Source: Clostridia bacterium (GTDB lineage: Bacteria; Bacillota; Clostridia; UMGS1840). From it: 64,000 bases of DNA. The position numbers and the translations under genes were made by a program. This document shows, in pieces, positions 1 to 64,000 of this stretch; positions within the stretch are counted from its first letter, which is position 1; each line of letters begins with the position of its first letter. The notes under the pieces were generated by a model. That model searched no databases. It saw nothing but the letters and a program-made list of their open reading frames with translations, and was not told the DNA's origin. The stretch lies in the NCBI GenBank assembly GCA_017625695.1, contig JAGAKI010000079.1, forward strand, positions 1 through 64,000, given 5' to 3'.

Positions 1-21
1 AGGATCAAACTCTCTCGTATA
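1..21 (-). rRNA. 16S rRNA gene, 5' end only
   Basis: The reverse complement of the first bases reads GAGAGAGTTTGATCCT, the universal start of bacterial 16S rRNA (the 8F/27F primer region). The gene runs off the left edge, so only its first bases are present. The exact mature 5' end cannot be fixed from sequence alone. A consensus promoter lies upstream at 200-228. Confidence 0.9.
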
Positions 22-199
22 TTTCACAAAAAAATAATACAATTTAAGTTCGCTAGCTTTTCGCTTCGCTCTTTTTCTTTCCTCGATTTACTTGATTCGT
101 TCGTAGTTCTCAATTCAAAAACTCTAGAATTTTCAAGGTCCATTATGTTATTCAGTTTTCAAGGTTCATTCTGCTCTCTTTTTTCGAGACAGCTTAGCT
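22..199 (-). other. rRNA operon leader with repeated processing motif
   Basis: Untranslated leader between the rRNA promoter and 16S. Read on the minus strand it holds two copies of ACCTTGAAAA (about 130-139 and 157-167). This motif is common around rRNA genes in Bacillota, where leader and spacer copies pair with downstream sequence to form the processing stem. The partner sequence is outside the window, so that role is inferred. Confidence 0.6.
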
Positions 200-228
200 A
201 TTGTAACACAACACTTCCATTTTGTCAA
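200..228 (-). promoter_or_regulatory. rRNA operon promoter
   Basis: On the minus strand there is TTGACA (228-223), exactly 17 bases, then TACAAT (205-200), about 180 bases upstream of 16S. The sequence on the upstream side (229-300) is rich in A and T tracts, as expected for an UP element. A short plus-strand open frame across this region is not a gene. Confidence 0.85.
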
Positions 229-440
229 GCTTTTTTTAAAAACTTTTTTTATTTTTTTTGCATTTTTCAAAAATCTACAAAAATCCGCTGTGAACTCCTA
301 TTTTTTGCATCAATTTGTATAAAAACAGAAACCTTTTTCTAAAAGATTCCTGCTTTTTCTATATATATATGAGCGACTATGCAACACACCAGAACCGTCC
401 CCCTATCTTAACACCTGCTTCATTAAAATCATATCGAAAA

Positions 441-478
441 AAAAGCTTCGGAAATCCTTTGCAATTTCCGAAGCTTTT
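441..478 (-). terminator. terminator of uvrA
   Basis: A perfect 15-bp inverted repeat, AAAAGCTTCGGAAAT (441-455) and ATTTCCGAAGCTTTT (464-478), with an 8-base loop. Followed on the minus strand by a U tract. It separates uvrA from the rRNA promoter. Confidence 0.85.
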
Positions 479-564
479 CAATATGTTTTTTGACAACTTT
501 TGTTTCCCATTTGTCACAAGGCCTTCTTTGACATCAAAGAAAAAGAATATATCTTGTTTTAATC

Positions 565-3387
565 CTATAATTTATCCCGTAAGAATCTGCCGGTATGGGA
601 TTCTTTCACTTTTGCAACCTCTTCCGGGGTACCGGTTGCAACTACGGTACCGCCTTCGTCGCCCCCTTCAGGGCCCATATCAATGATATAGTCCCCTACT
701 TTAATGACGTCTAAGTTATGCTCAATAATTACGATGGTGTTTCCACTGTCGCACAAACGGTTCAACACATCAATTAACTTTCGCACATCGTCAAAGTGGA
801 GTCCTGTGGTGGGTTCATCCAAGATATAGATGGTTTTTCCTGTGGGACGTTTGGAAAGCTCGGTAGCGAGTTTTACCCGCTGTGCTTCCCCGCCCGACAG
901 AGTGGTGGAGGGTTGTCCTAACTTAATATAGGAAAGGCCCACATCGTAGAGCAGTTGCAGTTTCCGCTTGATGGAGGGGATGTTTTCAAAAAACTCCAAC
1001 CCCTCTTCCACGGTCATATCCAAAACTTCGTGAATATTTTTGCCTTTGTAGCGGACTTCTAAGGTTTCCCGGTTATAACGTTTTCCCTTACACACATCGC
1101 AAGGCACAAACACGTCAGGCAAAAAGTGCATTTCGATTTTCACAATCCCGTCGCCCTCACAGGCTTCACAACGTCCGCCTTTTACGTTAAAGCTGAACCG
1201 TCCCGGTCCGTAGCCTTTCATTTTGGCGTCATTGGTGGCGGCGAACAGGTCACGGATTAAGGAAAATACACCGGTATAGGTGGCAGGATTGGAGCGGGGA
1301 GTTCTGCCGATGGGAGACTGGTCGATGGCAATGACCTTGTCCAAGTGCTCCATCCCTTCGATGGCGTCATGCAGACCGCCGCGGCTTTTTCCGCCGTTTA
1401 AGTGATGGAATAATTCCTGATATAAAATCTGATTGATTAAGGATGATTTCCCGGAACCGGATACCCCTGTTACAATGGTCATACAACCCAAGGGGAGAGA
1501 CACCGTAATATTTTTTAAATTGTTCTGCTTGGCACCTTTGATGGTTAAAAAGTTGCCGTTACCCGGACGGCGTTCTTTGGGAACGGGGATTTGTTTTCTG
1601 CCGGAGAGATAGTCCCCTGTTAGGGAAGTTTCGGACTTCATAATTTCTTCGGGAGTCCCCTCTGCGGTAATATATCCTCCATGGATTCCCGCACCGGGAC
1701 CAAAATCAAACACATAGTCTGCAGCACGGATGGTATCTTCATCGTGTTCTACCACAAGGACGGAATTGCCCACATCACGAAGCCGTATCAGGGTTTCAAT
1801 CAGCTTTTCGTTGTCCCGCTGATGCAGACCGATGCTGGGTTCGTCTAAAATATATAACACACCCATCAGATAAGAACCAATCTGGGTAGCCAGCCGGATT
1901 CGCTGGGCTTCTCCCCCGGATAAAGACCCTGCTGAACGGGACAGCGTCAGGTAGTTTAAGCCGACTTTATCTAAGAAACCAAGGCGTTCCTTAATTTCTT
2001 TTAACAGCCGTTCTGCAATGTTTAATTCTTTTTCGGTTAAGGAAAGCGTATCAAAAAACAGCAGTAACTCTTTGACGGGTTTCTGACACATTTCATAGAT
2101 ATTGATGCCCCCCACGGTTACGCCTAAGCTTTCTTGCTTCAGTCTTGCACCCTTGCAGACATGACAGGGTTTCTGACTCATAAAGCTTTCAATTTCGGCT
2201 CTTGCCCAGGAGGATGAGGTTTCTTTGTAACGGCGTTCCAGATTGTTGATAATCCCCTCAAAATCGCTGTAATAGGTACCGGAATTACTGCGGCGTTGGT
2301 AGTCAATTTTCAGTTTTTTTCCACCGTTTCCGTAAAGAAGAATCTGCAAAAATTCCGGGTCCTGCTTGCCAATCGGTTTTGCCATGGAATAACCGTAGTG
2401 CTTACAGACAGTTGCCAGCAGATTGTACGCAATACTGTCAGATTTGTCTGCCGAGTACCAACCGCTTCCCCGGATAGCACCGTCTAAAATGGATTTTTCG
2501 GGGTCAACCACCAGTGACGGGTCCACTTTCATCAGATGTCCGATGCCTCCGCATTCCGGACAGGCACCAAAGGGATTGTTGAAAGAAAAAGCACGGGGTG
2601 ACAGTTCTTCCACCGAAATATCGCAATCAGGACAGGAATAGTTTAAGCTGTAGGTATTTTCTTTGCCTGAATCGTGTTCTGATAACGTCACCAGTCCGTC
2701 GGTTAAGCCGACTGCAGTTTCTATGGAATCGGTCAGACGGGAACGGATGTCCTCTTTGACCGCCATACGGTCTACCACGATTTCAACGGTATGCTTCTGA
2801 TTTTTATCCAGCTTGATTTCTTCGGCTAAATCATATTGATTACCGTCCACACGGACACGGATGAAACCGCTTTTCTTGGCTTTTTCCAAAACCTTCTGGT
2901 GTTCCCCTTTTTTTCCCCGGATGACCGGTGCCAGAATGACAATTCTGGTTTTTTCGGGTAATTTTAAGATTTTATCCACAATCTGGTCGATGGTTTGCTT
3001 GTGAATTTCCTTTCCGCAATTGGGACAATGGGGAATCCCGATGCGAGCGTACAACAGTCGCAGATAGTCGTAGATTTCTGTCACGGTACCCACGGTGGAA
3101 CGGGGATTTTTGGAGGTAGTTTTCTGGTCGATGGAAATGGCGGGAGAAAGCCCCTCAATCAAATCTGCCTGAGGTTTATCCATCTGTCCCAAAAACATCC
3201 GGGCATAAGACGACAAGGACTCCACGTATCGCCGTTGTCCTTCCGCATAGATGGTATCAAACGCAAGGGAAGATTTCCCCGAACCTGATACCCCGGTAAA
3301 GACCACCAGTTTGTCTCTTGGGATTTTTAAGTCGATATTTTTTAGGTTGTGTTCTTTGGCACCTTTGATATAGATATTATCTCTCAT
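565..3387 (-). CDS. uvrA: UvrABC excinuclease subunit A
   Basis: DNA-damage recognition ATPase of nucleotide excision repair; forms a dimer and loads UvrB on lesions. The 940-residue protein has two ABC modules: Walker A GVSGSGKS at residues 32-39 and a second GVSGSGKSS in the C-terminal half, and two LSGGEAQR signatures ([14 protein letters not shown] and [14 protein letters not shown]). Zinc-binding Cys pairs are visible ([30 protein letters not shown] with CDVCKG). The open frame extends 39 codons upstream, but that extension translates a palindromic repeat. The start at MRDNIYIKG is preceded by AAGAGGAA and gives the family length. It lies downstream of uvrB in the same direction, 265 bases apart, with its own terminator. 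Confidence 0.97.
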
Positions 3388-3429
3388 ATTCGTTCCTCTT
3401 GGGATTTGATAAATTGCGCAAAATAAATG

Positions 3430-3487
3430 AATCTCATCGCTCGGCGTACACACGGTACGCCTTCGGATGACCCCTTCGGGTGAGATT
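3430..3487 (-). repeat. branched palindromic repeat, copy 1
   Basis: Outer stem AATCTCA (3430-3436)/TGAGATT (3481-3487). Inside is a 7-bp hairpin GGCGTAC/GTACGCC (3443-3449/3455-3461) and a CCC/GGG hairpin. In minus orientation it keeps the CCGAA-hairpin-GAG core seen in four other copies in this window. It forms the false N-terminal extension of the uvrA frame. Confidence 0.75.
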
Positions 3488-3583
3488 TCTTCATTTTGCA
3501 TCAATTTATCTGCATCTTGATTATTTTGGTATAGATTCTTAAATCACTGCAGACGATGAAAAAAGGAGACAGAATTCGGAAAT

Positions 3584-3628
3584 TGAATCCCGAAGCTGTA
3601 CTATGTGTACAGCGAGCGGTGAAATTCA
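3584..3628 (+). repeat. branched palindromic repeat, copy 2
   Basis: CCCGAA, then hairpin GCTGTAC/GTACAGC (3595-3601/3607-3613), then GAG, within a weak outer stem TGAAT/ATTCA. Same family as the copy at 3430-3487 but in opposite orientation, so the uvrB-uvrA gap carries a head-to-head pair. Confidence 0.7.
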
Positions 3629-3652
3629 CGGGTTGTGTCCCTTTTTTCAAGT

Positions 3653-5623
3653 CTATGCTTGTAAATCTTTTATCTTATCCCGCAGTTCTGCCGCTTTTTC
3701 AAAGTCTAAGTTTTTCGCGGCTTTGTTCATTTCTTCGGTTAAACGGAGGATTTCTGTTTCCAGCCAACCGTTATCCAATGTTTCTTTTTTCTTCTTTTTC
3801 GACGGCAGTTCTGCCTTTTTGGTTGCTTCAATCACCGCACGGATGTCTTTTTTCACGGTCACAGGCACAATGCCGTGTTCTTCGTTGAATTTCTGTTGGA
3901 TTTCCCGACGGCGGTTGGTTTCTTTGATGGCGTTTTCCATGGAATCGGTCAGAGTATCTGCATACATAATCACAGTTCCCTCCGCATTTCGTGCCGCTCT
4001 CCCGATCGTCTGAATCAAAGAGGTTTCACTTCGTAAGAACCCTTCTTTGTCTGCATCTAAAATGGCAACCAGAGATACTTCGGGCAAGTCTAACCCCTCA
4101 CGGAGCAGATTGATGCCAACCAATACGTCAAATTCGCCCAATCGCAGGTCACGGATAATTTCCATACGTTCCATGGTGTCGATTTCCGAATGCAGATACC
4201 GCACACGAACGCCCGCCTCGGTGAAATAGTCGGTCAAATCCTCTGCCATTCGTTTGGTAAGAGTGGTTACCAGCACACGTTCCTTCTTTTCGGTACGCAA
4301 GTTAATTTCGGATCGCAAATCGTCTATCTGCCCTGCGGTGGGTTTTACGAAAATTTCAGGGTCCAGAAGTCCTGTGGGACGAATGACCTGTTCCACAATT
4401 TGTGTAGAATGTTCCCGCTCGTATTCGGCGGGAGTTGCAGAAACAAACACCGCCTGATGGATTCTGTCGATGAATTCGTCAAAGTTTAAAGGACGGTTAT
4501 CATATGCCGAGGGTAAGCGGAATCCATAGTCCACCAGAGAAGTTTTTCTGGCTCTGTCCCCTGCATACATCCCCCGCACCTGAGGAAGTGTTACGTGAGA
4601 TTCATCCACTACCAATAAGAAATCGTCGGGGAAATAGTCCAGTAAGGTGTAGGGAGCACTGCCCGGTTCTCTTCCGCTGATATGACGGGAATAGTTTTCA
4701 ATCCCTTTGCAGAATCCAATTTCTGCCATCATTTCCAAATCGTAATTGGTACGTTCGGTAATTCGCTGTTTTTCAATCCATTTTTCTTTTTTATCAAAGA
4801 AATCAATTCGCTCTTCCAGTTCTTCTTCGATGGTTTTGATAGCACGTTTCATTTTGTCGTAGGAAGTGGCATAATGGGAAGCGGGAAATACAAAGATGTG
4901 TTCCCTCTCTCCCAGAATTTCGCCCGTAATGGGATTGATTTCGGTTAAGCGTTCCACTTCGTCTCCGAAAAACTCCACCCGAAGCACCATTTCGTTGGAG
5001 TTTGATGGAAAAATATCCAACACATCTCCATTCACACGGAAACATCCGCGATGAAAGTCGATGTGATTTCTCTCATACTGAATTTCGATGAGTTTCTTTA
5101 AAATTTCGTCACGGTCTTTTTCCATTCCCCGGCGAAGAGATACACATAAATCGGTGTAGTCCTCCGGGTCCCCCAAACCGTAGATGCAGGAAACAGATGC
5201 CACGATGATGACATCGGTCCGTTCAAATAAAGCGGTGGTGGCAGCGTGACGGAGCTTGTCAATTTCGTCGTTAATCTGAGAATCTTTTTCAATAAAGGTA
5301 TCGGTACCGGGAAGATAGGCTTCCGGCTGATAATAGTCATAGTAACTCACAAAAAATTCCACCGCATTATCGGGAAAGAATTCCTTGAATTCACTACAGA
5401 GCTGGGCAGCTAAGGTTTTATTGTGTGCAAGGACCAGCGTGGGTTTTTGCACCTTTTCAATTACGTTGGCAATGGTAAAGGTTTTCCCGGAACCGGTAAC
5501 GCCAAGCAAGGTCTGATATTTATCGTTTTGTAAGATTCCCCGGCTTAATTTTTCGATTGCCTGGGGTTGGTCCCCCTTTGGTTTCATATGGGACGCAATG
5601 CGAAAAGGTTTTTCTAATTTCAT
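3653..5623 (-). CDS. uvrB: UvrABC excinuclease subunit B
   Basis: Helicase-like damage-verification subunit of nucleotide excision repair, taking lesions from UvrA and recruiting UvrC. 656 residues, the usual length. Walker A GVTGSGKT is at residues 41-48. The beta-hairpin region [20 protein letters not shown] near residue 95 inserts into [16 protein letters not shown] is the DEAD-like motif II, and helicase motif VI reads [13 protein letters not shown] motif ([20 protein letters not shown]) at the C-terminus contacts UvrC. The start at MKLEKPFRI is set by AGGAGGTG seven bases upstream; an in-frame ATG eight codons earlier has no such site. Transcribed ahead of uvrA. Confidence 0.97.
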
Positions 5624-5647
5624 ATCAGCACCTCCTCTCTTCGGCAC

Positions 5648-5752
5648 AATAAGGGCAATCGGTGATGCCGAAAGCCCTTATGTGAGTGAATCATTTTGAA
5701 AGCAGGCAAAGCCTGCATCGGATAGAGCATTGCTCATAGGGAAAATGAAAAA
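5648..5752. repeat. cluster of hairpins upstream of uvrB
   Basis: Stem ATAAGGGC.../...GCCCTTAT (about 5648-5680) encloses CGG/CCG. Next is a branched unit: outer TCATTTT/AAAATGA enclosing GCAGGC-aaa-GCCTGC and GAGCA/TGCTC. It has the same three-way plan as the neighbouring palindrome at 5767-5829. Function unknown. Confidence 0.55.
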
Positions 5753-5766
5753 TTGTTCAGAATTTA

Positions 5767-5829
5767 CGAATGAAACCCGCAGGGAAGTTCCCGAAGCCGT
5801 ACCGAGTGTACGGCGAGTGGTTTCATTCG
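5767..5829 (+). repeat. branched palindromic repeat, copy 3 (best formed)
   Basis: An 11-bp outer stem CGAATGAAACC/GGTTTCATTCG encloses a GGGAA/TTCCC hairpin and a 7-bp hairpin GCCGTAC/GTACGGC (5796-5802/5808-5814), with CCCGAA before and GAG after the inner hairpin. It lies between uvrB and the stop of the upstream degV-like gene. Confidence 0.8.
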
Positions 5830-5845
5830 GGGATTCTGGGCGATT

Positions 5846-6733
5846 TTATCCATTTTTCGTAATCTTCTGGAACATAAGTCCAACTAACCCCGGTCCGATA
5901 TGAACGCCAATGGTAGACCCTACCTGGTCAATGTGAATTTCTTCGCCGGGGAAGTTTTTGTGTACCATTTCTACAAATTCGTCATAGTATTCCGCTTTGG
6001 TGGAGTAAACAATCATATAGCGGTAACCGCCTTCTTTGGTGGCGTCTTTCACCAGATCCATAATGCGGGTCATGGCTTTTTTAATGCCGCGGATTTTTTC
6101 TGCCGGTGCTACCAAACCGTCTTTTACGGTGAGGATGGGTTTGATGTCCAAAATGGTTCCCAAAAGGGCGGATGCACCGGCGATTCTGCCGCCACGTTTT
6201 AAATATTCCAAGGTACCGTTTACCAAAAAAATATTATTGGAGCGGCAGCAATTTTCAATGATTTTCACCACTTCGTCGGCAGAAGCACCGTTTTCGTAAG
6301 CGGTAATACCGTCTTTGATGGCATAGTAATAACAAATGGTATAAAATTTGGAGTCGATTAAGCGGACATCTAATTTGATGCCGTCCTCTTCCAGATTTTT
6401 GAGAGCGATTCTTACGTTGTTGTAGGTGGGACTGCCCGCAGAGGAAATACAAGTGAAAATGTAGGTATCATATTCATTTTTTGCCGCCAGTTCCCGAAAA
6501 TATTCTTCAATGGCAAAGGCAGTGACCTGAGATGTCGACACATTTCCTTTGTTTTCTTCCATAAAGGCAAACACTTCATCGGAGGTGATATCCACCCCGT
6601 CATAGTATTCCAGCACTTCGCCGCTATGAGGTTTTAAATAGACATGAAAGGGCAAAACATCAATGTTTTTCTCCTTTACATACTCCTTTGGAATATCTGC
6701 TGCAGAGTCGGTAATAAACTTAATTTTTGCCAT
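5846..6733 (-). CDS. DegV family fatty-acid-binding protein
   Basis: 295 residues, full length for the DegV family, whose members bind fatty acids for the FakA/FakB-type kinase system in Bacillota. Visible signatures: FITDSAADIP at the N-terminus, the STSQVT segment near residue 85, LKRGGRIAG in the middle and a C-terminal GPGLVGL. Start ATG is preceded by AGAGGAAA. Third gene of a minus-strand operon after the phosphotransferase and the S4 protein (17-base gap). The partner FakA kinase is not in this window, so its lipid partner is unknown. A second DegV gene lies at 60767-61645. Confidence 0.9.
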   Translation of the reverse strand: MAKIKFITDSAADIPKEYVKEKNIDVLPFHVYLKPHSGEVLEYYDGVDITSDEVFAFMEENKGNVSTSQVTAFAIEEYFRELAAKNEYDTYIFTCISSAGSPTYNNVRIALKNLEEDGIKLDVRLIDSKFYTICYYYAIKDGITAYENGASADEVVKIIENCCRSNNIFLVNGTLEYLKRGGRIAGASALLGTILDIKPILTVKDGLVAPAEKIRGIKKAMTRIMDLVKDATKEGGYRYMIVYSTKAEYYDEFVEMVHKNFPGEEIHIDQVGSTIGVHIGPGLVGLMFQKITKNG

Positions 6734-6750
6734 TTTCCTCTGTCCTTTCT

Positions 6751-6966
6751 TTAGGATTGTACGGTGATTTCGTAATTTTCAAACACAACTACATCGCCGG
6801 AGCGAAGCTTTTTTCCCCGACGGGTTTCACATTCACCGTTGACGGTTACCAGTCCGTCTACAATAACATATTTGGCTTCCCCGCCGGTAGCAACGATGTT
6901 TTCGGCTTTTAAAAGATTTTGCAGAGTGATGAATTCATCCCGCAGAATAAATGTAATCTTTTCCAT
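6751..6966 (-). CDS. small S4-domain RNA-binding protein (YaaA-like)
   Basis: 71 residues, almost entirely an S4 fold: LQNLLKAENIVATGGEAK, then VIVDGLVTVNGECETRRGKK, then LRSGDVVVF. This matches the YaaA/YbcJ type found next to recF in many Bacillota, which probably binds structured rRNA. Here it sits 2 bases after the polyphosphate phosphotransferase and before degV, so it is translationally coupled to a different pathway. Its RNA target cannot be inferred from the sequence. Confidence 0.88.
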   Translation of the reverse strand: MEKITFILRDEFITLQNLLKAENIVATGGEAKYVIVDGLVTVNGECETRRGKKLRSGDVVVFENYEITVQS

Positions 6967-6968
6967 AA

Positions 6969-8459
6969 TTATTTTCCTTTTTGTTGTAATACTTCTTCTA
7001 ACGTTTCAGTGATAATTTTCAGCACTTCAATCCGGGCGTAACGCTTGTCATCTCCGGCAATTAAGTGCCAGGGTGCAATTTTGGTATGGGTTTTATCGAT
7101 CATTTTCTCAATCGTGCAAAGATAATCATCCCATTTTTCACGGTTGCGGAAATCTTCGTCGGTGAGCTTCCAAGCTTTCTGGGGATTTTCCCGACGGTCT
7201 TCAAACCGTTTTAATTGCTCCTCTTTTGAAATATGCAGAAAAAACTTGATGATGGTGATACCGCTTCCTACCAGATGTTTTTCCATATCATTAATTTCAA
7301 AAAATGCACGGTCGTATTCTTTCTGGGTACAGAAGCCTTCTACCGCTTCCACCATCACTCTGCCGTACCAGCTACGGTCAAAAATAGCAATATGTCCGGT
7401 TTTGGGGAAGTTCTTCCAGAACCGCCACAGATAATGATGAGCCAGCTCCTCCTTGGTGGGAGCAGGAGTGGAAAATACCTGATATCCACGGGGGTCCAGT
7501 GCAGTGGTTAAGCGTTTGATGGCTCCGCCCTTACCGCCGGCATCCCATCCTTCAAATACAATGATAACAGGTTTTTTCTTCAGATAAAGACGGTTATGCA
7601 GATGCTCTAACTTTTCCTGATAGCAGGCAAGCTTCTGCTGATAGTCTTTTTTGTCTAATTTTAAGGACAAATCCACCGAGTCTAAGTAATTGGTGGCAAT
7701 ATGACGGTCCAGGATAGGACGGGGAGACTTGGTTTCCTGTTTCTTTAACGCAATTTTCTTTTCCAGCTCGGTGATTAAAATTTCAAAAATCCGCAACGTT
7801 GCATAGGTAATGTCATTGGCGTTAACCAAATGCCAGGGTGCATTTTCCTTGTCAGTTCTTTCAATAATTTTTTCCGAAACCTCACGGTATTTTTCGTATT
7901 GCTTGTTATGCTTCAAATCGTCCTTGGAAACACGCCACGCAGTTTCTTTGGATTCCATCAGTTCTTTCAGGCGGTTCTTCTGCTCTTCTTTGGAAATATG
8001 CACAAAGAATTTGATCAGCAGATTATCGTCATCTGTCAGCAGTTTTTCAAATGCATTGATTTCATCCAGATCGTGATAGAAACGACCGGTTTTTACCTTT
8101 TTGTCAATATGGTCATTGAGGACACGGCGGTACCAGCTACGGTCAAAAATGGCGATTCTGCCCTTTTCGGGAGTTTTGGTGATAAAACGCCACAGAAATG
8201 GATAACGGCTTTCTTCCTCGCTTTCATCCTTGATGGTATACACGGTGAAGCCACGGGGGTCCAAAGGAAGGATGAAATGGTTAATCAGCTGTCCTTTCCC
8301 GGAAGCACCCCAGCCTTCCATTACGATAATGACGGGAATCTCCAAAGCTCTTGCTTCCCGTTGCAATGTGGCAAGACGCTCCTGATAGCCTTCCAGTTTC
8401 TTTTTTAATTCTTTGGGAGAATCGGTGGTTAAGGTAAGAGTTTCACATTTTTTGAGCAT
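6969..8459 (-). CDS. polyphosphate:AMP phosphotransferase (tandem PPK2)
   Basis: 496 residues with two PPK2 kinase domains in tandem, the architecture of PAP enzymes that convert AMP to ADP using polyphosphate. Domain 1 has Walker A GWGASGKG (residues 49-56) and IAIFDRSWYRRVL. Domain 2 has GWDAGGKG (near 305) and IAIFDRSWYGRVM. In characterised tandem enzymes the second domain carries most activity. In domain 1, Gly and Ser replace the Asp and Gly of the usual GWDAGGKG, which fits a degenerate first domain. Start ATG follows AGCAGGTA. Heads an operon with the S4 protein and DegV. Confidence 0.9.
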   Translation of the reverse strand: MLKKCETLTLTTDSPKELKKKLEGYQERLATLQREARALEIPVIIVMEGWGASGKGQLINHFILPLDPRGFTVYTIKDESEEESRYPFLWRFITKTPEKGRIAIFDRSWYRRVLNDHIDKKVKTGRFYHDLDEINAFEKLLTDDDNLLIKFFVHISKEEQKNRLKELMESKETAWRVSKDDLKHNKQYEKYREVSEKIIERTDKENAPWHLVNANDITYATLRIFEILITELEKKIALKKQETKSPRPILDRHIATNYLDSVDLSLKLDKKDYQQKLACYQEKLEHLHNRLYLKKKPVIIVFEGWDAGGKGGAIKRLTTALDPRGYQVFSTPAPTKEELAHHYLWRFWKNFPKTGHIAIFDRSWYGRVMVEAVEGFCTQKEYDRAFFEINDMEKHLVGSGITIIKFFLHISKEEQLKRFEDRRENPQKAWKLTDEDFRNREKWDDYLCTIEKMIDKTHTKIAPWHLIAGDDKRYARIEVLKIITETLEEVLQQKGK

Positions 8460-8565
8460 ATTGATACCTGCTTTCCATAGTTGTCAGTCTAAGTGGTGAA
8501 TTGTGTACTGTCAAAGGCATTTTGAATCGGGATATCAGCTATGAAAGCCTTTTTGTCTCCCGTAT

Positions 8566-8728
8566 TATCGATAAACACGCTTTGCGTGTTCGATATGCTA
8601 TCAATCTCGTTGCGTCAGCAACATATCGAGTGCGACAGCACATATCGAATCCCCTGGGATTTATCGACTATCTCGCCAGAGATTGATATCGAGTGTTTTT
8701 TGATTGCATCAAAAAACACATACAACCT
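8566..8728. repeat. hairpin array with TATCGA linkers
   Basis: Six TATCGA or TCGATA motifs (8566, 8590, 8634, 8643, 8662, 8687) separate short hairpins: AACACGC/GCGTGTT, GTTGC/GCAAC, TGC/GCA, ATCCC/GGGAT and ATCTC/GAGAT. The array ends with the 12-bp GTGTTTTTTGAT/ATCAAAAAACAC. A perfect 10-bp outer stem TATCAATCTC (8599-8608)/GAGATTGATA (8679-8688) turns the central part into a cloverleaf-like fold. No coding frame with a ribosome site crosses it. Confidence 0.7.
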
Positions 8729-8751
8729 ACTTTATAACAAAGGGACAACAC

Positions 8752-8777
8752 CCTCAAAGCCTTGGGGGCGTTGTCCC
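8752..8777 (-). terminator. hairpin after the aminotransferase gene
   Basis: GGGACAAC/GTTGTCCC with an additional inner CCC/GGG pairing, directly after the stop codon of the aminotransferase at 8784. The U tract on the minus strand is short, so termination is likely but weak. Confidence 0.55.
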
Positions 8778-8783
8778 TCGTGA

Positions 8784-9983
8784 TTAGTCAGTTAAATTTG
8801 CAACGAAACGTGCTAAGCGTTCCATTCCTTTTTCAATGCTTTCCATACCGGTTGCATAGGACCAACGGCAGAAATCGTCAGCACCGAAGCCGGAGCCGGG
8901 CACCAATGCCACCAGTTCTTTTTCCAACAGCAGAGAACAGAAATCATCGGAAGTATGGATGGTTACACCTTCGTATTTTTTGCCCTTTACTGCCGAAATA
9001 TTCATCATAATGTAGAACGCACCTTTGGGCATTCTGCAGGAAAGGCCGGGAATGGCATTGATTTTTTCGTACATGTAATTTTTACGTTCTTCAAAGTGTT
9101 TTTTCATATTATAAACACAGTCTAACGAACCATCCAACGCTGCACAAGCTGCTGCCTGGGCAATGGAGTTGGGATTGGAAGTAGCGTGGGACTGGATGTT
9201 TGCCATTACCTTTGCTAAGTTCTCTTCACAGGCGGTATAGCCGATCCGCCAGCCGGTCATGGCATAGGTTTTGGAAACGGCGTTTACGGTAACTGTCAGT
9301 TTTTTGATTTCTTCGCCCAACGTTGCAATAGAAACGGTGTCACCTTCGTAAATCAAATGTTCATACACTTCATCGGAAATGACTACCAACTGTTTTTCGA
9401 CACAGAAATCTGCAATTTTCTGCAGTTCTTCTTTGGAATATACGGAACCTGTGGGGTTGGAGGGACTGCACAGAATCACCGCTACGGTTTTATCGGTCAC
9501 TTTTTCTGCCAGCTCTTCCACAGTGAATTTGAAATCGTTTTCTTCGGTGGTATTTAAAATGACAGGAACCCCGTCTGCCAGCTTCACCATTTCGGGATAG
9601 CTTACCCAATAGGGTGCAGGAACGATGACTTCATCGCCGGGGTCACAAATCGCCATAAAGATGTTGGTTAAGGAATGTTTTGCCCCATTGGAGATTACGA
9701 TGTTTTTTACTTCGTAATCCAGATTGTTTTCCCGTTTCAATTTTCTGACGATTGCCTGCTTTAAGGCAGGGGTACCGGAAGCGGGAGTATATTTGGTCAT
9801 CCCTTTGGATAATGCTTCAATTGCTGCTTGCTTGATATGGTCGGGCGTATCAAAATCGGGTTCGCCGGTTCCGAAGCCAACCGCATCTATGCCTTCCGCT
9901 TTCATCGCTTTGAATTTGGAATCAATTGCCAGAGTGGGAGATGCAGAAACTGCACCGCCTTTTTTACTGATTTTAATTTCCAT
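8784..9983 (-). CDS. class I aminotransferase, aspartate aminotransferase type
   Basis: 399-residue PLP enzyme of fold type I, most like AspB/AspC aspartate transaminases that link aspartate/oxaloacetate and glutamate/2-oxoglutarate. Motifs: VGFGTGEPDFDTPDHI near residue 36, CSPSNPTGSVYS (substrate/cofactor loop), SDEVYEHLIYEG, and the PLP lysine in VSKTYAMTGWRIGY near residue 237. Near the C-terminus RWSYATG supplies the carboxylate-binding Arg. Start is preceded by GGAGAT. Other aromatic or prephenate-type members cannot be excluded from sequence. Transcribed alone from a minus-strand promoter at 10085-10113. Confidence 0.9.
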   Translation of the reverse strand: MEIKISKKGGAVSASPTLAIDSKFKAMKAEGIDAVGFGTGEPDFDTPDHIKQAAIEALSKGMTKYTPASGTPALKQAIVRKLKRENNLDYEVKNIVISNGAKHSLTNIFMAICDPGDEVIVPAPYWVSYPEMVKLADGVPVILNTTEENDFKFTVEELAEKVTDKTVAVILCSPSNPTGSVYSKEELQKIADFCVEKQLVVISDEVYEHLIYEGDTVSIATLGEEIKKLTVTVNAVSKTYAMTGWRIGYTACEENLAKVMANIQSHATSNPNSIAQAAACAALDGSLDCVYNMKKHFEERKNYMYEKINAIPGLSCRMPKGAFYIMMNISAVKGKKYEGVTIHTSDDFCSLLLEKELVALVPGSGFGADDFCRWSYATGMESIEKGMERLARFVANLTD

Positions 9984-10084
9984 TGTAATTTATCTCCATT
10001 CTGTTGCGTAAGCGGGAACTTCTCTTCCCAAATAGAATCCCAAAATATGCAACTTTTTTCTTTTCAAATTTCAAACCGGATTCT

Positions 10085-10113
10085 ATTTTACTATATTATA
10101 TCAAAAAAATCAA
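10085..10113 (-). promoter_or_regulatory. promoter of the aminotransferase gene
   Basis: Minus strand TTGATT (10113-10108), 17 bases, TAAAAT (10090-10085), about 100 bases upstream of the start codon. Confidence 0.5.
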
Positions 10114-10281
10114 GGGCTTGTGAAAGAATTTTGCAATTTTTTTAAATTTTTCCGTCATTTTTATATTGGGGTGAAATTTGCTTTCTGAAAACTTCCGGTT
10201 CCGGATTGATTTCACAGCTTGTCCCAATTCTTTTATTATAACAGAGAAATCCCGATTTGTAAACAAATTTACATCAATTTT

Positions 10282-10310
10282 ATTGATTCTTTTTTCCGTT
10301 TGTGGTAAAC
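10282..10310 (+). promoter_or_regulatory. promoter of the PfkB-type kinase gene
   Basis: TTGATT (10282-10287), 17 bases, TAAACT (10305-10310), ending 28 bases before the GTG start. Confidence 0.55.
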
Positions 10311-10337
10311 TATGAAAAAAGAAGGAGGCGGATATTT

Positions 10338-11216
10338 GTGAACGTACTGGCATTTGGTGAGATTCTGTTTGACTGTTATCCCACAGCGGATAAAATCGGC
10401 GGCGCTCCCTTTAATTTTTCAGCACATCTGGCACAGCTTGGAGCTTCAGTTTTCCTGTACAGTGCGGTAGGGGACGATGCTTTGGGAAAAAAAGCAATCC
10501 ATCTTGCAAAAGAGTACGGTGTCAATACCGGGTATCTTGCGGTGTGTGCTGACTATCCCACCGGAATCTGCAAAGTAACCTACCGTGGTACGGAACCCGA
10601 CTATGATTTACGCCAGGAAAGTGCTTACGACCATATTCCGTCGCCCGAACCTCTTTTTGGTAAATCCTTTGATGTGCTGTATTTCGGAACTCTTGCCTGT
10701 CGCAACGAAACATCCAAAGCCTCGTTACGCCGGTTGCAGCAGAACTGTCGGTTTGAAACGGTGTTTTTTGATATGAATCTCCGGCAGAATTATTATTCAA
10801 AAGCTTTGGTAAAAGAGGGCCTTGTGGCGGCAGACATTGTAAAAATGAACCGGGAAGAATTTTCCTATGTGAAAGAAATTTCAAACATTTCCGATTCTGA
10901 CATAGCATCCGCTCTTCATAAAATCTGTCAGAGGTATGAAATCAAAACCGCAATTCTCACCTTAGACAGCGACGGTGCCTGCGTATGGGATAACACAGAC
11001 GGATTCCAAAGCGTTCCGGCAAAGGCGACAGAATTTGTATCTGCCGTAGGTGCGGGAGACAGCTTTTGTGCTTGCTTTTTGTATCATTATAAGATGGGGC
11101 ATCCCCTTTCGGTTTGTCTGGAAAAAGCATCTCTGTTAGCGGGATTTGTGGTGTCACGGGAGGAAGCAATCCCCCTTTGCTCAAAAGATTTCTTAAAAAA
11201 TTTGCAGACAATCTGA
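10338..11216 (+). CDS. PfkB family sugar kinase, fructokinase-like
   Basis: 292 residues. Ribokinase/PfkB fold: N-terminal VLAFGEILFDCYP, the substrate-binding GGAPFNFSAHLAQLG, and the signature AVGAGDSFCACF near residue 237, whose Asp is the catalytic base and whose Gly residues form the anion hole. This pattern fits fructokinases, though other hexose kinases of the family look alike. I chose GTG at 10338 because GGAGG lies nine bases upstream and the protein then begins at the conserved beta strand; the ATG 12 codons earlier has no ribosome site. Single-gene unit with its own promoter. Confidence 0.85.
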   Translation: MNVLAFGEILFDCYPTADKIGGAPFNFSAHLAQLGASVFLYSAVGDDALGKKAIHLAKEYGVNTGYLAVCADYPTGICKVTYRGTEPDYDLRQESAYDHIPSPEPLFGKSFDVLYFGTLACRNETSKASLRRLQQNCRFETVFFDMNLRQNYYSKALVKEGLVAADIVKMNREEFSYVKEISNISDSDIASALHKICQRYEIKTAILTLDSDGACVWDNTDGFQSVPAKATEFVSAVGAGDSFCACFLYHYKMGHPLSVCLEKASLLAGFVVSREEAIPLCSKDFLKNLQTI

Positions 11217-11307
11217 AAAACGCATATTCAAAAAGTGAAGAAAACAAGAGAAAATAAGAGAAAACAAGAGAAAACTATTTTTAGATTGAAAAATTTATGA
11301 AAAATGG

Positions 11308-11336
11308 TTGACAAATGAGAAATCTTCTTGTATAAT
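11308..11336 (+). promoter_or_regulatory. rplM-rpsI promoter and leader
   Basis: Perfect consensus: TTGACA (11308-11313), 17 bases, TATAAT (11331-11336). The leader of about 65 bases contains a small inverted repeat, CGTTCGT-aaaaa-ACGGAC. It could be the L13-type autoregulatory leader known in Bacillota, but I cannot confirm that without a covariance search. Confidence 0.85.
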
Positions 11337-11407
11337 GAATCACGTTCGTAAAAAACGGACACCAAATACGATTAAAATAAAGATTAATATAAACTCGGAG
11401 GTTTCTT

Positions 11408-11839
11408 ATGAAAGATACTTATCTTGCAAAAGCAGGACAGACCGAAGCAAAATGGTACATTGTTGACGCTGCAGATATGCCCTTAGGTAGAACCGCTGCG
11501 AAAGTTGCTTCCATTTTAAGAGGAAAACATCGTCCTGAATTCACTCCCAACGTTGACCTGGGAGACCATGTTATCGTTATCAACGCTGAAAAAGCGGTAT
11601 TAACCGGTAACAAACTGAAAAATAAAATCTACTACAGACACACCGGTTACATCGGCGGCTTAAAAGCAGTTCCCTACGAAAAGCTGATGGCTGAAAATCC
11701 GGAAAAAGCTATGATGCTGGCAATCAAAGGCATGCTGCCCCACAACTCTCTGGGCAGAAAAATGGCTACCAAAGTTAGAATTTACAAAGGTTCTGAACAT
11801 GAAAATCAGGCTCAGAAACCCGAAGTATACAACGGTTAA
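11408..11839 (+). CDS. rplM: 50S ribosomal protein L13
   Basis: 143 residues, standard length. Conserved blocks: [31 protein letters not shown], the [10 protein letters not shown] block, [10 protein letters not shown], and [11 protein letters not shown] near the C-terminus. An early assembly protein of the large subunit that binds 23S rRNA. Start follows CTCGGAGGTTTCTT. First gene of the two-gene rplM-rpsI operon, with a 17-base gap to rpsI. Confidence 0.98.
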
Positions 11840-11856
11840 TAGGGAGGATTTAAGAT

Positions 11857-12255
11857 ATGGCTAAAAATTTAGAAGTATATCTTGGCACCGGCAGAAGAAA
11901 AAGCTCTGTAGCAAGAGTTCGTCTGGTTCCCGGTAAAGGTAACATCACCATCAATAAAAGAGATATTGACGATTATTTCGGTCTGGAAACCTTAAAATTA
12001 GTTGTTAGACAGCCCCTGAACTTAACCGCAACCGCAGGTCAGTTTGACGTTATCGTTAACGTATTCGGCGGCGGTGTTTCCGGTCAGGCTGGTGCAATCA
12101 GACACGGTATCACCAGAGCGTTAATCAACTTCAACGCTGATTTGAAATCCGACCTGAAAAAAGCTGGTTTCGTAACCCGTGACCCGCGTATGAAGGAAAG
12201 AAAGAAATACGGCTTGAAAGCAGCTCGTCGTGCACCTCAGTTCTCAAAACGATAA
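11857..12255 (+). CDS. rpsI: 30S ribosomal protein S9
   Basis: 132 residues. Conserved [12 protein letters not shown] near the N-terminus, the [15 protein letters not shown] block, and the extended C-terminal tail ending [12 protein letters not shown], which reaches the P-site tRNA in the small subunit head. Ribosome site GGGAGG. The mobile element at 12340-25583 lies immediately behind its terminator; the 3' end of rpsI is a known integration target for tyrosine-recombinase elements in Bacillota. Confidence 0.98.
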
Positions 12256-12271
12256 AAAAATTCAGTTTTTT

Positions 12272-12305
12272 ATTCCCACAAACCCAGTGTTTGTGGGAAT
12301 TTTTC
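12272..12305 (+). terminator. rpsI terminator
   Basis: A 12-bp perfect stem ATTCCCACAAAC (12272-12283)/GTTTGTGGGAAT (12289-12300), 5-base loop, then TTTTT. Confidence 0.95.
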
Positions 12306-12341
12306 AGTTTTAAAGAACCGATAAAAACACATAAAAACTCA

Positions 12342-12380
12342 TTAGTGACACACAAAAGATATACAAGTGATACACACAAA
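12342..12380 (+). repeat. left end: candidate attL and integrase arm sites
   Basis: Two related boxes in tandem, AGTGACACACAAAAG and AAGTGATACACACAAAA. The second lies in AAGATATACAAGTGATA (12356-12372), which recurs exactly at the right end. Either this is the duplicated attachment core or both are arm-type binding sites for the integrase; an empty site in a relative would decide. Confidence 0.5.
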
Positions 12381-12390
12381 AAAGCAAGCA

Positions 12391-12428
12391 AAAAACCAGG
12401 ATTGAATCATCTTCAGTTCCTGGTTTTT
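12391..12428 (-). terminator. integrase gene terminator
   Basis: Stem AAAAACCAGGA (12391-12401)/TCCTGGTTTTT (12418-12428), 16-base loop, with T tracts on both strands. Placed directly after the integrase stop codon. Confidence 0.75.
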
Positions 12429-12435
12429 ATATAGC

Positions 12436-13485
12436 TTATATCAAATCAATTGCTTCAACAAGTTGCTGTATATCAAAATGTGTATATACTTTTTCAGTTA
12501 ATGACATTGCACCTGCATGACCCACGATACGCTTTATAATGGTTTGATTGACTTCCGCTTTTGCTAACAAAGAAATTGTTGTGTGTCTTGTATCATGTGG
12601 TAAATGTTGAAGTTCCATTTCTTGCATTAAGGGTTTCCAATACGAATCAAAATAATTTCTGTATGTGAAATGTTTTCCTTCAGGTGTGCAAACAAGATAG
12701 TCACACCCTTCTTTCTGCATCCATTTTTCAAAGAAAGGTAAAACTTTTTTGGAAATTGGAACCTTACGAATTCCAGATTCTGTTTTTGAAGCAATAACAT
12801 CAAAATACCTTTCTTCCAGGTGAACATCCTGTTTTTTTAAATCTAATAATTCTGATATACGAACACCGCTGTAAATTAAAATCAAATAAATTTGAATATA
12901 TTCATTGCGATTGACATTATTCCATAAAGTTTGAATTTCTGATTCAGTGAATGGTTTATGTTTTTCTTCTTTTCCTTTTTCCTTGTGCTTAACAATATCA
13001 ACAAATTTAGAATAGTCTTTTTGACAAAGGTCATTTTCCATAGCAAATTGGTACAATTGATTGAAAAGAACTCTTAATTTTCGCAATGTGGGGTAATTTT
13101 TACCGCAAGTATCAATTACACCTTGAAGATGCGTTTTCCTGATTTCAATGAATTTCATGCTATAAAGATTTTTGCATACAGCATAAGATGCTTTATATCC
13201 GTTTACATTTGAATGTGATATTGTTTCAAATTTTTCTGCTGACCATTTATCATATATTTCTGCAAAGGTTATATCATTGTTTATATCATATGGATTTGAA
13301 TTGTATATAGCTAATGCGTTCAATGCTTCCTCTTTTGTTTCATAATATCCAATATATTGATATTTCCTTTTAAGTTTATCACCTTTTTCGTCAATTTCCC
13401 ATGAGAGTGTTTTTCTTATTGCCCAGGGTTTTCTTCTATTTCCAGGCAATTTGTAAACTGAACCATATCCATTTGGTAGTTTCAT
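12436..13485 (-). CDS. tyrosine recombinase (integrase)
   Basis: 349 residues. An N-terminal DNA-binding segment (GYGSVYKLPGNRRKPWAIRK) resembles the AP2-like domain of Tn916/phage integrases, a central SAM-like core-binding domain follows, and the C-terminal catalytic domain has Arg in SGVRISELLDL (about 207), HDTRH (about 297-300), GHAG (about 320) and the nucleophile Tyr in KVYTHFD (about 333). All catalytic positions are present, so it should be active. Start at MKLPNGYG is set by AAGGAAG; the frame extends further without a site. Oriented towards the left boundary, as in PICIs and temperate phages. Confidence 0.93.
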   Translation of the reverse strand: MKLPNGYGSVYKLPGNRRKPWAIRKTLSWEIDEKGDKLKRKYQYIGYYETKEEALNALAIYNSNPYDINNDITFAEIYDKWSAEKFETISHSNVNGYKASYAVCKNLYSMKFIEIRKTHLQGVIDTCGKNYPTLRKLRVLFNQLYQFAMENDLCQKDYSKFVDIVKHKEKGKEEKHKPFTESEIQTLWNNVNRNEYIQIYLILIYSGVRISELLDLKKQDVHLEERYFDVIASKTESGIRKVPISKKVLPFFEKWMQKEGCDYLVCTPEGKHFTYRNYFDSYWKPLMQEMELQHLPHDTRHTTISLLAKAEVNQTIIKRIVGHAGAMSLTEKVYTHFDIQQLVEAIDLI

Positions 13486-13633
13486 ATCAAATTCTTCCTT
13501 TCTGATTGACAAATCAAAAAAGAATTGATATAATAAATACATACCATTTCATTTTTGATTTGCTCACTTGCACTCATTTTGATTTGGTTACTTTCTGAAT
13601 TCCCAGTGTTGCAGCACAGGGAATTCTTTTTAG

Positions 13634-14044
13634 TTAATTGTTGTTGGAATCATTTTCTGTTGCAGCAGAAGATGGTTCTTTTTTGTATTTTGGATGTATT
13701 GCCAAGTCAGCAACATATTGAACGGCTTTGGATTTACCTAAAGAATTTAATGTATCGAAATCATTCAACATTGCCAATGCATCTGACCCAAATGCTTTTT
13801 CAATTTCTTCTATAAGTTTCACATCAGAGCGAAGTTTTTCTATATCCACTGTCAAATCAAATGGTGATACTCCCAGAACAGATGCAATATCTTCAATCAC
13901 ATTCCATGGTGCTTCTATTGAACCATTTTCATACTTTCTAATTGTAGCTTCCTTTTTTCCGATAGCTTCCGCAAGTTCTATTTGTGTCATTTTCATTTGT
14001 TTTCGAACAGCTTTAACCCGCTTTCCAAAGACAGTTTTATCCAT
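13634..14044 (-). CDS. XRE family repressor (CI/Stl-like)
   Basis: 136 residues. The N-terminal helix-turn-helix spans MTQIELAEAIGKKEATIRKY (about residues 18-37). The C-terminal half (SDVKLIEEIEKAFGSDALAML and following) is a short dimerisation-type region with no LexA/CI protease motif, so release from repression would need another signal, for example a helper-phage protein as for Stl. That role is inferred from position. Start at MDKTVFGKR follows GAAAGGAAG. Divergent from the Cro-like gene across an operator-rich interval. Confidence 0.85.
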   Translation of the reverse strand: MDKTVFGKRVKAVRKQMKMTQIELAEAIGKKEATIRKYENGSIEAPWNVIEDIASVLGVSPFDLTVDIEKLRSDVKLIEEIEKAFGSDALAMLNDFDTLNSLGKSKAVQYVADLAIHPKYKKEPSSAATENDSNNN

Positions 14045-14091
14045 AAATTCACTTCCTTTCACCTTTAAATGTGATTTCATTATATCACAAC

Positions 14092-14193
14092 CGATATTAA
14101 AAATCAAGTATTTTCTAAAAGAATCTAAATATATCTATTGACAATATCGTTTTAAAGGTGTATAATATAACAAAAACGATATTTAAAATATCG
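14092..14193. promoter_or_regulatory. repressor/cro operator region with early promoter
   Basis: Plus-strand promoter TTGACA (14138-14143), 17 bases, TATAAT (14161-14166). Repeated operator half-site CGATATT occurs at 14092-14098 and, inverted (AATATCG), at 14143-14149, overlapping the -35 box. A perfect 17-bp palindrome CGATATTTAAAATATCG lies at 14177-14193, between the promoter and the Cro-like gene. This is a classic lysogeny-switch arrangement. Confidence 0.8.
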
Positions 14194-14210
14194 GTACAAG
14201 GGGTGAAAAT

Positions 14211-14450
14211 ATGAAAATAGATAATCAAAAGTTTGAAATCGCTATAGCAAATGCTTGTATGACATTTAGTGACTTATCAAAAAAATCAGGAATTTCACTA
14301 TTCACCATCTCAAGAATGCAGGGTGATGTAAAAATAAGACCTGAAACTATTGGGAAAATTGCAAAAGCATTAAATGTAAAAGTTGAAGAACTGATTGAAA
14401 CAACTGCTGCAACAGTCAATCAGAACACCAGGAATTCAGAAAGTAATTAA
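14211..14450 (+). CDS. Cro-like XRE family regulator
   Basis: 79 residues, nearly all a helix-turn-helix fold: MTFSDLSKKSGISLFTISRM followed by IRPETIGKIAKALNVKVEEL. First gene under the early promoter, opposite the repressor gene. Its expected job is to bind the CGATATT operators and favour the replicating state. Ribosome site AAGGGGTG. Confidence 0.85.
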   Translation: MKIDNQKFEIAIANACMTFSDLSKKSGISLFTISRMQGDVKIRPETIGKIAKALNVKVEELIETTAATVNQNTRNSESN

Positions 14451-14472
14451 AATGAAAGTGAGAGAATCAAAA

Positions 14473-14907
14473 ATGAAAACAAATCTTTTAGAAAAAATCA
14501 ATCTTGAAGAAATACTTGCCATCACATCATCAGGCACAAAAGGAAAACATTATGTAAATGTGACACTTCAAAACGGCGATATAATCAGACATTCCATGAA
14601 TGATGCATTTGGAATCCATTATTGCAATGAATTCATTCGTTCCCTAAAAGTTTATGATGAAATATATCTTGAAGAATGTTTGCACAATCACATACATTTG
14701 TATGAGAAAATCATAAGTGATTGCAATTACCTTATTCATATAAAAAAGGTTCTTGATTTATTACATAGACAAGACATCACCGCAAATCAAATATATTTAT
14801 GTATATTAAACAGAATACTTCCCAAACACAATGTATCATATGATGAAGCAATATTGCACAGACCATTGAAAGAATGGGTTCAGGAAGCTGTTACATATTT
14901 CAATTAA
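14473..14907 (+). CDS. unrecognised element protein, 144 aa
   Basis: I do not recognise a family. The protein (MKTNLLEKINLEEILAIT...) is hydrophilic and mixed alpha/beta in appearance, without cysteine clusters or membrane segments. The start is uncertain: ATG at 14452 and at 14473 are both possible; I prefer 14473, preceded by GTGAGAG. It sits between the Cro-like gene and the primase-helicase (12-base gap to the latter) and so belongs to the early replication operon. Confidence 0.65.
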   Translation: MKTNLLEKINLEEILAITSSGTKGKHYVNVTLQNGDIIRHSMNDAFGIHYCNEFIRSLKVYDEIYLEECLHNHIHLYEKIISDCNYLIHIKKVLDLLHRQDITANQIYLCILNRILPKHNVSYDEAILHRPLKEWVQEAVTYFN

Positions 14908-14919
14908 GGCGGTGAGAAA

Positions 14920-16932
14920 ATGACGGAATTAAAACAAATTGCATCTATCCTATATGATGGCTTTTATTGTGGTGGCGGTGGTAGTGACGGAAATCCAAAA
15001 GTCAGAAAAGGAAAATCAAAACCTGCTTCTTTAGACTATGCGTTAAAAAATTTTCCTTATATTCTTGGAAAAATTAAAAACAACATTATTATAACAGATT
15101 ATGATTCTGATGAAACATTTCAAGCAAGATTTGCTATTGTGAAAGCTTTAGAGCAAAGCTGTATAGTAATTAAATCCCCACACAAAGGCGGTCATATCTA
15201 TTGGTTCAACAGAAATCATTCATATACAGTTAGTAACAGTATAAATAAAACAATATTAACACTTTCCCCAGTTGATTATAAATGTGGAATAAAAATTGTT
15301 AAAAGCACTGGTGAAATCAAAGATTCAGATTGTTATGGGTGTTTATCAAATGATGATAAGACTTTAAGAAAGATACTATATATCAAAATCAATGATGATA
15401 ATACACTTGATGAACTTCCATTTTATGATTTACCAATGAAATCAGGAATAAAACATAACTTCCTTAATATGAAATCAGGTGATGGAAGGCAAGATGGATT
15501 GTTTACTTATATGAACCCATTAAAAGCTGAAGGGTATTCTTATGAGCAATTCAGAATAGTTTCTGAACTTATTGATAAATTCATATTTTCAGAATCATTG
15601 GGTGATGAATTTGAAAATGCTATCAGAAAAGAAGCATGGGATTCAATCAATAGTTCAGCAAGTTCTGAATTTTTCAGGGGTAAAACTTTTTTACATGATA
15701 GATTTGCGGAACATTTAAAAAATACTTATTACATTAGAAAAATAAATGGACAGCTTCAGATTTATAAAGATGGTGTGTATGTCAGCGGTAATGAAGAAAT
15801 AGAAAAGTGCATGTGCAAAGAAATCCCATCACTGACTGATGCAAAAAGAAAAGAAACTTTAAAGCAGCTTAATCTGATATGTGATGAAATTGTTATAAAT
15901 GATAAGAATGCACATATGATTGCATTCAGAAATGGTGTATTGAATATTTTGGATGATTCATTCACACCATTCACACCTGACCATGTTATCACAAACAGAA
16001 TTGATTGGGATTATAACCCACAGGCTTATGATGAACTGACGGATAAAACACTTGACAAGATTGCTTGCAATGATAAAAACATCAGGTCATTACTTGAAGA
16101 ATGTGTAGGTTCATGTTTTTACAGGTCAAACACTCTTGCAGGTGGAAAAGCATTCATATTAACAGGAACAGGAAGCAACGGAAAGTCAACTTTTATTGAA
16201 GTTCTTCAGTCGATACTTGGTGAAAATAATTATTCTGTTTTGGATTTAAAAAGTTTATCTGACAGGTTTTCAACAATTATGATGTTTGGTAAGCTTGCAA
16301 ATTTGGGTGATGATATTAGTAGTGAATATATTGCTGATGTGTCAGTTTTCAAGAAAATAACCAGGGGTAATGAAATTGATGCAGAACAGAAAGGTCAACC
16401 GAAATTTAGTTTTAAACCTTATGTAAAACTGATTTTTTCTGCAAACAACATTCCCCGAATGGGAAGGGGTGACACATCAGCTGCACATGACAGATTGTTG
16501 ATTATACCCTTTAATGCACACTTTTCAAAAAATGATGCTGATTATGATAATACAATAATATGGAAATTGCAAAGTCAGGAAGCTATGGAATATCTGATTC
16601 AATTAGGAATTCAGGGGTTAAAAAGAGTGCTTCAGAACAAGCAATATACACATTCTAACAAAGTTGATTCACAGCTTGATGAATACCGCATTGAAAACAA
16701 CCCTATTCTTTCATTTGTTGAAGAAATTGGTGCTGATTCAATTGAAAATGAACCGACAAAAGATATTTTTACAAGGTATTGTGTTTACTGCTCACAAAAT
16801 GGTTTTAAACCTGTTTCAAATATAAATTTTTCAAGACAGATATGCAATCAATTAAATTTGAAAACAGTTTCAAAAAAAGTAGGCGGAAAAAAATATCAAA
16901 TCTTTATAAAACAAGTACAAGATACAAGATAA
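14920..16932 (+). CDS. primase-helicase, AEP/SF3 (D5-like) type
   Basis: 670 residues. The N-terminal third (NNIIITDYDSDETF, later IKSPHKGGHIYWF) resembles an archaeo-eukaryotic primase/polymerase domain with the acidic DxD pair. The C-terminal part is a D5-type superfamily 3 helicase: Walker A GTGSNGKST at residues 415-423, Walker B region KLANLGDDIS, motif C KLIFSANNIPRM, and an Arg-finger segment AAHDRLLIIPF. Such proteins melt and prime the origin of P4-like satellites and PICIs. Ribosome site AAGGCGGTGA. The iteron/AT-rich origin starts inside its last codons. Confidence 0.9.
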   Translation: MTELKQIASILYDGFYCGGGGSDGNPKVRKGKSKPASLDYALKNFPYILGKIKNNIIITDYDSDETFQARFAIVKALEQSCIVIKSPHKGGHIYWFNRNHSYTVSNSINKTILTLSPVDYKCGIKIVKSTGEIKDSDCYGCLSNDDKTLRKILYIKINDDNTLDELPFYDLPMKSGIKHNFLNMKSGDGRQDGLFTYMNPLKAEGYSYEQFRIVSELIDKFIFSESLGDEFENAIRKEAWDSINSSASSEFFRGKTFLHDRFAEHLKNTYYIRKINGQLQIYKDGVYVSGNEEIEKCMCKEIPSLTDAKRKETLKQLNLICDEIVINDKNAHMIAFRNGVLNILDDSFTPFTPDHVITNRIDWDYNPQAYDELTDKTLDKIACNDKNIRSLLEECVGSCFYRSNTLAGGKAFILTGTGSNGKSTFIEVLQSILGENNYSVLDLKSLSDRFSTIMMFGKLANLGDDISSEYIADVSVFKKITRGNEIDAEQKGQPKFSFKPYVKLIFSANNIPRMGRGDTSAAHDRLLIIPFNAHFSKNDADYDNTIIWKLQSQEAMEYLIQLGIQGLKRVLQNKQYTHSNKVDSQLDEYRIENNPILSFVEEIGADSIENEPTKDIFTRYCVYCSQNGFKPVSNINFSRQICNQLNLKTVSKKVGGKKYQIFIKQVQDTR

Positions 16933-17135
16933 AATATAATGGGTACAAGATTAAACACACTCATTTTGTACTGCTTCAAAACCGCACGAAATCAAACTTT
17001 TTTGTTGCAGTACAAGATGGTACAAGATGTTTTTAACTTCTTGTGAAATAAATAAAAAAAAATAAATACTCTAAAATTTTATTTTAAAAAAATAATATAA
17101 TATATAATTTAATTTATCTTGTACCATCTTGTACT
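16915..17135. other. candidate replication origin of the island
   Basis: Iterons of (G)GTACAAGAT occur in direct orientation at 16915, 16923, 16942, 17010 and 17019. The 20-mer AGTACAAGATGGTACAAGAT (17009-17028) recurs as a perfect inverted copy at 17116-17135. Between these two sets lies an 87-base stretch made almost only of A and T (17029-17115). Two iteron groups flanking an AT-rich melting region directly behind the primase-helicase gene is the design known from SaPI origins. Confidence 0.75.
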
Positions 17136-17171
17136 ATTGAAAATTATTATTCAAAGAAAGGATTGAATTAA

Positions 17172-17480
17172 ATGAATATATCAGATGTTAAAAAGAACCA
17201 TCCAACATTTCTGACCGATAATATATTGATAAATAAAGTCGGCAGAATTAACTACTATATTGACCCAAGAACAAGAATTGCTACTGATGGTGAGATACAG
17301 AAAGTAAAACCCATTGCATGGAATCATACATATTTTTGGATTGTATGCCCTTTCTGTCAAAAAATTCACCAGTATTCAATCATGCAGACCAGGAAAGATA
17401 AACATGTTGTATATGCAAATTGTAAAGGCAGAATTAATAACGGAATTGACCAACAACCACTTTTGATTGATTCTATATGA
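17172..17480 (+). CDS. unrecognised element protein, 102 aa
   Basis: No family recognised. One CPFC pair near residue 60, followed by a Cys near residue 84, hints at an incomplete zinc-binding site (IVCPFCQKIHQYS). Start is preceded by AAAGAAAGG. It lies immediately right of the proposed origin and could be read from a promoter inside the AT-rich stretch. Confidence 0.65.
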   Translation: MNISDVKKNHPTFLTDNILINKVGRINYYIDPRTRIATDGEIQKVKPIAWNHTYFWIVCPFCQKIHQYSIMQTRKDKHVVYANCKGRINNGIDQQPLLIDSI

Positions 17481-17598
17481 GCAGAAATCAAAGTGTTGTC
17501 AGATTTGTCAGTCCTTAAAAAAGGGAATCACAAGAAAAACACTTGCTGAATGGAAAAATAAGTATGGTGACATTTCCGACACCATAAAAGGAAGGTGA
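17467..17598 (+). CDS. possible tiny Cys-rich peptide, 43 aa
   Basis: From a TTG at 17467 a frame of 43 codons overlaps the end of the previous gene and ends six bases before the next. It encodes KCCQICQSLKKG then KTLAEWKNKYGD, a CCxxC-type motif. No convincing ribosome site is visible, so coding would rely on coupling. It may simply be an untranslated spacer. Confidence 0.25.
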   Translation: MILYEQKSKCCQICQSLKKGITRKTLAEWKNKYGDISDTIKGR

Positions 17599-17603
17599 AG
17601 TAC

Positions 17604-17795
17604 ATGAATAAAGATAATTTGATACACAACAGCACCCGAACACATGAAGAATTAAGTGAAATGGGAAGAAAGGGCGGTGTTGCATCTGGTTTAGCCCGCC
17701 GTGCAAAGAAGGAACGCACACAGGATTTACAGGCAGTTGTAAACCGTTGCACATACAATGAAGTTATTGGAATGTTGCTGAAAAACAAGAAATGA
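17604..17795 (+). CDS. small KGG-motif protein, 63 aa
   Basis: Highly charged small protein with EMGRKGGVASGLARRAKK, a GRKGGxASG motif seen in many small phage proteins and in KGG stress proteins; the role in phages is not established. Start ATG at 17604 follows GGAAGGTGA. Belongs to the plus-strand operon behind the origin. Confidence 0.65.
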   Translation: MNKDNLIHNSTRTHEELSEMGRKGGVASGLARRAKKERTQDLQAVVNRCTYNEVIGMLLKNKK

Positions 17796-18016
17796 TAAAG
17801 CCCGAACAAAGCCCGATTATATATACATTTCGCACACCCTAAAAAGGGCGGGCGAAGTTGTTGACATTCAGGTTGAAAATTTGGATAAATTTTGATTTGA
17901 ACAAGACTTTTCAAGACTTTTTAACAACAAAAAACCCACATAAACCCATATGAATCAAATGTTTTATATATGTTTGTCAGTATAAACAATCAAAATTATG
18001 AAGGGAATGATGCAAT

Positions 18017-18289
18017 ATGGCAAAAGCAATAACTGATATTGAACTTACTGCGGTTATCGGTGAAGAATTATTCAAAAAATGTTTAGAAAAATTTCATGGT
18101 AGACAATATTATTTTAAGAAAAAATCAAACCCCTTGCAGTTTAAAAACCAAAGAGAAAAAGAAGAATTTATCCATGATGCGTTTTTAAACGGATTGTCCT
18201 TTGAAGAAATAGGTGTAAAACTGCAAATTACCCCCGAATATGCAAGAAAGGTTTTTTATAAGCAGTTGCACCAAAAGAAAAACAGTTAA
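18017..18289 (+). CDS. HTH-containing small protein, 90 aa
   Basis: The C-terminal half LSFEEIGVKLQITPEYARKVFYKQL looks like a sigma region 4-type or Mor-like helix-turn-helix, so a transcription role is plausible. The N-terminus (MAKAITDIELTAVIGEELFKKC) is helical. Start follows GAAGGGAATG. It precedes the palindrome at 18319-18361, which it might bind; that is inference from position. Confidence 0.6.
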   Translation: MAKAITDIELTAVIGEELFKKCLEKFHGRQYYFKKKSNPLQFKNQREKEEFIHDAFLNGLSFEEIGVKLQITPEYARKVFYKQLHQKKNS

Positions 18290-18318
18290 AACTGGCAATA
18301 GAAAATTTTAGAGAATAT

Positions 18319-18367
18319 CCATATATTGTGCATATATATTTATTACAAGCACAATATATGGTATAAT
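18319..18367 (+). promoter_or_regulatory. 13-bp inverted repeat abutting a -10 box
   Basis: A perfect inverted repeat CCATATATTGTGC (18319-18331)/GCACAATATATGG (18349-18361) is directly followed by TATAAT (18362-18367), and a second TATAAT lies at 18372. No U tract follows, so it is not a terminator. It looks like an operator over the promoter of the right-hand gene block. Confidence 0.6.
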
Positions 18368-18522
18368 TAGGTATAATCATTGAATTGGTTGTGCCTTTTC
18401 TTTTTTGCCCTGAAATATCTTTATTTCTTACCTGTGACACACAAAATTAATACAAAACAGTGATTTTACAATGTGTTGTAATTATCACACTGATAATTTT
18501 AATACTGAAAGGATGATGAAAA

Positions 18523-18918
18523 ATGGAAAAATCAACAAACAGCACTGAACCAAACTGCACTGAACAAAACTACAACATTGAAGAATTTACAAAAGAATTA
18601 ATAAGCATTTTCGGGAAGCTTAAACAGACACAATGGAATGATAAATTTATCAATCAATATTCTGCTTACAAAAGAATTCTTGACTTGTATGCAAATATGG
18701 GTGAGGTTCACATCAGGAATATGAAAAATGCAGTGGCTTATTTTAAACAAGAGCAACAAAAATATCATGACCTTTGTAAAGAATTGTTTACAGTTGCAAA
18801 AAACCTTAACCCCAAATTTGTTGATATTTCAGAACCAAAGCTTCAGCAACAGATGGATGATCTGCAAAAGATGATGCAAGTATTGGAAAAGCAGATGGGT
18901 GAAACAAATGTATCATGA
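18523..18918 (+). CDS. unrecognised element protein, 131 aa
   Basis: Hydrophilic, helix-rich protein with a threonine/asparagine-rich start and a C-terminal stretch (LQQQMDDLQKMMQVLEKQMG) with heptad-like spacing, likely a short coiled coil. No family recognised. First gene of the block downstream of the 13-bp palindrome. Ribosome site AAAGGATGA. Confidence 0.6.
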   Translation: MEKSTNSTEPNCTEQNYNIEEFTKELISIFGKLKQTQWNDKFINQYSAYKRILDLYANMGEVHIRNMKNAVAYFKQEQQKYHDLCKELFTVAKNLNPKFVDISEPKLQQQMDDLQKMMQVLEKQMGETNVS

Positions 18919-19171
18919 ATATATTAAACAGCGGCTTAATACAATTACAGCTATTGTGAATAAACGGAACAAAGAAATACACCATATATCAAATTTAAAG
19001 TATAGAGTAATTTCAGGCAGAAAACACATCCCTATTACAGACAAAATGAGAAAATCAATGATTCGGAAGGTTAAAGAAAAATATAGTTCTCAAATTTCAA
19101 AGCTATATGACGAAATAAACGAACAACTAAATTCTTTAAATCTTCCAATATTAGAAAATCCATATAAATGA
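18908..19171 (+). CDS. unrecognised basic protein, 87 aa
   Basis: Lysine/arginine-rich (YIKQRLNTITAIVNKRNKEI), with no recognised domain. It overlaps the end of the previous gene by 11 bases, which suggests translational coupling. I chose ATG at 18908, preceded by GGTGA; GTG at 18899 is an alternative. Confidence 0.55.
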   Translation: MYHEYIKQRLNTITAIVNKRNKEIHHISNLKYRVISGRKHIPITDKMRKSMIRKVKEKYSSQISKLYDEINEQLNSLNLPILENPYK

Positions 19172-19188
19172 AAGGCGGTAATTTAAAA

Positions 19189-19914
19189 ATGAATATTACA
19201 TTGACTAAAGAAACAAATAAGCTTATTGAAGCACACAGAGCTATTGACAAGAAAGGTGCAGATGATATGTGGGCAGTGTTGGATAAATGGAAAGAACCTT
19301 CCATGATAAATAAATATCAGCCTGAAGCATTAATTTCAGAATGTAATGCTGAACTGAATGAAGTTATTTCCGAATGCAGAAAAGCTGATACTTTATTGAA
19401 TCAAAAATTAAAAAATGAAGTTTCAAATGCAAAAGCAAAAGTCATTCCTTGCTGCATTACATCCATTACAAAACCAAATGATTATGCAATGCAAGTAAAT
19501 AATGCATTACATTTTATCACACTTGAAGGTGAAGAACTCACTGATGAAAAAGCCTATAACATTCTGAAGCAGTTTATTGAAGATTATGAACAGATGGAAT
19601 TGTTTGCAGCAGTTGTTGAAAAACAGGTGGGTACAGAAAAATTTATAAATGCAAATGGTACTTGCTTTTTCAAGAAAACTTTTGGTAAATACAGCAGAGC
19701 AAAGGCAATTATAAATTTGTTTAATGAGATTGAAGCTTTATCAGAGAATCTTTTTATCATCCCTAAAGTGGCAAGTAATACATTCATTATAAATGCACAT
19801 TATTTCAATGTAGTTAAGGATGGTTATGCAGAAATTGCAGATGAACAAAATATTTTAAACTTGCTTGCCGAACTGGATATTGCACTAAAGGATGTAATTG
19901 AACCAATAAAGTAA
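19189..19914 (+). CDS. unrecognised element protein, 241 aa
   Basis: No recognised family. Soluble and acidic; begins MNITLTKETNKLIEAHRAID and contains a central CCITSITKP segment. Start ATG at 19189 follows AAAGGCGG with good spacing; the upstream in-frame start has none. It sits just before the sigma-like gene, 16 bases apart. Confidence 0.6.
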   Translation: MNITLTKETNKLIEAHRAIDKKGADDMWAVLDKWKEPSMINKYQPEALISECNAELNEVISECRKADTLLNQKLKNEVSNAKAKVIPCCITSITKPNDYAMQVNNALHFITLEGEELTDEKAYNILKQFIEDYEQMELFAAVVEKQVGTEKFINANGTCFFKKTFGKYSRAKAIINLFNEIEALSENLFIIPKVASNTFIINAHYFNVVKDGYAEIADEQNILNLLAELDIALKDVIEPIK

Positions 19915-19930
19915 TTAAGGGGTGAAGCTG

Positions 19931-20851
19931 ATGACAAATGAAGAATTGGTTGAGCAAATACAATCAGGAATAAATGTTCAAAACAATATGGGTTTGCTGT
20001 ATGAGCAGAACAGAAATTTTATTTATAAATTGGCTTTACCCTATTCTAATTATGTTGAAATTGATGATTTAATGCAAGAAGCATATTTTGGACTTAAAAG
20101 AGCAGTTGAAGGTTTTGATTCAAGTAATAAATTCAAATTTTTAACATATGCAGAAGTTAAAATAAAATCAGCAATGCAGCGGTATTACTATAATCATGGA
20201 TTGACAAAGCGAATATCGGTTCATACCCTTGAATTGATACACAAATATCATAGGTTCAGGAAAGATTTTTACAACAAAAATAATGCGTATCCATCTGAAG
20301 AACAAATTCTTAATGAACTTCATATAACAGCAAAAAAACTTAAAGAACTGGAAACAGTCATTCATTCAGAACATTGTCAAAGTATGAATGATATTATTCC
20401 AGGAACTGAAGATATTACACTTGAAGAAAGCATTGCAGATGAATATGATTTAGAAAATGATGTGACTGATAGAATCTGCACTGAAGCAGTAAATAAATCT
20501 ATTTGGGAAGCTGTAAAAGAATTAGATAAAAGAAGTTCTGAAATAATAATTGGCAAATATAAAAACGGATTGACATTAGAAAAAATTTCAGAATTGTTGA
20601 ACATATCAAGAACAAGGGTGCAGCATATGGAACAATTTGCATATAAAACTTTATATGATAAAAAAACCATTATGGAAGCTGCTGAATTTTATGGTTATGA
20701 TTCAGCAGCTTCTTATCATTATGGTGTCAGTAGATTTAAAAACACTTTCACATCATCAACAGAATATGTTGCGATAAAAAACATTACTTTACAAGAGAAA
20801 ATGAAAAAGTTAGATAATAAACTTAAAAAAATTATGGATGGGCGGTTGTAA
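19931..20851 (+). CDS. sigma-70 family RNA polymerase sigma factor
   Basis: 306 residues. Region 2 is clear: FIYKLALPYSNYVEIDDLMQ then AYFGLKRAVEGFDSSNKFKF and TYAEVKIKSAMQRYYY. A region 3-like helical segment (SVHTLELIHKYHRFRKDFY, PSEEQILNELHITAKKLKEL) follows, then region 4 (LDKRSSEIIIGKYKNGLTLE then LLNISRTRVQHMEQFAYKTL) around residues 195-245. It is longer than a typical ECF factor. In a satellite it could redirect host polymerase to the late block. Ribosome site AAGGGGTGA before ATG 19931. Its stop codon shares one base with the next start. Confidence 0.8.
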   Translation: MTNEELVEQIQSGINVQNNMGLLYEQNRNFIYKLALPYSNYVEIDDLMQEAYFGLKRAVEGFDSSNKFKFLTYAEVKIKSAMQRYYYNHGLTKRISVHTLELIHKYHRFRKDFYNKNNAYPSEEQILNELHITAKKLKELETVIHSEHCQSMNDIIPGTEDITLEESIADEYDLENDVTDRICTEAVNKSIWEAVKELDKRSSEIIIGKYKNGLTLEKISELLNISRTRVQHMEQFAYKTLYDKKTIMEAAEFYGYDSAASYHYGVSRFKNTFTSSTEYVAIKNITLQEKMKKLDNKLKKIMDGRL

Positions 20852-21180
20852 TGAGCATGAAAGAAAAACTATACCAAATTAAACTTGCATACAAGTTTGT
20901 TGAATTTTACAAAAAAGATATTGAATGGTGTAATAAGCAAATTGAAAAATCAATTGCATATCGTGATTCTTTATCAACTGAATGTGACCAGTATATTGTA
21001 AAAATCAATAATTTTCTTGCTGCTGTTGAACAGTTGCCTGAAGCATGGCAAACAATTATATTAAGAATATATATCGAAGGTGCGACAATAGAAAATATAG
21101 CTTCAAGAAATAATTGTACCGTTGATGATATTATAAACATTCATGACTTGGCTTTGCAAAAGCTTGAAACATTAATCTGA
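20851..21180 (+). CDS. sigma region 4-like / late regulator, 109 aa
   Basis: The C-terminal half LPEAWQTIILRIYIEGATIE plus NIASRNNCTVDDIINIHDLA resembles the sigma region 4-type helix-turn-helix of phage late regulators (ArpU/DUF1492 kind). The N-terminal half is a predicted coiled coil (EFYKKDIEWCNKQIEKSIAY). One-base overlap (TAATG) with the sigma gene means tight coupling, so the two may act together on the tape measure gene promoter 60 bases downstream. Confidence 0.65.
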   Translation: MSMKEKLYQIKLAYKFVEFYKKDIEWCNKQIEKSIAYRDSLSTECDQYIVKINNFLAAVEQLPEAWQTIILRIYIEGATIENIASRNNCTVDDIINIHDLALQKLETLI

Positions 21181-21241
21181 TAATAACTGTTTTTACAGAT
21201 TATTATAAATACTATTTAGCAGAAAGGGGGTGTAAAGTAAT

Positions 21242-24200
21242 ATGAGTAAAATTTCTACCATAATCGAACTTCAGGATAGAATGACCGCCCCATTGAACAA
21301 CATGGCTAATGCAATGCAATCAACAATAAGTGTTGCAAATGATTTGAACAACACTGGGATTGATTTAAATGTTGACAATACAACATCAAAAATTTCAGAT
21401 TTAGTTCAGCAATTGCATAGTGTTGAAGCAATACAAGATGATATTTGTGCCAATGCTGAAAATATGTATATCATACCAAAAGATATGCAAAATGACATAC
21501 GAGATGCCAATGCAGAAATTCATAGATTAAAAGCTGCTTTAGAATTTGCTGCTTCTCCTGACATGGATGCAAGTTCAGCAATTAAACAATATGATTCAAT
21601 TCAAAATTCTATCGAAGAATTAATTGAAAAACAAGGTGCATTAAATTCAAAGATGGCTTCATCCCCATTTCAGACAGGAACACAAGCAACCCCTGTCACA
21701 TGGAATTCAAATGGTTTTGATGTGTTTACAACAAGCGGTGCAGAAAGATATGAACAGGAAGTTCAATCTTTGAATCAATACTTGCAACAGTTGTATGGAA
21801 CACAGCAACGAATCACACAACAGGCGGTCAACACTGATTTATTCCCTGAAAACATGGTTGCAGACCTGACCCACATGCAGGGTAAGATGGAAGCAATCAG
21901 GGCGAAAGTTCAGCAAATTGAGCAGAACCCATTGAATATGGGTAGTGATGAAGCTAACAGTCAGCTTGAACAGTTAAGAAGTCAGTTGCATCAGATGATT
22001 GATGCACAAAATGATTTGAATAATGCAGTCAATGACATGGATGTTTCTGCTGCAAATTCAGCATACCAAAGACTTTCTTCAACAATCAACACAACTGAAG
22101 CACAAATCAGGGATAATGTTGACGAACAAGGCAGGTTCACAAATGAGGTTAAAAACAGTGAAAATGCTGCTTCAGGTTTAATGTCAACAATTAAAGGTGT
22201 TGTTGCTGCTTATGCTACAATTCAGACTGCAAAAATGGTCATTGATGTTTCTGACACTTTGACACAGACAACTGCAAGACTGAACATGATGAATGATGGA
22301 CTTCAGACCACTGAACAGCTTCAGCAAATGATTTTTGCTTCAGCTGAAAGGTCAAGGGGTTCATATCAAGCAACAGCAGATACTGTTGCAAAATTGGGGT
22401 TGAATGCAAGTGATGCTTTTAATTCAACACAAGAGATTGTCACATTTGCAGAGCAGTTGAATAAGCAGTTTATAATTTCAGGTGCATCCATTGAAGAAAT
22501 GAAAAATTCAACATTGCAATTAACACAGGCTTTGTCAAGCGGTGTTTTGCGTGGTGATGAATTGCGTTCTGTATTTGAACAAGCACCAATGATTGTTCAA
22601 ACCATTGCTGATTATATGGATGTTCCAATTGGTAAAATCAGAGAAATGGCAGCTGATGGTCAAATTACAGCAAACATTGTAAAAAATGCAATGTTGGATG
22701 CTGTTGATGAAACGAATGCAAAATTTGAATCAATGCCAAAAACCTTTGGTCAGATTTGGACATCTATGCAGAATCGGGCTTTGATGGCTTTTCAACCTAT
22801 ACTTCAAAGACTAAATAAAATTGCAAACAGCAAGGCATTCAATACATTTGTCAACAATGCAGTTTCTGCTTTAACAGTGTTAGCAGGTGCATTGACAACT
22901 GTTTTTGATATTGTTGTCAAGGTCGGTGCATTCTTTGCAGATAACTGGTCAATTATTGCACCGATAATATACGGAATCACAGCAGCGGTTGCTGCTTATA
23001 CAGCGGTTATGCTGATATACAATGCAGTTCAGGCAATAAGCAATTTACAGAAGAAAATAGCTGCAATTTCAGCAGTCATGCATGGTGCAGCAATAACGCA
23101 GGAAATGATTGCAACCACTGGCTTGACAGCAGCACAGCTTCAATTCAATGCAGCCTTGTATGCTTGCCCTTTGACATGGATAATCCTTTTAATCATAGCA
23201 ATTATTGCATTGTTTTACATTGTTATTGCAGTAATAAATGATATTTGCGGAACATCAGTCAGTGCAACAGGAATAATCATGGGATTGCTTGCAACACTTG
23301 GTGCTTATATATTCAACTGTATTGCATACTGGTGGAACATAATTTCAGCATTCATTGAATTTTTCGTGAATGTTTGGAAAAATCCTGAATATGCAATCAA
23401 AGCACTTCTTGTGAATTTAATCAATGCCTTCCTGAACTTCTGCTTGGCAATTGTTCAAGGAAATGGTGCTGCAATCGGTGTGATTGTCGGTGCATGGTAT
23501 GCGTTTTGTCAGATAATTTCAAACATTGTTGCAGCGGTTTATAACTTCTTTGCAATGTGTATTGAATGGATTGTCAACGCATGGAATCAGTGTGTGTTTG
23601 CGGTTCAAACATTACTGTATAACATAGCTGATGCAGCTTTGGGTGCAGCACAAGGTGCTGCTTCTTCAATGGAAGCTGCTGCAACTGCAATTGGAAATGC
23701 TTTTGTAAGCGGTGCAAATGCTGCAATCAATGCAATTAACTGGATAATTGATGCAATTAACATGATACCTGGTGTAAATATTGGGAAGTTTAGTCAATTA
23801 GGACCTGTCAGCTTCAATGCTGTTTCAACCAAAATTGGTGATATGCGAAGCAATCTTTCCCAACCAACTGCACCTGAAACATTCACCCTTGACAGAATGG
23901 ACTTTGGAAGTATTTCTGAAGCTTATGACATGGGTAATCAAGCAGGACAGGATTTTGCAGCAGGATTTGAAGGAACAGTTGCAGATATTCAGTCAGGGAT
24001 GCAAGACTGGCTTGGTGAAACACCTGATGATTATTGGGAAGCACCAAAGCTTGATTATATCAATCTTGGGGATGCTGCAAAAGCAGGTTATGAATTCGGT
24101 TCAGGTGTTGAAGATAAACTTTCAAATTTTGGAAATCTTGACACTGGTGACATGGAAAACATGCTAAATGACATTGCATCAAATACTGGTGATACTGCTA

Positions 24201-24454
24201 AAAATAGCGGTAATGCAGCAGATGGTGCAGGTAAAGCAGCAGATGCTTTGGATTGTACGGATGAAGAATTGCAATATTTAAGAGATATTGCAGAAAGGGA
24301 TGTCATAAACAGATTCACAACCGCTGAATTGAAAGTTGAAATTCATTCAGAAAACAACATCAATTCTGATATGGACATTGATGGTGTTGTTGAAAGGTTT
24401 ACTGAAAAAGTTTCTGAAGAACTTGAAGCTGTTGCTGAAGGGGTGCATGTATAA
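21242..24454 (+). CDS. phage tail tape measure protein
   Basis: 1070 residues. N-terminus [20 protein letters not shown] is typical of Siphovirus-type tape measure proteins of Clostridia phages. The tape-measure domain follows ([20 protein letters not shown], then [20 protein letters not shown] and [20 protein letters not shown], about residues 350-500). Four or so hydrophobic segments lie between about 560 and 780 ([20 protein letters not shown] is one), then an Ala/Gly-rich tail. It sets tail length and enters the cell envelope at infection. Ribosome site AAAGGGGGTG. Remarkably, no other tail, head or packaging gene is present in the island. Confidence 0.92.
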
Positions 24455-24490
24455 TTAAATAAGCTTAAATTCATCTTTTCTTTATAGTCA

Positions 24491-24534
24491 AATACCCTTT
24501 GTAAACTTTATAGATTTTGCAAAGGGTATTTTTT
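24491..24534 (+). terminator. terminator after the tape measure gene
   Basis: AATACCCTTTG (24491-24501)/CAAAGGGTATT (24520-24530) followed by TTTT. Ends the long right-hand transcript. Confidence 0.85.
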
Positions 24535-24542
24535 CATTTCAG

Positions 24543-24571
24543 TTGATTTATTCATCAAAATATGCTATAAT
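24543..24571 (+). promoter_or_regulatory. promoter of the right-end small genes
   Basis: TTGATT (24543-24548), 17 bases, TATAAT (24566-24571), just behind the tape measure terminator. The three right-end genes are therefore an independent unit. Confidence 0.65.
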
Positions 24572-24598
24572 TATGTAAAAAGATTGAAGGTGTTTAAA

Positions 24599-24787
24599 AT
24601 GCGTGTGTACGAATCATGGATGCAGTATATTGTTTGTTATCCCTGTTCTGATGAAGAAGGTTTTGACGGAATTCATGATGGTGGTTGGAAAGGTGTCAGA
24701 GATGATGCACCTGATGAAGCCAAACAAGCATTTCAAAAATTTCTTGAAGAAGAAAAAGAAAATCTAAAAAATCATGTAAAAGTTTGA
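24599..24787 (+). CDS. unrecognised small acidic protein, 62 aa
   Basis: MRVYESWMQYIVCYPCSDEE with an aromatic, acidic composition and a helical end rich in Glu/Lys. No family recognised. ATG at 24599 follows GAAGGTG. Confidence 0.55.
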   Translation: MRVYESWMQYIVCYPCSDEEGFDGIHDGGWKGVRDDAPDEAKQAFQKFLEEEKENLKNHVKV

Positions 24788-24798
24788 AGGTGAATTTG

Positions 24799-25200
24799 AT
24801 GGATGAATTAAAGAAGATGTCTGATAAGGAATTATCTATCAGAATGGTTATGTATATTGAACGAGTTCAGAAACTTATGGATTCTGTATCAGAAATAATG
24901 GATGGAAAAGGAACAAAAATGTTGATTAATTCCATTCATCATGAATATAAAGCAATTAAACAAGCAGTAAAAGATGATGCACATTATTTGAATCTGACTA
25001 TGAACAGAAGGATTGATGAAGGTTCTGAACTGTATAATGGATTTTTCAAACCTTCCATCAGTGAAGCTGCTGCATTCGGTTTTGCTTCATCTACAAATAG
25101 CAGGATAGATTTCAAGTTCTATGATTCACTTGAAGAAGCAAGATATAAGTTAACTAAATTCTATACTTTGGAAGAATGGAAAAAGGTTATTGAAAGTTAA
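24799..25200 (+). CDS. unrecognised element protein, 133 aa
   Basis: Soluble, helical (MDELKKMSDKELSIRMVMYI). No recognised motif. ATG at 24799 follows GAAGGTGA, the same ribosome-site type as the gene before it, 11 bases upstream. Second gene of the right-end unit. Confidence 0.55.
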   Translation: MDELKKMSDKELSIRMVMYIERVQKLMDSVSEIMDGKGTKMLINSIHHEYKAIKQAVKDDAHYLNLTMNRRIDEGSELYNGFFKPSISEAAAFGFASSTNSRIDFKFYDSLEEARYKLTKFYTLEEWKKVIES

Positions 25201-25221
25201 TTTTCAAAATGGTGTATATGT

Positions 25222-25530
25222 ATGAGAAACATATCAATTGAAATTTCTGAACAAACTAAAAATATTATTGAACTTGCGACAGGAACAAGCATTGAAAATA
25301 TACTTGAGCAAATTAAATTTGAAATATTAAAGGATAATGAAGCACATGGTAAAATTTCAGTTTGTGAAGCAGCAAAAAGAATGAATAAATCACCACAATT
25401 TGTCAGAATGGGATTGCAGCAAGGCACACTTCCCTTTGGTGCAGCTGTAAAAATGCCAGGTGGGAAATATTCATATTATATCAGTCCTAAAAAGTTTTAT
25501 GAATATGTGGGAAATACTGAAAATAACTGA
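25222..25530 (+). CDS. excisionase-like HTH protein, 102 aa
   Basis: The C-terminal half KISVCEAAKRMNKSPQFVRM then GLQQGTLPFGAAVKMPGGKY matches the winged-helix excisionase-like proteins (MerR-type helix-turn-helix followed by a substrate-like wing) common in Clostridia phages. The N-terminal half is a ribbon-helix-helix-like segment. Placed at the right end of the island rather than beside int. It could be Xis or a small regulator; I cannot separate the two. Confidence 0.65.
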   Translation: MRNISIEISEQTKNIIELATGTSIENILEQIKFEILKDNEAHGKISVCEAAKRMNKSPQFVRMGLQQGTLPFGAAVKMPGGKYSYYISPKKFYEYVGNTENN

Positions 25531-25558
25531 ATTCTTAAAAAGTTCAGCTTTTTACCAT

Positions 25559-25583
25559 AAGATATACAAGTGATATACAAAAA
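25559..25583 (+). repeat. right end: candidate attR / arm site
   Basis: AAGATATACAAGTGATA (25559-25575) is identical to 12356-12372 near the left end and continues as TACAAAAAG, one base different from the left arm boxes. It marks the right boundary of the island. Confidence 0.5.
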
Positions 25584-25712
25584 GTGTTGTAAGGCTTGAA
25601 AATAGGCAGTTTGGAATTATCCAAACGTTAATCGTTGGAACAATTTTATATGCACAGTTCAAAATCCCGCAGAGAAAAGTACGGGGTTAATAAGGAAGTA
25701 TTTTCCGCAAGA

Positions 25713-26055
25713 TTAGAAATAGTCTTGCGGAATTTCCTTTTTTTCGGGAATAAACTCCTTTTGCGGAATAAATTCACCGATGAAATTAAATATGATCTGT
25801 ATTTTCTGTACTCTTTGTCCGCTTGATTTATCGGGAGCGTGAACAACAATTTTTTTTGATAAACTCATTTACGATTGTCGGTGTTAATTCTTTAATACCG
25901 ACATATTTTTTGACAATTTCGTGAAACTGCTTAAAGTCAATTTGTTGCCTGTCAAAAATGTTTGTTTCTTCTTCAAAAACTCTAATCTGTTTCTGTAATT
26001 CTGCCTGTTCGGTTTCGTATTCATTTAATAAACGAATTTCGTTGTAAAAATACAA
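25713..26055 (-). pseudogene. C-terminal remnant of a large serine recombinase, frameshifted
   Basis: The minus strand reads EQAELQKQIRVFEEETN then HEIVKKYVGIKELTPTIVNE and FIKK, the tail typical of transposon-type large serine recombinases (DUF4368 region). A run of eight A then shifts the frame; removing one A restores IVVHAPDKSSGQRVQKIQII then FNFIGEFIPQKEFIP and a stop at 25713. The N-terminal catalytic and recombinase domains are missing, so this is a scar of another mobile element, abutting the satellite. The loop of an inverted repeat TTCCGCAAGA/TCTTGCGGAA (25703-25732) covers the restored stop. Confidence 0.8.
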
Positions 26056-26230
26056 CCTTGGTGGAGAAAATTTTTGTTATTTTTCTTTCATATAGGTAAC
26101 ATCTAAAATTGAATTTTTACACACAGAAAACCAAAAATTTTTTCTCTCATTTAAGACACAATCAAAGGAAGAAAATTATGCAAAGTTAAAAAATATTTAT
26201 TGTCATTTCGCTGAAAATTATATTTTAATA

Positions 26231-26484
26231 TTGTATTTATAGGCATAAAGTGGTATAATTATAATGTCACATAAAATCAGAATTTAATAATGCGAAATTT
26301 TTTCTTTTTATCCAAGGGGGTATTATACCCTTTTCTTTTAATATCTTCACGTTTGAATAGGTAAAAATGCAAATTCCACGTGGAGATATAGAAAGTTTAA
26401 TTTCGCTCTATTTTGATTTTGTGTGACAACAAATCGGAGTTTGCATTTTTCGGTGTGCAGCTTCGATAGTTGCACACCTTTTTT
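26231..26484 (+). ncRNA. possible structured RNA or attenuated leader
   Basis: A promoter-like TTGTAT (26231-26236), 17 bases, TATAAT (26254-26259) is followed by AAGGG/CCCTT (26314-26332). Next is a 13-bp stem AAATGCAAATTCC (26365-26377)/GGAGTTTGCATTT (26436-26448) with internal hairpins, then a terminator GGTGTGCA (26452-26459)/TGCACACC (26471-26478) with six T. TCCACGTGGA (26375-26384) offers a competing fold. The RNA would be about 220 bases. It is either a small RNA or a leader controlling the secreted-protein gene at 26572. Confidence 0.5.
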
Positions 26485-26571
26485 AATTTGTAATAAAGTG
26501 TAAGGGAGGTTTTAATTTTTGTTTCGCAAATTAGAAGGTGCAATACACAAATTGAAATGGAGGAACAAAAA

Positions 26572-27276
26572 TTGAAAAAGACATTAAAAGGTTATTTGTT
26601 AGGATTTATAAGTGCAACACTTATGGTGGGGTGTGTCACAGCTTTTGCTGCGAATACAACTACCCTTTACAATGTAATTGCCAACGGAATTAAAATTGTT
26701 GTTGACGGACAGAAACTCAATCCTACAGATGTAAACGGAAATAAAGTTGAGCCAATTATTTACAATGGCACTACATATTTACCTGTAAGAGCAGTTGCTA
26801 ACGCTCTTGGTAAGGCGGTTTATTGGGATGGTCCTAATTACACAGTTTATCTTGGAGATATGAACGGAGGATTGGAATATCCAACTGAAGAATTAAGCAT
26901 AAATGATGATATAGGCGGTGGAAGTTGGACTGAATCAGATGTTTTAAAAGATAATTTAGGAAATACATATTCAAGAGCTATATATCCTTGGTTGAGTGCA
27001 CGAGTAGATTCAAGTAGAAGATATGAAAAAATATGTAATATGAAATTCTCAAGTTTTAAAGGAACAATTTATGTTATGAATGGTAGTAACACTAATGGAA
27101 GTACCCAGTTCCTTATCAAAGCAGATGGTAAAACTATATATACATCGCCTGAGATAACAAAATCATCTGCTCCAATAGACTTTGATGTTGACATAACAGG
27201 TTGCTATAATTTGCAAATAGTTTGTACTGGTGATCCTGATTTTGTTTGCATAGGTAATGGTGGTTTTTATCAATAA
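26572..27276 (+). CDS. secreted stalk-domain protein with NPCBM-like C-terminus
   Basis: 234 residues. Start: TTG at 26572 is preceded by GGAGG at ideal distance and gives a clean signal peptide (KKTLKGYLLGFISATLMVGC, cleavage near AFAA). The ATG five codons earlier overlaps that ribosome site. The mature part begins with a copper-amine-oxidase N-terminal-like stalk domain (IIYNGTTYLPVRAVANALGK), as in many Clostridia surface proteins. The rest (KFSSFKGTIYVMNG ... FLIKADGKTIYTSPE) resembles an NPCBM carbohydrate-binding fold. Probably anchored or bound at the cell surface. It lies in the mobile-element scar region and may be acquired DNA. Confidence 0.75.
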   Translation: MKKTLKGYLLGFISATLMVGCVTAFAANTTTLYNVIANGIKIVVDGQKLNPTDVNGNKVEPIIYNGTTYLPVRAVANALGKAVYWDGPNYTVYLGDMNGGLEYPTEELSINDDIGGGSWTESDVLKDNLGNTYSRAIYPWLSARVDSSRRYEKICNMKFSSFKGTIYVMNGSNTNGSTQFLIKADGKTIYTSPEITKSSAPIDFDVDITGCYNLQIVCTGDPDFVCIGNGGFYQ

Positions 27277-27283
27277 TGTTTAG

Positions 27284-27355
27284 CAAAAAAGAACAGGCAA
27301 GTCAAGGGTAAATACACGAGCTACGCTCACCCTTGACAAACCTGTTCTTTTTTTG
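27284..27355 (+). terminator. long terminator hairpin
   Basis: AAAAAAGAACAGG then AAGTCAAGGGT pairs with ACCCTTGAC then CCTGTTCTTTTTTT. An extended stem with one small bulge, directly behind the secreted-protein gene. Confidence 0.85.
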
Positions 27356-27373
27356 CAGTATATCAGTTAAGGG

Positions 27374-27602
27374 GATTTAAGCCGAAAAACGGACTTAAAT
27401 CCTCTTTTTCAAAAAGTTGTTGATTCACAATTTTTGTCACGCAATAGAACCTCATTTTTGAGGTTTTGAATATAAAACCATTATCTTGTCTGTTGTAGTT
27501 AGTTTTAACTCCATAAAGCATGGATTTTCAAACTCTATTGCGTTACTTTTTACCCCATATAAACGAAAACAAGCATACCGCCATAAAAAAGCGATATGCT
27601 TG
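27374..27602. other. structured non-coding stretch
   Basis: No gene seen between 27356 and 27698. It holds GGATTTAAG/CTTAAATCC with nested CCG/CGG followed by T5. A second fold has a 10-bp outer stem ACGCAATAGA (27439-27448)/TCTATTGCGT (27534-27543) enclosing AACCTCA/TGAGGTT and TCCAT/ATGGA. A third, CAAGCATA.CGC/GCG.TATGCTTG, ends near 27602. It could be a riboswitch-like RNA or the ends of a lost element. Confidence 0.45.
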
Positions 27603-27698
27603 ACTTTCTTTTACACCCTGATTGTCGGGAAGTAGTAATATTTACAATACTTCCTTATCACTACCCACCTAATCTGCGGGATTTTTTGTTTCTCTGTC

Positions 27699-27727
27699 TT
27701 GCAATCGGTAATATCATATGGTATAAT
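27699..27727 (+). promoter_or_regulatory. promoter of the hydrogenase-sensor operon
   Basis: TTGCAA (27699-27704), 17 bases, TATAAT (27722-27727), 83 bases before the first gene. Confidence 0.65.
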
Positions 27728-27810
27728 GACAGTTAGAAACGTATACAATCGCTTCCTCCCAACCGGCCCCCCGTTGCGGATTTTATCGTAAGCAGAAAGG
27801 ATGACTTCTT

Positions 27811-28065
27811 ATGAAAATTACCATATGTATCGGCAGTTCCTGCCATATCAAAGGCTCCCGTCAGATTGTAGAGGCCCTGAGTGCATTTGTCAGCGAGCAT
27901 CATTTGGAAGACAAGATTGAGCTTGGTGGAACCTTTTGCATGGACAGATGTCAGGAAGGTGTTTGTGTAACGGTGGATGACGAGTTTTATTCCCTGACCC
28001 CCGAGACGGTTTCGGACTTTATCAAAAACCGGATTTCACCTGAAGTATCGGAATTTATACAATAG
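27811..28065 (+). CDS. [2Fe-2S] thioredoxin-like ferredoxin
   Basis: 84 residues. ICIGSSCHIKGSRQIVEAL and GGTFCMDRCQEGVCVTVDDE give the CX4-5C and CX3C pattern of the small thioredoxin-fold [2Fe-2S] proteins related to NuoE/HydC. Likely passes electrons to or from the hydrogenase-like protein encoded 8 bases downstream. Ribosome site AGAAAGGATGA. First gene of a three-gene operon. Confidence 0.88.
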   Translation: MKITICIGSSCHIKGSRQIVEALSAFVSEHHLEDKIELGGTFCMDRCQEGVCVTVDDEFYSLTPETVSDFIKNRISPEVSEFIQ

Positions 28066-28073
28066 GAAAGGGT

Positions 28074-29762
28074 ATGGCAACCATGTCAAACTGTTTAACC
28101 TTAAAAAAATCAAACTGTAAAAACTGTTATAAATGTATCCGGCACTGTCCTGTGAAAGCCATTCGTTTTTCCGGCAATCAGGCACATATCATTGAAAACG
28201 AATGTATTCTGTGCGGACAGTGTTTTGTGGTATGTCCTCAAAATGCCAAGCAGATTGTGGATGAAACCGAAAAGGTAAAGGTATTGCTCCAATGCAACGA
28301 GCAGGTCATTGTAAGCTTGGCGCCTTCCTTTGTGGCAAATTACGACGGCGTTGGCATTGAGGCTATGTCTGATGCCTTAAAAGAGCTTGGATTTTACGCG
28401 GTGGAAGAAACGGCAATTGGTGCCACCATCGTGAAAAAGGAGTATGAAAGAATGCTCCGTGAAGATGAGCGGGACATTATCATTTCTTCCTGCTGTCATT
28501 CGGTGAATCTGCTGATTCAGAAATATTTCCCCAAGGAACTGGAATACTTGGCGGACGTGGTTTCTCCCATGCAGGCACATTGTATGGATATCAAAAAAAG
28601 ATTCCCCGGTGCCAAAACCGTATTTATCGGACCTTGTGTTTCCAAAAAAGACGAAGCGGAACATTATGCAGGCATTGTGGATGCGGTCTTGACCTTTGAA
28701 GAGCTGACCAACTGGTTCAAAGAACAAAATATGGAACCGAAAGCCAAAATGGATTCCAAAACCGAAAGCCGTGCCAGATTTTTCCCGACCACCGGTGGTA
28801 TTTTAAAAACGATGGAACCGGGAATTTCCGGATATACCTATCTTGCGCTGGACGGAGTGGAAAACTGTATGGCAGCCCTCCGGGATATTGAAAACGGCAA
28901 TATCCATAAATGCTTTATCGAGATGTCTGCCTGCACAGGAAGCTGCATTGGCGGTCCCGTAATGGAAAAATATCATCGCAGCGAACCTGTAAAGGATTAT
29001 ATTACCGTTGCAAGCTATGCAGGGCACCAGGATTTCCCGGTAAATCAGCCGGAATATCTCACCTTAAAAAAACAATTTTCTTATATCGAACACAGATTGC
29101 AGCCGCCCACAGAAACCGAAATTGCCAATGTGCTTCGTCAGATGGGAAAACACAAGCCCTCGGATGAATTAAATTGCGGTTCCTGCGGATATAACACCTG
29201 TCGGGAAAAGGCAATTGCCATCTGTCAGGGAAAAGCAGAAATTTCCATGTGCCTGCCTTTCTTAAAAGACAAAGCAGAAAGCTTTTCCGACACCATAGTA
29301 AAAAATACTCCCAACGGTCTGATTGTGTTGAATGAGGAACTGGAAGTTCAGCAAATCAACGAAGCGGCAAGAAGAATGATGAACATCCGCTTCAGCTCCG
29401 ATGTATTGGGAGAGCACGTAGTACGGATTATGGACCCCTCTGATTTTATTCAAGTAAAAGAAACCGGAAACGACATTAAAAACAAAAAAATTTACTTAGC
29501 GGAATACAACCGCTATGCGGAAGAATCGGTGGTGTATGACAGAGATTCCCGTATGTTAATCGGTATTATCCGTGATATTACCGACGAGCAGAAAGAACGG
29601 GAAAAGAAAGAAAACATCAGCCGTCAAACGGTGGAAGTAGCAGATAAAGTAGTGGATAAACAGATGCGAATCGTCCAGGAAATTGCATCCTTATTAGGGG
29701 AAACTGCCGCAGAGACCAAAATTGCACTGGCAAAACTGAAGGAGTCGATTCAGGATGAATAA
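28074..29762 (+). CDS. sensory [FeFe]-hydrogenase-like protein with PAS domain
   Basis: 562 residues. Two [4Fe-4S] ferredoxin motifs start at CKNCYKCIRHCP (Cys 15, 18, 21, 25) and CILCGQCFVVCP. The H-cluster domain follows: SSCCHS (family TSCCP), GPCVSKKDE (family MPCxxKxxE) and EMSACTGSCIGGP near residues 283-295. Next come a four-Cys Fe-S motif (CGSCGYNTCREKAIAICQG ... MC, about 367-393) and a PAS domain (about 405-510). This is the group C, putatively H2- or redox-sensing, architecture rather than a catalytic hydrogenase. The Pro to His change in the first motif and Gly for Met in the second support a sensor role. Overlaps the phosphatase gene by 8 bases. Confidence 0.9.
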   Translation: MATMSNCLTLKKSNCKNCYKCIRHCPVKAIRFSGNQAHIIENECILCGQCFVVCPQNAKQIVDETEKVKVLLQCNEQVIVSLAPSFVANYDGVGIEAMSDALKELGFYAVEETAIGATIVKKEYERMLREDERDIIISSCCHSVNLLIQKYFPKELEYLADVVSPMQAHCMDIKKRFPGAKTVFIGPCVSKKDEAEHYAGIVDAVLTFEELTNWFKEQNMEPKAKMDSKTESRARFFPTTGGILKTMEPGISGYTYLALDGVENCMAALRDIENGNIHKCFIEMSACTGSCIGGPVMEKYHRSEPVKDYITVASYAGHQDFPVNQPEYLTLKKQFSYIEHRLQPPTETEIANVLRQMGKHKPSDELNCGSCGYNTCREKAIAICQGKAEISMCLPFLKDKAESFSDTIVKNTPNGLIVLNEELEVQQINEAARRMMNIRFSSDVLGEHVVRIMDPSDFIQVKETGNDIKNKKIYLAEYNRYAEESVVYDRDSRMLIGIIRDITDEQKEREKKENISRQTVEVADKVVDKQMRIVQEIASLLGETAAETKIALAKLKESIQDE

Positions 29763-30927
29763 TTTATGTGCAGACATCGGCTATAAAAGCATCAACCATG
29801 TGGGAGAACAGCTTTGCGGCGACCATGTGGAAATAGTGGAACAAAGTGATCATTCTACGGTGATTGTGCTGGCAGACGGCTTGGGAAGCGGAGTAAAGGC
29901 AAGCATTTTATCGACCCTGACCTCCAAGATTATTTCCACAATGATGGCAGCAGGGCTTCCCCTGGAAGAATGTGTGTCCACCATTGCAGCAACCCTGCCG
30001 GTTTGTTCCGTGAGAGGCGTTGCCTATTCCACCTTCACCATTCTCCATATCATCAATAACGAAACGGCAGAAATCATTCAGTATGACAATCCCCGGGTGA
30101 TTGTTCTCAGGGACAATCAAAATTTTGATTACCCCACCACCGAAATGAATCTTGACGGGAAAAAAATCTTAAAATCTACCGTCCGTTTGCAGGAGGGAGA
30201 CATTTTCATCGCTATGAGCGACGGCTGTCCCCACGCCGGCATCGGAACCGCCTACAATTTCGGATGGAAACGGGAAGACATTATCGACTTTATGGAAACC
30301 ATGTCGGTGACCGGATTGACCGCGAAGAATTTATCGACTCTTCTGGTGGACGAATGTGATAAGCTTTACGGACAGAAACCCGGTGACGATGCCACCGCCT
30401 GTATTGTGAAAATCAGAAAACGACAGCCGATGAATCTGTTGTTCGGTCCTCCCTCCAACCGGGATGACTGCGACCGTATGATGTCCCTGTTTTTTTCCAA
30501 AGAGGGAAAACACATCATCTGCGGTGGAACCACGTCATCCATTGCGGCAAAATATTTGGGAAAACCCTTAATTCCCACCTTAAGCTACGAAAAAAGCGAT
30601 ATTCCTCCCGTTGCCAGCCTGGAGGGAGTGGATTTGGTCACCGAGGGCGTGATTACCGTCAACCGGGTCTTGGAATATGCCAAAGACTATCTGGGCGATA
30701 ACGAGATGTATAGCCATTGGAACTTCCGAAGAGACGGCGCCTCACTCATTTGTCAGCTTCTCTTTGAAGAGGCAACCGACATTAATTTTTATGTGGGGCG
30801 TGCCATCAATCCGGCACATCAGAATCCGGATTTACCCATCAATTTCAACATCAAAATGAATTTGGTGGGTGAACTGTCAGACTGTCTCCGACAAATGGGA
30901 AAACGAATTAAAGTAAGCTATTTTTAG
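29755..30927 (+). CDS. PP2C/SpoIIE-type serine phosphatase
   Basis: 390 residues. SpoIIE-like PP2C domain with metal-binding aspartates in VIVLADGLGSGVKASI, FIAMSDGCPHAG and PGDDATACIVKI. The C-terminal third (MNLLFGPPSNRDDCDRMMSL and following) is a separate, unrecognised domain. Genes of this kind next to group C hydrogenases are thought to turn the H2 signal into dephosphorylation of a regulator, often of other hydrogenase genes; the target is not in the window. Start ATG after AAGGAGTC, inside the end of the hydrogenase gene. Confidence 0.9.
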   Translation: MNNLCADIGYKSINHVGEQLCGDHVEIVEQSDHSTVIVLADGLGSGVKASILSTLTSKIISTMMAAGLPLEECVSTIAATLPVCSVRGVAYSTFTILHIINNETAEIIQYDNPRVIVLRDNQNFDYPTTEMNLDGKKILKSTVRLQEGDIFIAMSDGCPHAGIGTAYNFGWKREDIIDFMETMSVTGLTAKNLSTLLVDECDKLYGQKPGDDATACIVKIRKRQPMNLLFGPPSNRDDCDRMMSLFFSKEGKHIICGGTTSSIAAKYLGKPLIPTLSYEKSDIPPVASLEGVDLVTEGVITVNRVLEYAKDYLGDNEMYSHWNFRRDGASLICQLLFEEATDINFYVGRAINPAHQNPDLPINFNIKMNLVGELSDCLRQMGKRIKVSYF

Positions 30928-31022
30928 GGAGTGTATCCCAATCCTATGGGGTTTTCTCTGGACTCCCGTGAGAACCAAATGCTATACTTTATGATGAGAA
31001 TAAGAAAGCGAGAATTACAGTT

Positions 31023-31679
31023 ATGATAAAAGGTGCAATTTTTGATTTGGACGGAACCTTATTAGATACCCTGGAATCCATTGCCAAATCGGGAAATGAA
31101 ATGCTTTGTAGCTTTGGACTTGCTCCCGCTCCCGTGAAGCAATACGGCGTATTTGCCGGAAACGGAGCCGATGTGTTGGTAGAACGGGCACTTTGCTACA
31201 GCACAGACAACAAGCTTTCCCTTTTGGAAGATGCCAAACGGCGGTATCGGGAATTCTTCCGGGAATTCTGCAGTTACCGGGTCAAACCCTATGAGGGAAT
31301 TGTTCCCTTACTGGAAAAACTGAAAGAAAAAAACATTCGTCTTGCCGTCTGCACCAACAAGCCACACGAAAATGCCGTCCGTTTAATCCAAGAATATTTT
31401 GGGGATAATGTATTTACTGCGGTGCTGGGACAACGGGAAGGATTTCCCAAAAAGCCGGACCCCAAAGGAATTTTTACCATTCTGTCTCAATGGGACATTT
31501 CCCCCGACGAATGTGTGTACTTGGGAGACAGTGATGTGGATATGAAAACGGGAAAAAACGCCGGCTGTCTGACGGTAGGTGTGTTATGGGGATTCCGTGA
31601 CAAAGAGGAGCTTCAGGCAAACGGAGCCGACCATGTGATTGCCCATCCAATGGACCTCATTTCTCTATTGAAAGGATAA
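31023..31679 (+). CDS. HAD family phosphatase, phosphoglycolate phosphatase type
   Basis: 218 residues. Motif I FDLDGTLLDTL (nucleophile Asp), motif II AVCTNKPHE, motif III Lys in FPKKPDPKG, motif IV YLGDSDVDMKTGKNAGC. The helical cap inserted after motif I is the C1 type of Gph/PGP-like enzymes. The substrate cannot be told; phosphoglycolate or pyrophosphate are family options. Four bases before the GNAT gene, so co-transcribed. Confidence 0.88.
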   Translation: MIKGAIFDLDGTLLDTLESIAKSGNEMLCSFGLAPAPVKQYGVFAGNGADVLVERALCYSTDNKLSLLEDAKRRYREFFREFCSYRVKPYEGIVPLLEKLKEKNIRLAVCTNKPHENAVRLIQEYFGDNVFTAVLGQREGFPKKPDPKGIFTILSQWDISPDECVYLGDSDVDMKTGKNAGCLTVGVLWGFRDKEELQANGADHVIAHPMDLISLLKG

Positions 31680-31683
31680 GCCT

Positions 31684-32469
31684 ATGATACCAAAACACGA
31701 ACTTTCCACCTATAAACAGCTGTTTCGGGAAGTATTTTCGGAATCGTTAGAATTTTGTGATAAAATTTTTTCCCATCGGTTGGATACGGTGTTTGACAAG
31801 CGGGAAAACGGATCTATTGTCAGTTTTTTATATGCCATTCCCTTTGCTGCCAAAGTAAAGGGGAGACCCTGCCGTGCCATTTACGTTTACGGCGTAGGAA
31901 CCGTCCCCGAAGCACGGGGCAAAGGCTATATGAAAGAAGTGTTTCAGAAAATGGAAGCTTTTTACAACGATACCGTTGATTTTTACTACTTGGTTCCTGC
32001 AAGTGAATCTTTGTTTTCTCTGTATGAAACCTTAGGCTACAAAACGGGATTCTATCTGAAAAAAGAACTGCTGTTTTCCAAGCGAAACCCTGATTTAGCC
32101 TATGACATCAAAGAAGCTCCCGAAGAATTTCACAAAGATTACCTTGCCTATCTGGAGCAATTTGACACGGCAATCATCCGCACCGAAGAAGACAATCGTT
32201 TTTATCTGTCGGAGGGGAACTATTATAAAATCGGAAACAGCGGATTTTTACTGTTGAAAGAGAATAACACCTTGTATTTACGGGAAATGTTTCTTGACAA
32301 AGAAGCTGAGTTAGACTGCTTTTTAGATTTTTTGGCACAAAAAGGGACGGACTCGGTGATCCTCACCCGTCCGGAAGCAAAAACGCCCTACGCTATGGTA
32401 AAACCCGTTTCCCCCTTTGTTAAAAATGCAGATTTTTCCATAGGATATACCAATTTGAATTTCGATTAA
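31684..32469 (+). CDS. GNAT family N-acetyltransferase
   Basis: 261 residues. Acetyl-CoA binding motif A is YGVGTVPEARGKGYMKEVFQ (residues about 70-90). The strand and Tyr that follow (FYYLVPASESLFSLYETLGY) complete the GNAT core. The C-terminal half is an extension of unknown role, so the size is like Eis-type enzymes without a clear lipid-carrier domain. Substrate unknown. Directly follows the HAD gene and ends before a strong terminator. Confidence 0.82.
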   Translation: MIPKHELSTYKQLFREVFSESLEFCDKIFSHRLDTVFDKRENGSIVSFLYAIPFAAKVKGRPCRAIYVYGVGTVPEARGKGYMKEVFQKMEAFYNDTVDFYYLVPASESLFSLYETLGYKTGFYLKKELLFSKRNPDLAYDIKEAPEEFHKDYLAYLEQFDTAIIRTEEDNRFYLSEGNYYKIGNSGFLLLKENNTLYLREMFLDKEAELDCFLDFLAQKGTDSVILTRPEAKTPYAMVKPVSPFVKNADFSIGYTNLNFD

Positions 32470-32540
32470 TGGTTCTATTCTATGTAAGATGTCAAACAAG
32501 TTATAGAAAACCGAATACAAAAAAATGTTGTTATCATAAC

Positions 32541-32573
32541 GAAACGGAGCAGTGAATTTCACTGCTCCGTTTC
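32541..32573 (+). terminator. bidirectional hairpin between GNAT and SGNH genes
   Basis: A perfect 16-bp palindrome, GAAACGGAGCAGTGAA (32541-32556)/TTCACTGCTCCGTTTC (32558-32573). It separates two convergent genes. The U tract is poor, so it may act partly as a barrier or REP-like element. Confidence 0.6.
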
Positions 32574-32638
32574 CTGTTCTTATGCGTACACCCCATAGGA
32601 ATTTCCTCTTTTTTACTATAAAGTATGGGATGAGAAAC

Positions 32639-34597
32639 TTATTTTTCGTCAACCCAAATTTCCCCTATCCCAAACATTTTTCCGGCTGCATCTGCTTCGG
32701 CATCTTCTGATACCGTCAACGTCAGAAGATGTTGGGTATCGCTTAGTCCGAATTCTACCAGAGAGTTATTTTCGTACCATTTATAATTTGCAAGATAATT
32801 ATGACAAGTTCCTTGGCGTTCAATATTACCTTCCATATCTGTAATGGTATAGGTGCATTCTCTTCCCTGACCACCGGTTAGTCCGCACAATAAGATTCGT
32901 GTTCCGGTAAACTGGAATTGGAGGGTTGCTCCGGATTTTGAAGAGGCAATATATTGTTGATAGGGATTCTGAATCGGAGTTCCGTAACCCTCTGCTACCA
33001 CATTGCGTATTTCGGGATTTATCATCCAGTTTTCATCAAAATTAGTGTATAACGGACTGATTGCTGTCGCATGAAATACATCAGGAGTTTCAGCGATATA
33101 TTTTTCCGGAGGTAAGATGATTTTTTGATAATATTTAGTAGGATTGTTTTTCAGCTCCTGATACATCAGATTCGCAATATTTTTGCCTTGTTGTGCATCG
33201 GGATGAACATTGTTTGACTTGACATAATTATCCCAGCTGTCTTGTGGATGCTTTGAAATGGAATCCAATACCAGTTGATGAGAATTTAAGGCAAATAATC
33301 CGTAATGGTTTAAAACCTGATCATATTTTTCAATGTTACTGGTGATTCCGTAATTTTGCAACCGTTCGTTATATCGTCTGTCCGGAATGTGAATAAAAAT
33401 GATGACCGGAACGTGTTGCTGTGCGTAGCTTTCGCGAATCATACTTTCTACATTTTGTTGCATTGTCAGACGGTTAACTTTTGTCTGGTCATTTAAAGTG
33501 AATTCAACAAATACAATGTCCGGGTGATGAACCAATACTTCATCGTAGAATCGTATGGTTCCGTAATTGCTGCCGGTTCCGCCAACTCCTGCATTATTGG
33601 AGGTAATGGTTCCGGTTCGGTCTTGTTGCAACAGTGCCAACAGAGGATTGGAATAATGCCCACCCTGTGTAATAGAACCGCCGATAAACGAAATATGAAG
33701 GTCTTTACTTGGGTCCATTACATTGTCATACCCATAGGTTTTTTTTAGTTCTTTTTTTTCAACCAGTGGTTTAAGGTTATTGTTTTGCCACATAAAAGAG
33801 GAAATTCTTTTTGTGCGTTCGGGAAGATTGACAAAAGAAAAAGATATTTGTTTGGATTGTTCATATCCCAACATATCGACAGCTTCCTTTTTTAAACGGA
33901 TAAAGGAACCGTTTTGGTCATATACTGCAGTATATACTGTAAAATTGGAGATTCCATCCTGATGGGTATGGTTTGTAATCTGATAGCTTACGTTTAGTTC
34001 TCCGTTCTGCAGTTGTTCCGGGGATTCAATTACTTTTCCGTCCGAAGTAGTAAGCGTAAGCGTGTTGTAACTGATATCGTTCTTGATAGAAAATAATTTT
34101 GTGTAATTTAACATCCCAAACTGAATGCGGAGACGCAAATTTTCTTTTTCCCACATTTGATTGGGGATCAGGATGCGAAATACATCGATGGTATCGGTTC
34201 CTTTTTGCAAGGTATAATTTACTTCTTGATTTCCTCGTAGGATAGACACAGTATCTGTGTTGATTTGTTCTGCAGGAATTTTTGTATCCAGAGTAACCAC
34301 CACAGCGGCACTCTCATTCATTGCTGTAACTTCTGCTGAAAGCACTTTGCAGAGTTGCCACCGTACAGATTGGAATTTATCATAGTTAGGAATTCCGTTT
34401 AAAGGAGTGCCGTCTTTCTCTGCCCGGAGCACAGCGTCCTTCAGCATAAAAAAATAATCGGAAGTTTCCGAGGTAATGCCCTCTGCCGGATATTGCATTA
34501 ACAGCTCTGTAGCGGTGGCTGTTGTTCCTTCGGCAGATACCATAGCGGAAAGTAATATGGCGAACGCTATCGTCATACATAAGATTTTTTTGTGCAT
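32639..34597 (-). CDS. secreted SGNH/GDSL hydrolase
   Basis: 652 residues. Signal peptide MHKKILCMTIAFAILLSAMV with cleavage near VSA. The N-terminal 280 residues are beta-rich and probably carbohydrate-binding or structural. The SGNH domain follows: block I FIGGSITQGG (near 305), block II NAGVGGTGSNYG, block III VEFTLND, block V NNVHPDAQQG. The C-terminal 130 residues form another beta domain. Likely a surface esterase or deacetylase acting on glycans. It shares an intergenic palindrome (34657-34674) with the divergent XRE regulator gene. Ribosome site AAAAGGAGAATG. Confidence 0.85.
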   Translation of the reverse strand: MHKKILCMTIAFAILLSAMVSAEGTTATATELLMQYPAEGITSETSDYFFMLKDAVLRAEKDGTPLNGIPNYDKFQSVRWQLCKVLSAEVTAMNESAAVVVTLDTKIPAEQINTDTVSILRGNQEVNYTLQKGTDTIDVFRILIPNQMWEKENLRLRIQFGMLNYTKLFSIKNDISYNTLTLTTSDGKVIESPEQLQNGELNVSYQITNHTHQDGISNFTVYTAVYDQNGSFIRLKKEAVDMLGYEQSKQISFSFVNLPERTKRISSFMWQNNNLKPLVEKKELKKTYGYDNVMDPSKDLHISFIGGSITQGGHYSNPLLALLQQDRTGTITSNNAGVGGTGSNYGTIRFYDEVLVHHPDIVFVEFTLNDQTKVNRLTMQQNVESMIRESYAQQHVPVIIFIHIPDRRYNERLQNYGITSNIEKYDQVLNHYGLFALNSHQLVLDSISKHPQDSWDNYVKSNNVHPDAQQGKNIANLMYQELKNNPTKYYQKIILPPEKYIAETPDVFHATAISPLYTNFDENWMINPEIRNVVAEGYGTPIQNPYQQYIASSKSGATLQFQFTGTRILLCGLTGGQGRECTYTITDMEGNIERQGTCHNYLANYKWYENNSLVEFGLSDTQHLLTLTVSEDAEADAAGKMFGIGEIWVDEK

Positions 34598-34656
34598 GTT
34601 TCATTCTCCTTTTCCATTGCTCGTTTCGTAAGAATTTGATTCTACAGACTCTATAC

Positions 34657-34674
34657 ATACTAATAATTTAGTAT
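34657..34674. promoter_or_regulatory. palindromic operator ATACTAA-N4-TTAGTAT
   Basis: ATACTAATAATTTAGTAT lies between the divergent SGNH hydrolase and XRE genes. The same half-sites, TACTAA/TTAGTA, occur between the -35 and -10 boxes of the fucI promoter at 36107-36119. A shared regulator is suggested. Confidence 0.6.
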
Positions 34675-34761
34675 ATGGTAATTCTAACAGAAATGTGTTC
34701 CTATGTCAACAAGTTTTAGTAATTTTATGGTAAAATCGATAATATCAAGGAGGTTTTTAGT

Positions 34762-35052
34762 ATGCAACTCTACAAGAATAGAATCCGAGATTTGCGGGAA
34801 GACCATGATTTACGACAAATTGATGTTGCAACCGCAACGGGCATTGACCAAAAAACCTTATCCAATTATGAAACCGGAAAAACGAATCCGGACAGCTATT
34901 CGATTATTAAGCTGGCTGAATTTTTTCAGGTTACTACCGATTATCTCTTGGGATATTCCGGATCGAATATTCAGACAAATCAGGATATTCTGCGAGTATT
35001 GGAAACAATGGAACAAAGTTTAAAAGATTTAAAAAATGCATTGCAGCAATAA
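34762..35052 (+). CDS. XRE family transcriptional regulator, 96 aa
   Basis: Helix-turn-helix LRQIDVATATGIDQKTLSNY (residues about 19-38), then ETGKTNPDSYSIIKLAEFFQ and a short helical tail (LRVLETMEQSLKDLKNALQQ) that could dimerise. Start is preceded by AAGGAGG. It is divergent from the SGNH hydrolase and a good candidate to bind the TACTAA/TTAGTA palindromes at 34657 and 36107; this is inference. Confidence 0.88.
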   Translation: MQLYKNRIRDLREDHDLRQIDVATATGIDQKTLSNYETGKTNPDSYSIIKLAEFFQVTTDYLLGYSGSNIQTNQDILRVLETMEQSLKDLKNALQQ

Positions 35053-35130
35053 GAATGATTGGGAAAAAGCTGCAGTATCACAATCGTTAATTTTTTGATA
35101 CTGTTTTCATACTGAGGTATCCTATTCAAC

Positions 35131-35164
35131 AAAAAGAGGAAATTCCTATGAATTTCCTCTTTTT
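35131..35164. terminator. bidirectional terminator between the XRE gene and purC
   Basis: AAAAAGAGGAAATTC (35131-35145)/GAATTTCCTCTTTTT (35150-35164) with a 4-base loop, with T tracts both ways. Its right arm plus flank (35151-35171) is repeated exactly at 32600-32620. Confidence 0.9.
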
Positions 35165-35201
35165 TACTATACGTTGATTTTGCCGGATTTCAGCAAATCT
35201 G

Positions 35202-35885
35202 CTATCTGTTTAAGATTAACTTGGTTAATTCGATGGGAGAAACAATTTCACCGTCTTTGTAAACTCTCATATTACCGGATGCAATTTCGTCGATTAAAAT
35301 AACTTCATCGTTGTTGTAACCAAATTCAAATTTGATATCCCACAAATCTAAACCGATGGTTTTTAAGTCATCAGCAACGATTTTGGTGATTTTTAAGGTC
35401 TGTTCTTTCATGTCTTCAAACATTTTGGGGCTCATAACGCCTAATGCTGCCAGACCTTCTCCGGTTACCAGCGGATCGCCTTTTTCGTCATTTTTGAACG
35501 TACATTCCACATAACCGCCTTCTAAAGGAGTACCGTCTTCGATGTATTCGCCGTATCTTCGGATGAAGCTTCCGGTTGCAACCAGTCTGCAGATGACTTC
35601 CAGACCGTGGCCGAATACTTTACCGGGAAGCACTTCCATGGTAGCATCTTCCACATTTGCAGATACATAGTGGGTTTTAATGCCGGCTTGTTTCAGTAAA
35701 TCAAAATAGTAGATAGAAGTTCTTAAGTTTTCTCTGCCGATTCCTTCAATGGTTAAACCAACGGAGTTTTCGCCGGGATCAAACACGCCGTCTTTCCCGG
35801 TGCAGTCGTCTTTGAATTTTAACAGCACATTGCCATTGTCTAAAGAGTAAACGTCTTTGGTTTTACCTTCATAAATTTTGTTCAT
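35202..35885 (-). CDS. purC: SAICAR synthetase (purine biosynthesis)
   Basis: 227 residues. Converts CAIR plus aspartate and ATP to SAICAR. Motifs: [16 protein letters not shown] at the N-terminus, [36 protein letters not shown], and [20 protein letters not shown] near the end. Start at MNKIYEGK follows AGAGGTACG; 11 extra codons upstream lack a site. It stands alone, not in a pur operon, and no purine riboswitch is seen in its roughly 100-base leader. Confidence 0.95.
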
Positions 35886-36096
35886 TGGTTCGTACCTCTT
35901 TTCTGGTATAGAATTCAAGTATTTGACTGTTCGCTGATTATTATTTTAACACGTTTTTTTTGAAAATTCAATATTTTCTTTTTATAAATTCCCATTTTTT
36001 TTAAATTTTATGAAATTCTCCATAGAATTTGGGTGCATAGAATCAAAAAATCGTAAAAAATGAATAAGAAACCCGTATAAAAAAGTGGGATATCGG

Positions 36097-36125
36097 TTGA
36101 CAATTCTACTAATTTAGTATAAAAT
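36097..36125 (+). promoter_or_regulatory. fucI promoter with embedded operator
   Basis: TTGACA (36097-36102), 17 bases, TAAAAT (36120-36125). The spacer holds the palindrome TACTAATTTAGTA (36107-36119), the position expected for a repressor site, matching the palindrome at 34657-34674. Confidence 0.7.
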
Positions 36126-36184
36126 AACAATGATAGGACAAACTATTGCATATGAAAATTTTAATATAATTGGAGGAAAAAACT

Positions 36185-37978
36185 ATGGCAGAAAACAGAT
36201 TAATCGGCTCTTATCCTGTAATCGGCATCCGTCCCACCATTGACGGCAGACGCGGTGTGTTAAAGGTAAGAGAATCCTTAGAAGACCAGACCATGAATAT
36301 GGCAAAAGCAGCAGCCAAGCTGTTTACTGAAAATTTAAAATATTCCAATGGGGAACCTGTGAAAGTTGTAATCGCAGATACCACCATCGGCCGTGTAGCA
36401 GAAGCAGCAGCTTGTGCAGACAAGTTTAAAAAAGAAGGAGTAGACATTACCTTAACGGTTACTCCCTGCTGGTGCTACGGCTCCGAAACCATGGATATGG
36501 ACAAAAACACCATCAAAGCAGTATGGGGCTTTAATGGTACCGAAAGACCCGGTGCTGTATATTTAGCAGCAGTATTGGCAGGTCACGCACAGAAAGGCTT
36601 ACCGGCATTTGGCATCTACGGACACGACGTTCAGGATGCAACCGATACTTCTATCCCCAAAGATGTAGAAGAAAAACTCTTAAGATTCGGACGTGCAGCA
36701 GTTGCAGCCGCTTCTATGAGAGGTAAATCCTATCTGCAGATCGGTTCCATCTGTATGGGAATTGCAGGCTCTATCATCGATACCGACTTTATGGAAGAAT
36801 ACCTGGGTATGAGAGTGGAATCTGTTGACGAGGTAGAAATCATCAGACGAATGACCGAAGGCATCTATGATGAAAAAGAATATCAGAAAGCTTTGGCTTG
36901 GGCAAAAGAAAAATGCAACATCGGTTTTGATAAGAACCCCGCTGAATTGCAGAAATCCGATGCTGAAAAAGAAGAACAGTTTGCATTCGTTGTAAAAATG
37001 ATGTGTATCATCAAAGACTTAATGAACGGCAACAAAAATCTGCCTGCCGGCTGCGAAGAGGAAATGGTTGGTCATAACGCCATTGCAGCAGGGTTCCAGG
37101 GTCAGAGACAGTGGACCGACTTCTATCCCAACTGTGACTTCCCCGAAGCAATGTTAAACACCTCGTTCGACTGGAACGGTGCAAGAGAACCCTATATCTT
37201 AGCAACCGAAAATGACGTATTAAACGGTATCGGTATGCTGTTTGGTAAACTGTTAACCAATCGTGCACAGATGTTTGCAGACGTTAGAACCTACTGGAGC
37301 GGTGATGCTGTGAAAAAAGCAACCGGTTATGAGATCGAAGGCAAAGCAAAAGAAGCTGACGGATTCATTCACTTGATTAATTCCGGTGCTTGCTGTTTAG
37401 ACGCTTGCGGTGAAGCAAAAGACGAAAACGGTAACGGTGTGATGAAACCCTGGTACGAAGTGACCGAAGCTGACCAGGATGCTATTATGAAAGCGACCAC
37501 CTGGAATATGGCTGACTTAGGTTATTTCCGTGGCGGCGGATTCTCGTCCAGATTTGAAACCAGAGCAGAAATGCCTGCAACCATGATTCGTCTGAACTTA
37601 GTCAAAGGCTTAGGCCCCGTTCTGCAGATTGCAGAAGGTTGGACCATTGCACTGCCCGAAGAAGTTTCCGACAAATTATGGAAACGTACTGACTACACCT
37701 GGCCCTGTACCTGGTTTGCTCCCAGAACCACCGGCGAAGGTGCATTCAAAACCGCTTATGATGTAATGAACAACTGGGGTGCAAACCACGGCGCAATTTC
37801 TTACGGTCACATCGGTGCTGACTTAATCACCCTTTGCTCTATGTTAAGAATTCCCGTATGTATGCACAACGTACCCGAAGAAAAAATCTTCCGTCCTGCT
37901 TGTTGGAATGCATTCGGTATGGATAAAGAAGGACAGGATTACAGAGCTTGTCAGAACTTCGGCCCCATGTATAAATAG
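36185..37978 (+). CDS. fucI: L-fucose isomerase
   Basis: 597 residues, near the 591 of the E. coli enzyme. Converts L-fucose to L-fuculose (also D-arabinose/ribulose) with Mn2+. Recognisable stretches: [20 protein letters not shown] at the N-terminus, [52 protein letters not shown], and [20 protein letters not shown] near the C-terminus. Start MAENRL follows GGAGG at ideal spacing. No fucose kinase, aldolase or transporter gene is adjacent, so the rest of the pathway is elsewhere. Its promoter carries an operator shared with the SGNH/XRE locus 1.4 kb upstream. Confidence 0.95.
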
Positions 37979-38032
37979 GCTTGAAAAATTGCGTATCATC
38001 CATTTTTCTTCGCCTTCTTTAGTTGAAGTAAA

Positions 38033-38065
38033 AAAAGACGAAATTCATTTTGAATTTCGTCTTTT
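38033..38065. terminator. bidirectional terminator between fucI and ddh
   Basis: AAAAGACGAAATTC (38033-38046)/GAATTTCGTCTTTT (38052-38065). Convergent genes end on both sides. Confidence 0.9.
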
Positions 38066-38093
38066 GTTTTGGCATCAAAGAAAAAGAATACTG

Positions 38094-39083
38094 TTACACC
38101 AACTCTTTTCGTAAGGTTGCACCGTCTTTTTCCGACAGGTAACAAAGAGGTACATCCAACACGGTTTTGGCACCGGATACACCTTCTTTGTTTAATTTTA
38201 CTGCCGCTCTGGCATAGGCTACCAGCACACTGGAAGTAAATTCAGGATTGGATTCTAATTTCAAAGAGAATTCCAAGACGTGATTGGTTTCGTTGGCAAA
38301 CCCGGATTTTCCGCTTCTGATTACGAATCCGCCGTGGGGAATTCCTGCATGATCACGTTTTAATTCTTCTTCCGAAATGAAGTTTACAGTAGTGTCATAA
38401 TCTGCAAAATAGTTGGGCATGGTTTTAATTTCATTTTCAATTCTTGCCAAGTCCGCCCCCTCTTGTGCCACCACAAAACATTCTCTGGTATGCTTTTGAC
38501 GGGTGGTAAGCTCGGGGTTTTCTCCGCTTCTTGCACCTTCAATGGCAGAGGGAACAGGAACGGTATACTGTTTGGCATCTTTTACACCGTCAATTCTGCG
38601 GATGGCATCGGAATGTCCCTGACTGACGCCCTTGCCCCAAAAGGTATAATCCTTCCCGGTGGGAAGCACAGCACCAAACAAGGCTCTCTGAATGGAGAAC
38701 AGCCCCGGGTCCCAACCAACAGAAATAATCCCTACTTTGCCCGCACTTTTGGAGGATGCATCTACCGCATCAAAATATTCGGGAATTTTCGCATGGGTGT
38801 CAAAGCTGTCTACCGTATTAAAATATTGGGAAAGCTCGGGTCCCTGCACGGGTAAATCGGTTGCAGAACCGCCACAGAGAATCAAAACATCCAGTTTGTC
38901 CTGAAATTTTAAAATATCGTTCACCGAATATACGGGAACGTCTTTGGTCAAGGGAGTTAAGGAATCGGGATTTCTTCTGGTAAATACAGCAGAAAGCTCC
39001 ATATCGGAAGTATGGGAAAGTGCCATTTCGACTCCACGTCCCAGGTTACCGTGACCAACGATTCCAACTTTAATTTTATTCAT
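38094..39083 (-). CDS. ddh: meso-diaminopimelate D-dehydrogenase
   Basis: 329 residues. NADPH-dependent one-step synthesis of meso-DAP from tetrahydrodipicolinate, bypassing the succinyl/acetyl branch of lysine and cell-wall synthesis. N-terminal Rossmann motif KVGIVGHGNLGRGVE. Substrate-domain stretches VGWDPGLFSIQRALFGAVLP, WGKGVSQGHSDAIRRIDGV and HGGFVIRSG are typical. Start follows GGAGGTGTTAAT. A monocistronic gene convergent with fucI. Confidence 0.95.
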   Translation of the reverse strand: MNKIKVGIVGHGNLGRGVEMALSHTSDMELSAVFTRRNPDSLTPLTKDVPVYSVNDILKFQDKLDVLILCGGSATDLPVQGPELSQYFNTVDSFDTHAKIPEYFDAVDASSKSAGKVGIISVGWDPGLFSIQRALFGAVLPTGKDYTFWGKGVSQGHSDAIRRIDGVKDAKQYTVPVPSAIEGARSGENPELTTRQKHTRECFVVAQEGADLARIENEIKTMPNYFADYDTTVNFISEEELKRDHAGIPHGGFVIRSGKSGFANETNHVLEFSLKLESNPEFTSSVLVAYARAAVKLNKEGVSGAKTVLDVPLCYLSEKDGATLRKELV

Positions 39084-39211
39084 ATTAACACCTCCAAAAA
39101 GGATTCCTTTCCAAGAAAGATTCTATCAGTTATTTTATCACGGATTTTGGGGCAATGCAAGATTTTTTTTAATATTTTTCTTCCTTTTTTTCCGATTCCA
39201 CGGGAAAAGTA

Positions 39212-39240
39212 TTGAATTTTTTCTAAAATTATGGTAAACT
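39212..39240 (+). promoter_or_regulatory. promoter of tmk operon
   Basis: TTGAAT (39212-39217), 17 bases, TAAACT (39235-39240), 42 bases before the tmk start. Confidence 0.55.
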
Positions 39241-39282
39241 TAGGTTAGTGTTTTTTGAAAAAACCGATAAAGGAGAAAAAAC

Positions 39283-39951
39283 ATGGCAAAACTGATTGTG
39301 ATAGAAGGCACCGATGCCAGCGGAAAACAAACGCAATCGGAGCTTTTATATGAATTCTTTACCAAACATAACAGCAAAGTTTTAAGACTTTGTTTTCCCG
39401 ATTATGAAAGTGAGTCCTCTTCTTTGGTTAAAATGTATTTAGGCGGCAAATTCGGCGATACACCCGACAGTGTAGATGGAAAAATCGCATCCATTTTCTA
39501 TGCGTCTGACCGTTATGCTTCCTATAAAACCAAATGGGAAGCTGTGGCAAATGACCCGGATGCTGTCATCATTTTTGACCGGTATGTGACCTCCAATATG
39601 ATTCATCAGGCGGCGAAGGTGAAAGATACGGCAGAAAAGGATGCATTTTTGGACTGGGTATACGACCTGGAATACGAGATTTTCCGTTTGCCGAAGCCGG
39701 ACCATGTGATTTTCTTAAAAATGCCTCCCGAAACTGCACAGGAGCTTATGAAAAACCGTGCGAATAAAATCACCAATGAAGTGCAGAAAGACATTCACGA
39801 ATCGGATGCCGCATATTTGACTGCATGCTATGAAAATGCGTGCTATGTGGCAGAAAAATATGATTGGACGGTGGTTCCCTGTGTGATTGACGGGAAGCTT
39901 CGCTCCATTGATGAAATTCAGGAAGAAATCAGGAAAACTGTATGCAATTAA
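39283..39951 (+). CDS. tmk: thymidylate kinase
   Basis: 222 residues. Phosphorylates dTMP to dTDP. P-loop GTDASGKQT at residues 9-17, the DRY motif in IIFDRYVTSNMIHQAAK (the dTMP-binding loop), and a LID region (NRANKITNEVQKDIHESDAA) without the usual Arg-rich stretch. The GTDASGKQ loop with Gln after the Lys marks a variant subfamily common in Clostridia. Ribosome site AAAGGAGAA. Overlaps the DUF2156 gene by 10 bases. Confidence 0.9.
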   Translation: MAKLIVIEGTDASGKQTQSELLYEFFTKHNSKVLRLCFPDYESESSSLVKMYLGGKFGDTPDSVDGKIASIFYASDRYASYKTKWEAVANDPDAVIIFDRYVTSNMIHQAAKVKDTAEKDAFLDWVYDLEYEIFRLPKPDHVIFLKMPPETAQELMKNRANKITNEVQKDIHESDAAYLTACYENACYVAEKYDWTVVPCVIDGKLRSIDEIQEEIRKTVCN

Positions 39952-40820
39952 AACCTTTAACCATTGATGACCGCGACCTTTTTTATCAGTATTATAAATC
40001 CAATCCGGCAAAGTGTTCTTATCTGAGCTTTGCCAATTTGTTTTTGTGGAAAGATGCGGAAGATATTCATTTTTTCGAGTATGAAGGACATCTGGTTGTG
40101 ACCGGAAAAAGTCTGTATCACGGGGAACGCTATTTTATGATGCCGCTTGGCGGTTGTCTTTGCGGTAAATTGAAACAATATTTAGATGAAAATTTCAAAA
40201 ACAAGTATCATATCTACGGGATTACTCATCTGGATGTGGAGTCTGTTCGGAAAAACTGCGGAGAGTTTTTTCAGATTGAACGTGTTCGGGATATGGATAA
40301 TTATGTTTATTTATCGGAAAAACTGATTTCTCTCTCCGGGAAAAAGCTTCACGGAAAACGGAATCATATTAATAAATTCAAAGAGTTATATTCCTATCAA
40401 TACGAACCGCTGACTGTAGATTCTATTGATAAAATACGTCCTTTTGTGGAAGAATGGTATCAGCAAAAAGCCCAAACGGACGCATCGATTCTTATGGAAA
40501 AGACGGCTTTGGAAAATGCTTTGAAGTATTTTATGGAATTGGAATTAAAAGGCGGAATGTTGCTGGTTGACGGAAAAGTTGTGGCGTTTTCCATTGGAGA
40601 ACAGCTGAATTCCGATACAGCACTCATTCATTTTGAAAAAGCCGATACCAATTATCAGGGTGCCTACCCTATGATTAACCAGCAGTTTGTACAACACGAA
40701 TGGAGTCATTTAACCTATATTAACCGGGAAGACGATATGGGCATTGAGGGTCTTCGGAAAGCAAAGCTCAGCTATCAGCCGGATGTTATGGTGGAAATGT
40801 ACGCTGCTGTTCCGAAGTAA
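39942..40820 (+). CDS. DUF2156 (phosphatidylglycerol lysyltransferase-domain) protein
   Basis: 292 residues, soluble, GNAT-like double domain. Stretches typical of the family: CSYLSFANLFLWKDAEDIHF, GKKLHGKRNHINKFKELYSY, VAFSIGEQLNSDTALIHFEK and YINREDDMGIEGLRKAKLSY. It lacks the membrane flippase part of MprF, so it is the free C-terminal domain type, whose aminoacyl or acyl substrate is unknown. Translationally coupled to tmk. Confidence 0.88.
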   Translation: MQLKPLTIDDRDLFYQYYKSNPAKCSYLSFANLFLWKDAEDIHFFEYEGHLVVTGKSLYHGERYFMMPLGGCLCGKLKQYLDENFKNKYHIYGITHLDVESVRKNCGEFFQIERVRDMDNYVYLSEKLISLSGKKLHGKRNHINKFKELYSYQYEPLTVDSIDKIRPFVEEWYQQKAQTDASILMEKTALENALKYFMELELKGGMLLVDGKVVAFSIGEQLNSDTALIHFEKADTNYQGAYPMINQQFVQHEWSHLTYINREDDMGIEGLRKAKLSYQPDVMVEMYAAVPK

Positions 40821-40847
40821 GGATTTTATTTACCTTCCCCTTTTTTA

Positions 40848-41193
40848 GGAAACCGGTGATTGTTTTTGTTGGATGAGATAGATTCTGATGCTATCTTTCA
40901 TTTGTAGCGTTTTCCTCGATTCAAAAAGGTTTTTTGACACCTCATCAGTCACTACGTGACAGCTTCTCCTCCAAGGAGAAGCCTTTGTGCGGGGGTAACT
41001 GATTTTGCCTTCTCCTTGGAGGAAACCGGTGATTGTTTTTGTTGGAGGAGATAGATTCTGATGCTATCTTTCATTTGTAGCGTTATCCTCGATTCAAAAA
41101 GGTTTTTTGACACCTCATCAGTCACTGCGTGACAGCTTCTCCTCCCAGGAGAAGCCTTTGTGCGGGGGTAACTGATTTTGCCTTCTCCTTGGA
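40848..41193. repeat. 173-bp tandem duplication of palindromic repeat units
   Basis: Copies 40848-41020 and 41021-41193 differ at only about four positions. Each contains CACCTCATCAGTCAC-tRc-GTGAC, the hairpin CTTCTCCT/AGGAGAAG, and a further CCTTCTCCTTGGA end. The plus-strand copy of the same module also follows the DUF559 gene at 41611. An apparent minus-strand frame here is repeat-derived, not a gene. Confidence 0.85.
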
Positions 41194-41236
41194 GGAGAAG
41201 GGGGACCGCTTGCGGTGGATGAGGTGGAAAGGAAAA
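41194..41236 (+). repeat. left inverted flank of the DUF559 gene
   Basis: After the CTTCTCC/GGAGAAG hairpin comes ACCGC/GCGGT and then GGATGAGGTG, the inverse complement of CACCTCATC on the other side of the gene. The gene's ribosome site starts inside this flank. Confidence 0.7.
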
Positions 41237-41243
41237 CATTCAT

Positions 41244-41612
41244 ATGAATAGAATCAAGAATTCCAAACTTACTCTCAACTCACAAACTTTACGAAAAAAT
41301 ATGACAAAAGAGGAACGACATCTTTGGTATGATTTTTTAAAAAAACTTCCACTTACTGTGAAACGGCAGAAAGTATTTGGTAATTATATTGTTGATTTTT
41401 ATATTTCATCATGTAAGTTGGTCATTGAGCTTGATGGATCACAACATTATGAAGATGTTAATGCTTATAACGATGCTGTCAGAGATTCTTATTTCAACAA
41501 AAATCGAATTACTGTTTTAAGATATTCAAATTCCGATGTCAATCTCAATTTTGATGGGGTATGCTCGGATATCTTAAATCATATTAATCATATTTCTTCG
41601 ATTGATTTTTGA
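41244..41612 (+). CDS. DUF559 endonuclease-domain protein
   Basis: 122 residues. Pattern of the DUF559/Vsr-like PD-(D/E)XK fold: LRKNMTKEERHLWYDFLKKL, KRQKVFGNYIVDFYISSCKL and VIELDGSQHYE, with catalytic-type Asp, Glu and the ELDGxQH core. Codon use looks more AT-rich than the neighbours. It is framed on both sides by inverted copies of a palindromic repeat, as these genes often are in Clostridia, which suggests it is spread or maintained together with the repeat. Function is not known; single-strand or hairpin cleavage during repeat mobilisation is one hypothesis. Confidence 0.85.
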   Translation: MNRIKNSKLTLNSQTLRKNMTKEERHLWYDFLKKLPLTVKRQKVFGNYIVDFYISSCKLVIELDGSQHYEDVNAYNDAVRDSYFNKNRITVLRYSNSDVNLNFDGVCSDILNHINHISSIDF

Positions 41613-41660
41613 CACCTCATCAGTCACTGCGTGACAGCTTCTCCTCCAAGGAGAAGCCTT
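41611..41660 (+). repeat. right inverted flank of the DUF559 gene
   Basis: CACCTCATCA, hairpin GTCAC-tgc-GTGAC, A, hairpin GCTTCTCC/GGAGAAGC. It starts within the last codons of the nuclease gene. Same module as in the 173-bp duplication; a diverged relative is at 46209-46276 with GTCAAAACC/GGTTTTGAC in place of GTCAC/GTGAC. Confidence 0.8.
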
Positions 41661-41721
41661 TTTTTGTTAGTTCTAAATGTTTCCTATTTTACTTCTTGTT
41701 TTATAAAAACTCTTATATACG

Positions 41722-41754
41722 AAAAAAGGCGGGACATAAAGTCCCGCCTTTTTT
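41722..41754 (-). terminator. terminator of the surface-protein operon
   Basis: AAAAAAGGCGGGAC (41722-41735)/GTCCCGCCTTTTTT (41741-41754), 5-base loop. Strong on both strands; on the minus strand it follows the small peptide gene. Confidence 0.92.
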
Positions 41755-41784
41755 AATTCTGTTATTCAATTAATTAACAGGCAA

Positions 41785-41946
41785 TTAGATCTGAGAACCT
41801 TCGTCTAACAGAGCCATGTTGTAAGTAGTGGTGATTTTGCCACCGGAAGTAGTTACAACAGCGGTTTCTAACGGATTTTCGTAAGCGATTGCTTCGTTAG
41901 CCTGTAAGGAAATAATTTCAACAGAAGGGCAAACATAATTTTTCAT
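41785..41946 (-). CDS. 53-residue peptide, possible exported or modified peptide
   Basis: Begins MKNYVCPSVEIISLQANEAI and ends ALLDEGSQI, with a Thr/Ser/Gly-rich middle (TAVVTTSGGKITTTYN). The start pattern K-x-Y-x-x-P-x-x-E-hydrophobic is common to many small Clostridia peptides encoded near exporters or surface genes; their function is not established. The ribosome site AAAGGAGG is excellent and the gene lies 22 bases after the upstream gene and just before the terminator, so expression is credible. One Cys. It could be a precursor peptide for the PqqD/peptidase/ABC genes at 46.7-49.0 kb, which is inference. Confidence 0.75.
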   Translation of the reverse strand: MKNYVCPSVEIISLQANEAIAYENPLETAVVTTSGGKITTTYNMALLDEGSQI

Positions 41947-41968
41947 CTCTATATATCCTCCTTTAAAA

Positions 41969-42826
41969 TTATTCAGCGATGGTTAAGGTGAAGTTGGTGT
42001 CAGCGATAACGGTATCGTTAGCGAAGAAATCTAATTCTTTTTCACCAGCATGAACGCCTTCTAAGATGATTTCAAAGGTACCATCCCAGTCACCGAAGGT
42101 GAAAGTGGTAGAACCTTCGTAATCTTTAACGGTGTCGCCGTTCATAGCACCATAGTATTTCTGAGCTCTTGCGCCTTCAACGGTAGATTCAGCAGTGAAT
42201 ACTACACCGTAGTTGGTAACGGTAGCATCAACTTTACCTGCACAGGTAATGGTGGTGCCAGCTGCAGTTGCAGAGAAGGGAGATTCGTCACCAGCGATTT
42301 CGATAGTGAAGTATGCGGGGCATTTTACAGAAGTAAAGTTAGCACCAGCAGCAACGCCTGCTACAGTATAACCAGAAGAAGTGGGGATTTTAGATGCGGT
42401 TAAAGCTTTGTCACCATAAGCAAAATCAGCTTCAGTTAATTTGGTAGCTGCATCAACTTTGTTAACAGTGTAAGTAATTGCTAATAAAGTACCTTCTTCA
42501 GTAACATAATTAGATAAGTCAGAGAAAGAAGCGATCATTTTAATCTGACCAGCTTTATTCTGGGTGTCATTCAGAACACAAGTAGCAAATTTATCGCCTA
42601 AAACTGCAGAATCTTCAACATAAGTTGCAGCTTCAGTTAACAGAATGGAGTTGAAACCAGCACAAGCTTCAACATTGGTAACATAAATTTCAACAGTTGC
42701 AGTAGCGCCGTTATCTGTAATCACGGTATGCATACCACCGTCTTCATGAGGATCAGCAGCGAAAGATACCAGAGATAAAGAAGCCAGCATAGCCACTACT
42801 AATAAGAGTGAAAATACTTTTTTCAT
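41969..42826 (-). CDS. secreted protein with cohesin-like domain
   Basis: 285 residues. Signal peptide MKKVFSLLLVVAMLASLSLV, cleavage near SFAA. The N-terminal half (TVEIYVTNVEACAGFNSILL and LSNYVTEEGTLLAITYTVNK) has the beta pattern of cohesin/carbohydrate-binding-like surface domains. The second half repeats a beta sandwich. No sortase signal or transmembrane helix at the C-terminus. Start at MKKVF follows AAAGGAAA. Fourth gene of a secreted-protein operon read from 45770. Confidence 0.6.
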   Translation of the reverse strand: MKKVFSLLLVVAMLASLSLVSFAADPHEDGGMHTVITDNGATATVEIYVTNVEACAGFNSILLTEAATYVEDSAVLGDKFATCVLNDTQNKAGQIKMIASFSDLSNYVTEEGTLLAITYTVNKVDAATKLTEADFAYGDKALTASKIPTSSGYTVAGVAAGANFTSVKCPAYFTIEIAGDESPFSATAAGTTITCAGKVDATVTNYGVVFTAESTVEGARAQKYYGAMNGDTVKDYEGSTTFTFGDWDGTFEIILEGVHAGEKELDFFANDTVIADTNFTLTIAE

Positions 42827-42866
42827 TGTAATCAATTTCCTTTCAAAATTATAATTGAACTAAATC

Positions 42867-43790
42867 TTACAGATTATCATTGATGAAATCTGTACCGTAG
42901 TCATACAAGGACAGACCGTTGTTTCCTAACAGAACGGCAATATCACCGCCATCGATGAATAAGTCATGTACAACGTCATAACCAGCAACAGTAGCGCCTT
43001 CAGTGATATCTAAACCGTTAACGTCCAACACTGTAGCAATGTCACTACCGTCGATAAAGAAGTCTTTTGCACCGATTACGTCACCGAACAGCATATCAAC
43101 TGCGTCCATTTCAACATCTGCATCTTCAACAGTTGCATATTCCATATAGGGCAATGCAGCGTCTCTGGTGATAACAACAGCATATTCACCAGCTTCTAAA
43201 CCTTCAAAGGTGTAGGTACCGTCAACGATTTCAACGGTTTCGATGGGGTTGATGATGAGTTCATCACCGTAGTTTTCAGCATAAGCAAGTGCTTCGTCCA
43301 CAGTTACTAAGTGCGCAAATGTGCCGTATGCTGCTTTGTAAGCGTCTAAATCTTCCGGTGCAACGATTTCGTCAGCAACTAACATATCATAGTAGTCAGC
43401 TTCTACGAAATTGTTAACGGAACCGCTTACGGTGTAGGTATCAGCTTCTTTTTCAAAGAAAATGGTACCAACTTCCTGTTTGTCGATGGCTTCGCCACCC
43501 ATTACAACTTTAACGTTTTCAGTTAAGGGATCCATTAACTGGAAGGTAAAGCTGTCTGCTGCAGCCTGATCGATGTACTGGATAGAACCAACTTCGATAG
43601 TGTCGCCTTTGTAAGCAACGATGGTGGTCTGTTTGCCAGCATTCGCAGTAGCAGCGTCGCCGGATAAAGCTGCGGTATAGGTTTTGCCGTCTGCATTCAG
43701 AGCGATTTCATCAGAAAAAGCTGCAAAAGAAGTCATAGACATGCTACCCATTACTGCTAAACCAGCGAGTAAAGCGATGAGTCTTTTCAT
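42867..43790 (-). CDS. secreted acidic protein with dockerin-like repeats
   Basis: 307 residues. Signal peptide MKRLIALLAGLAVMGSMSMT, cleavage near SFAA. Very acidic. The C-terminus has two similar segments, FFIDGSDIATVLDVNGL and LFIDGGDIAVLLGNNGL, about 30 residues apart, resembling the duplicated calcium-binding loops of dockerins although the first Asp/Asn positions are degenerate. Beside a cohesin-like protein this suggests a non-covalent surface assembly; that is inference. Ribosome site AAAGGAGAAA. Confidence 0.65.
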   Translation of the reverse strand: MKRLIALLAGLAVMGSMSMTSFAAFSDEIALNADGKTYTAALSGDAATANAGKQTTIVAYKGDTIEVGSIQYIDQAAADSFTFQLMDPLTENVKVVMGGEAIDKQEVGTIFFEKEADTYTVSGSVNNFVEADYYDMLVADEIVAPEDLDAYKAAYGTFAHLVTVDEALAYAENYGDELIINPIETVEIVDGTYTFEGLEAGEYAVVITRDAALPYMEYATVEDADVEMDAVDMLFGDVIGAKDFFIDGSDIATVLDVNGLDITEGATVAGYDVVHDLFIDGGDIAVLLGNNGLSLYDYGTDFINDNL

Positions 43791-43889
43791 AGTTTTTCTC
43801 CTTTACTTTTTTCCGGGAGGAAAATCCCGGGTATATTTATTTTTTTTTAAACAAAGTTAGGGTTGCCCACCCAAAGCAGAGGGCAAAAA

Positions 43890-45152
43890 TTACTGAGCGG
43901 ATGCGTATGCATAGTCACGCAGCGTCAGCATCAGCATAATTTCGGACATCAGCTGTTTTTCAACATCATTTTCTGCGTTCCAGGGATAGTTTGCGGGAGA
44001 AACGATAACCATTCTCTGACCTGCTAACCACTGAACATCGCAGTTTAATGCTTCCGCAACAGCACGCAAGGGAACAAAGGTTCTGTCCTGCACGATTTCA
44101 GGAGCTACATCCATGGTTTTCTTCAGACCGTCATTGGTGTAGGTGGTGGAGCCAATCTGGAATACCAGTTTGGTTCTGCCGTTTTCAATGATGATTTCCT
44201 GAGTTTCTGCTACATATTCTACTTTACATTTCAGTTCTTCTGCAATGTAACGCAGAGGAATCATAGTTCTGTCATCTTTGATATAGGGTTTTACTTCTTT
44301 GTTATCTTTATCTACCCATTTTAAGGTACCATTTCCTACAGTACCGTAGTTATTTGCCTGCAAGAAGATTACATTTTCCGCTCTTAACTGTTTACGGGTT
44401 ACCATATCAAGATTTGCAGTACTGTCAGAAGTGATAACATCCTTCACACCAGTTACATCAGAAGAATCTGTTTTACCGTCAGGATAGTTAAAATCCACGG
44501 CACAACTCTGCATACCATAGGAGTTAACTACCATCATACCGCCATAGACTAAATCGCTACTCTGCAATTTAAACTCTACAGGAGCATCAGACAATTTCTT
44601 CATAGTAATACGAATAACTTCCAAACCATTTTCATCAGCCAATGCCTGGAATTTATCAGAAACAACAGAGTTAGGTGCTAACTGAGTATTCGTTATGCTA
44701 AATAATGCTAAAACACCATTCGCTGCTTTTGAACCTTTGAAAGACTGCCAATCTGCGATTTCTTCACCGGTTTCTAAGTCTTTTGCAATAATAGGACAGG
44801 ATAAAGCTTCCAGTAAATCGGTAGTTACTTCTTTGGTGTCTTTATTAACAGGAGCAACTACTTCAGGATTGTAGGTAATTGTAGAAACAATCCCTTTGTA
44901 TGTAGCGTTATAGAGAGTGATATCTACGGTGAAGAATCCGTCTGCATCGGGAGCGGATACGTCAAATACAACTTTTGCCTTATCTGCTACCGGTGCCTGA
45001 GCAACCGGAGTTTCTTCTGCTCCTTCAGAGATTAACATAACATCGCCCTGAACTTCGGTCACAGTACCGTCTAATACTGCTTCTTCTGCAAATGCACAGC
45101 AGGATGCAGTCATAACAGTTGCCAAAATCAAGGATAAAATTTTCTTTACCAT
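43890..45152 (-). CDS. secreted cohesin-like plus stalk-domain protein
   Basis: 420 residues. Signal peptide MVKKILSLILATVMTASCCA. Residues about 55-230 have a cohesin-like beta sandwich (VVFDVSAPDADGFFTVDITL, later DAPVEFKLQSSDLVYGG). Residues about 265-400 form a copper-amine-oxidase N-terminal-like stalk domain with duplicated blocks YIKDDRTMIPLRYIAEELKC and VQDRTFVPLRAVAEALNCDV. It is paralogous to the next gene upstream. Probably a cell-wall or matrix protein. Co-transcribed with its neighbours. Confidence 0.75.
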   Translation of the reverse strand: MVKKILSLILATVMTASCCAFAEEAVLDGTVTEVQGDVMLISEGAEETPVAQAPVADKAKVVFDVSAPDADGFFTVDITLYNATYKGIVSTITYNPEVVAPVNKDTKEVTTDLLEALSCPIIAKDLETGEEIADWQSFKGSKAANGVLALFSITNTQLAPNSVVSDKFQALADENGLEVIRITMKKLSDAPVEFKLQSSDLVYGGMMVVNSYGMQSCAVDFNYPDGKTDSSDVTGVKDVITSDSTANLDMVTRKQLRAENVIFLQANNYGTVGNGTLKWVDKDNKEVKPYIKDDRTMIPLRYIAEELKCKVEYVAETQEIIIENGRTKLVFQIGSTTYTNDGLKKTMDVAPEIVQDRTFVPLRAVAEALNCDVQWLAGQRMVIVSPANYPWNAENDVEKQLMSEIMLMLTLRDYAYASAQ

Positions 45153-45173
45153 GGGAATCTACCTCGCTTCGTT

Positions 45174-45770
45174 TTACTGAATTTTGTTTCTGCCCAATGG
45201 GGACAGGGACAATCGAACCTCTGCCAACACTGCGGATTCTGCTGAATTTCCGAATTCCCAGAGTGCATCGGCAGGAGTGATGACAACAATTCGTTCCTGC
45301 TGCAGCCATTCTACAGCTCTTCCTAACGCAACAGACACAAATCGGACAGGAACAAACGTTCTGTCCTCCAAAATCTCTGCTGCACAATCCATTTCGTAAG
45401 TCACTCCATTGAGATTGTAAGTTTTTTCATCAACTGTCAGCTCCATTACGGTTTCACCCAAAGTAATGGAAATGCCTCTTGTTGCCGGGTCATATGTAAC
45501 GGTTGCACCCAACTCTTCTGTAATGAAGCGAAGAGGAACCATAGTTCTATCGTCTTTAATATAGGGTTTGACTGCCATGTTTCCACGGTCAATCCACTTT
45601 AACGTTCCATCGGACACGGTGGCATAATTATCTATCTGCAGAAAGATAACGTCAGCTTTCCGTAAGCGAACAGCTTGTTCCGCCTCGGTTTCCACAATAT
45701 CCGCAGCAAAAACACCCACTGACATGGAGCAAGCCAGAGCCATAAGCAACAGGAAAAATCTCTTCACCAT
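45174..45770 (-). CDS. secreted stalk-domain protein (paralogue)
   Basis: 198 residues. Signal peptide MVKRFFLLLMALACSMSVGV, cleavage near FAA. The rest is a stalk domain with YIKDDRTMVPLRFITEELGA and LEDRTFVPVRFVSVALGRAV, clearly similar to the domain in the gene 21 bases downstream, so a local duplication. Start at MVKRFF follows GGAGGTG. First gene of the five-gene surface operon. Confidence 0.8.
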   Translation of the reverse strand: MVKRFFLLLMALACSMSVGVFAADIVETEAEQAVRLRKADVIFLQIDNYATVSDGTLKWIDRGNMAVKPYIKDDRTMVPLRFITEELGATVTYDPATRGISITLGETVMELTVDEKTYNLNGVTYEMDCAAEILEDRTFVPVRFVSVALGRAVEWLQQERIVVITPADALWEFGNSAESAVLAEVRLSLSPLGRNKIQ

Positions 45771-45820
45771 TGGCTTACACCTCCTACAATCCATAGACAA
45801 TTAGCGATTTTACTATGGTT

Positions 45821-45849
45821 ATTATAGCACAGCGATTTTTTTTTGTAAA
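45821..45849 (-). promoter_or_regulatory. promoter of the secreted-protein operon
   Basis: Minus strand TTTACA (45849-45844), 17 bases, TATAAT (45826-45821), about 50 bases before the first start codon. Confidence 0.7.
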
Positions 45850-46283
45850 CCCTTTTTCCTAAAAAACCTAACTTTTTTTTGTAAAAATACCAACTTGTTT
45901 TTTGTATAAATTGCACAAAGATTTTTTTTACTTTCGTGATATTCTACTGTTTCCACAAAGAATTCCACATTTATAGTGGATTACTTTTTTGTTACAAATT
46001 TTTTTCCACAAAAATGATGAATTTACCTGTGGAATTTGTAGAAATTTTTTTTCAGATATATCATTTTTGTATCATTCTTATGGAAATTTTCTTTGATTTG
46101 ATAGAATTTTGCTATACAATTATATATATAGGGGGAACGATGCTTCTGCCGTTTGCAGAATTTTTTGTCAAATGATGCAGACATCGGATTCCATCAAGTT
46201 TTCTCGTTGGAAGGGGTTCCACCTCATCCGTCAAAACCTGAGGTTTTGACACCTTCTTTGCAAGGAGAAGGCTTGCGAGGGGG
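45850..46283. other. AT-rich non-coding stretch
   Basis: No credible gene. The left part is AT-rich with four TTCCACA-type motifs (45950-46035). The right part (46209-46276) is a degenerate copy of the DUF559-associated repeat: CACCTCATC, hairpin GTCAAAACC-tga-GGTTTTGAC, then a CTTCT/AGGAGAAGG stem. Confidence 0.55.
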
Positions 46284-46454
46284 GCGGTCTATGTTCTTTT
46301 GCAAACCGCTACGCGGTGCAGAAAAAGGGCATAGAATCAATCAATCAAGCCCGCAGGGGTTACCCGAAGACGTACGCCGGTACGTCGAGAGGCTTGATTG
46401 GTTCATAGCAAAAGGCATTTTAATCAAAATTTGTGACAACAAATTTTCACCTTA
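46284..46454 (+). repeat. modular palindromic unit 1 (with branched repeat, copy 4)
   Basis: Starts GCGGTCTATG, hairpin CCGC-tac-GCGG. Then comes the branched repeat at 46342-46400: outer stem CAATCAAGCC/GGCTTGATTG, inner GGG/CCC, inner GACGTAC/GTACGTC. Then GCATTTTAATCAAAA, hairpin AAATTTGT/ACAAATTT and TTCACCTT. Same module order as unit 2. Confidence 0.75.
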
Positions 46455-46488
46455 GAAAATAATAATACCAAGAGTGTGTATGCCGTTT

Positions 46489-46648
46489 GCGGTCTATGTT
46501 CTTTTGCAAGCCGCTATACGGTGCAGGAAAAGGGTTCGGAATTAACAAACTGACCCCGAAGCTGTACTCAGGTACTGCGAGAGGGGAGGTTTGTTGATAG
46601 CAACAAGCATTTTCAATCAAATTTCGTTTTTACGAAATTTCACCTTTT
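46489..46648 (+). repeat. modular palindromic unit 2 (with branched repeat, copy 5)
   Basis: Direct repeat of unit 1, about 205 bases away. GCGGTCTATG, CCG/CGG hairpin, branched core at 46544-46595 (outer AACAAAC/GTTTGTT, inner GCTGTAC/GTACTGC with one mismatch), GCATTTTCAATCAAA, hairpin AAATTTCGT/ACGAAATTT, TTCACCTT. Stem bases differ from unit 1 but mostly keep pairing. Confidence 0.75.
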
Positions 46649-46693
46649 AAAAATTAACTATCTTTGGTGTTGCTTGTTGCGTTCCGGATTCTT

Positions 46694-48304
46694 TTACAAG
46701 CCGTCGGTGATGATTTTTTTGTGTTCTACCCTGATACAACGGTCTGCCATATCAAAGGCTGCTTGCTTATGAGAAATAATGATGCAGGATTTTCCGGGGA
46801 TGGAACGGATGTTTTGCAAGACTTTGGCTTCGGTTGCTTCATCTAAGGCTGAGGTACATTCATCCAGCAGGAAGAGGGGAGCGTCCAGGTAAACCGCTCT
46901 TGCAATGGCAAGACGCTGCACCTGTCCCTCAGATAAACCAAGTCCTTTTTCGCCAAGGACGGTATCCATTCCCTGAGGTAAGGTCTGAATGAAATCATAG
47001 ATATCTGCAGTTTTGGCAGCTTCGATGATTTTTTCTTCGTCTATGTTACGGTAGAACGCAATATTTTCACGGATGGTACCGGAGAGAATCATATTTCCCT
47101 GAGGAACATATGCCACTTCGCCAAAGCAGGACACTTCTCCGGAGGTGGGTTTTAAAATTCCCATAATCAGTTTTAAAAAGGTGCTTTTTCCAATGCCGGA
47201 AATACCGCCAATGGCGATAAATTCCCCGTGTCTCATGGTGAAGTCGGTATGCTCAAACACAGTTTCTTCCCCGTAAGCAAAGCTCATATTTTGAATCTGC
47301 ACCAACGCTGATTCATTTTTGCTTAGCAAAGACTTACGCTCATCCGGCGACAGATTTTCCAAATCCATCAGCCGTTCTGCGGAAGCGATGGTGGAAAAAT
47401 ACTGGGGTACGACGGAGGATAAATCTTTCACCGGAGTCTGCACCTGATTAAGCAACTGTAAAATTGCGGTCAGGGTACCGAAGGTCATCAGCCCCAAAGA
47501 CAGTCTCCAGGCACAGTAACCCAAAGCGATATAGTAGCTTCCGGTCAGTGCTAAATAGAATAGTATATTCATCAGGATGCTGATGTAGCTTCGTTTGATG
47601 GTGAATTTAAAATGAAGAAGCTGGAATTCTCTGGCGTGATTGATTACTGCATCTTCGGTACGGTAAGCTTTGATTACCAGAAGATTCTGCAGAATTTCCT
47701 GCATAAAGGATTTGGTTTTGCCGTCAGTTTCCATACATTTTTTGTGGAGTTTTTTCATACGGGAGGAATAGAGTCTTGCCCCAAAGAAAATCATGGGACA
47801 AAGCAACAGACACACCAGTGCAAACCATTTGTCCAGACGGAACAATTCATAGAAGCTTAAGACAATCCGAAACAGCAGAGACACCAGGTTGGGAATCAAC
47901 AGCATCACACCTGTGACAATCACATTGACGTCAGAATGGATCAGATTAATAAGCTCTCCGGAATGAATGTTGCTGATTTGCTGCCAGTCACGCCCCAGAC
48001 AAACACCAAAGACGTATTCTTTCAGACGAATGGCATATTTTCCGCTCACACGGGCATTCATTAACGAATAGACCACCTGACTTCCCAAAAGCAACAAAAG
48101 CATCACAAGCAAATGTGCAATCTGACCATACAGACTGCCTTCCTTTGCGTGAGATGCAATGTCTAATACTTCTTTGGAAACAATGGCAAACCGAACACCC
48201 AGGTAGGACATCAGCATCCCAAGCAGGGTGAGAACTGCCAGTTTCCCATACATTTTTGCACCGGTTCGCTGACACAACCATTTAATTTGTTTCTGATTTT
48301 TCAT
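46694..48304 (-). CDS. ABC exporter, fused permease and ATPase
   Basis: 536 residues. An N-terminal six-helix exporter domain (first helix LAVLTLLGMLMSYLGVRFAI) and a C-terminal ATPase: Walker A GGISGIGKST (near residue 370), Q-loop VAYVPQGN, signature LGLSEGQVQR, Walker B LFLLDECTSALD. Acts as a homo- or heterodimer. No N-terminal C39 peptidase, so cleavage would need another enzyme, such as the S24/S26-like protein encoded upstream, whose end it overlaps by 23 bases. Start at 48304 is chosen because GGAGAAC lies at ideal distance. The substrate is unknown; a peptide is plausible given the neighbours. Confidence 0.88.
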   Translation of the reverse strand: MKNQKQIKWLCQRTGAKMYGKLAVLTLLGMLMSYLGVRFAIVSKEVLDIASHAKEGSLYGQIAHLLVMLLLLLGSQVVYSLMNARVSGKYAIRLKEYVFGVCLGRDWQQISNIHSGELINLIHSDVNVIVTGVMLLIPNLVSLLFRIVLSFYELFRLDKWFALVCLLLCPMIFFGARLYSSRMKKLHKKCMETDGKTKSFMQEILQNLLVIKAYRTEDAVINHAREFQLLHFKFTIKRSYISILMNILFYLALTGSYYIALGYCAWRLSLGLMTFGTLTAILQLLNQVQTPVKDLSSVVPQYFSTIASAERLMDLENLSPDERKSLLSKNESALVQIQNMSFAYGEETVFEHTDFTMRHGEFIAIGGISGIGKSTFLKLIMGILKPTSGEVSCFGEVAYVPQGNMILSGTIRENIAFYRNIDEEKIIEAAKTADIYDFIQTLPQGMDTVLGEKGLGLSEGQVQRLAIARAVYLDAPLFLLDECTSALDEATEAKVLQNIRSIPGKSCIIISHKQAAFDMADRCIRVEHKKIITDGL

Positions 48305-48776
48305 TTTGTTGTTCTCCAAGCATATGACGATACTTGCGTAAACGGAAATTTACAATCTTCCACCGCCAGGGCATCAGCAGATGCCAGATTCTTACGTACA
48401 TCCAGTAGAGAGGACTTTTCACAGAATGTTCCTTTCCCCAGCGGGTATAGGAGGTGACAACGCCGAAAATCTGCTCCCGGTTGACCGGAGGCTCCGGCTT
48501 CAACTCGTTATCGCCCGCAATGAGGTAGGTGCCGTCCTTTTGAATTTTTAAGACCCGATGGAGAATGTATCTCCCATCGGTACGGCGATGAAAGGTGATA
48601 TCATATTTTTTGATTTTTCCGGCAGGAGACAGGGTAACCGTATCCCGTCGGGTATGGAGCATAGGGTACATACTGTTTCCGGTAACAGTCAGTCGGACAG
48701 TATCTCCCCGCCGGAGCAATTCTTCCACCAACAGTCCCATTTGCCGGACATCGGCAATTTTTCTCGGAGCTTCCAT
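48282..48776 (-). CDS. S24/S26 signal-peptidase-like protein
   Basis: 164 residues. VTGNSMYPMLHTRRDTV has the catalytic Ser context (GxSMxP). YILHRVLKI supplies a conserved HRV, as in SipW/archaeal-type peptidases that use His instead of Lys. YLIAGDNELKPEPPV is the later GDN box. There is no N-terminal membrane anchor; a hydrophobic segment near residue 120 (LYWMYVRIWHLLMPWRW) may attach it to the membrane. In Clostridia this type is often encoded with PqqD-like and ABC exporter genes, as here. Ribosome site GGAGTAAC. Confidence 0.8.
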   Translation of the reverse strand: MEAPRKIADVRQMGLLVEELLRRGDTVRLTVTGNSMYPMLHTRRDTVTLSPAGKIKKYDITFHRRTDGRYILHRVLKIQKDGTYLIAGDNELKPEPPVNREQIFGVVTSYTRWGKEHSVKSPLYWMYVRIWHLLMPWRWKIVNFRLRKYRHMLGEQQNEKSETN

Positions 48777-48780
48777 ACTG

Positions 48781-49038
48781 TTACTCCATTAAATTGTTAT
48801 CGGACAGGATTTTGATGAAATTTTCAATATCCCGCATTGCAGTTGCTTCATCAATGTCATATTCTGCGGTCATTTTTGCACACAGGGCAGGAAGTTCGAT
48901 GCCTTCCTGGAGAAGTTCCCACAAAAAGGCTCCGGTTTCGTTTACGGTAATCATAGCAGTGAAATCTACCTGACCTACGGGAATTACAATGTAGCTTCCG
49001 GCTACTTCTTTGAGCATAAAGCCTTCTTTTAATTTCAT
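48781..49038 (-). CDS. PqqD-like peptide-binding protein
   Basis: 85 residues. MKLKEGFMLKEVAGSYIVIP, VNETGAFLWELLQEG and a helical end (DIENFIKILSDNN) match the PqqD/RRE fold that delivers precursor peptides to modifying enzymes in RiPP pathways. Start MKLKEGF follows AGAGGAT. Four bases before the peptidase gene. No radical SAM or other obvious modifying enzyme gene lies nearby. Confidence 0.82.
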   Translation of the reverse strand: MKLKEGFMLKEVAGSYIVIPVGQVDFTAMITVNETGAFLWELLQEGIELPALCAKMTAEYDIDEATAMRDIENFIKILSDNNLME

Positions 49039-49154
49039 AAAAAATCCTCTTTTCTTCAGAATGGGGGATTGCAGCACATTCTGTCAGATGTGCAGCGTCA
49101 AGCAATATCATGCTCTCTCTCCAAAGGGATTACCCTTCGGGAGAAAACAGGCAA

Positions 49155-49949
49155 CTATCGGAACAATCTGCCAAACCAGCGGACAGGAGTTGCCGTCTGA
49201 TAATAATTACTTGCATATTTTTCGATGTATTCGTTATCTAACAGCAGATGTCCGTTTACATTCAGATAATGGGCGAATTCCCCGGATATTTTTTCGCTTA
49301 TCAGCTGATAGGCCTTTTCCAGATTGGGGGGACGGTTGTTCTGATTGTGCGTATCGGAACCTAACAGATGGATTTTGTTTTTCTGAATCATTTTAAATAC
49401 GGAACGGCGGGTCGCTTTTTCCAAAATTGCTTCCCCGTTGATTTGAAAATACAAATCCATCGATGCCAGCTTGTCAATCTTCTTTTTATCCACATGAGGA
49501 TAACGCTCAATGTGGGCAATCACCGGAATCAGATTCCGATGGGCAATCAAAGCGTAAATGGAATCAAACATCCAGTCATACCACGCAGTGTAGGGCATTT
49601 CCACTAAAATGTAGCGGGTTCCCTCTATGGCAAGTTTTTCGATGCCTTCCACTTCGGACAAATCGCAGGTCAACGCCACCTCAGCTCCCATACGAAGGTT
49701 GGGAATGGTGATTCCGTTTTGGTTGGCATATTCGGTAATCTCTTTCACTCTGCGAGCCCGTTTTTCTACAAAGCTCTGAATAGTGGTGTTGTCAAAATCT
49801 TTAAAGTGGGGAGTCAGGATGACGGTTTCCACATTCTGGCGATACTCCTCCTCCAGCATTTTTACGGAGGTTTCAATATGCTCGGGTCCGTCGTCCATCC
49901 GATGAAGAATATGCGAATGAACATCAATATATTTTAACACGGTGTTCAC
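49155..49949 (-). CDS. CpsB/YwqE-type tyrosine-protein phosphatase
   Basis: 264 residues. PHP-fold Mn2+ phosphatase: YIDVHSHILHRMDDGP (metal His pair), LTPHFKDFD, PVIAHIERYP, LLGSDTHN. Dephosphorylates the tyrosine kinase CpsD to tune exopolysaccharide polymerisation. Encoded directly after the kinase gene (23-base gap). Confidence 0.92.
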   Translation of the reverse strand: MNTVLKYIDVHSHILHRMDDGPEHIETSVKMLEEEYRQNVETVILTPHFKDFDNTTIQSFVEKRARRVKEITEYANQNGITIPNLRMGAEVALTCDLSEVEGIEKLAIEGTRYILVEMPYTAWYDWMFDSIYALIAHRNLIPVIAHIERYPHVDKKKIDKLASMDLYFQINGEAILEKATRRSVFKMIQKNKIHLLGSDTHNQNNRPPNLEKAYQLISEKISGEFAHYLNVNGHLLLDNEYIEKYASNYYQTATPVRWFGRLFR

Positions 49950-49972
49950 CTGCTTTCCGGAAGATTTTTATC

Positions 49973-50884
49973 CTATTTTTGATTTTTCTTTTTGGGAACG
50001 ATGATTTTTTCTCCCTGGGCAGTTTTGCTGTTCTGACGGATTTTGTTCAGAAGCTCTGCCTGTTCTGCCTTTTTCTCCTGAGCCTGTCCGCTGGTGTATT
50101 CATAGCGGTTGCCGTAATACTGCTTCTTATAGTAGCCATATCTGCCGTAGCCGGTATGATAGCGGTAGTAGGAACCGCCTTCTTCGGAGGCATCGTTCAA
50201 CATAAAGCCAAGCACCTTAGCACCGGAGAATTTCAATTTTTCCAGCGCCTCCTGCAAGGATTTATGGTCAGTAATTCCCTGACGTGCCACTAAAACCGTA
50301 CCGGATGCATTGCTTGCCAACAACAATGCGTCTGCCAGCAAGTTAACCGGCGGAGTATCAATCAAAATATAGCGGTATTCTTTTTTCAGTTCTTTGAGCA
50401 TATCTTCCATTTCTTTGGAAGACAACAGCTCCGCAGGATTGGGAGGAATGTGACCGCTGGGCATCACCCAAAGATTTTCATACTGTGTAGGATGAATTGC
50501 TTCTTCTACAGAACAGAAATTACGCAGTGCATTGGATAACCCCATTTTGGAAGCAATCTGAAACACCTTTGCGATACGGGGTTTTCTTAAGTCACAGTCG
50601 ATGAGCAAGGTTTTTTCACCGGTCTGGGAAAAAGCAATCGCCAGGTTAATACAGTTGGTGGTTTTCCCTTCCATCGGCCAGGAACTGGTTACAATGATGG
50701 TACTGCTTTCTTCTTCGGGGAGAGCAAAACGGATATTGGTTCTGCCGATTTTATATGCTTCGCGGATATTGAAGCTGGATTTATCGTCAATTAAATGAGT
50801 GCTTCGGGTGCTTCGGGTTGGCTGAGTGGCTTTTTTCCGGGAACGAAACACCGCACCCAGGGTAAGGTTATTAAGCTTTTTCAT
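49973..50884 (-). CDS. CpsD/CapB-type bacterial tyrosine kinase
   Basis: 303 residues. BY-kinase fold: Walker A variant SSWPMEGKTTNCINLAIAFS, Walker A' LLIDCDLRKPRI, Walker B YILIDTPPVNLLADA. The autophosphorylated Tyr cluster lies in the C-terminal segment SYYRYHTGYGRYGYYKK followed by QYYGNRYEY; it is followed by about 35 charged residues rather than ending the protein. Start at MKKLNNL follows GAGGAAAC; the frame runs 35 codons further without a site. Overlaps the activator gene by 14 bases. Confidence 0.92.
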   Translation of the reverse strand: MKKLNNLTLGAVFRSRKKATQPTRSTRSTHLIDDKSSFNIREAYKIGRTNIRFALPEEESSTIIVTSSWPMEGKTTNCINLAIAFSQTGEKTLLIDCDLRKPRIAKVFQIASKMGLSNALRNFCSVEEAIHPTQYENLWVMPSGHIPPNPAELLSSKEMEDMLKELKKEYRYILIDTPPVNLLADALLLASNASGTVLVARQGITDHKSLQEALEKLKFSGAKVLGFMLNDASEEGGSYYRYHTGYGRYGYYKKQYYGNRYEYTSGQAQEKKAEQAELLNKIRQNSKTAQGEKIIVPKKKNQK

Positions 50885-51671
50885 TGCGGGTTTCCTCCTC
50901 TGTTTCTGAATGATAGCCGTATCCGTAGCCATAGTTATAGTTATAGCTGTAATATTTTCCGCCGTATCTGCTGTCGCCCTTGCCTTCATGATGCAGATTG
51001 GGGATAACGGTCAATACGGGGAGCTTGTACTGCTCGGTTAATTCTTCTTTGGATTTGACGGAAGTATTCATCAGCTCAAATACAAATGCCAAACCGCAAG
51101 CTAATACCATACCGATTACAATACCGATGATGGTGTTCTGCGGAATGTTGGGAGAAGAGTGAGTGGTGGGGAGGGTAGCTTTGTCTACTGTTTCTACCGC
51201 ACCGGCACGAACCACACGGATAATTTCCGGAGGTGCTACCTGTTCAATTGCATCGGCAATGATTTTTGCATCCTCGGGATTGTTTGCAGAGATACGAACT
51301 TCAAATACTTCAGTTTCTTCCACAACATCGGCACCGATCATTGAACGGATTTCTTTTGCGGAGTAGTTCAGACCCAGTTTGCTGATTTTGGAAGAAACGG
51401 TTTCCAAAACCTGGTCACTTTTCAAAATTACCATATAAGTGTTAACCAGTTTCGCAGACAGTGCAAAGTCGCTGGTGTTGAGTGCCTGAGTCGTTTGCCC
51501 GTCTTTCTGATTGTAAACATACAGTGTGATTTTGGAAGTATACTTTTTGGGAAGCACATACTGTGAATAGGAAAAAGCAACAATGCCTCCTACCAGAGCC
51601 AGTGTAACAATCAGCCACAGCCGCTTCAACAATATTGTGATAATGTCATTGACGGTAAAATTCCGTTCCAT
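50871..51671 (-). CDS. CpsC/Wzz-type polysaccharide chain-length regulator and kinase activator
   Basis: 266 residues. First membrane helix RLWLIVTLALVGGIVAFSYS, a periplasmic-type coiled region, second helix near 195-215 (IIGIVIGMVLACGLAFVFEL). The cytoplasmic tail is unusual: GGKYYSYNYNYGYGYGYHSE, a Tyr/Gly/Asn run normally associated with the kinase. Start at MERNFTVND follows AAGGAAAC. First gene of the minus-strand exopolysaccharide-control operon. Confidence 0.88.
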   Translation of the reverse strand: MERNFTVNDIITILLKRLWLIVTLALVGGIVAFSYSQYVLPKKYTSKITLYVYNQKDGQTTQALNTSDFALSAKLVNTYMVILKSDQVLETVSSKISKLGLNYSAKEIRSMIGADVVEETEVFEVRISANNPEDAKIIADAIEQVAPPEIIRVVRAGAVETVDKATLPTTHSSPNIPQNTIIGIVIGMVLACGLAFVFELMNTSVKSKEELTEQYKLPVLTVIPNLHHEGKGDSRYGGKYYSYNYNYGYGYGYHSETEEETRNEKA

Positions 51672-51747
51672 GTGATTTGTTTCCTTTCCTGAAAAGTCCG
51701 GACAGCTTGCCTTCGGATTTAACATTATATAAAAATAATTCTAAACT

Positions 51748-51776
51748 ATTGTATCATAAATTTGGCTCTGTGTCAA
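51748..51776 (-). promoter_or_regulatory. promoter of the cpsC operon
   Basis: Minus strand TTGACA (51776-51771), 17 bases, TACAAT (51753-51748). Same box pair as the rRNA promoter. Confidence 0.75.
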
Positions 51777-51887
51777 CCGATTTATGGATTTTTCATCGAA
51801 TATTTGGTCATTTTTTTGATATTTCCGGCAAAGATTTCCCAAAAGGCAGTTTGTTTGGAAATATTCATACAGACTGACAGTTTTATC

Positions 51888-51916
51888 TTGACTTTTTCTG
51901 CATTTTATTGTATGAT
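51888..51916 (+). promoter_or_regulatory. promoter of the CapD-like gene
   Basis: TTGACT (51888-51893), 17 bases, TATGAT (51911-51916), 82 bases before the start codon and divergent from the cpsC promoter. Confidence 0.6.
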
Positions 51917-51998
51917 AGATTTATGAAGTTGTATAATTTCGGATTTTTACGCATGATCAATTATAAAATCCATCTGTGATTTGAAGGAGAAACTTCCG

Positions 51999-53861
51999 AT
52001 GGAACGATTGCGAAAGTATAAAAAATACAGTCTGATTCTTGCAGATTTTGTCTGCATTGTGTTTGCGTATCTTGCATTTATCATTATCCGTTTTGACCAG
52101 GGCGTTTCCCAGGTCATCATAGACCAGACGATAGCCACCGTGGCACTGACCACGGTTTGTACCGTCCTGTCTCTGATTGCCGGCAAATGCTACAATACCC
52201 TCTGGAAATACAGCAGTTTACGGGAATACAGCAGAACGATGGGTTTTTTCGGCATCGGCGTTCTGCCGGTCATGATTCTTCGCCTGGTTTTTCCCAATGC
52301 CATTCTTTCTCATAAAATTATGCTGATTTTCGGCTTCTTGAGTGCGGTTATGATAGTCATTACCCGTGTAGCAATCCGTATCATTCTCTCGGCAACCGAT
52401 TTGCCTCATAAAAGCAAGGACGGTGCCAACACGTTAATTGTGGGGGGCGGATCTGCTGCCAAGCTTCTGATTGAGGACATTTTAAGAAATCAGTCTCATT
52501 TATACAACATTGTGGGAATTATTGACGATAACCCCGAAAAAGTGGGACGTTCCATTCACGGTTACCGTGTCTTCGGCTCCCGTAAGGAAATCCCATCCAT
52601 TGCCAAAGAACAAAATGCAGAGGTCATCATCATTGCCATTCCCTCTGCCGATCAGCATACCATACAGAAGCTGCTCGCTATCTGCAGTGAGACAGTTTGC
52701 AAAATCAAGATTCTGCCCAGTATTGAGCTGTCGATGACTGATAAGAAATCCATTTCCGCCAAAACCATCCGTGACGTGGAAATTGAGGACCTTCTGGAAC
52801 GTGACCCTATTATTCTGGATAATAACAGCCTCCAAAGTCAAATCAGCGGAAAAACTGTACTGGTTACCGGAGGCGGCGGATCCATCGGTTCGGAGCTATG
52901 CCGTCAGATTGCAAAATATCAGCCGGGCAAGCTGATTGTTTTAGATTGTTATGAAAATAACGCCTACGATTTACAGCAGGAGCTTCGCTATCAGTATCCG
53001 GAGCTTTCCTTAGATGTTATCATTGCTTCTGTGCGGGACGAAAAACGTCTGAATGAACTGTTTGACTACTACCGTCCCCATCTGGTATTCCACGCAGCTG
53101 CCCACAAGCATGTGCCTCTGATGGAAACCAGCCCCCAGGAAGCCATCAAAAACAATGTATTCGGCACCTGGAACACAGTTCACGCCGCACATCAGTACGG
53201 GGTTGAAAAATTTGTACTGATTTCCACCGACAAAGCAGTAAATCCCACCAATGTAATGGGTGCCAGCAAACGAATCTGCGAAATGATTACCCAGGCAATG
53301 CAGCCGGTTTCCGATACCGACTTTGTTGCGGTACGGTTCGGGAATGTGCTTGGTTCCAACGGGTCGGTAATTCCCCTGTTCAAACGTCAGATTCAGCGGG
53401 GCGGTCCCGTTACGGTAACCCATAAGGATATCACCCGTTATTTTATGACCATTCCCGAGGCATCTCAGCTGGTGCTACAAGCAGCAAGCTTTGCCACCGG
53501 CGGCGAAATTTTTGTGCTGGATATGGGACGTCCGGTGAAAATTTACGATTTGGCGGAAAAGCTTCTGCGGCTGTCCGGCTATGTTCCCAATAAAGACATC
53601 AAAATCCAGGTGACCGGACTTCGTCCCGGAGAAAAGCTGTATGAAGAGCTTTTAATGGCAGAGGAAGGTCTTACCAACACTTCTCACAACAAAATCTTCA
53701 TCGGACAACCCCTGGGTTGTGAATATCAGAGCTTGTCCCAGCAGTTAGACGAGCTGAAGAAAGTTCTCTGGGGCAGCGATCCCGATGCGGTCAAACGGGC
53801 AGTTGCCGCTATGGTGGATACCTATTCCCCCGATTTAGACTGCGATAAAGTAAAAAATTAA
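51999..53861 (+). CDS. membrane nucleotide-sugar 4,6-dehydratase (CapD/WbpM type)
   Basis: 620 residues. Four N-terminal transmembrane helices (first YSLILADFVCIVFAYLAFII), a Rossmann domain with LIVGGGSAAKLLIED, then the catalytic SDR domain TVLVTGGGGSIGSELCRQIA (near 285), with ISTDKAVNPTNVMGASKR carrying the TDK...MGASK variant of the catalytic triad typical of the family. Makes 4-keto-6-deoxy UDP-sugars for surface polysaccharide. Start ATG at 51999 follows AAGGAG. The divergent location beside cpsCDB links it to exopolysaccharide synthesis. Confidence 0.92.
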   Translation: MERLRKYKKYSLILADFVCIVFAYLAFIIIRFDQGVSQVIIDQTIATVALTTVCTVLSLIAGKCYNTLWKYSSLREYSRTMGFFGIGVLPVMILRLVFPNAILSHKIMLIFGFLSAVMIVITRVAIRIILSATDLPHKSKDGANTLIVGGGSAAKLLIEDILRNQSHLYNIVGIIDDNPEKVGRSIHGYRVFGSRKEIPSIAKEQNAEVIIIAIPSADQHTIQKLLAICSETVCKIKILPSIELSMTDKKSISAKTIRDVEIEDLLERDPIILDNNSLQSQISGKTVLVTGGGGSIGSELCRQIAKYQPGKLIVLDCYENNAYDLQQELRYQYPELSLDVIIASVRDEKRLNELFDYYRPHLVFHAAAHKHVPLMETSPQEAIKNNVFGTWNTVHAAHQYGVEKFVLISTDKAVNPTNVMGASKRICEMITQAMQPVSDTDFVAVRFGNVLGSNGSVIPLFKRQIQRGGPVTVTHKDITRYFMTIPEASQLVLQAASFATGGEIFVLDMGRPVKIYDLAEKLLRLSGYVPNKDIKIQVTGLRPGEKLYEELLMAEEGLTNTSHNKIFIGQPLGCEYQSLSQQLDELKKVLWGSDPDAVKRAVAAMVDTYSPDLDCDKVKN

Positions 53862-53905
53862 TAGCACTCGCCACCCAAAACAGCGCAAACGAAACGGAGA
53901 AAAAC

Positions 53906-54208
53906 ATGGTAAAACACATTGTATTCTGGAACATTAAAGACGAAGTAAACGGCGAATCCAAAGCACAAATGATGCTTCGGATGAAAACTATGCTGGAAGA
54001 TTTGAACGGAAAGATTCCCGGTCTTCTCACCTGTGAGGTGGGGATTGACAAAAACGGCAGCGATGCAGCATACGACATCTGCCTGTATTCTGAATTTCCC
54101 GACTGGGAAAGCTTGAATGCCTATCAGGACCATCCTCTTCATGTAGCATGTAAAGGCTACATCCGTGAAATCGCAGAAAACAGAGTATTGTGCGACTACG
54201 AAGTGTAG
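53906..54208 (+). CDS. Dabb-family stress-responsive alpha/beta barrel protein
   Basis: 100 residues. MVKHIVFWNIKDE at the N-terminus, LTCEVGIDKNGSDAAYDICL, and YQDHPLHVACKGYIREIAEN near the end match the dimeric Dabb fold. Biochemical role in Bacillota is unknown. Stands between the polysaccharide gene and ruvX. Confidence 0.88.
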   Translation: MVKHIVFWNIKDEVNGESKAQMMLRMKTMLEDLNGKIPGLLTCEVGIDKNGSDAAYDICLYSEFPDWESLNAYQDHPLHVACKGYIREIAENRVLCDYEV

Positions 54209-54329
54209 GAAACGGTTGGTAAAAGGAGCCGGGACTACAAAGAGAAAATTCTCTTTTGGTGCGAAAAGCAAAGAGATTCACAAAAAATTCACCAAACCCT
54301 GTTAGACTATCATTCCAAACGGAGGCACT

Positions 54330-54749
54330 ATGTATCCAAGAACCTTAGCCATTGATTACGGTGACAGAAGAATCGGACTTGCCGTGTCCGATTTGTTAGG
54401 CATTACGGCACAGCCGGTGGGATATCTCACGGTGAACGGTGACCGGGATGCACTCCGTCAGCTGACGGGATATGTAAAAGAATATCAAATCCAAAAATTT
54501 GTATTGGGTCTTCCGAAAAATATGGACGGCTCAGAGGGCAGCCGGGTAGAAAAAACCCGTGAATTTGCAAGAAAACTGCAGGAAGATTTCCCCGAAATTA
54601 CCGTGGAATACTATGATGAGAGAATGACCACCATCGTTGCCCAACGGGCACTCATCGGAATGAACGTCCGCAAAAAAGAAGGAAAAAAAGATATGCTTTC
54701 TGCTGCCATTATTCTGCAGGGATATCTGGAAACTCATCCCAATGGCTGA
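54330..54749 (+). CDS. ruvX: RuvX/YqgF RNase H-fold nuclease
   Basis: 139 residues. LAIDYGDRRIGLAVSD (first catalytic Asp), FVLGLPKNMDGSEG, YYDERMTT (Glu) and KDMLSAAIILQGYL (last Asp). Proposed Holliday junction resolvase and pre-16S rRNA nuclease. Followed closely by the DUF1292 gene, the usual pair in Clostridia. Confidence 0.94.
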   Translation: MYPRTLAIDYGDRRIGLAVSDLLGITAQPVGYLTVNGDRDALRQLTGYVKEYQIQKFVLGLPKNMDGSEGSRVEKTREFARKLQEDFPEITVEYYDERMTTIVAQRALIGMNVRKKEGKKDMLSAAIILQGYLETHPNG

Positions 54750-54804
54750 TAATGTTTCGGAAGAAACTTGCATAAAATGAAAAGAATCAAAGGAGGATAC
54801 TCTT

Positions 54805-55137
54805 ATGGACAAAAATAAAAATATGGACCCTATGATGGAAGAAAACATCATAACCTTACCGGATGACACAGAGGACGAACCCATCGAACAAATCGTTACT
54901 CTGTATGACGAAGACGGTAATCCCGAAGATTACGAACTGATTGACCTGTTTGAATTCAAAGACGGCATCTACGGTGCATTTACTCCCGTTCTGACCGGAG
55001 AAGAACCCGACCAGGTAGACGTGGTAATGCTGAAAGTCACCGAAGACGGCAATGCCTTCATCGAAATTGAAGATCCGTCCGAAGAAGAAGCAGTATTTCA
55101 GGAACTTTTACGTCGGGAAGACAGTCTGTTAGATTAG
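54805..55137 (+). CDS. DUF1292 protein
   Basis: 110 residues, very acidic. IVTLYDEDGNPEDYELIDLF and DVVMLKVTEDGNAFIEIEDP are the conserved blocks. Function unknown; family members follow ruvX and IreB-type genes. Ribosome site AAAGGAGG. Confidence 0.9.
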   Translation: MDKNKNMDPMMEENIITLPDDTEDEPIEQIVTLYDEDGNPEDYELIDLFEFKDGIYGAFTPVLTGEEPDQVDVVMLKVTEDGNAFIEIEDPSEEEAVFQELLRREDSLLD

Positions 55138-55208
55138 AAGAAAAGGAAATTAAAAAAGCCGATGGGAACAAAGGGTCCTGTCGGCTTAAAAAAACGAGGC
55201 TTTAACAA

Positions 55209-57449
55209 ATGGTATTATGCTCAAAATGTAAAAAAAATATGGCTGTAGTCTTTGTCACCAAAATGGAACAGGGCAAAGAAGTTTCTGAAGGTTTATGCTT
55301 TAACTGTGCCAAAGAAATGGGAATCAAACCCTTTGACAAACTGCTGAGTCAGTTTGGAATCAATGAGGAAGATTTCGCCAATATGAATGAGCAGTTTTCC
55401 GAAATGATGGAAGACGGCTCCATGTTCGGCGACAATATGATGATGTTCCCCGGGGAAGGTGCGATGTCTCCCGACGGAGAAGAAATCCGTCCTGAAGATA
55501 TCGGGATCAAACAGAAAAATCCCAAACAGAAACAGAAGAAGAAAACCCCCTTGGAAACCTACGGCACCAACTTAAACGACAAAGCAAGACTGGGCGAAAT
55601 TGATGCGGTGATCGGAAGAGAATCTGAAATTAACCGTGTCATTCACATCTTAAACCGCCGTACCAAAAACAATCCGGTCCTGTTAGGGGAACCCGGCGTT
55701 GGAAAAACTGCGATTGCAGAAGGTCTTGCCTTAAAAATTGTGAGGGGAGAAGTGCCTCACAAATTACTCAATGCACAGATTTATCTGATTGATTTTGCGG
55801 GAATGATTGCAGGAACGCAATTCCGGGGTCAGTTTGAACAACGCTTGAAAGCGGTGGTAACTGACGTTATCGAACGCAAAAACGTCATTATGGTAATTGA
55901 CGAAATTCATAACATTGTTGCCGCAGGTGATGCCAACGGTGCCATGAATGCTGCCAACATTTTAAAACCCTATCTGGCAAAAGGCGAACTCCGGATGATT
56001 GGTGCTACCACTCCGGAAGAATACCGCAAGCACATTGAAAAGGATTCTGCCTTAGAACGCCGTTTTGCAACGGTAGCAGTGGAAGAGCCGGATATTTATG
56101 AAACCATTGAAATCTTAAAGGGCATCAAAGGATATTACGAGGATTATCATAAGGTAAACTATTCCGATGAAGCCATTGAAACTGCCGCTGTAATGGCAGA
56201 CCGTTATATTTTTGACCGCAAGCTGCCCGACAAGGCAATCGACCTGCTGGACGAAAGCGGTGCGGTGAAAAATGTTGCCAATGACACCCTGGTGAAGCTG
56301 GACGAATTAAACCGTGAGCTGGAAAACATCGTGGCATTAAAAGAAAGCTCGGTGGAAAATGATTCCATTGACGATTATCAGAAAGCGGCTGACTACAAAA
56401 TTCAGGAATGTCAGCTAAGAGAAAATATTGCTGCTCTGCAAAAATCCGCTTACCGTGCAGTTTCTACCGAAGACATTGCAACCGTGATTGAAAACATCAC
56501 CAAAATTCCCGTAAAAAATATCACCGGGATTGAAGCAAAAAATCTCATCCATCTGGAAGAAAAAATTGCAAAACGCATTGCCGGTCAGGAAGACGGCGTG
56601 AAAGCGGTTGCCGCTGCAGTCCGCCGTGGAAGAGCGGGACTTTCTGCAAAACGAAAACCCACTTCCTTTATTTTTGCCGGCCCCACCGGAGTTGGGAAAA
56701 CCGAACTAGTAAAAACCCTTGCTTATGAGCTGTTCGGCTCGGAAGAAAGCATCATTCGTTTCGATATGAGTGAATATATGGAAAAGCACACCGTGGCAAA
56801 GCTGATTGGTTCCCCTCCAGGATACGTTGGCTACGATGATGCCGGGTTACTCACTGAAAAAATCAGAAAGAAACCCTATTCCATCATTCTATTTGATGAA
56901 ATAGAAAAAGCACATCCCGATGTGTTCAATCTGTTACTGCAGATTTTAGACGACGGTATCTTAACCGACAGCCACGGCAAAACCGTGCGGTTCTATAATG
57001 CTATTATCATTATGACCACCAATGCGGGCAGTGACTACAAAGCCGCATCGTTGGGATTCTCTCAGGGAACGGAAAGCAAAGCAAAAGATAAGGTCAACAA
57101 AGCACTCCGTGAATTTTTCCGTCCCGAATTTTTAAACCGTGTGGATAAAATTGTGGTATTTGACCCGCTGGGCAAAGAAGAACTCAAAAAGATTACCCAC
57201 ATTATGCTTTCGGATATTGAGAAAAATCTCCGTGACAAAAAGCTGTATGTGTCCTTCTCGGATGCCCTGGTGGAATACCTCATCGAAAACGGGTTCGATG
57301 AAAAATTCGGTGCCCGTCCCTTACGCCGTTTAATTGAACGGGAAGTGGAAGACAAAATTGCAGATTTGTTTATTTCCGGCGAACTGACTTCCGGTGAAAA
57401 CTTCCTCGCAGATTACAAAAACGAAGAAGTGGTAATTACCAAACAATAA
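55209..57449 (+). CDS. clpE: ClpE-type AAA+ unfoldase
   Basis: 746 residues. The N-terminal zinc finger CSKCKKNM ... CFNCAKE (Cys 4, 7, 29, 32) replaces the Clp_N repeats of ClpC, as in ClpE. NBD1: Walker [14 protein letters not shown] near 159, Walker [14 protein letters not shown] middle coiled segment. NBD2: [12 protein letters not shown] near 491, [14 protein letters not shown]. The C-terminal D2 small domain ends [20 protein letters not shown]. Unfolds substrates for ClpP. No CtsR repeat operator is obvious in the short upstream gap, which instead contains the hairpin AAGCCGA/TCGGCTT. Confidence 0.92.
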
Positions 57450-57459
57450 CACAAAAGAA

Positions 57460-57500
57460 GAACGCTGTTTTTTAAGATTTTAAAAAACAGCGTTCTTTTT
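57460..57500 (+). terminator. clpE terminator
   Basis: GAACGCTGTTTTTTAA (57460-57475)/TTAAAAAACAGCGTTC (57480-57495) followed by T5. Confidence 0.92.
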
Positions 57501-57518
57501 CTTCTGTAGCGGATGATG

Positions 57519-57713
57519 TTACCTGCAGAATGATTCGTCGTCTTCCACTTCGTCCTCATCGGATGGCATATCCATATACATATCTTCGGTTTCCAGTTCA
57601 ATCTCAATCAGTTTTTGTATCAGCGGTTCGGCTGTTTTGATGTCTTTATAATCTTCTATAACATCTGCCACCTTTCCAAATAAATGAAAATACAATCTTT
57701 TGTAATCAATCAT
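57519..57713 (-). CDS. small acidic protein, 64 aa
   Basis: MIDYKRLYFHLFGKVADVIE, then a very acidic tail (PSDEDEVEDDES). No known function; similar small DYKxLYFxLF proteins occur in Clostridia. Start 57713 follows GAGGAAA in a stretch (AAAGGACAGAGGAAAATG) also found before the degV gene at 6733. Upstream codons of the longer frame cover its structured leader and are not coding. It lies behind a riboswitch-like leader. Confidence 0.75.
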   Translation of the reverse strand: MIDYKRLYFHLFGKVADVIEDYKDIKTAEPLIQKLIEIELETEDMYMDMPSDEDEVEDDESFCR

Positions 57714-57739
57714 TTTCCTCTGTCCTTTCTGTTTCCAAT

Positions 57740-57933
57740 AAAAAATGCGTAGCATCACAGTGAAGCTACGCATGAAAAACGCATAGCCTCTGTGCAACCA
57801 CGCAAATTTTACATCTCCAGCATAAAACAACCAAAAGTATGCAAAAACAGAGTATGCATTTTTACCAATAGTAAAAATACACACTTTTTGATTGCTATAT
57901 GCAAAAAAACAGAAATATTCAATTTGCGTGGTT
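57740..57933 (-). promoter_or_regulatory. orphan riboswitch-like leader with terminator
   Basis: Read on the minus strand, a 13-bp stem AACCACGCAAATT (57933-57921)/AATTTGCGTGGTT (57808-57796) begins at the expected transcript start. It encloses TTGC/GCAA and TTTTTAC-tattg-GTAAAAA hairpins. Then comes the terminator stem ATGCGTAGC/GCTACGCAT (57773-57765/57753-57745) plus U5. A second ATGCGT just upstream of the terminator could pair with its 3' arm instead. No known riboswitch class recognised. Confidence 0.65.
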
Positions 57934-57939
57934 ACCGTC

Positions 57940-57968
57940 ATTGTAACACAGAAGAAAAAATTTGTCAA
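57940..57968 (-). promoter_or_regulatory. promoter of the 64-aa protein gene
   Basis: Minus strand TTGACA (57968-57963), 17 bases, TACAAT (57945-57940). Transcription would start at the first bases of the leader stem. Confidence 0.8.
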
Positions 57969-57982
57969 TAAAATAATAGGGG

Positions 57983-58322
57983 ATTCCAAATAACATTTGG
58001 ACGTAACCACACAGCGGGACGATGTGGCATCGTCCCCTACGAAGGTTGATGCAACGTTTTAGGAGTATACAAACGTATGGTACCACCCACACAAAAAAAC
58101 GTTATCGAGCGACGAAACCAAAAAATTCCGCCCTTATTTTCGCAATTCTCCACCGTTGTCAAAGGACGATGGTCGGGATTGCGGAAATACCAGGCGGTGT
58201 TTTCTTTTTGGTTCTTTTCTTTGACATCAAAGAAAAAGAACATATAAAAAACTTTAATTCCAAATCAACGTTTAGACGTAACCACACAGCGGGACGATGT
58301 GGGCATCGTCCCCTACGAAGGT
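57983..58322. repeat. two direct copies of a GGGACGATG/CATCGTCCC repeat
   Basis: Copies begin at 57983 and 58257 (274 bases apart), both starting ATTCCAAAT and containing GACGTAACCACACAGC, the hairpin GGGACGATG-tgg(g)-CATCGTCCC and CCTACGAAGGTT. The DNA between them has no gene; frames there are repeat-derived. A 24-base sequence at 58217-58240 also occurs at 524-547. Confidence 0.75.
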
Positions 58323-58378
58323 TTCTCCGACAAGATAGCGATCCCCATGGAGTTCCCAAACAATTTCATAACCATCGT

Positions 58379-58411
58379 AAAAAAGGCTGTTCCCTCATGG
58401 AAACAGCCTTT
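58379..58411 (-). terminator. ricT operon terminator
   Basis: AAAGGCTGTT (58382-58391)/AACAGCCTTT (58402-58411), with a U tract on the minus strand, directly after the ricT stop codon. Confidence 0.85.
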
Positions 58412-58415
58412 CGTC

Positions 58416-59279
58416 TTATTCTTTTGTCAATTCTTTGATTTCGTGGTCATCGTGGTCCTCATGAACGATTGCCTGTTTGATGATTTTGACATCTTTTTTG
58501 TGGTAGGTGCCAATGGCTTCGGTATCGGAGGAAACTGCACGAAGGATTCCTGTAATCACGTTGACGTCAATTACGGTTCCTTCTCCGCCGCCGGGCAGTT
58601 TGACCAATGCACCGTGGCGGGGGGTATCTTTCCACATATCCTCATAGGAGGACTGTTCATAGTTCAAGCAACACATCAGTCTGCCGCAGGCACCCGAAAT
58701 TTTGGTGGGATTTAAGGACAGATTCTGGTCTTTTGCCATTTTGATGGAAACAGGTTTAAACTCGCATAAGAAAGTGGAACAACAGCACTGACGTCCGCAG
58801 GGGCCAAAGCATTTTAACATTTTTGCTTCGTCACGGACCCCAATCTGCCGAAGCTCAATACGGGTACGGAACACACTTGCCAGGTCTTTTACCAGTTCAC
58901 GGAAGTCTACTCTGCCGTCTGCGGAGAAATAGAACAGAATCTTACTGCGGTCAAAGGTATATTCCACTTCCAAAAGATTCATTTCCAAACCATGTTTTTT
59001 GATTTTTTCTTCGGCAATGCCAAAGGCTTTTTGTTCTCTTTCTTTATTTTCCGCCAACTGCTTGTTATCTTCTTCGGTGGCAATCCGGATGACCGGTTTT
59101 AAGGGAGGAACCAAGTCTTCTTCGGCTACCATCGAATTCCCACGGACCACTTTTGCATATTCCAGACCACGTGCCGTTTCCACGATAACACAGTCATCGA
59201 CATTGACGGTGAGTCCGTTGGGGTCAAAGTAATACACTTTGCCAAAGTCTTTGAATTTTACACTGATTACTTCTATCAT
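58416..59279 (-). CDS. ricT: PSP1-domain protein RicT (YaaT)
   Basis: 287 residues. The PSP1 core has Fe-S-ligand cysteines in LKCFGPCGRQCCCSTFLCEF and ISGACGRLMCCLNYEQSSYE. In Bacillus, RicT acts with RicA and RicF on RNase Y maturation and on sporulation/competence. Here it is the last gene of the degV-ybeY-holB-ricT operon; linkage to holB is the usual Bacillota order. Ends in a charged His/Asp tail (HEDHDDHEIK). Confidence 0.93.
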   Translation of the reverse strand: MIEVISVKFKDFGKVYYFDPNGLTVNVDDCVIVETARGLEYAKVVRGNSMVAEEDLVPPLKPVIRIATEEDNKQLAENKEREQKAFGIAEEKIKKHGLEMNLLEVEYTFDRSKILFYFSADGRVDFRELVKDLASVFRTRIELRQIGVRDEAKMLKCFGPCGRQCCCSTFLCEFKPVSIKMAKDQNLSLNPTKISGACGRLMCCLNYEQSSYEDMWKDTPRHGALVKLPGGGEGTVIDVNVITGILRAVSSDTEAIGTYHKKDVKIIKQAIVHEDHDDHEIKELTKE

Positions 59280-59283
59280 AATA

Positions 59284-60237
59284 TTAGGAAATCCTTTCTT
59301 TATTCAGATGATTTCGGATGGAGGTGAGGGCAGTGAGTACCCCGATATTATATGCACCGTTTGCCGAAAGCTTTTGTTTTAAACTCCGAAGTTCCTTGTA
59401 GATATTCTCTGCGGTTCCCACAGGAAGGGAAACCTCCCAGCGGATATCGGTATTTTTACAAAGAGACGGATCGGAAACGGTACTGTCATAAACCAAACTG
59501 TTGAAAATATCCCAAAGTGCTTCCCATTCCTCCTGATAGGTGAGAAAATCACTGTACAGACGAATCACTTCTTTGGTGGTTCTTTTCTGAAACAGCAGGC
59601 GGATATCGGAAATCAGGGTTTCCCGCATGGAGCGGTACCCCTCCGACTCTGCCAGTGCAAACGCTCTTGTTGCCGAGCCGTTGGCACGGGAAAGTAAGCC
59701 GTCTTCAGGGATGGGTTTTCCCTCGTTTTGAAAACACAGTTTCAACTCTGCCAGAGATAAGGGAGAAAAGCGGATTTGCACCCCACGGGATAAAATGGTG
59801 GGCAAAATCATGGATAAATTGGAAGTCACAAGCACAATCACCGCATAAGAGGGCGGTTCTTCAAATACTTTTAATAAGGCATTCTGTGCCTGGACGGTCA
59901 TTTTATCTGCATCGGTAATCACATAAATTTTTTTGTCAAACAAAAAGGGTTTTAAATAAATTTCGGACGTAATTTCTCTGATATCCGAAACGGAAATACT
60001 TTTTTGGGGACGGATGATTTTTACATCAGAAGTAGAAAAAAACTGCTGACAGGCATCACAGGTTCCGCAGGCCGAGTGATTCCGACAAACTATACTTTTG
60101 GCGAATTCAATTGCCAGCGTGGTTTTTCCCACACCGCTCTGTCCGTAAAAAATGTAGGCGTGACTCAGCTTCCCCGACCCAATTGCCGTGGAAAGAATTT
60201 CTTTGGGAAGTTGTTGCCCGATGACACGTTCAAACAT
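59284..60237 (-). CDS. holB: DNA polymerase III delta' subunit
   Basis: 317 residues. Clamp-loader AAA+ fold: Walker A GQSGVGKTTLAIE (near 33), zinc-type cysteines in CRNHSACGTCDAC, KVFEEPP, and LSRGVQIRF, where the usual SRC sensor has Gly for Cys. Start ATG. Overlaps none of its neighbours but is only 4 bases from each. Confidence 0.92.
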   Translation of the reverse strand: MFERVIGQQLPKEILSTAIGSGKLSHAYIFYGQSGVGKTTLAIEFAKSIVCRNHSACGTCDACQQFFSTSDVKIIRPQKSISVSDIREITSEIYLKPFLFDKKIYVITDADKMTVQAQNALLKVFEEPPSYAVIVLVTSNLSMILPTILSRGVQIRFSPLSLAELKLCFQNEGKPIPEDGLLSRANGSATRAFALAESEGYRSMRETLISDIRLLFQKRTTKEVIRLYSDFLTYQEEWEALWDIFNSLVYDSTVSDPSLCKNTDIRWEVSLPVGTAENIYKELRSLKQKLSANGAYNIGVLTALTSIRNHLNKERIS

Positions 60238-60240
60238 TTC

Positions 60241-60723
60241 TTACCTCGCTGTGACAGCTAAAATTTCTTTTTCCCGCTGACGCATCACTTTTTTATCGTC
60301 GTCATTCATATGGTCATAGCCAAACAGATGCAAAATTCCGTGCAGTACCAGATAGCAAAGCTCTTTTTCAAAGGTATGCCCGTATTCTTGTGCCTGTTCC
60401 CGGATTTTTTCGTGAGAGATTAAAATATCGCCCAATACCACCTTGTTGGTTTCAGGGTCATAATCCCATTCGGTCAACGGATGTTCCAGCACTTCGGGAG
60501 CTTGGAAAAACAGCATGGGAAACGACAGCACATCAGTCGGTTTGTCAATCTGACGCTGTTCTTTGTTCACTTCCCGGATGGTTTCATTATCGGTTACGGT
60601 AATGCTAAGCTGTACGGGAAATGAGGGATTTACGGCTTCCAGACAGTTTTTCACAAAGGTAAGAAGCAGTTCTTCCTCTAAAAAATCTTCCAGAACCTCA
60701 TTATAGAATTCTATGGTATGCAT
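60241..60723 (-). CDS. ybeY: endoribonuclease / rRNA maturation factor YbeY
   Basis: 160 residues. Zinc site HGILHLFGYDH (three His), LGDILIS and TDVLSFPM. Processes 16S rRNA 3' end and helps ribosome quality control. Start at MHTIEFYNE follows GGAGTG; 37 extra upstream codons overlap the neighbouring degV gene and are not used. Confidence 0.94.
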   Translation of the reverse strand: MHTIEFYNEVLEDFLEEELLLTFVKNCLEAVNPSFPVQLSITVTDNETIREVNKEQRQIDKPTDVLSFPMLFFQAPEVLEHPLTEWDYDPETNKVVLGDILISHEKIREQAQEYGHTFEKELCYLVLHGILHLFGYDHMNDDDKKVMRQREKEILAVTAR

Positions 60724-60766
60724 GAGCCTACACTCCGGTTTTTTAAAATTCAAAATAGGAATCCAT

Positions 60767-61645
60767 TTAACAAATAATTTCTTCCTCACGTTTTTCGCCC
60801 AAAAAGCAGATGCCAACCACCTGGGGACCTGCATTGCAAACGATACAGGGACCGATCAGATTATTTTCCAACGCTTTTTCCTTTAAGTTTTCTTTCATCT
60901 GCCTGGTAAAGTCTTTGGAATCGTTGGAGCCGCGGAACAAAACATACTGTTTGTCTTCCCCGATGCGTTCTTTGGCAACCTGACAAAGGGCATCCATTGC
61001 CTTGGGGATTCCCCTTGCTTTCTGATAAGTCACCGAATCTCCGCGGGTTAAGCACATGATGGGTTTAATCCCCAAAAGTTCCCCGGCAATTGCCGCCGCT
61101 GTACCGATTCTGCCGGATTTTTTGGCGTATTGCAAATCAAACACGGTGAAATAGGTTTCCAGTCGGGAAAACCAATCTTCCAGATAGTTTAAAATCACTT
61201 CCACCGGCTTGTTATCATTTGCCATTTTTGCCGCCTGAAGCACCGGATAGCCGTAACAAGCGGAATAGGCCATGGTGTTAATGACATATATTTTCATCTT
61301 ACAGTCGGGCATATCATTCAGAAACATTTTTCTTGCCAACTGTGCGGAATTAAAGGTAGAAGAAGCTTTCTGATTGATGGTGACAATCAGAAGGTCGGTT
61401 ACGTCGTCTTTATATGCTGCTTTGATTTCGTCTAAAAATGCAAATGGCGGTACCTGTGCGGTAGAGGGAATAGACCCGTCTTCCGGTAACATGCCGTAAA
61501 ATTCATCCTTGGTAAAATCATAGGCTTCTTTGTATTCTTTCTGCCCAATGGTAACCGTCATAGGAATCAGAACCACTCCGTGTTTTTGTGCGGTTTTCAA
61601 ATCAATATCACTGGCGGTATCTGTAACTAATCTGATTTTTGCCAT
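60767..61645 (-). CDS. DegV family protein, second copy
   Basis: 292 residues. LVTDTASDIDLKTAQKHGVV at the N-terminus, IPSTAQVPP, KKSGRIGTAAAIAGELLGIK. Same family as the protein at 5846-6733 but only moderately similar, so probably a different fatty-acid preference. Start MAKIRL follows GGAGAT. First gene of the operon with ybeY, holB and ricT. Confidence 0.9.
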   Translation of the reverse strand: MAKIRLVTDTASDIDLKTAQKHGVVLIPMTVTIGQKEYKEAYDFTKDEFYGMLPEDGSIPSTAQVPPFAFLDEIKAAYKDDVTDLLIVTINQKASSTFNSAQLARKMFLNDMPDCKMKIYVINTMAYSACYGYPVLQAAKMANDNKPVEVILNYLEDWFSRLETYFTVFDLQYAKKSGRIGTAAAIAGELLGIKPIMCLTRGDSVTYQKARGIPKAMDALCQVAKERIGEDKQYVLFRGSNDSKDFTRQMKENLKEKALENNLIGPCIVCNAGPQVVGICFLGEKREEEIIC

Positions 61646-61783
61646 AACGAACATCTCCTGTGAGTAAAATATAGTTCAGTTTATTATACTATAGATTTGT
61701 GAAAATATCAAGAACATTTTTTAAATTTTTCCCGAAAGATACCAAACTTTGGGAAACATTTTTGGGTTTTTCGTAAAAAACAG

Positions 61784-61812
61784 TTGAATTTTTGAGAAAC
61801 TTATAGTATAAT
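61784..61812 (+). promoter_or_regulatory. ilvE promoter
   Basis: TTGAAT (61784-61789), 17 bases, TATAAT (61807-61812), 44 bases before the start. No T-box or other leader fits in between. Confidence 0.7.
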
Positions 61813-61856
61813 GAAGGGTAATTACAATTTGATACTTGGAAAGGCAGTGTTCATTT

Positions 61857-62921
61857 ATGGAAATTACAGTAACAAAAACTACAAATCCCGGTCAGAAACC
61901 CGATCAGTCCAACTTGGGCTTTGGTAAAATTTTTACTGACCATATGTTTGAAATGGAATATACCGAAGGCATCGGCTGGCACGATGCAAAAATCGTTCCT
62001 GTGCATAACTTAAGCCTGCATCCGGCTTGTATGGTATTCCACTACGGTCAGGAAATGTTTGAAGGCTTGAAAGCATATCGCGGCAAAGACGGAAAGGTGC
62101 GTCTGTTCCGCCCCGAAATGAATGCAAAACGTACCAACAACACCAATGACCGTCTCTGCATCCCCCACATTCCCGTGGAAGATTTTGTGGAAGCGGTAAA
62201 AGCGGTAGTAAAGGTGGATGAAGACTGGATTCCCACCGCAGACGGTACTTCCTTATACATTCGTCCCTTCATCATTGCAACTGACGAATTCTTAGGGGTT
62301 GCCCCCTCCAAAACCTACAAATTCATGATTATCCTTTCTCCCTCCGGAGCATACTATGCAAGCGGTCTGGCTCCGGTTGGCATCTGGATTGAAGACGAAT
62401 ATGTTCGTGCAGTAAAAGGCGGTATTGGCTTTGCAAAAACCGGCGGTAACTATGCGGCTTCCTTAGCAGCCCAGGTAAAAGCTCACGATGACGGTTATTC
62501 TCAGGTGCTCTGGTTAGACGGTGTGGAACGAAAATATATTGAAGAAGTTGGTGCTATGAACATCTTCTTTAAAATTGACGGCACCATCGTAACTCCCGCA
62601 TTGAACGGTTCCATTTTACCCGGTGTTACCCGTGACAGCGTCATTCAGTTATGCAAAAAAATGGGTCTCCCCGTGGAAGAAAGAAAAATCAGTGCAGAAG
62701 AGCTGATTGCTGCTCAGAAAGCAGGCAAGCTGGAAGAATGTTTCGGTTCCGGTACTGCAGCGGTAATTTCTCCCGTTGGCAAGCTCCGTTACAAAGACGA
62801 TGTAATGCTCATCAACAACAATGAAATCGGTCCCGTATCTCAGAAATTATACGATACCATCACCGGAATTCAGTGGGGTAAAATTGAAGATGATATGGGT
62901 TGGACTGTTGAGGTAAAATAA
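61857..62921 (+). CDS. ilvE: branched-chain amino acid aminotransferase
   Basis: 354 residues, class II BCAT of PLP fold type IV. FHYGQEMFEGLKAYRGKDGK, GGIGFAKTGGNYAASLAAQV (PLP-binding Lys), EEVGAMNIFF, PGVTRDSVIQL and CFGSGTAAVISPVG (phosphate cup). Interconverts Leu, Ile, Val and their keto acids. Start MEITVTK at 61857 has AAAGGCAG upstream at slightly long spacing; the frame extends seven codons more. Confidence 0.94.
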   Translation: MEITVTKTTNPGQKPDQSNLGFGKIFTDHMFEMEYTEGIGWHDAKIVPVHNLSLHPACMVFHYGQEMFEGLKAYRGKDGKVRLFRPEMNAKRTNNTNDRLCIPHIPVEDFVEAVKAVVKVDEDWIPTADGTSLYIRPFIIATDEFLGVAPSKTYKFMIILSPSGAYYASGLAPVGIWIEDEYVRAVKGGIGFAKTGGNYAASLAAQVKAHDDGYSQVLWLDGVERKYIEEVGAMNIFFKIDGTIVTPALNGSILPGVTRDSVIQLCKKMGLPVEERKISAEELIAAQKAGKLEECFGSGTAAVISPVGKLRYKDDVMLINNNEIGPVSQKLYDTITGIQWGKIEDDMGWTVEVK

Positions 62922-62950
62922 GTCCCAATATAAAATCAGGAGTGTAAATT

Positions 62951-63511
62951 ATGCAGGTAAACGGCTTTAAAAAATCCGTGTTCGGCGGTCTCAAAAAAGA
63001 CGAGGTGCTGACCTATCTTGAGCAGATGTCCCGTGATGTGGAAGCAAAAATCCGCAATAAGGATGACGATATCCGTGAACTGAAAAAAGAGCTTTCCGAA
63101 AAGAAAGAAAAAGTGAAGGATTTAAAGAAAGAATTAGAAGACCAGAAAGAATCCTACGAAAAGAAACTTTCCTTGCAGGAAGCGGAATATAAGGAAAAAT
63201 CCGAAGAGCTAAAAGAAGCGTTCCGCAAAGAAAAGGAAGAACTGCTGGAAAAGTTAAACGATATTAAAGTACAGTTCACTTTAGAAAAAGAAAAAATCGG
63301 CAGAGCCCTTCTCACCGCAGAGGAAACTGCAAACGGCATCATTGAAAACGCCAAAAAACAGGGAGACGAAATGATTGCCGAAGCCAAGAAGAAAGCCGAT
63401 ATCGAAAAAGAACGTTATAAAAAGCAGAAAGCCGATGTCACCGACTTTACCTACGACATCAAAAAACTGATGGAAAAGCTGACTGCCGACTTGAAAGAAC
63501 GTTTGGACTAA
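62951..63511 (+). CDS. DivIVA-like coiled-coil protein
   Basis: 186 residues. N-terminal FKKSVFGGLKKDEVLTYLEQ resembles the membrane-targeting DivIVA/GpsB domain, followed by a long charged coiled coil (about residues 30-150). It has no enzyme motif. Likely a cell-pole or septum scaffold. Thirty bases behind ilvE; co-transcribed and closed by a terminator. Confidence 0.82.
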   Translation: MQVNGFKKSVFGGLKKDEVLTYLEQMSRDVEAKIRNKDDDIRELKKELSEKKEKVKDLKKELEDQKESYEKKLSLQEAEYKEKSEELKEAFRKEKEELLEKLNDIKVQFTLEKEKIGRALLTAEETANGIIENAKKQGDEMIAEAKKKADIEKERYKKQKADVTDFTYDIKKLMEKLTADLKERLD

Positions 63512-63514
63512 TGA

Positions 63515-63555
63515 AAAAAAGACGAAATTCGTTGCTCACGGATTTCGTCTTTTTT
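63515..63555. terminator. terminator between the DivIVA-like gene and ireB
   Basis: AAAAAAGACGAAAT (63515-63528)/ATTTCGTCTTTTTT (63542-63555), active in both directions. The GACGAAAT stem matches the one behind fucI. Confidence 0.9.
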
Positions 63556-63592
63556 GATACAATATGACATAGGGAAAAGAAACTCTCTGCCG

Positions 63593-63835
63593 TTACTGGG
63601 CAAGATAGCTCTTTAACAGCTCTTCCATAATTTCATCCCGCTCCAGTTTGGCAAGCAAAGCCCTTGCATTATTGTAGCTGGTGATGTAGGTGGGGTCGCC
63701 TGACATAATATATCCCACAATCTGATTGATGGGGTTGTATCCTTTTTCTTTTAATGATTCATATACGGAAAAAAGAATTTCACGGATATTCTTTTCGTCA
63801 TCTTTCGGTAATTGGACCAATCTTGTTTCGCCCAT
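63593..63835 (-). CDS. IreB family regulatory phosphoprotein
   Basis: 80 residues (DUF965). [40 protein letters not shown] and [20 protein letters not shown] are the conserved blocks. In Enterococcus IreB is phosphorylated by the PASTA kinase IreK and affects cephalosporin tolerance. Start 63835 follows AAGGAATG; two in-frame ATGs upstream are less well placed. Usually next to ruvX and DUF1292, which here lie 9 kb away. Confidence 0.93.
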
Positions 63836-63885
63836 TGGGATCATTCCTTTCCGAATCAATTTTAACCTTCTTAAGGTGTATTGAC

Positions 63886-63914
63886 ATTATAACACGGGTT
63901 TCAAAAGATTTCAA
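63886..63914 (-). promoter_or_regulatory. ireB promoter
   Basis: Minus strand TTGAAA (63914-63909), 17 bases, TATAAT (63891-63886). The remaining bases to the window end are AT-rich with no gene seen. Confidence 0.7.
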
Positions 63915-64000
63915 CTGTTTTCACAAGAACTTCATAGAAATGAAAAAAATTTTTAAAAAAATTGTAAAAAACCTTGATTTTTGGAAAAAGATATGTTATA

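Follow-up and report, generated by a model that had tools for sequence, protein, structure and literature searches.

A satellite island in Clostridia whose one intact virion gene encodes a tape measure protein

Behind rplM–rpsI in the window, the 64,000-nucleotide stretch of DNA analysed here, lies a 13.2-kb, att-bounded island whose one intact virion gene encodes a tape measure protein (TMP). The reading of this island as a satellite is strongly supported. It belongs to an apparently undescribed family of islands that is widespread in Clostridia of the gut type; its members carry one or a few virion genes, the commonest being that of a TMP. Our best inference from sequence is that the satellite TMP substitutes for the TMP of a helper phage in the tail.

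An island with satellite architecture

The host is a Clostridia-type MAG, 98% complete. The island ends in imperfect direct repeats with an exact 17-nt core, AAGATATACAAGTGATA, and GC content shifts from about 44% outside to 28–39% across it. In the non-reversed loci of the same genus, an empty rpsI site gave no alignment past the gene. The island contains the following features.

12353..12380, no strand: attL-like direct repeat CAAAAGATATACAAGTGATACACACAAA, about 100 nt 3' of rpsI
12436..13542, minus: tyrosine integrase (PF00589 2.3e-20, phrog_1 6.5e-52)
13634..14107, minus: cI-like repressor (HTH_3 3.5e-13)
14138..14166, plus: sigma-70 promoter of perfect consensus (TTGACA-17-TATAAT) in the cI–cro interval (sequence scan)
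14211..14450, plus: Cro-like regulator (HTH_26 7.1e-9)
14470..14907, plus: satellite-conserved protein (30% in related island L036)
14920..16932, plus: D5-type primase-helicase (phrog_864 3.3e-143)
17172..17480, plus: 102-aa protein with a zinc-ribbon-like motif (weak PF12760, 0.005)
17467..17598, plus: 43-aa small-terminase-like fragment, probable TerS remnant (phrog_309 1.2e-4; full TerS in relatives)
17595..17795, plus: 66-aa protein of phage family phrog_2412 (3.8e-12)
18017..18289, plus: 90-aa satellite-conserved protein (27% in L036; also in L152 and L250)
18523..18918, plus: 131-aa protein, no assignment
18899..19171, plus: 90-aa protein, no assignment (29% in L120)
19168..19914, plus: 248-aa satellite-specific protein (relatives in L120, L152, L162 and L250, upstream of sigma or TMP)
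19922..20851, plus: satellite sigma factor, regions 2 and 4, the family marker (phrog_351 1.3e-40)
20851..21180, plus: second sigma protein, region 4 only (profile matches)
21242..24454, plus: TMP, 1,070 aa, intact (PF20155 3.8e-46, phrog_1068 1.7e-246)
21242..21694, plus: TMP residues 1–151, absent from the near-identical TMP of phage L003
21691..24454, plus: TMP body and C terminus (94.8% DNA identity to the TMP of myophage L003)
about 24491..24534, plus: terminator-like hairpin and T run 3' of the TMP gene (read by eye)
24584..24787, plus: 67-aa protein, no assignment
24784..25200, plus: 138-aa protein, no assignment
25222..25530, plus: 102-aa HTH/excisionase-like protein, right end (phrog_6058 2.3e-21)
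25556..25583, no strand: attR-like direct repeat, paired with 12353..12380

The island shows the marks of a PICI-like element: an integrase with att repeats flanking both sides, a repressor/Cro-like pair and its own primase, with TerL, portal, capsid and a full tail module absent. The initial annotation had described this satellite architecture, and the integrase, the divergent cI/Cro-like pair, the D5 primase, the sigma genes and the att ends were all found. Its description of the intact TMP as the island's lone virion gene also held; the ORF list and profile searches gave no head, portal, TerL, sheath or tube gene in the island. It had further claimed that no packaging or capsid gene is present, which stands for capsid and TerL; given the 43-aa small-terminase-like fragment, the statement on packaging genes holds only for intact ones. 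The TMP gene ends the main transcript, as had been proposed, but not the island, because a terminator-like hairpin follows it and then three small genes (24584–25530). The loop of this hairpin exceeds the limit of the terminator scan, which hence does not list it. No recognisable tail assembly chaperone lies beside the window's TMP.

We consider it very improbable that the island is an integrative element of another type, its TMP employed outside phage tails. The host genome shows no helper by TMP or sheath, which this reading would explain: the island's own 98%-complete MAG has neither a second TMP of the same kind nor a sheath gene. Conjugation genes, however, were not recognised in the island by profile searches, and the TerS, TMP, XkdR, XkdQ, Tal, tail completion protein, scaffold and MCP of its relatives are phage-specific.

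A family of related islands

The initial annotation had proposed looking for the same gene order in other genomes. A sigma-guided search did reveal related islands that form a family, most of them in Clostridia; relatives were found by two-row and multi-row alignments of the sigma factor and primase, whereas single-sequence scans with the island's sigma factor, with its 248-aa protein and, against genome contigs, with its TMP found none. Carriers include Lachnospiraceae, Faecalibacterium, Intestinimonas and Pseudoflavonifractor, plus one Bacilli genome. Culturable carriers among them are Intestinimonas butyriciproducens An565, Pseudoflavonifractor An85, Acetatifactor muris DSM 23669 and Tepidibacillus decaturensis Z9. 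The nearest clade holds 24 islands, and 15 of them, spread over many genera, encode a TMP of 500 aa or more. Genes for TerL, portal, capsid, sheath or tube were not found in these TMP-bearing islands, and no relative had a complete head–tail module at this position. Many nearest-clade islands have TerS, and att repeats were located at both ends in 3 of the 15. Seven of the 24 have no TMP, so the protein is dispensable for the satellite lifestyle, and in two (L160, 92 aa; L167, 70 aa) it is reduced to its C terminus. The arrangement recurs at loci L149, L152, L154–L159, L161, L166, L168, L120 and L122.

One relative, the L036 island (12.9 kb, with a 20-bp att repeat, int and cI), shares cro (54% identity), primase (50%) and sigma (45%) with the window's island, and the right-end HTH/excisionase-like protein at the equivalent position (56%); its TMP is unrelated. 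We also screened 119 candidate loci, of which 40 encode a TMP no shorter than 500 aa. In 35 of these 40 the whole locus is free of TerL, portal, capsid, scaffold, sheath and tube genes, a count that does not on its own establish the more distant loci as satellites. Other virion genes among the relatives are XkdR, XkdQ, Tal, tail completion protein, scaffold and MCP, and the TMP is often linked with further tail-interior genes (XkdR, XkdP and tail completion protein). Most relatives encode a protein of 116–159 aa directly 5' of the TMP, which the window's island lacks. At profile level this protein does not match XkdN-type chaperones (hhalign probability 0.3%), and it matched no known fold. Two candidates, G328 and G282, were set aside, each showing a lone sigma gene amid ordinary genes; a third, G294 (L037), has a distant sigma, a phage-type helicase and no TMP.

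These relatives bear on the alternative, raised in the initial annotation, that the island is the relic of a prophage with its head and tail genes neatly deleted. Such a deletion could leave a lone tail gene, TMP loss has occurred within the family (L160 and L167) and a genome of the same genus retains a contractile prophage remnant (G008). We rejected the relic, to which we attach only the slightest probability: 15 of the 24 nearest-clade islands share the plan, the architecture is identical across many genera with unrelated TMP families, separate TMP exchanges recur under purifying selection (see below), the regulators are intact and att repeats flank both ends.

Tape measure genes are exchanged with contractile phages

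Satellite TMPs fall into several unrelated families. Contractile (Xkd/phiC2-like) Firmicutes phages are the source of the TMP and also hold its nearest relatives (phrog_1068; L003, L253, L274 and phiC2). In these phages the TMP gene, flanked by XkdN and XkdP, belongs to a full tail module that the satellites lack. Comparison of the TMP phylogeny with phages, also proposed earlier, placed satellite and contractile-phage TMPs interleaved within one TMP family: a tree of 89 TMPs has ten changes of satellite/phage label, nine of them forced by starred branches (at least nine supported changes). Most carrier genomes yielded no second TMP of the family.

Homology between the window and L003 TMPs ends at the stop codon and is interrupted by diverged patches at about residues 400–475 and 600–640. 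The N-terminal 151 residues were considered as satellite-specific and rejected, their best matches being phage TMPs (28–34%). Satellite L154 and phage L253 are 95% identical from the TMP start onward, and the 75% identity between L250 and L274 is confined to the TMP gene. Satellite TMPs carry mosaic internal patches between flanks that are 92–97% identical. TMP segments or whole genes have thus been repeatedly exchanged between satellites and contractile phages, and this trading with tailed phages suggests that the protein is swapped into the helper's tail. Satellite TMPs evolve under purifying selection, with dN/dS in conserved parts of 0.04 (L154/L155), 0.06 (L158/L159) and 0.10 (L158/L157).

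The mosaicism and near-identical segments, signs of frequent recombination, would also fit a TMP that is a spare part, that is, a moron or recombination reservoir chiefly serving phages, or a transient passenger, with no effect on particles; its absence from some close relatives points the same way. We regard this as improbable: the gene's position after sigma, its frequent linkage with tail-interior genes and a dN/dS far below 1 imply that the satellite uses it.

The initial annotation had suggested altered tail length. Of five pairs of a satellite TMP and its closest phage TMP, three are nearly equal in length (1143/1138, 725/724 and 908/910–911), which makes a change of tail length unlikely as the purpose. 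The window TMP has 1070 residues against 1028 in the phage, the surplus lying mostly in the N-terminal domain, and that of L120 has 881 against at least 1002. The TMP N terminus touches the tail completion protein and the C terminus touches the tip (PMC11661146).

A proposed role in helper tails

From sequence comparison we think it probable that the island is a helper-dependent satellite of a sigma-marked Clostridia family and that its own TMP replaces that of the helper, giving a chimeric tail. On helper infection or induction, the island would excise and be copied by its own primase. The satellite sigma factor would drive a late transcript with the TMP as its final gene, and TerS, where intact, would steer satellite DNA into helper capsids. 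During tail assembly the satellite TMP would displace the helper TMP, so that satellite ruler and ejected pilot protein sit within the sheath, tube and baseplate of the helper. Recurrent recombination with phage TMP genes may keep the body and tip end matched to the current helper. Variation of the head-proximal N terminus and internal patches plausibly reflects escape from TMP-directed inhibitors; alternatively, it may reserve the tail for satellite heads. Against this reading stand the negative searches for a helper in the host MAG by TMP and sheath, the carrier genomes that mostly yielded no second TMP of the family, the nearest-clade islands with no TMP, the fragmentary TerS of the window's island and its lack of the protein that most relatives encode 5' of the TMP.

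A decoy function, in which the satellite TMP acts as a dominant negative that poisons helper tail assembly, protecting the cell instead of contributing to satellite virions, is unlikely, if less so than the alternatives above. The C-terminus-only TMPs of L160 and L167 have a form suiting a competitor for tip binding, and tail-assembly inhibition is an established mode of defence (PMC11364771, PMC10884400). By contrast, full-length TMPs of 600–1,140 aa under purifying selection along their conserved parts, and sizes that match a phage relative in several pairs, go beyond a decoy's needs. TerS in many relatives implies packaging, and the precedent of the PLEs is TMP incorporation.

Relation to known satellites

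In the Vibrio cholerae PLEs, whose helper is ICP1, the satellite TMP is incorporated and the helper TMP excluded (Mathur et al., Nature 2026, PMC12987554), and deletion of the PLE TMP lowers transduction by 96–99.9% (PMC12987554). The initial annotation knew of no described satellite class like this island; with the PLEs, one that has its own TMP is now described, although with extra tail genes, and the novelty of the Clostridia islands is lowered accordingly. Both are integrated satellites with their own TMP. PLE11 also supplies a baseplate hub protein, to which XkdQ or XkdR (putative spike) in some Clostridia relatives is comparable. PLEs differ in their lytic helper, in pairing the TMP with a tail assembly chaperone, usually not recognisable in the Clostridia islands, and in capsid remodelling. 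The Clostridia lineage has a D5 primase, a sigma factor, TerS and several TMP families. Its gene plan and host set it apart, and it looks like a lineage independent of PLEs, with the TMP often the sole tail gene.

PICIs and SaPIs (for example, SaPI1–80alpha) share with the Clostridia islands int, divergent regulators, pri-rep, a size of 8–16 kb and att ends, and both lack a structural module; TerS is shared by many of the window island's relatives, while the island itself has only the 43-aa fragment. The Clostridia islands differ in carrying a sigma factor and TMP; to our knowledge, described PICIs target capsid size and packaging rather than the TMP, and we know of no PICI with a sigma factor. 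cf-PICIs encode heads and packaging genes. Like the Clostridia islands, they carry structural genes and require helper tails, but the window's island has no capsid, portal or intact terminase gene of its own and so falls outside that class. Some cf-PICIs have putative tmp genes (Extended Data Fig. 10, PMC12987554).

Chances seem about even that these islands form a large, independent Clostridia clade of tail pirates with exchangeable parts and chimeric virions, in which TMP replacement arose separately from PLEs. Each island would bring one or two interior parts (TMP, spike, hub or tail completion protein), other branches would bring scaffold and capsid protein instead, and parts would be renewed through recombination with the helper's own gene. 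If so, TMP replacement would be a general means of marking or protecting a satellite's own particles; until now, chimeric tails with a satellite TMP come from a single Vibrio family facing a single lytic phage (2026). The satellite–phage system opens to testing which TMP end sets the fit to head or tip, and why a satellite has its own ruler. A sigma gene with a lone TMP provides a sequence signature for mining satellites. Natural TMP recombination hints at the kind of phage that each satellite parasitises, and tight satellite–phage TMP pairs can be used for guessing helpers.

Gene content of the island

The island lies directly behind rplM–rpsI in a GC trough (28–39% against about 44% around it), and its ends form an imperfect 28-nt direct repeat with an exact core of 17 nt.

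12353–25583, island
Left part, in order: integrase (−), cI (−), perfect consensus promoter, cro, conserved small protein, D5 primase
Middle and right part, in order: small-gene run, 248-aa protein, sigma factor (19922–20851, +), sigma region-4 protein, 1,070-aa tape measure protein (TMP), hairpin and T run, three small genes

By sequence, the 1,070-aa product is unmistakably a TMP (PF20155, 3.8e-46; phrog_1068, 1.7e-246). The gene is intact, as the initial annotation stated; its placement there at the end of the main transcript agrees with the hairpin and T run that follow, yet three small genes lie beyond. Inspection of all sizeable ORFs revealed no TerL, portal, capsid, sheath or tube gene in the island, which bears out the satellite plan proposed for it. 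The accompanying claim that it has no packaging gene holds for TerL and portal but not entirely for TerS, as a 43-aa TerS-like scrap, probably the remains of a broken TerS, is present. The window's own genome assembly (1.97 Mb, 98% complete) contains neither a second TMP of this kind nor a sheath gene. Misassembly, raised earlier as a possible cause of the missing modules, is unlikely because the island sits inside a 145-kb contig with host genes on either side.

Just beyond attR, 25828–26055 (−) looks by eye like a serine recombinase C terminus, a remnant of another element, and the AT-rich stretch to the right encodes a protein that is secreted and combines copper-amine-oxidase-N and NPCBM domains (26557–27276).

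Related islands in Clostridia

With the sigma factor as query against 391 genomes of the class, we found one close relative (45%), in a Ruminococcaceae MAG (G351). Its island is organised like that of the window, with int, cI, cro (54%), primase (50%), TerS, sigma and the right-end 102-aa protein (56%), and lies between 20-bp repeats 12.9 kb apart; its TMP (703 aa) belongs to an unrelated family (phrog_58 group) and precedes sigma. Sigma alignments as queries returned 29 viral contigs along with 80 loci in genomes; Clostridia account for almost all of them, and Tepidibacillus is also represented. The plan recurs: 15 of the 24 islands in the nearest clade (the window, L036, L149, L150, L152–L168 and L120–L122) encode a TMP at least 500 aa long, seven lack one, and in two it is reduced to the C-terminal 70–92 aa. 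Of 119 candidate loci, the more distant of which include fragments and are putative satellites, 40 encode a TMP no shorter than this. Searches with phmmer and profiles, using references from phiC2, phiOH2 and LincolnB, found none of the sought head, tube or sheath genes anywhere in 35 of these 40 loci, although a divergent head gene could escape so small a set of references.

Terminal repeats of the relatives are 7.5–16 kb apart. Several relatives (L150, L153 and L163–L165) duplicate the rpsI 3′ end, and the window's island adjoins rpsI too. These five integrate into the rpsI 3′ end and restore the gene (duplicated AGTTCTCGAAGAGATAA-type core). TMP C termini alone occur as small ORFs after sigma at L160:1342–1620 (92 residues) and L167:11064–11276 (70 residues), representing either decay or a decoy.

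TMP exchange with contractile phages

The non-satellite members found in the island's TMP family lie nearly all within contractile-tail modules. In the TMP phylogeny proposed as a check, satellites are scattered among these phages, with 10 label changes, 9 of them forced by starred branches; the count is approximate, as this is a quick tree with some long branches (L147 and L168 among them). The window TMP shares 94.8% DNA identity with that of the myophage contig L003 across 21691–24455, stopping at the stop codon. Long stretches are 99–100% identical, two patches (near residues 400–475 and 600–640) drop to 67–69%, and residues 1–151 show no recent common descent. A 95% match between satellite L154 and phage L253 starts at the TMP start, and a 75% match between satellite L250 and phage L274 is confined to the TMP gene. 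The near-identical satellites L154/L155 and L158/L159 (flanks 92–97%) differ patchwise inside the TMP. These alignments indicate that the TMP is traded between satellites and phages.

In conserved parts of satellite–satellite TMP pairs, dN/dS was 0.04–0.10, indicating that the satellite TMP is in use. The relic of a deleted prophage, offered earlier as an alternative, is made very unlikely by the exchange with phages, the patchwise mosaicism and these dN/dS values.

A genome of the window host's genus (G008) carries a broken contractile prophage (L241:14042–16225; sheath 50% and tube 32% to L003), which shows that contractile phages infect this genus.

Proposed role in helper tails

In 80alpha, the head-end contact of the TMP N termini is the tail completion protein and the tip contact of the C termini is Tal, and the TMP is probably ejected before the DNA (PMC11661146). 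Vibrio PLEs replace the helper's TMP by their own, giving chimeric tails, and deletion of the PLE TMP lowers transduction by 96–99.9% (PMC12987554). Escape mutations of the PLE helper ICP1 from the inhibitor Rta map to the TMP. By analogy, the island's TMP probably substitutes for that of a contractile helper. Its phage-derived body and C terminus would stay compatible with the helper tube and tip, and the variable N terminus and patches could label satellite tails for satellite heads or, alternatively, escape TMP-directed inhibitors. A change in tail length, as first suggested, is disfavoured because satellite and phage TMPs are equal or near in length in three pairs (1143/1138, 725/724 and 908/910–911), with L120 an exception (881 versus at least 1002).

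The initial annotation knew of no such satellite class, but TMP replacement by PLEs was described in 2026 (PMC12987554), and putative tmp genes are recorded in PLE-like elements and cf-PICIs (PMC12987554). The mechanism class is known from PLEs. We found no report of TMP satellites in Clostridia in the literature searched, which left preprints and most subscription papers out of reach. The descriptions set these satellites apart from PLEs, and there is a case for a separate origin.

Virion parts carried by other islands

Across the islands, the picture is one of exchangeable single virion parts, most frequently the TMP, which itself splits into several sequence clusters and PHROG families. Some add XkdR (a DUF2577 protein, from its position in the module probably the spike; L120, L149, L152 and L157), XkdP (L282) or the tail completion protein (L138; without a TMP in L162). 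Other sigma-marked islands carry, instead of a TMP, a lone hub-type XkdQ (L123:6205–7161 and L191) or a Tal-like protein (L130:11938–13938). In a more distant branch, scaffold and major capsid protein genes (phrog_172, phrog_422) immediately precede sigma, and neither a terminase nor a portal gene was seen; these islands are the capsid-type counterpart of the TMP satellites.

L172:7902–9237, scaffold and major capsid
L173:9073–9921, scaffold and major capsid
L188, L211 and L214, scaffold and major capsid

The TMP-bearing island L122 has a head maturation protease (phrog_80) and TerS (3765–4379 and 5130–5708); capsid and portal were not found in it. Directly upstream of the TMP, L155:11261–11692 and 15 relatives encode a family of 116–159-aa satellite proteins without Pfam, profile or fold match. 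It occupies the slot where phages have the chaperone XkdN and is a candidate satellite tail chaperone. Many islands encode, at their right end, secreted-looking proteins of 560–620 aa with similar N termini, that of L155 having no PHROG match; a surface or exclusion role is possible.

L120:14719–16401, secreted-looking protein
L149:14223–15947, secreted-looking protein
L152:14032–15732, secreted-looking protein
L155:15052–16767, secreted-looking protein
L162:12141–14006, secreted-looking protein
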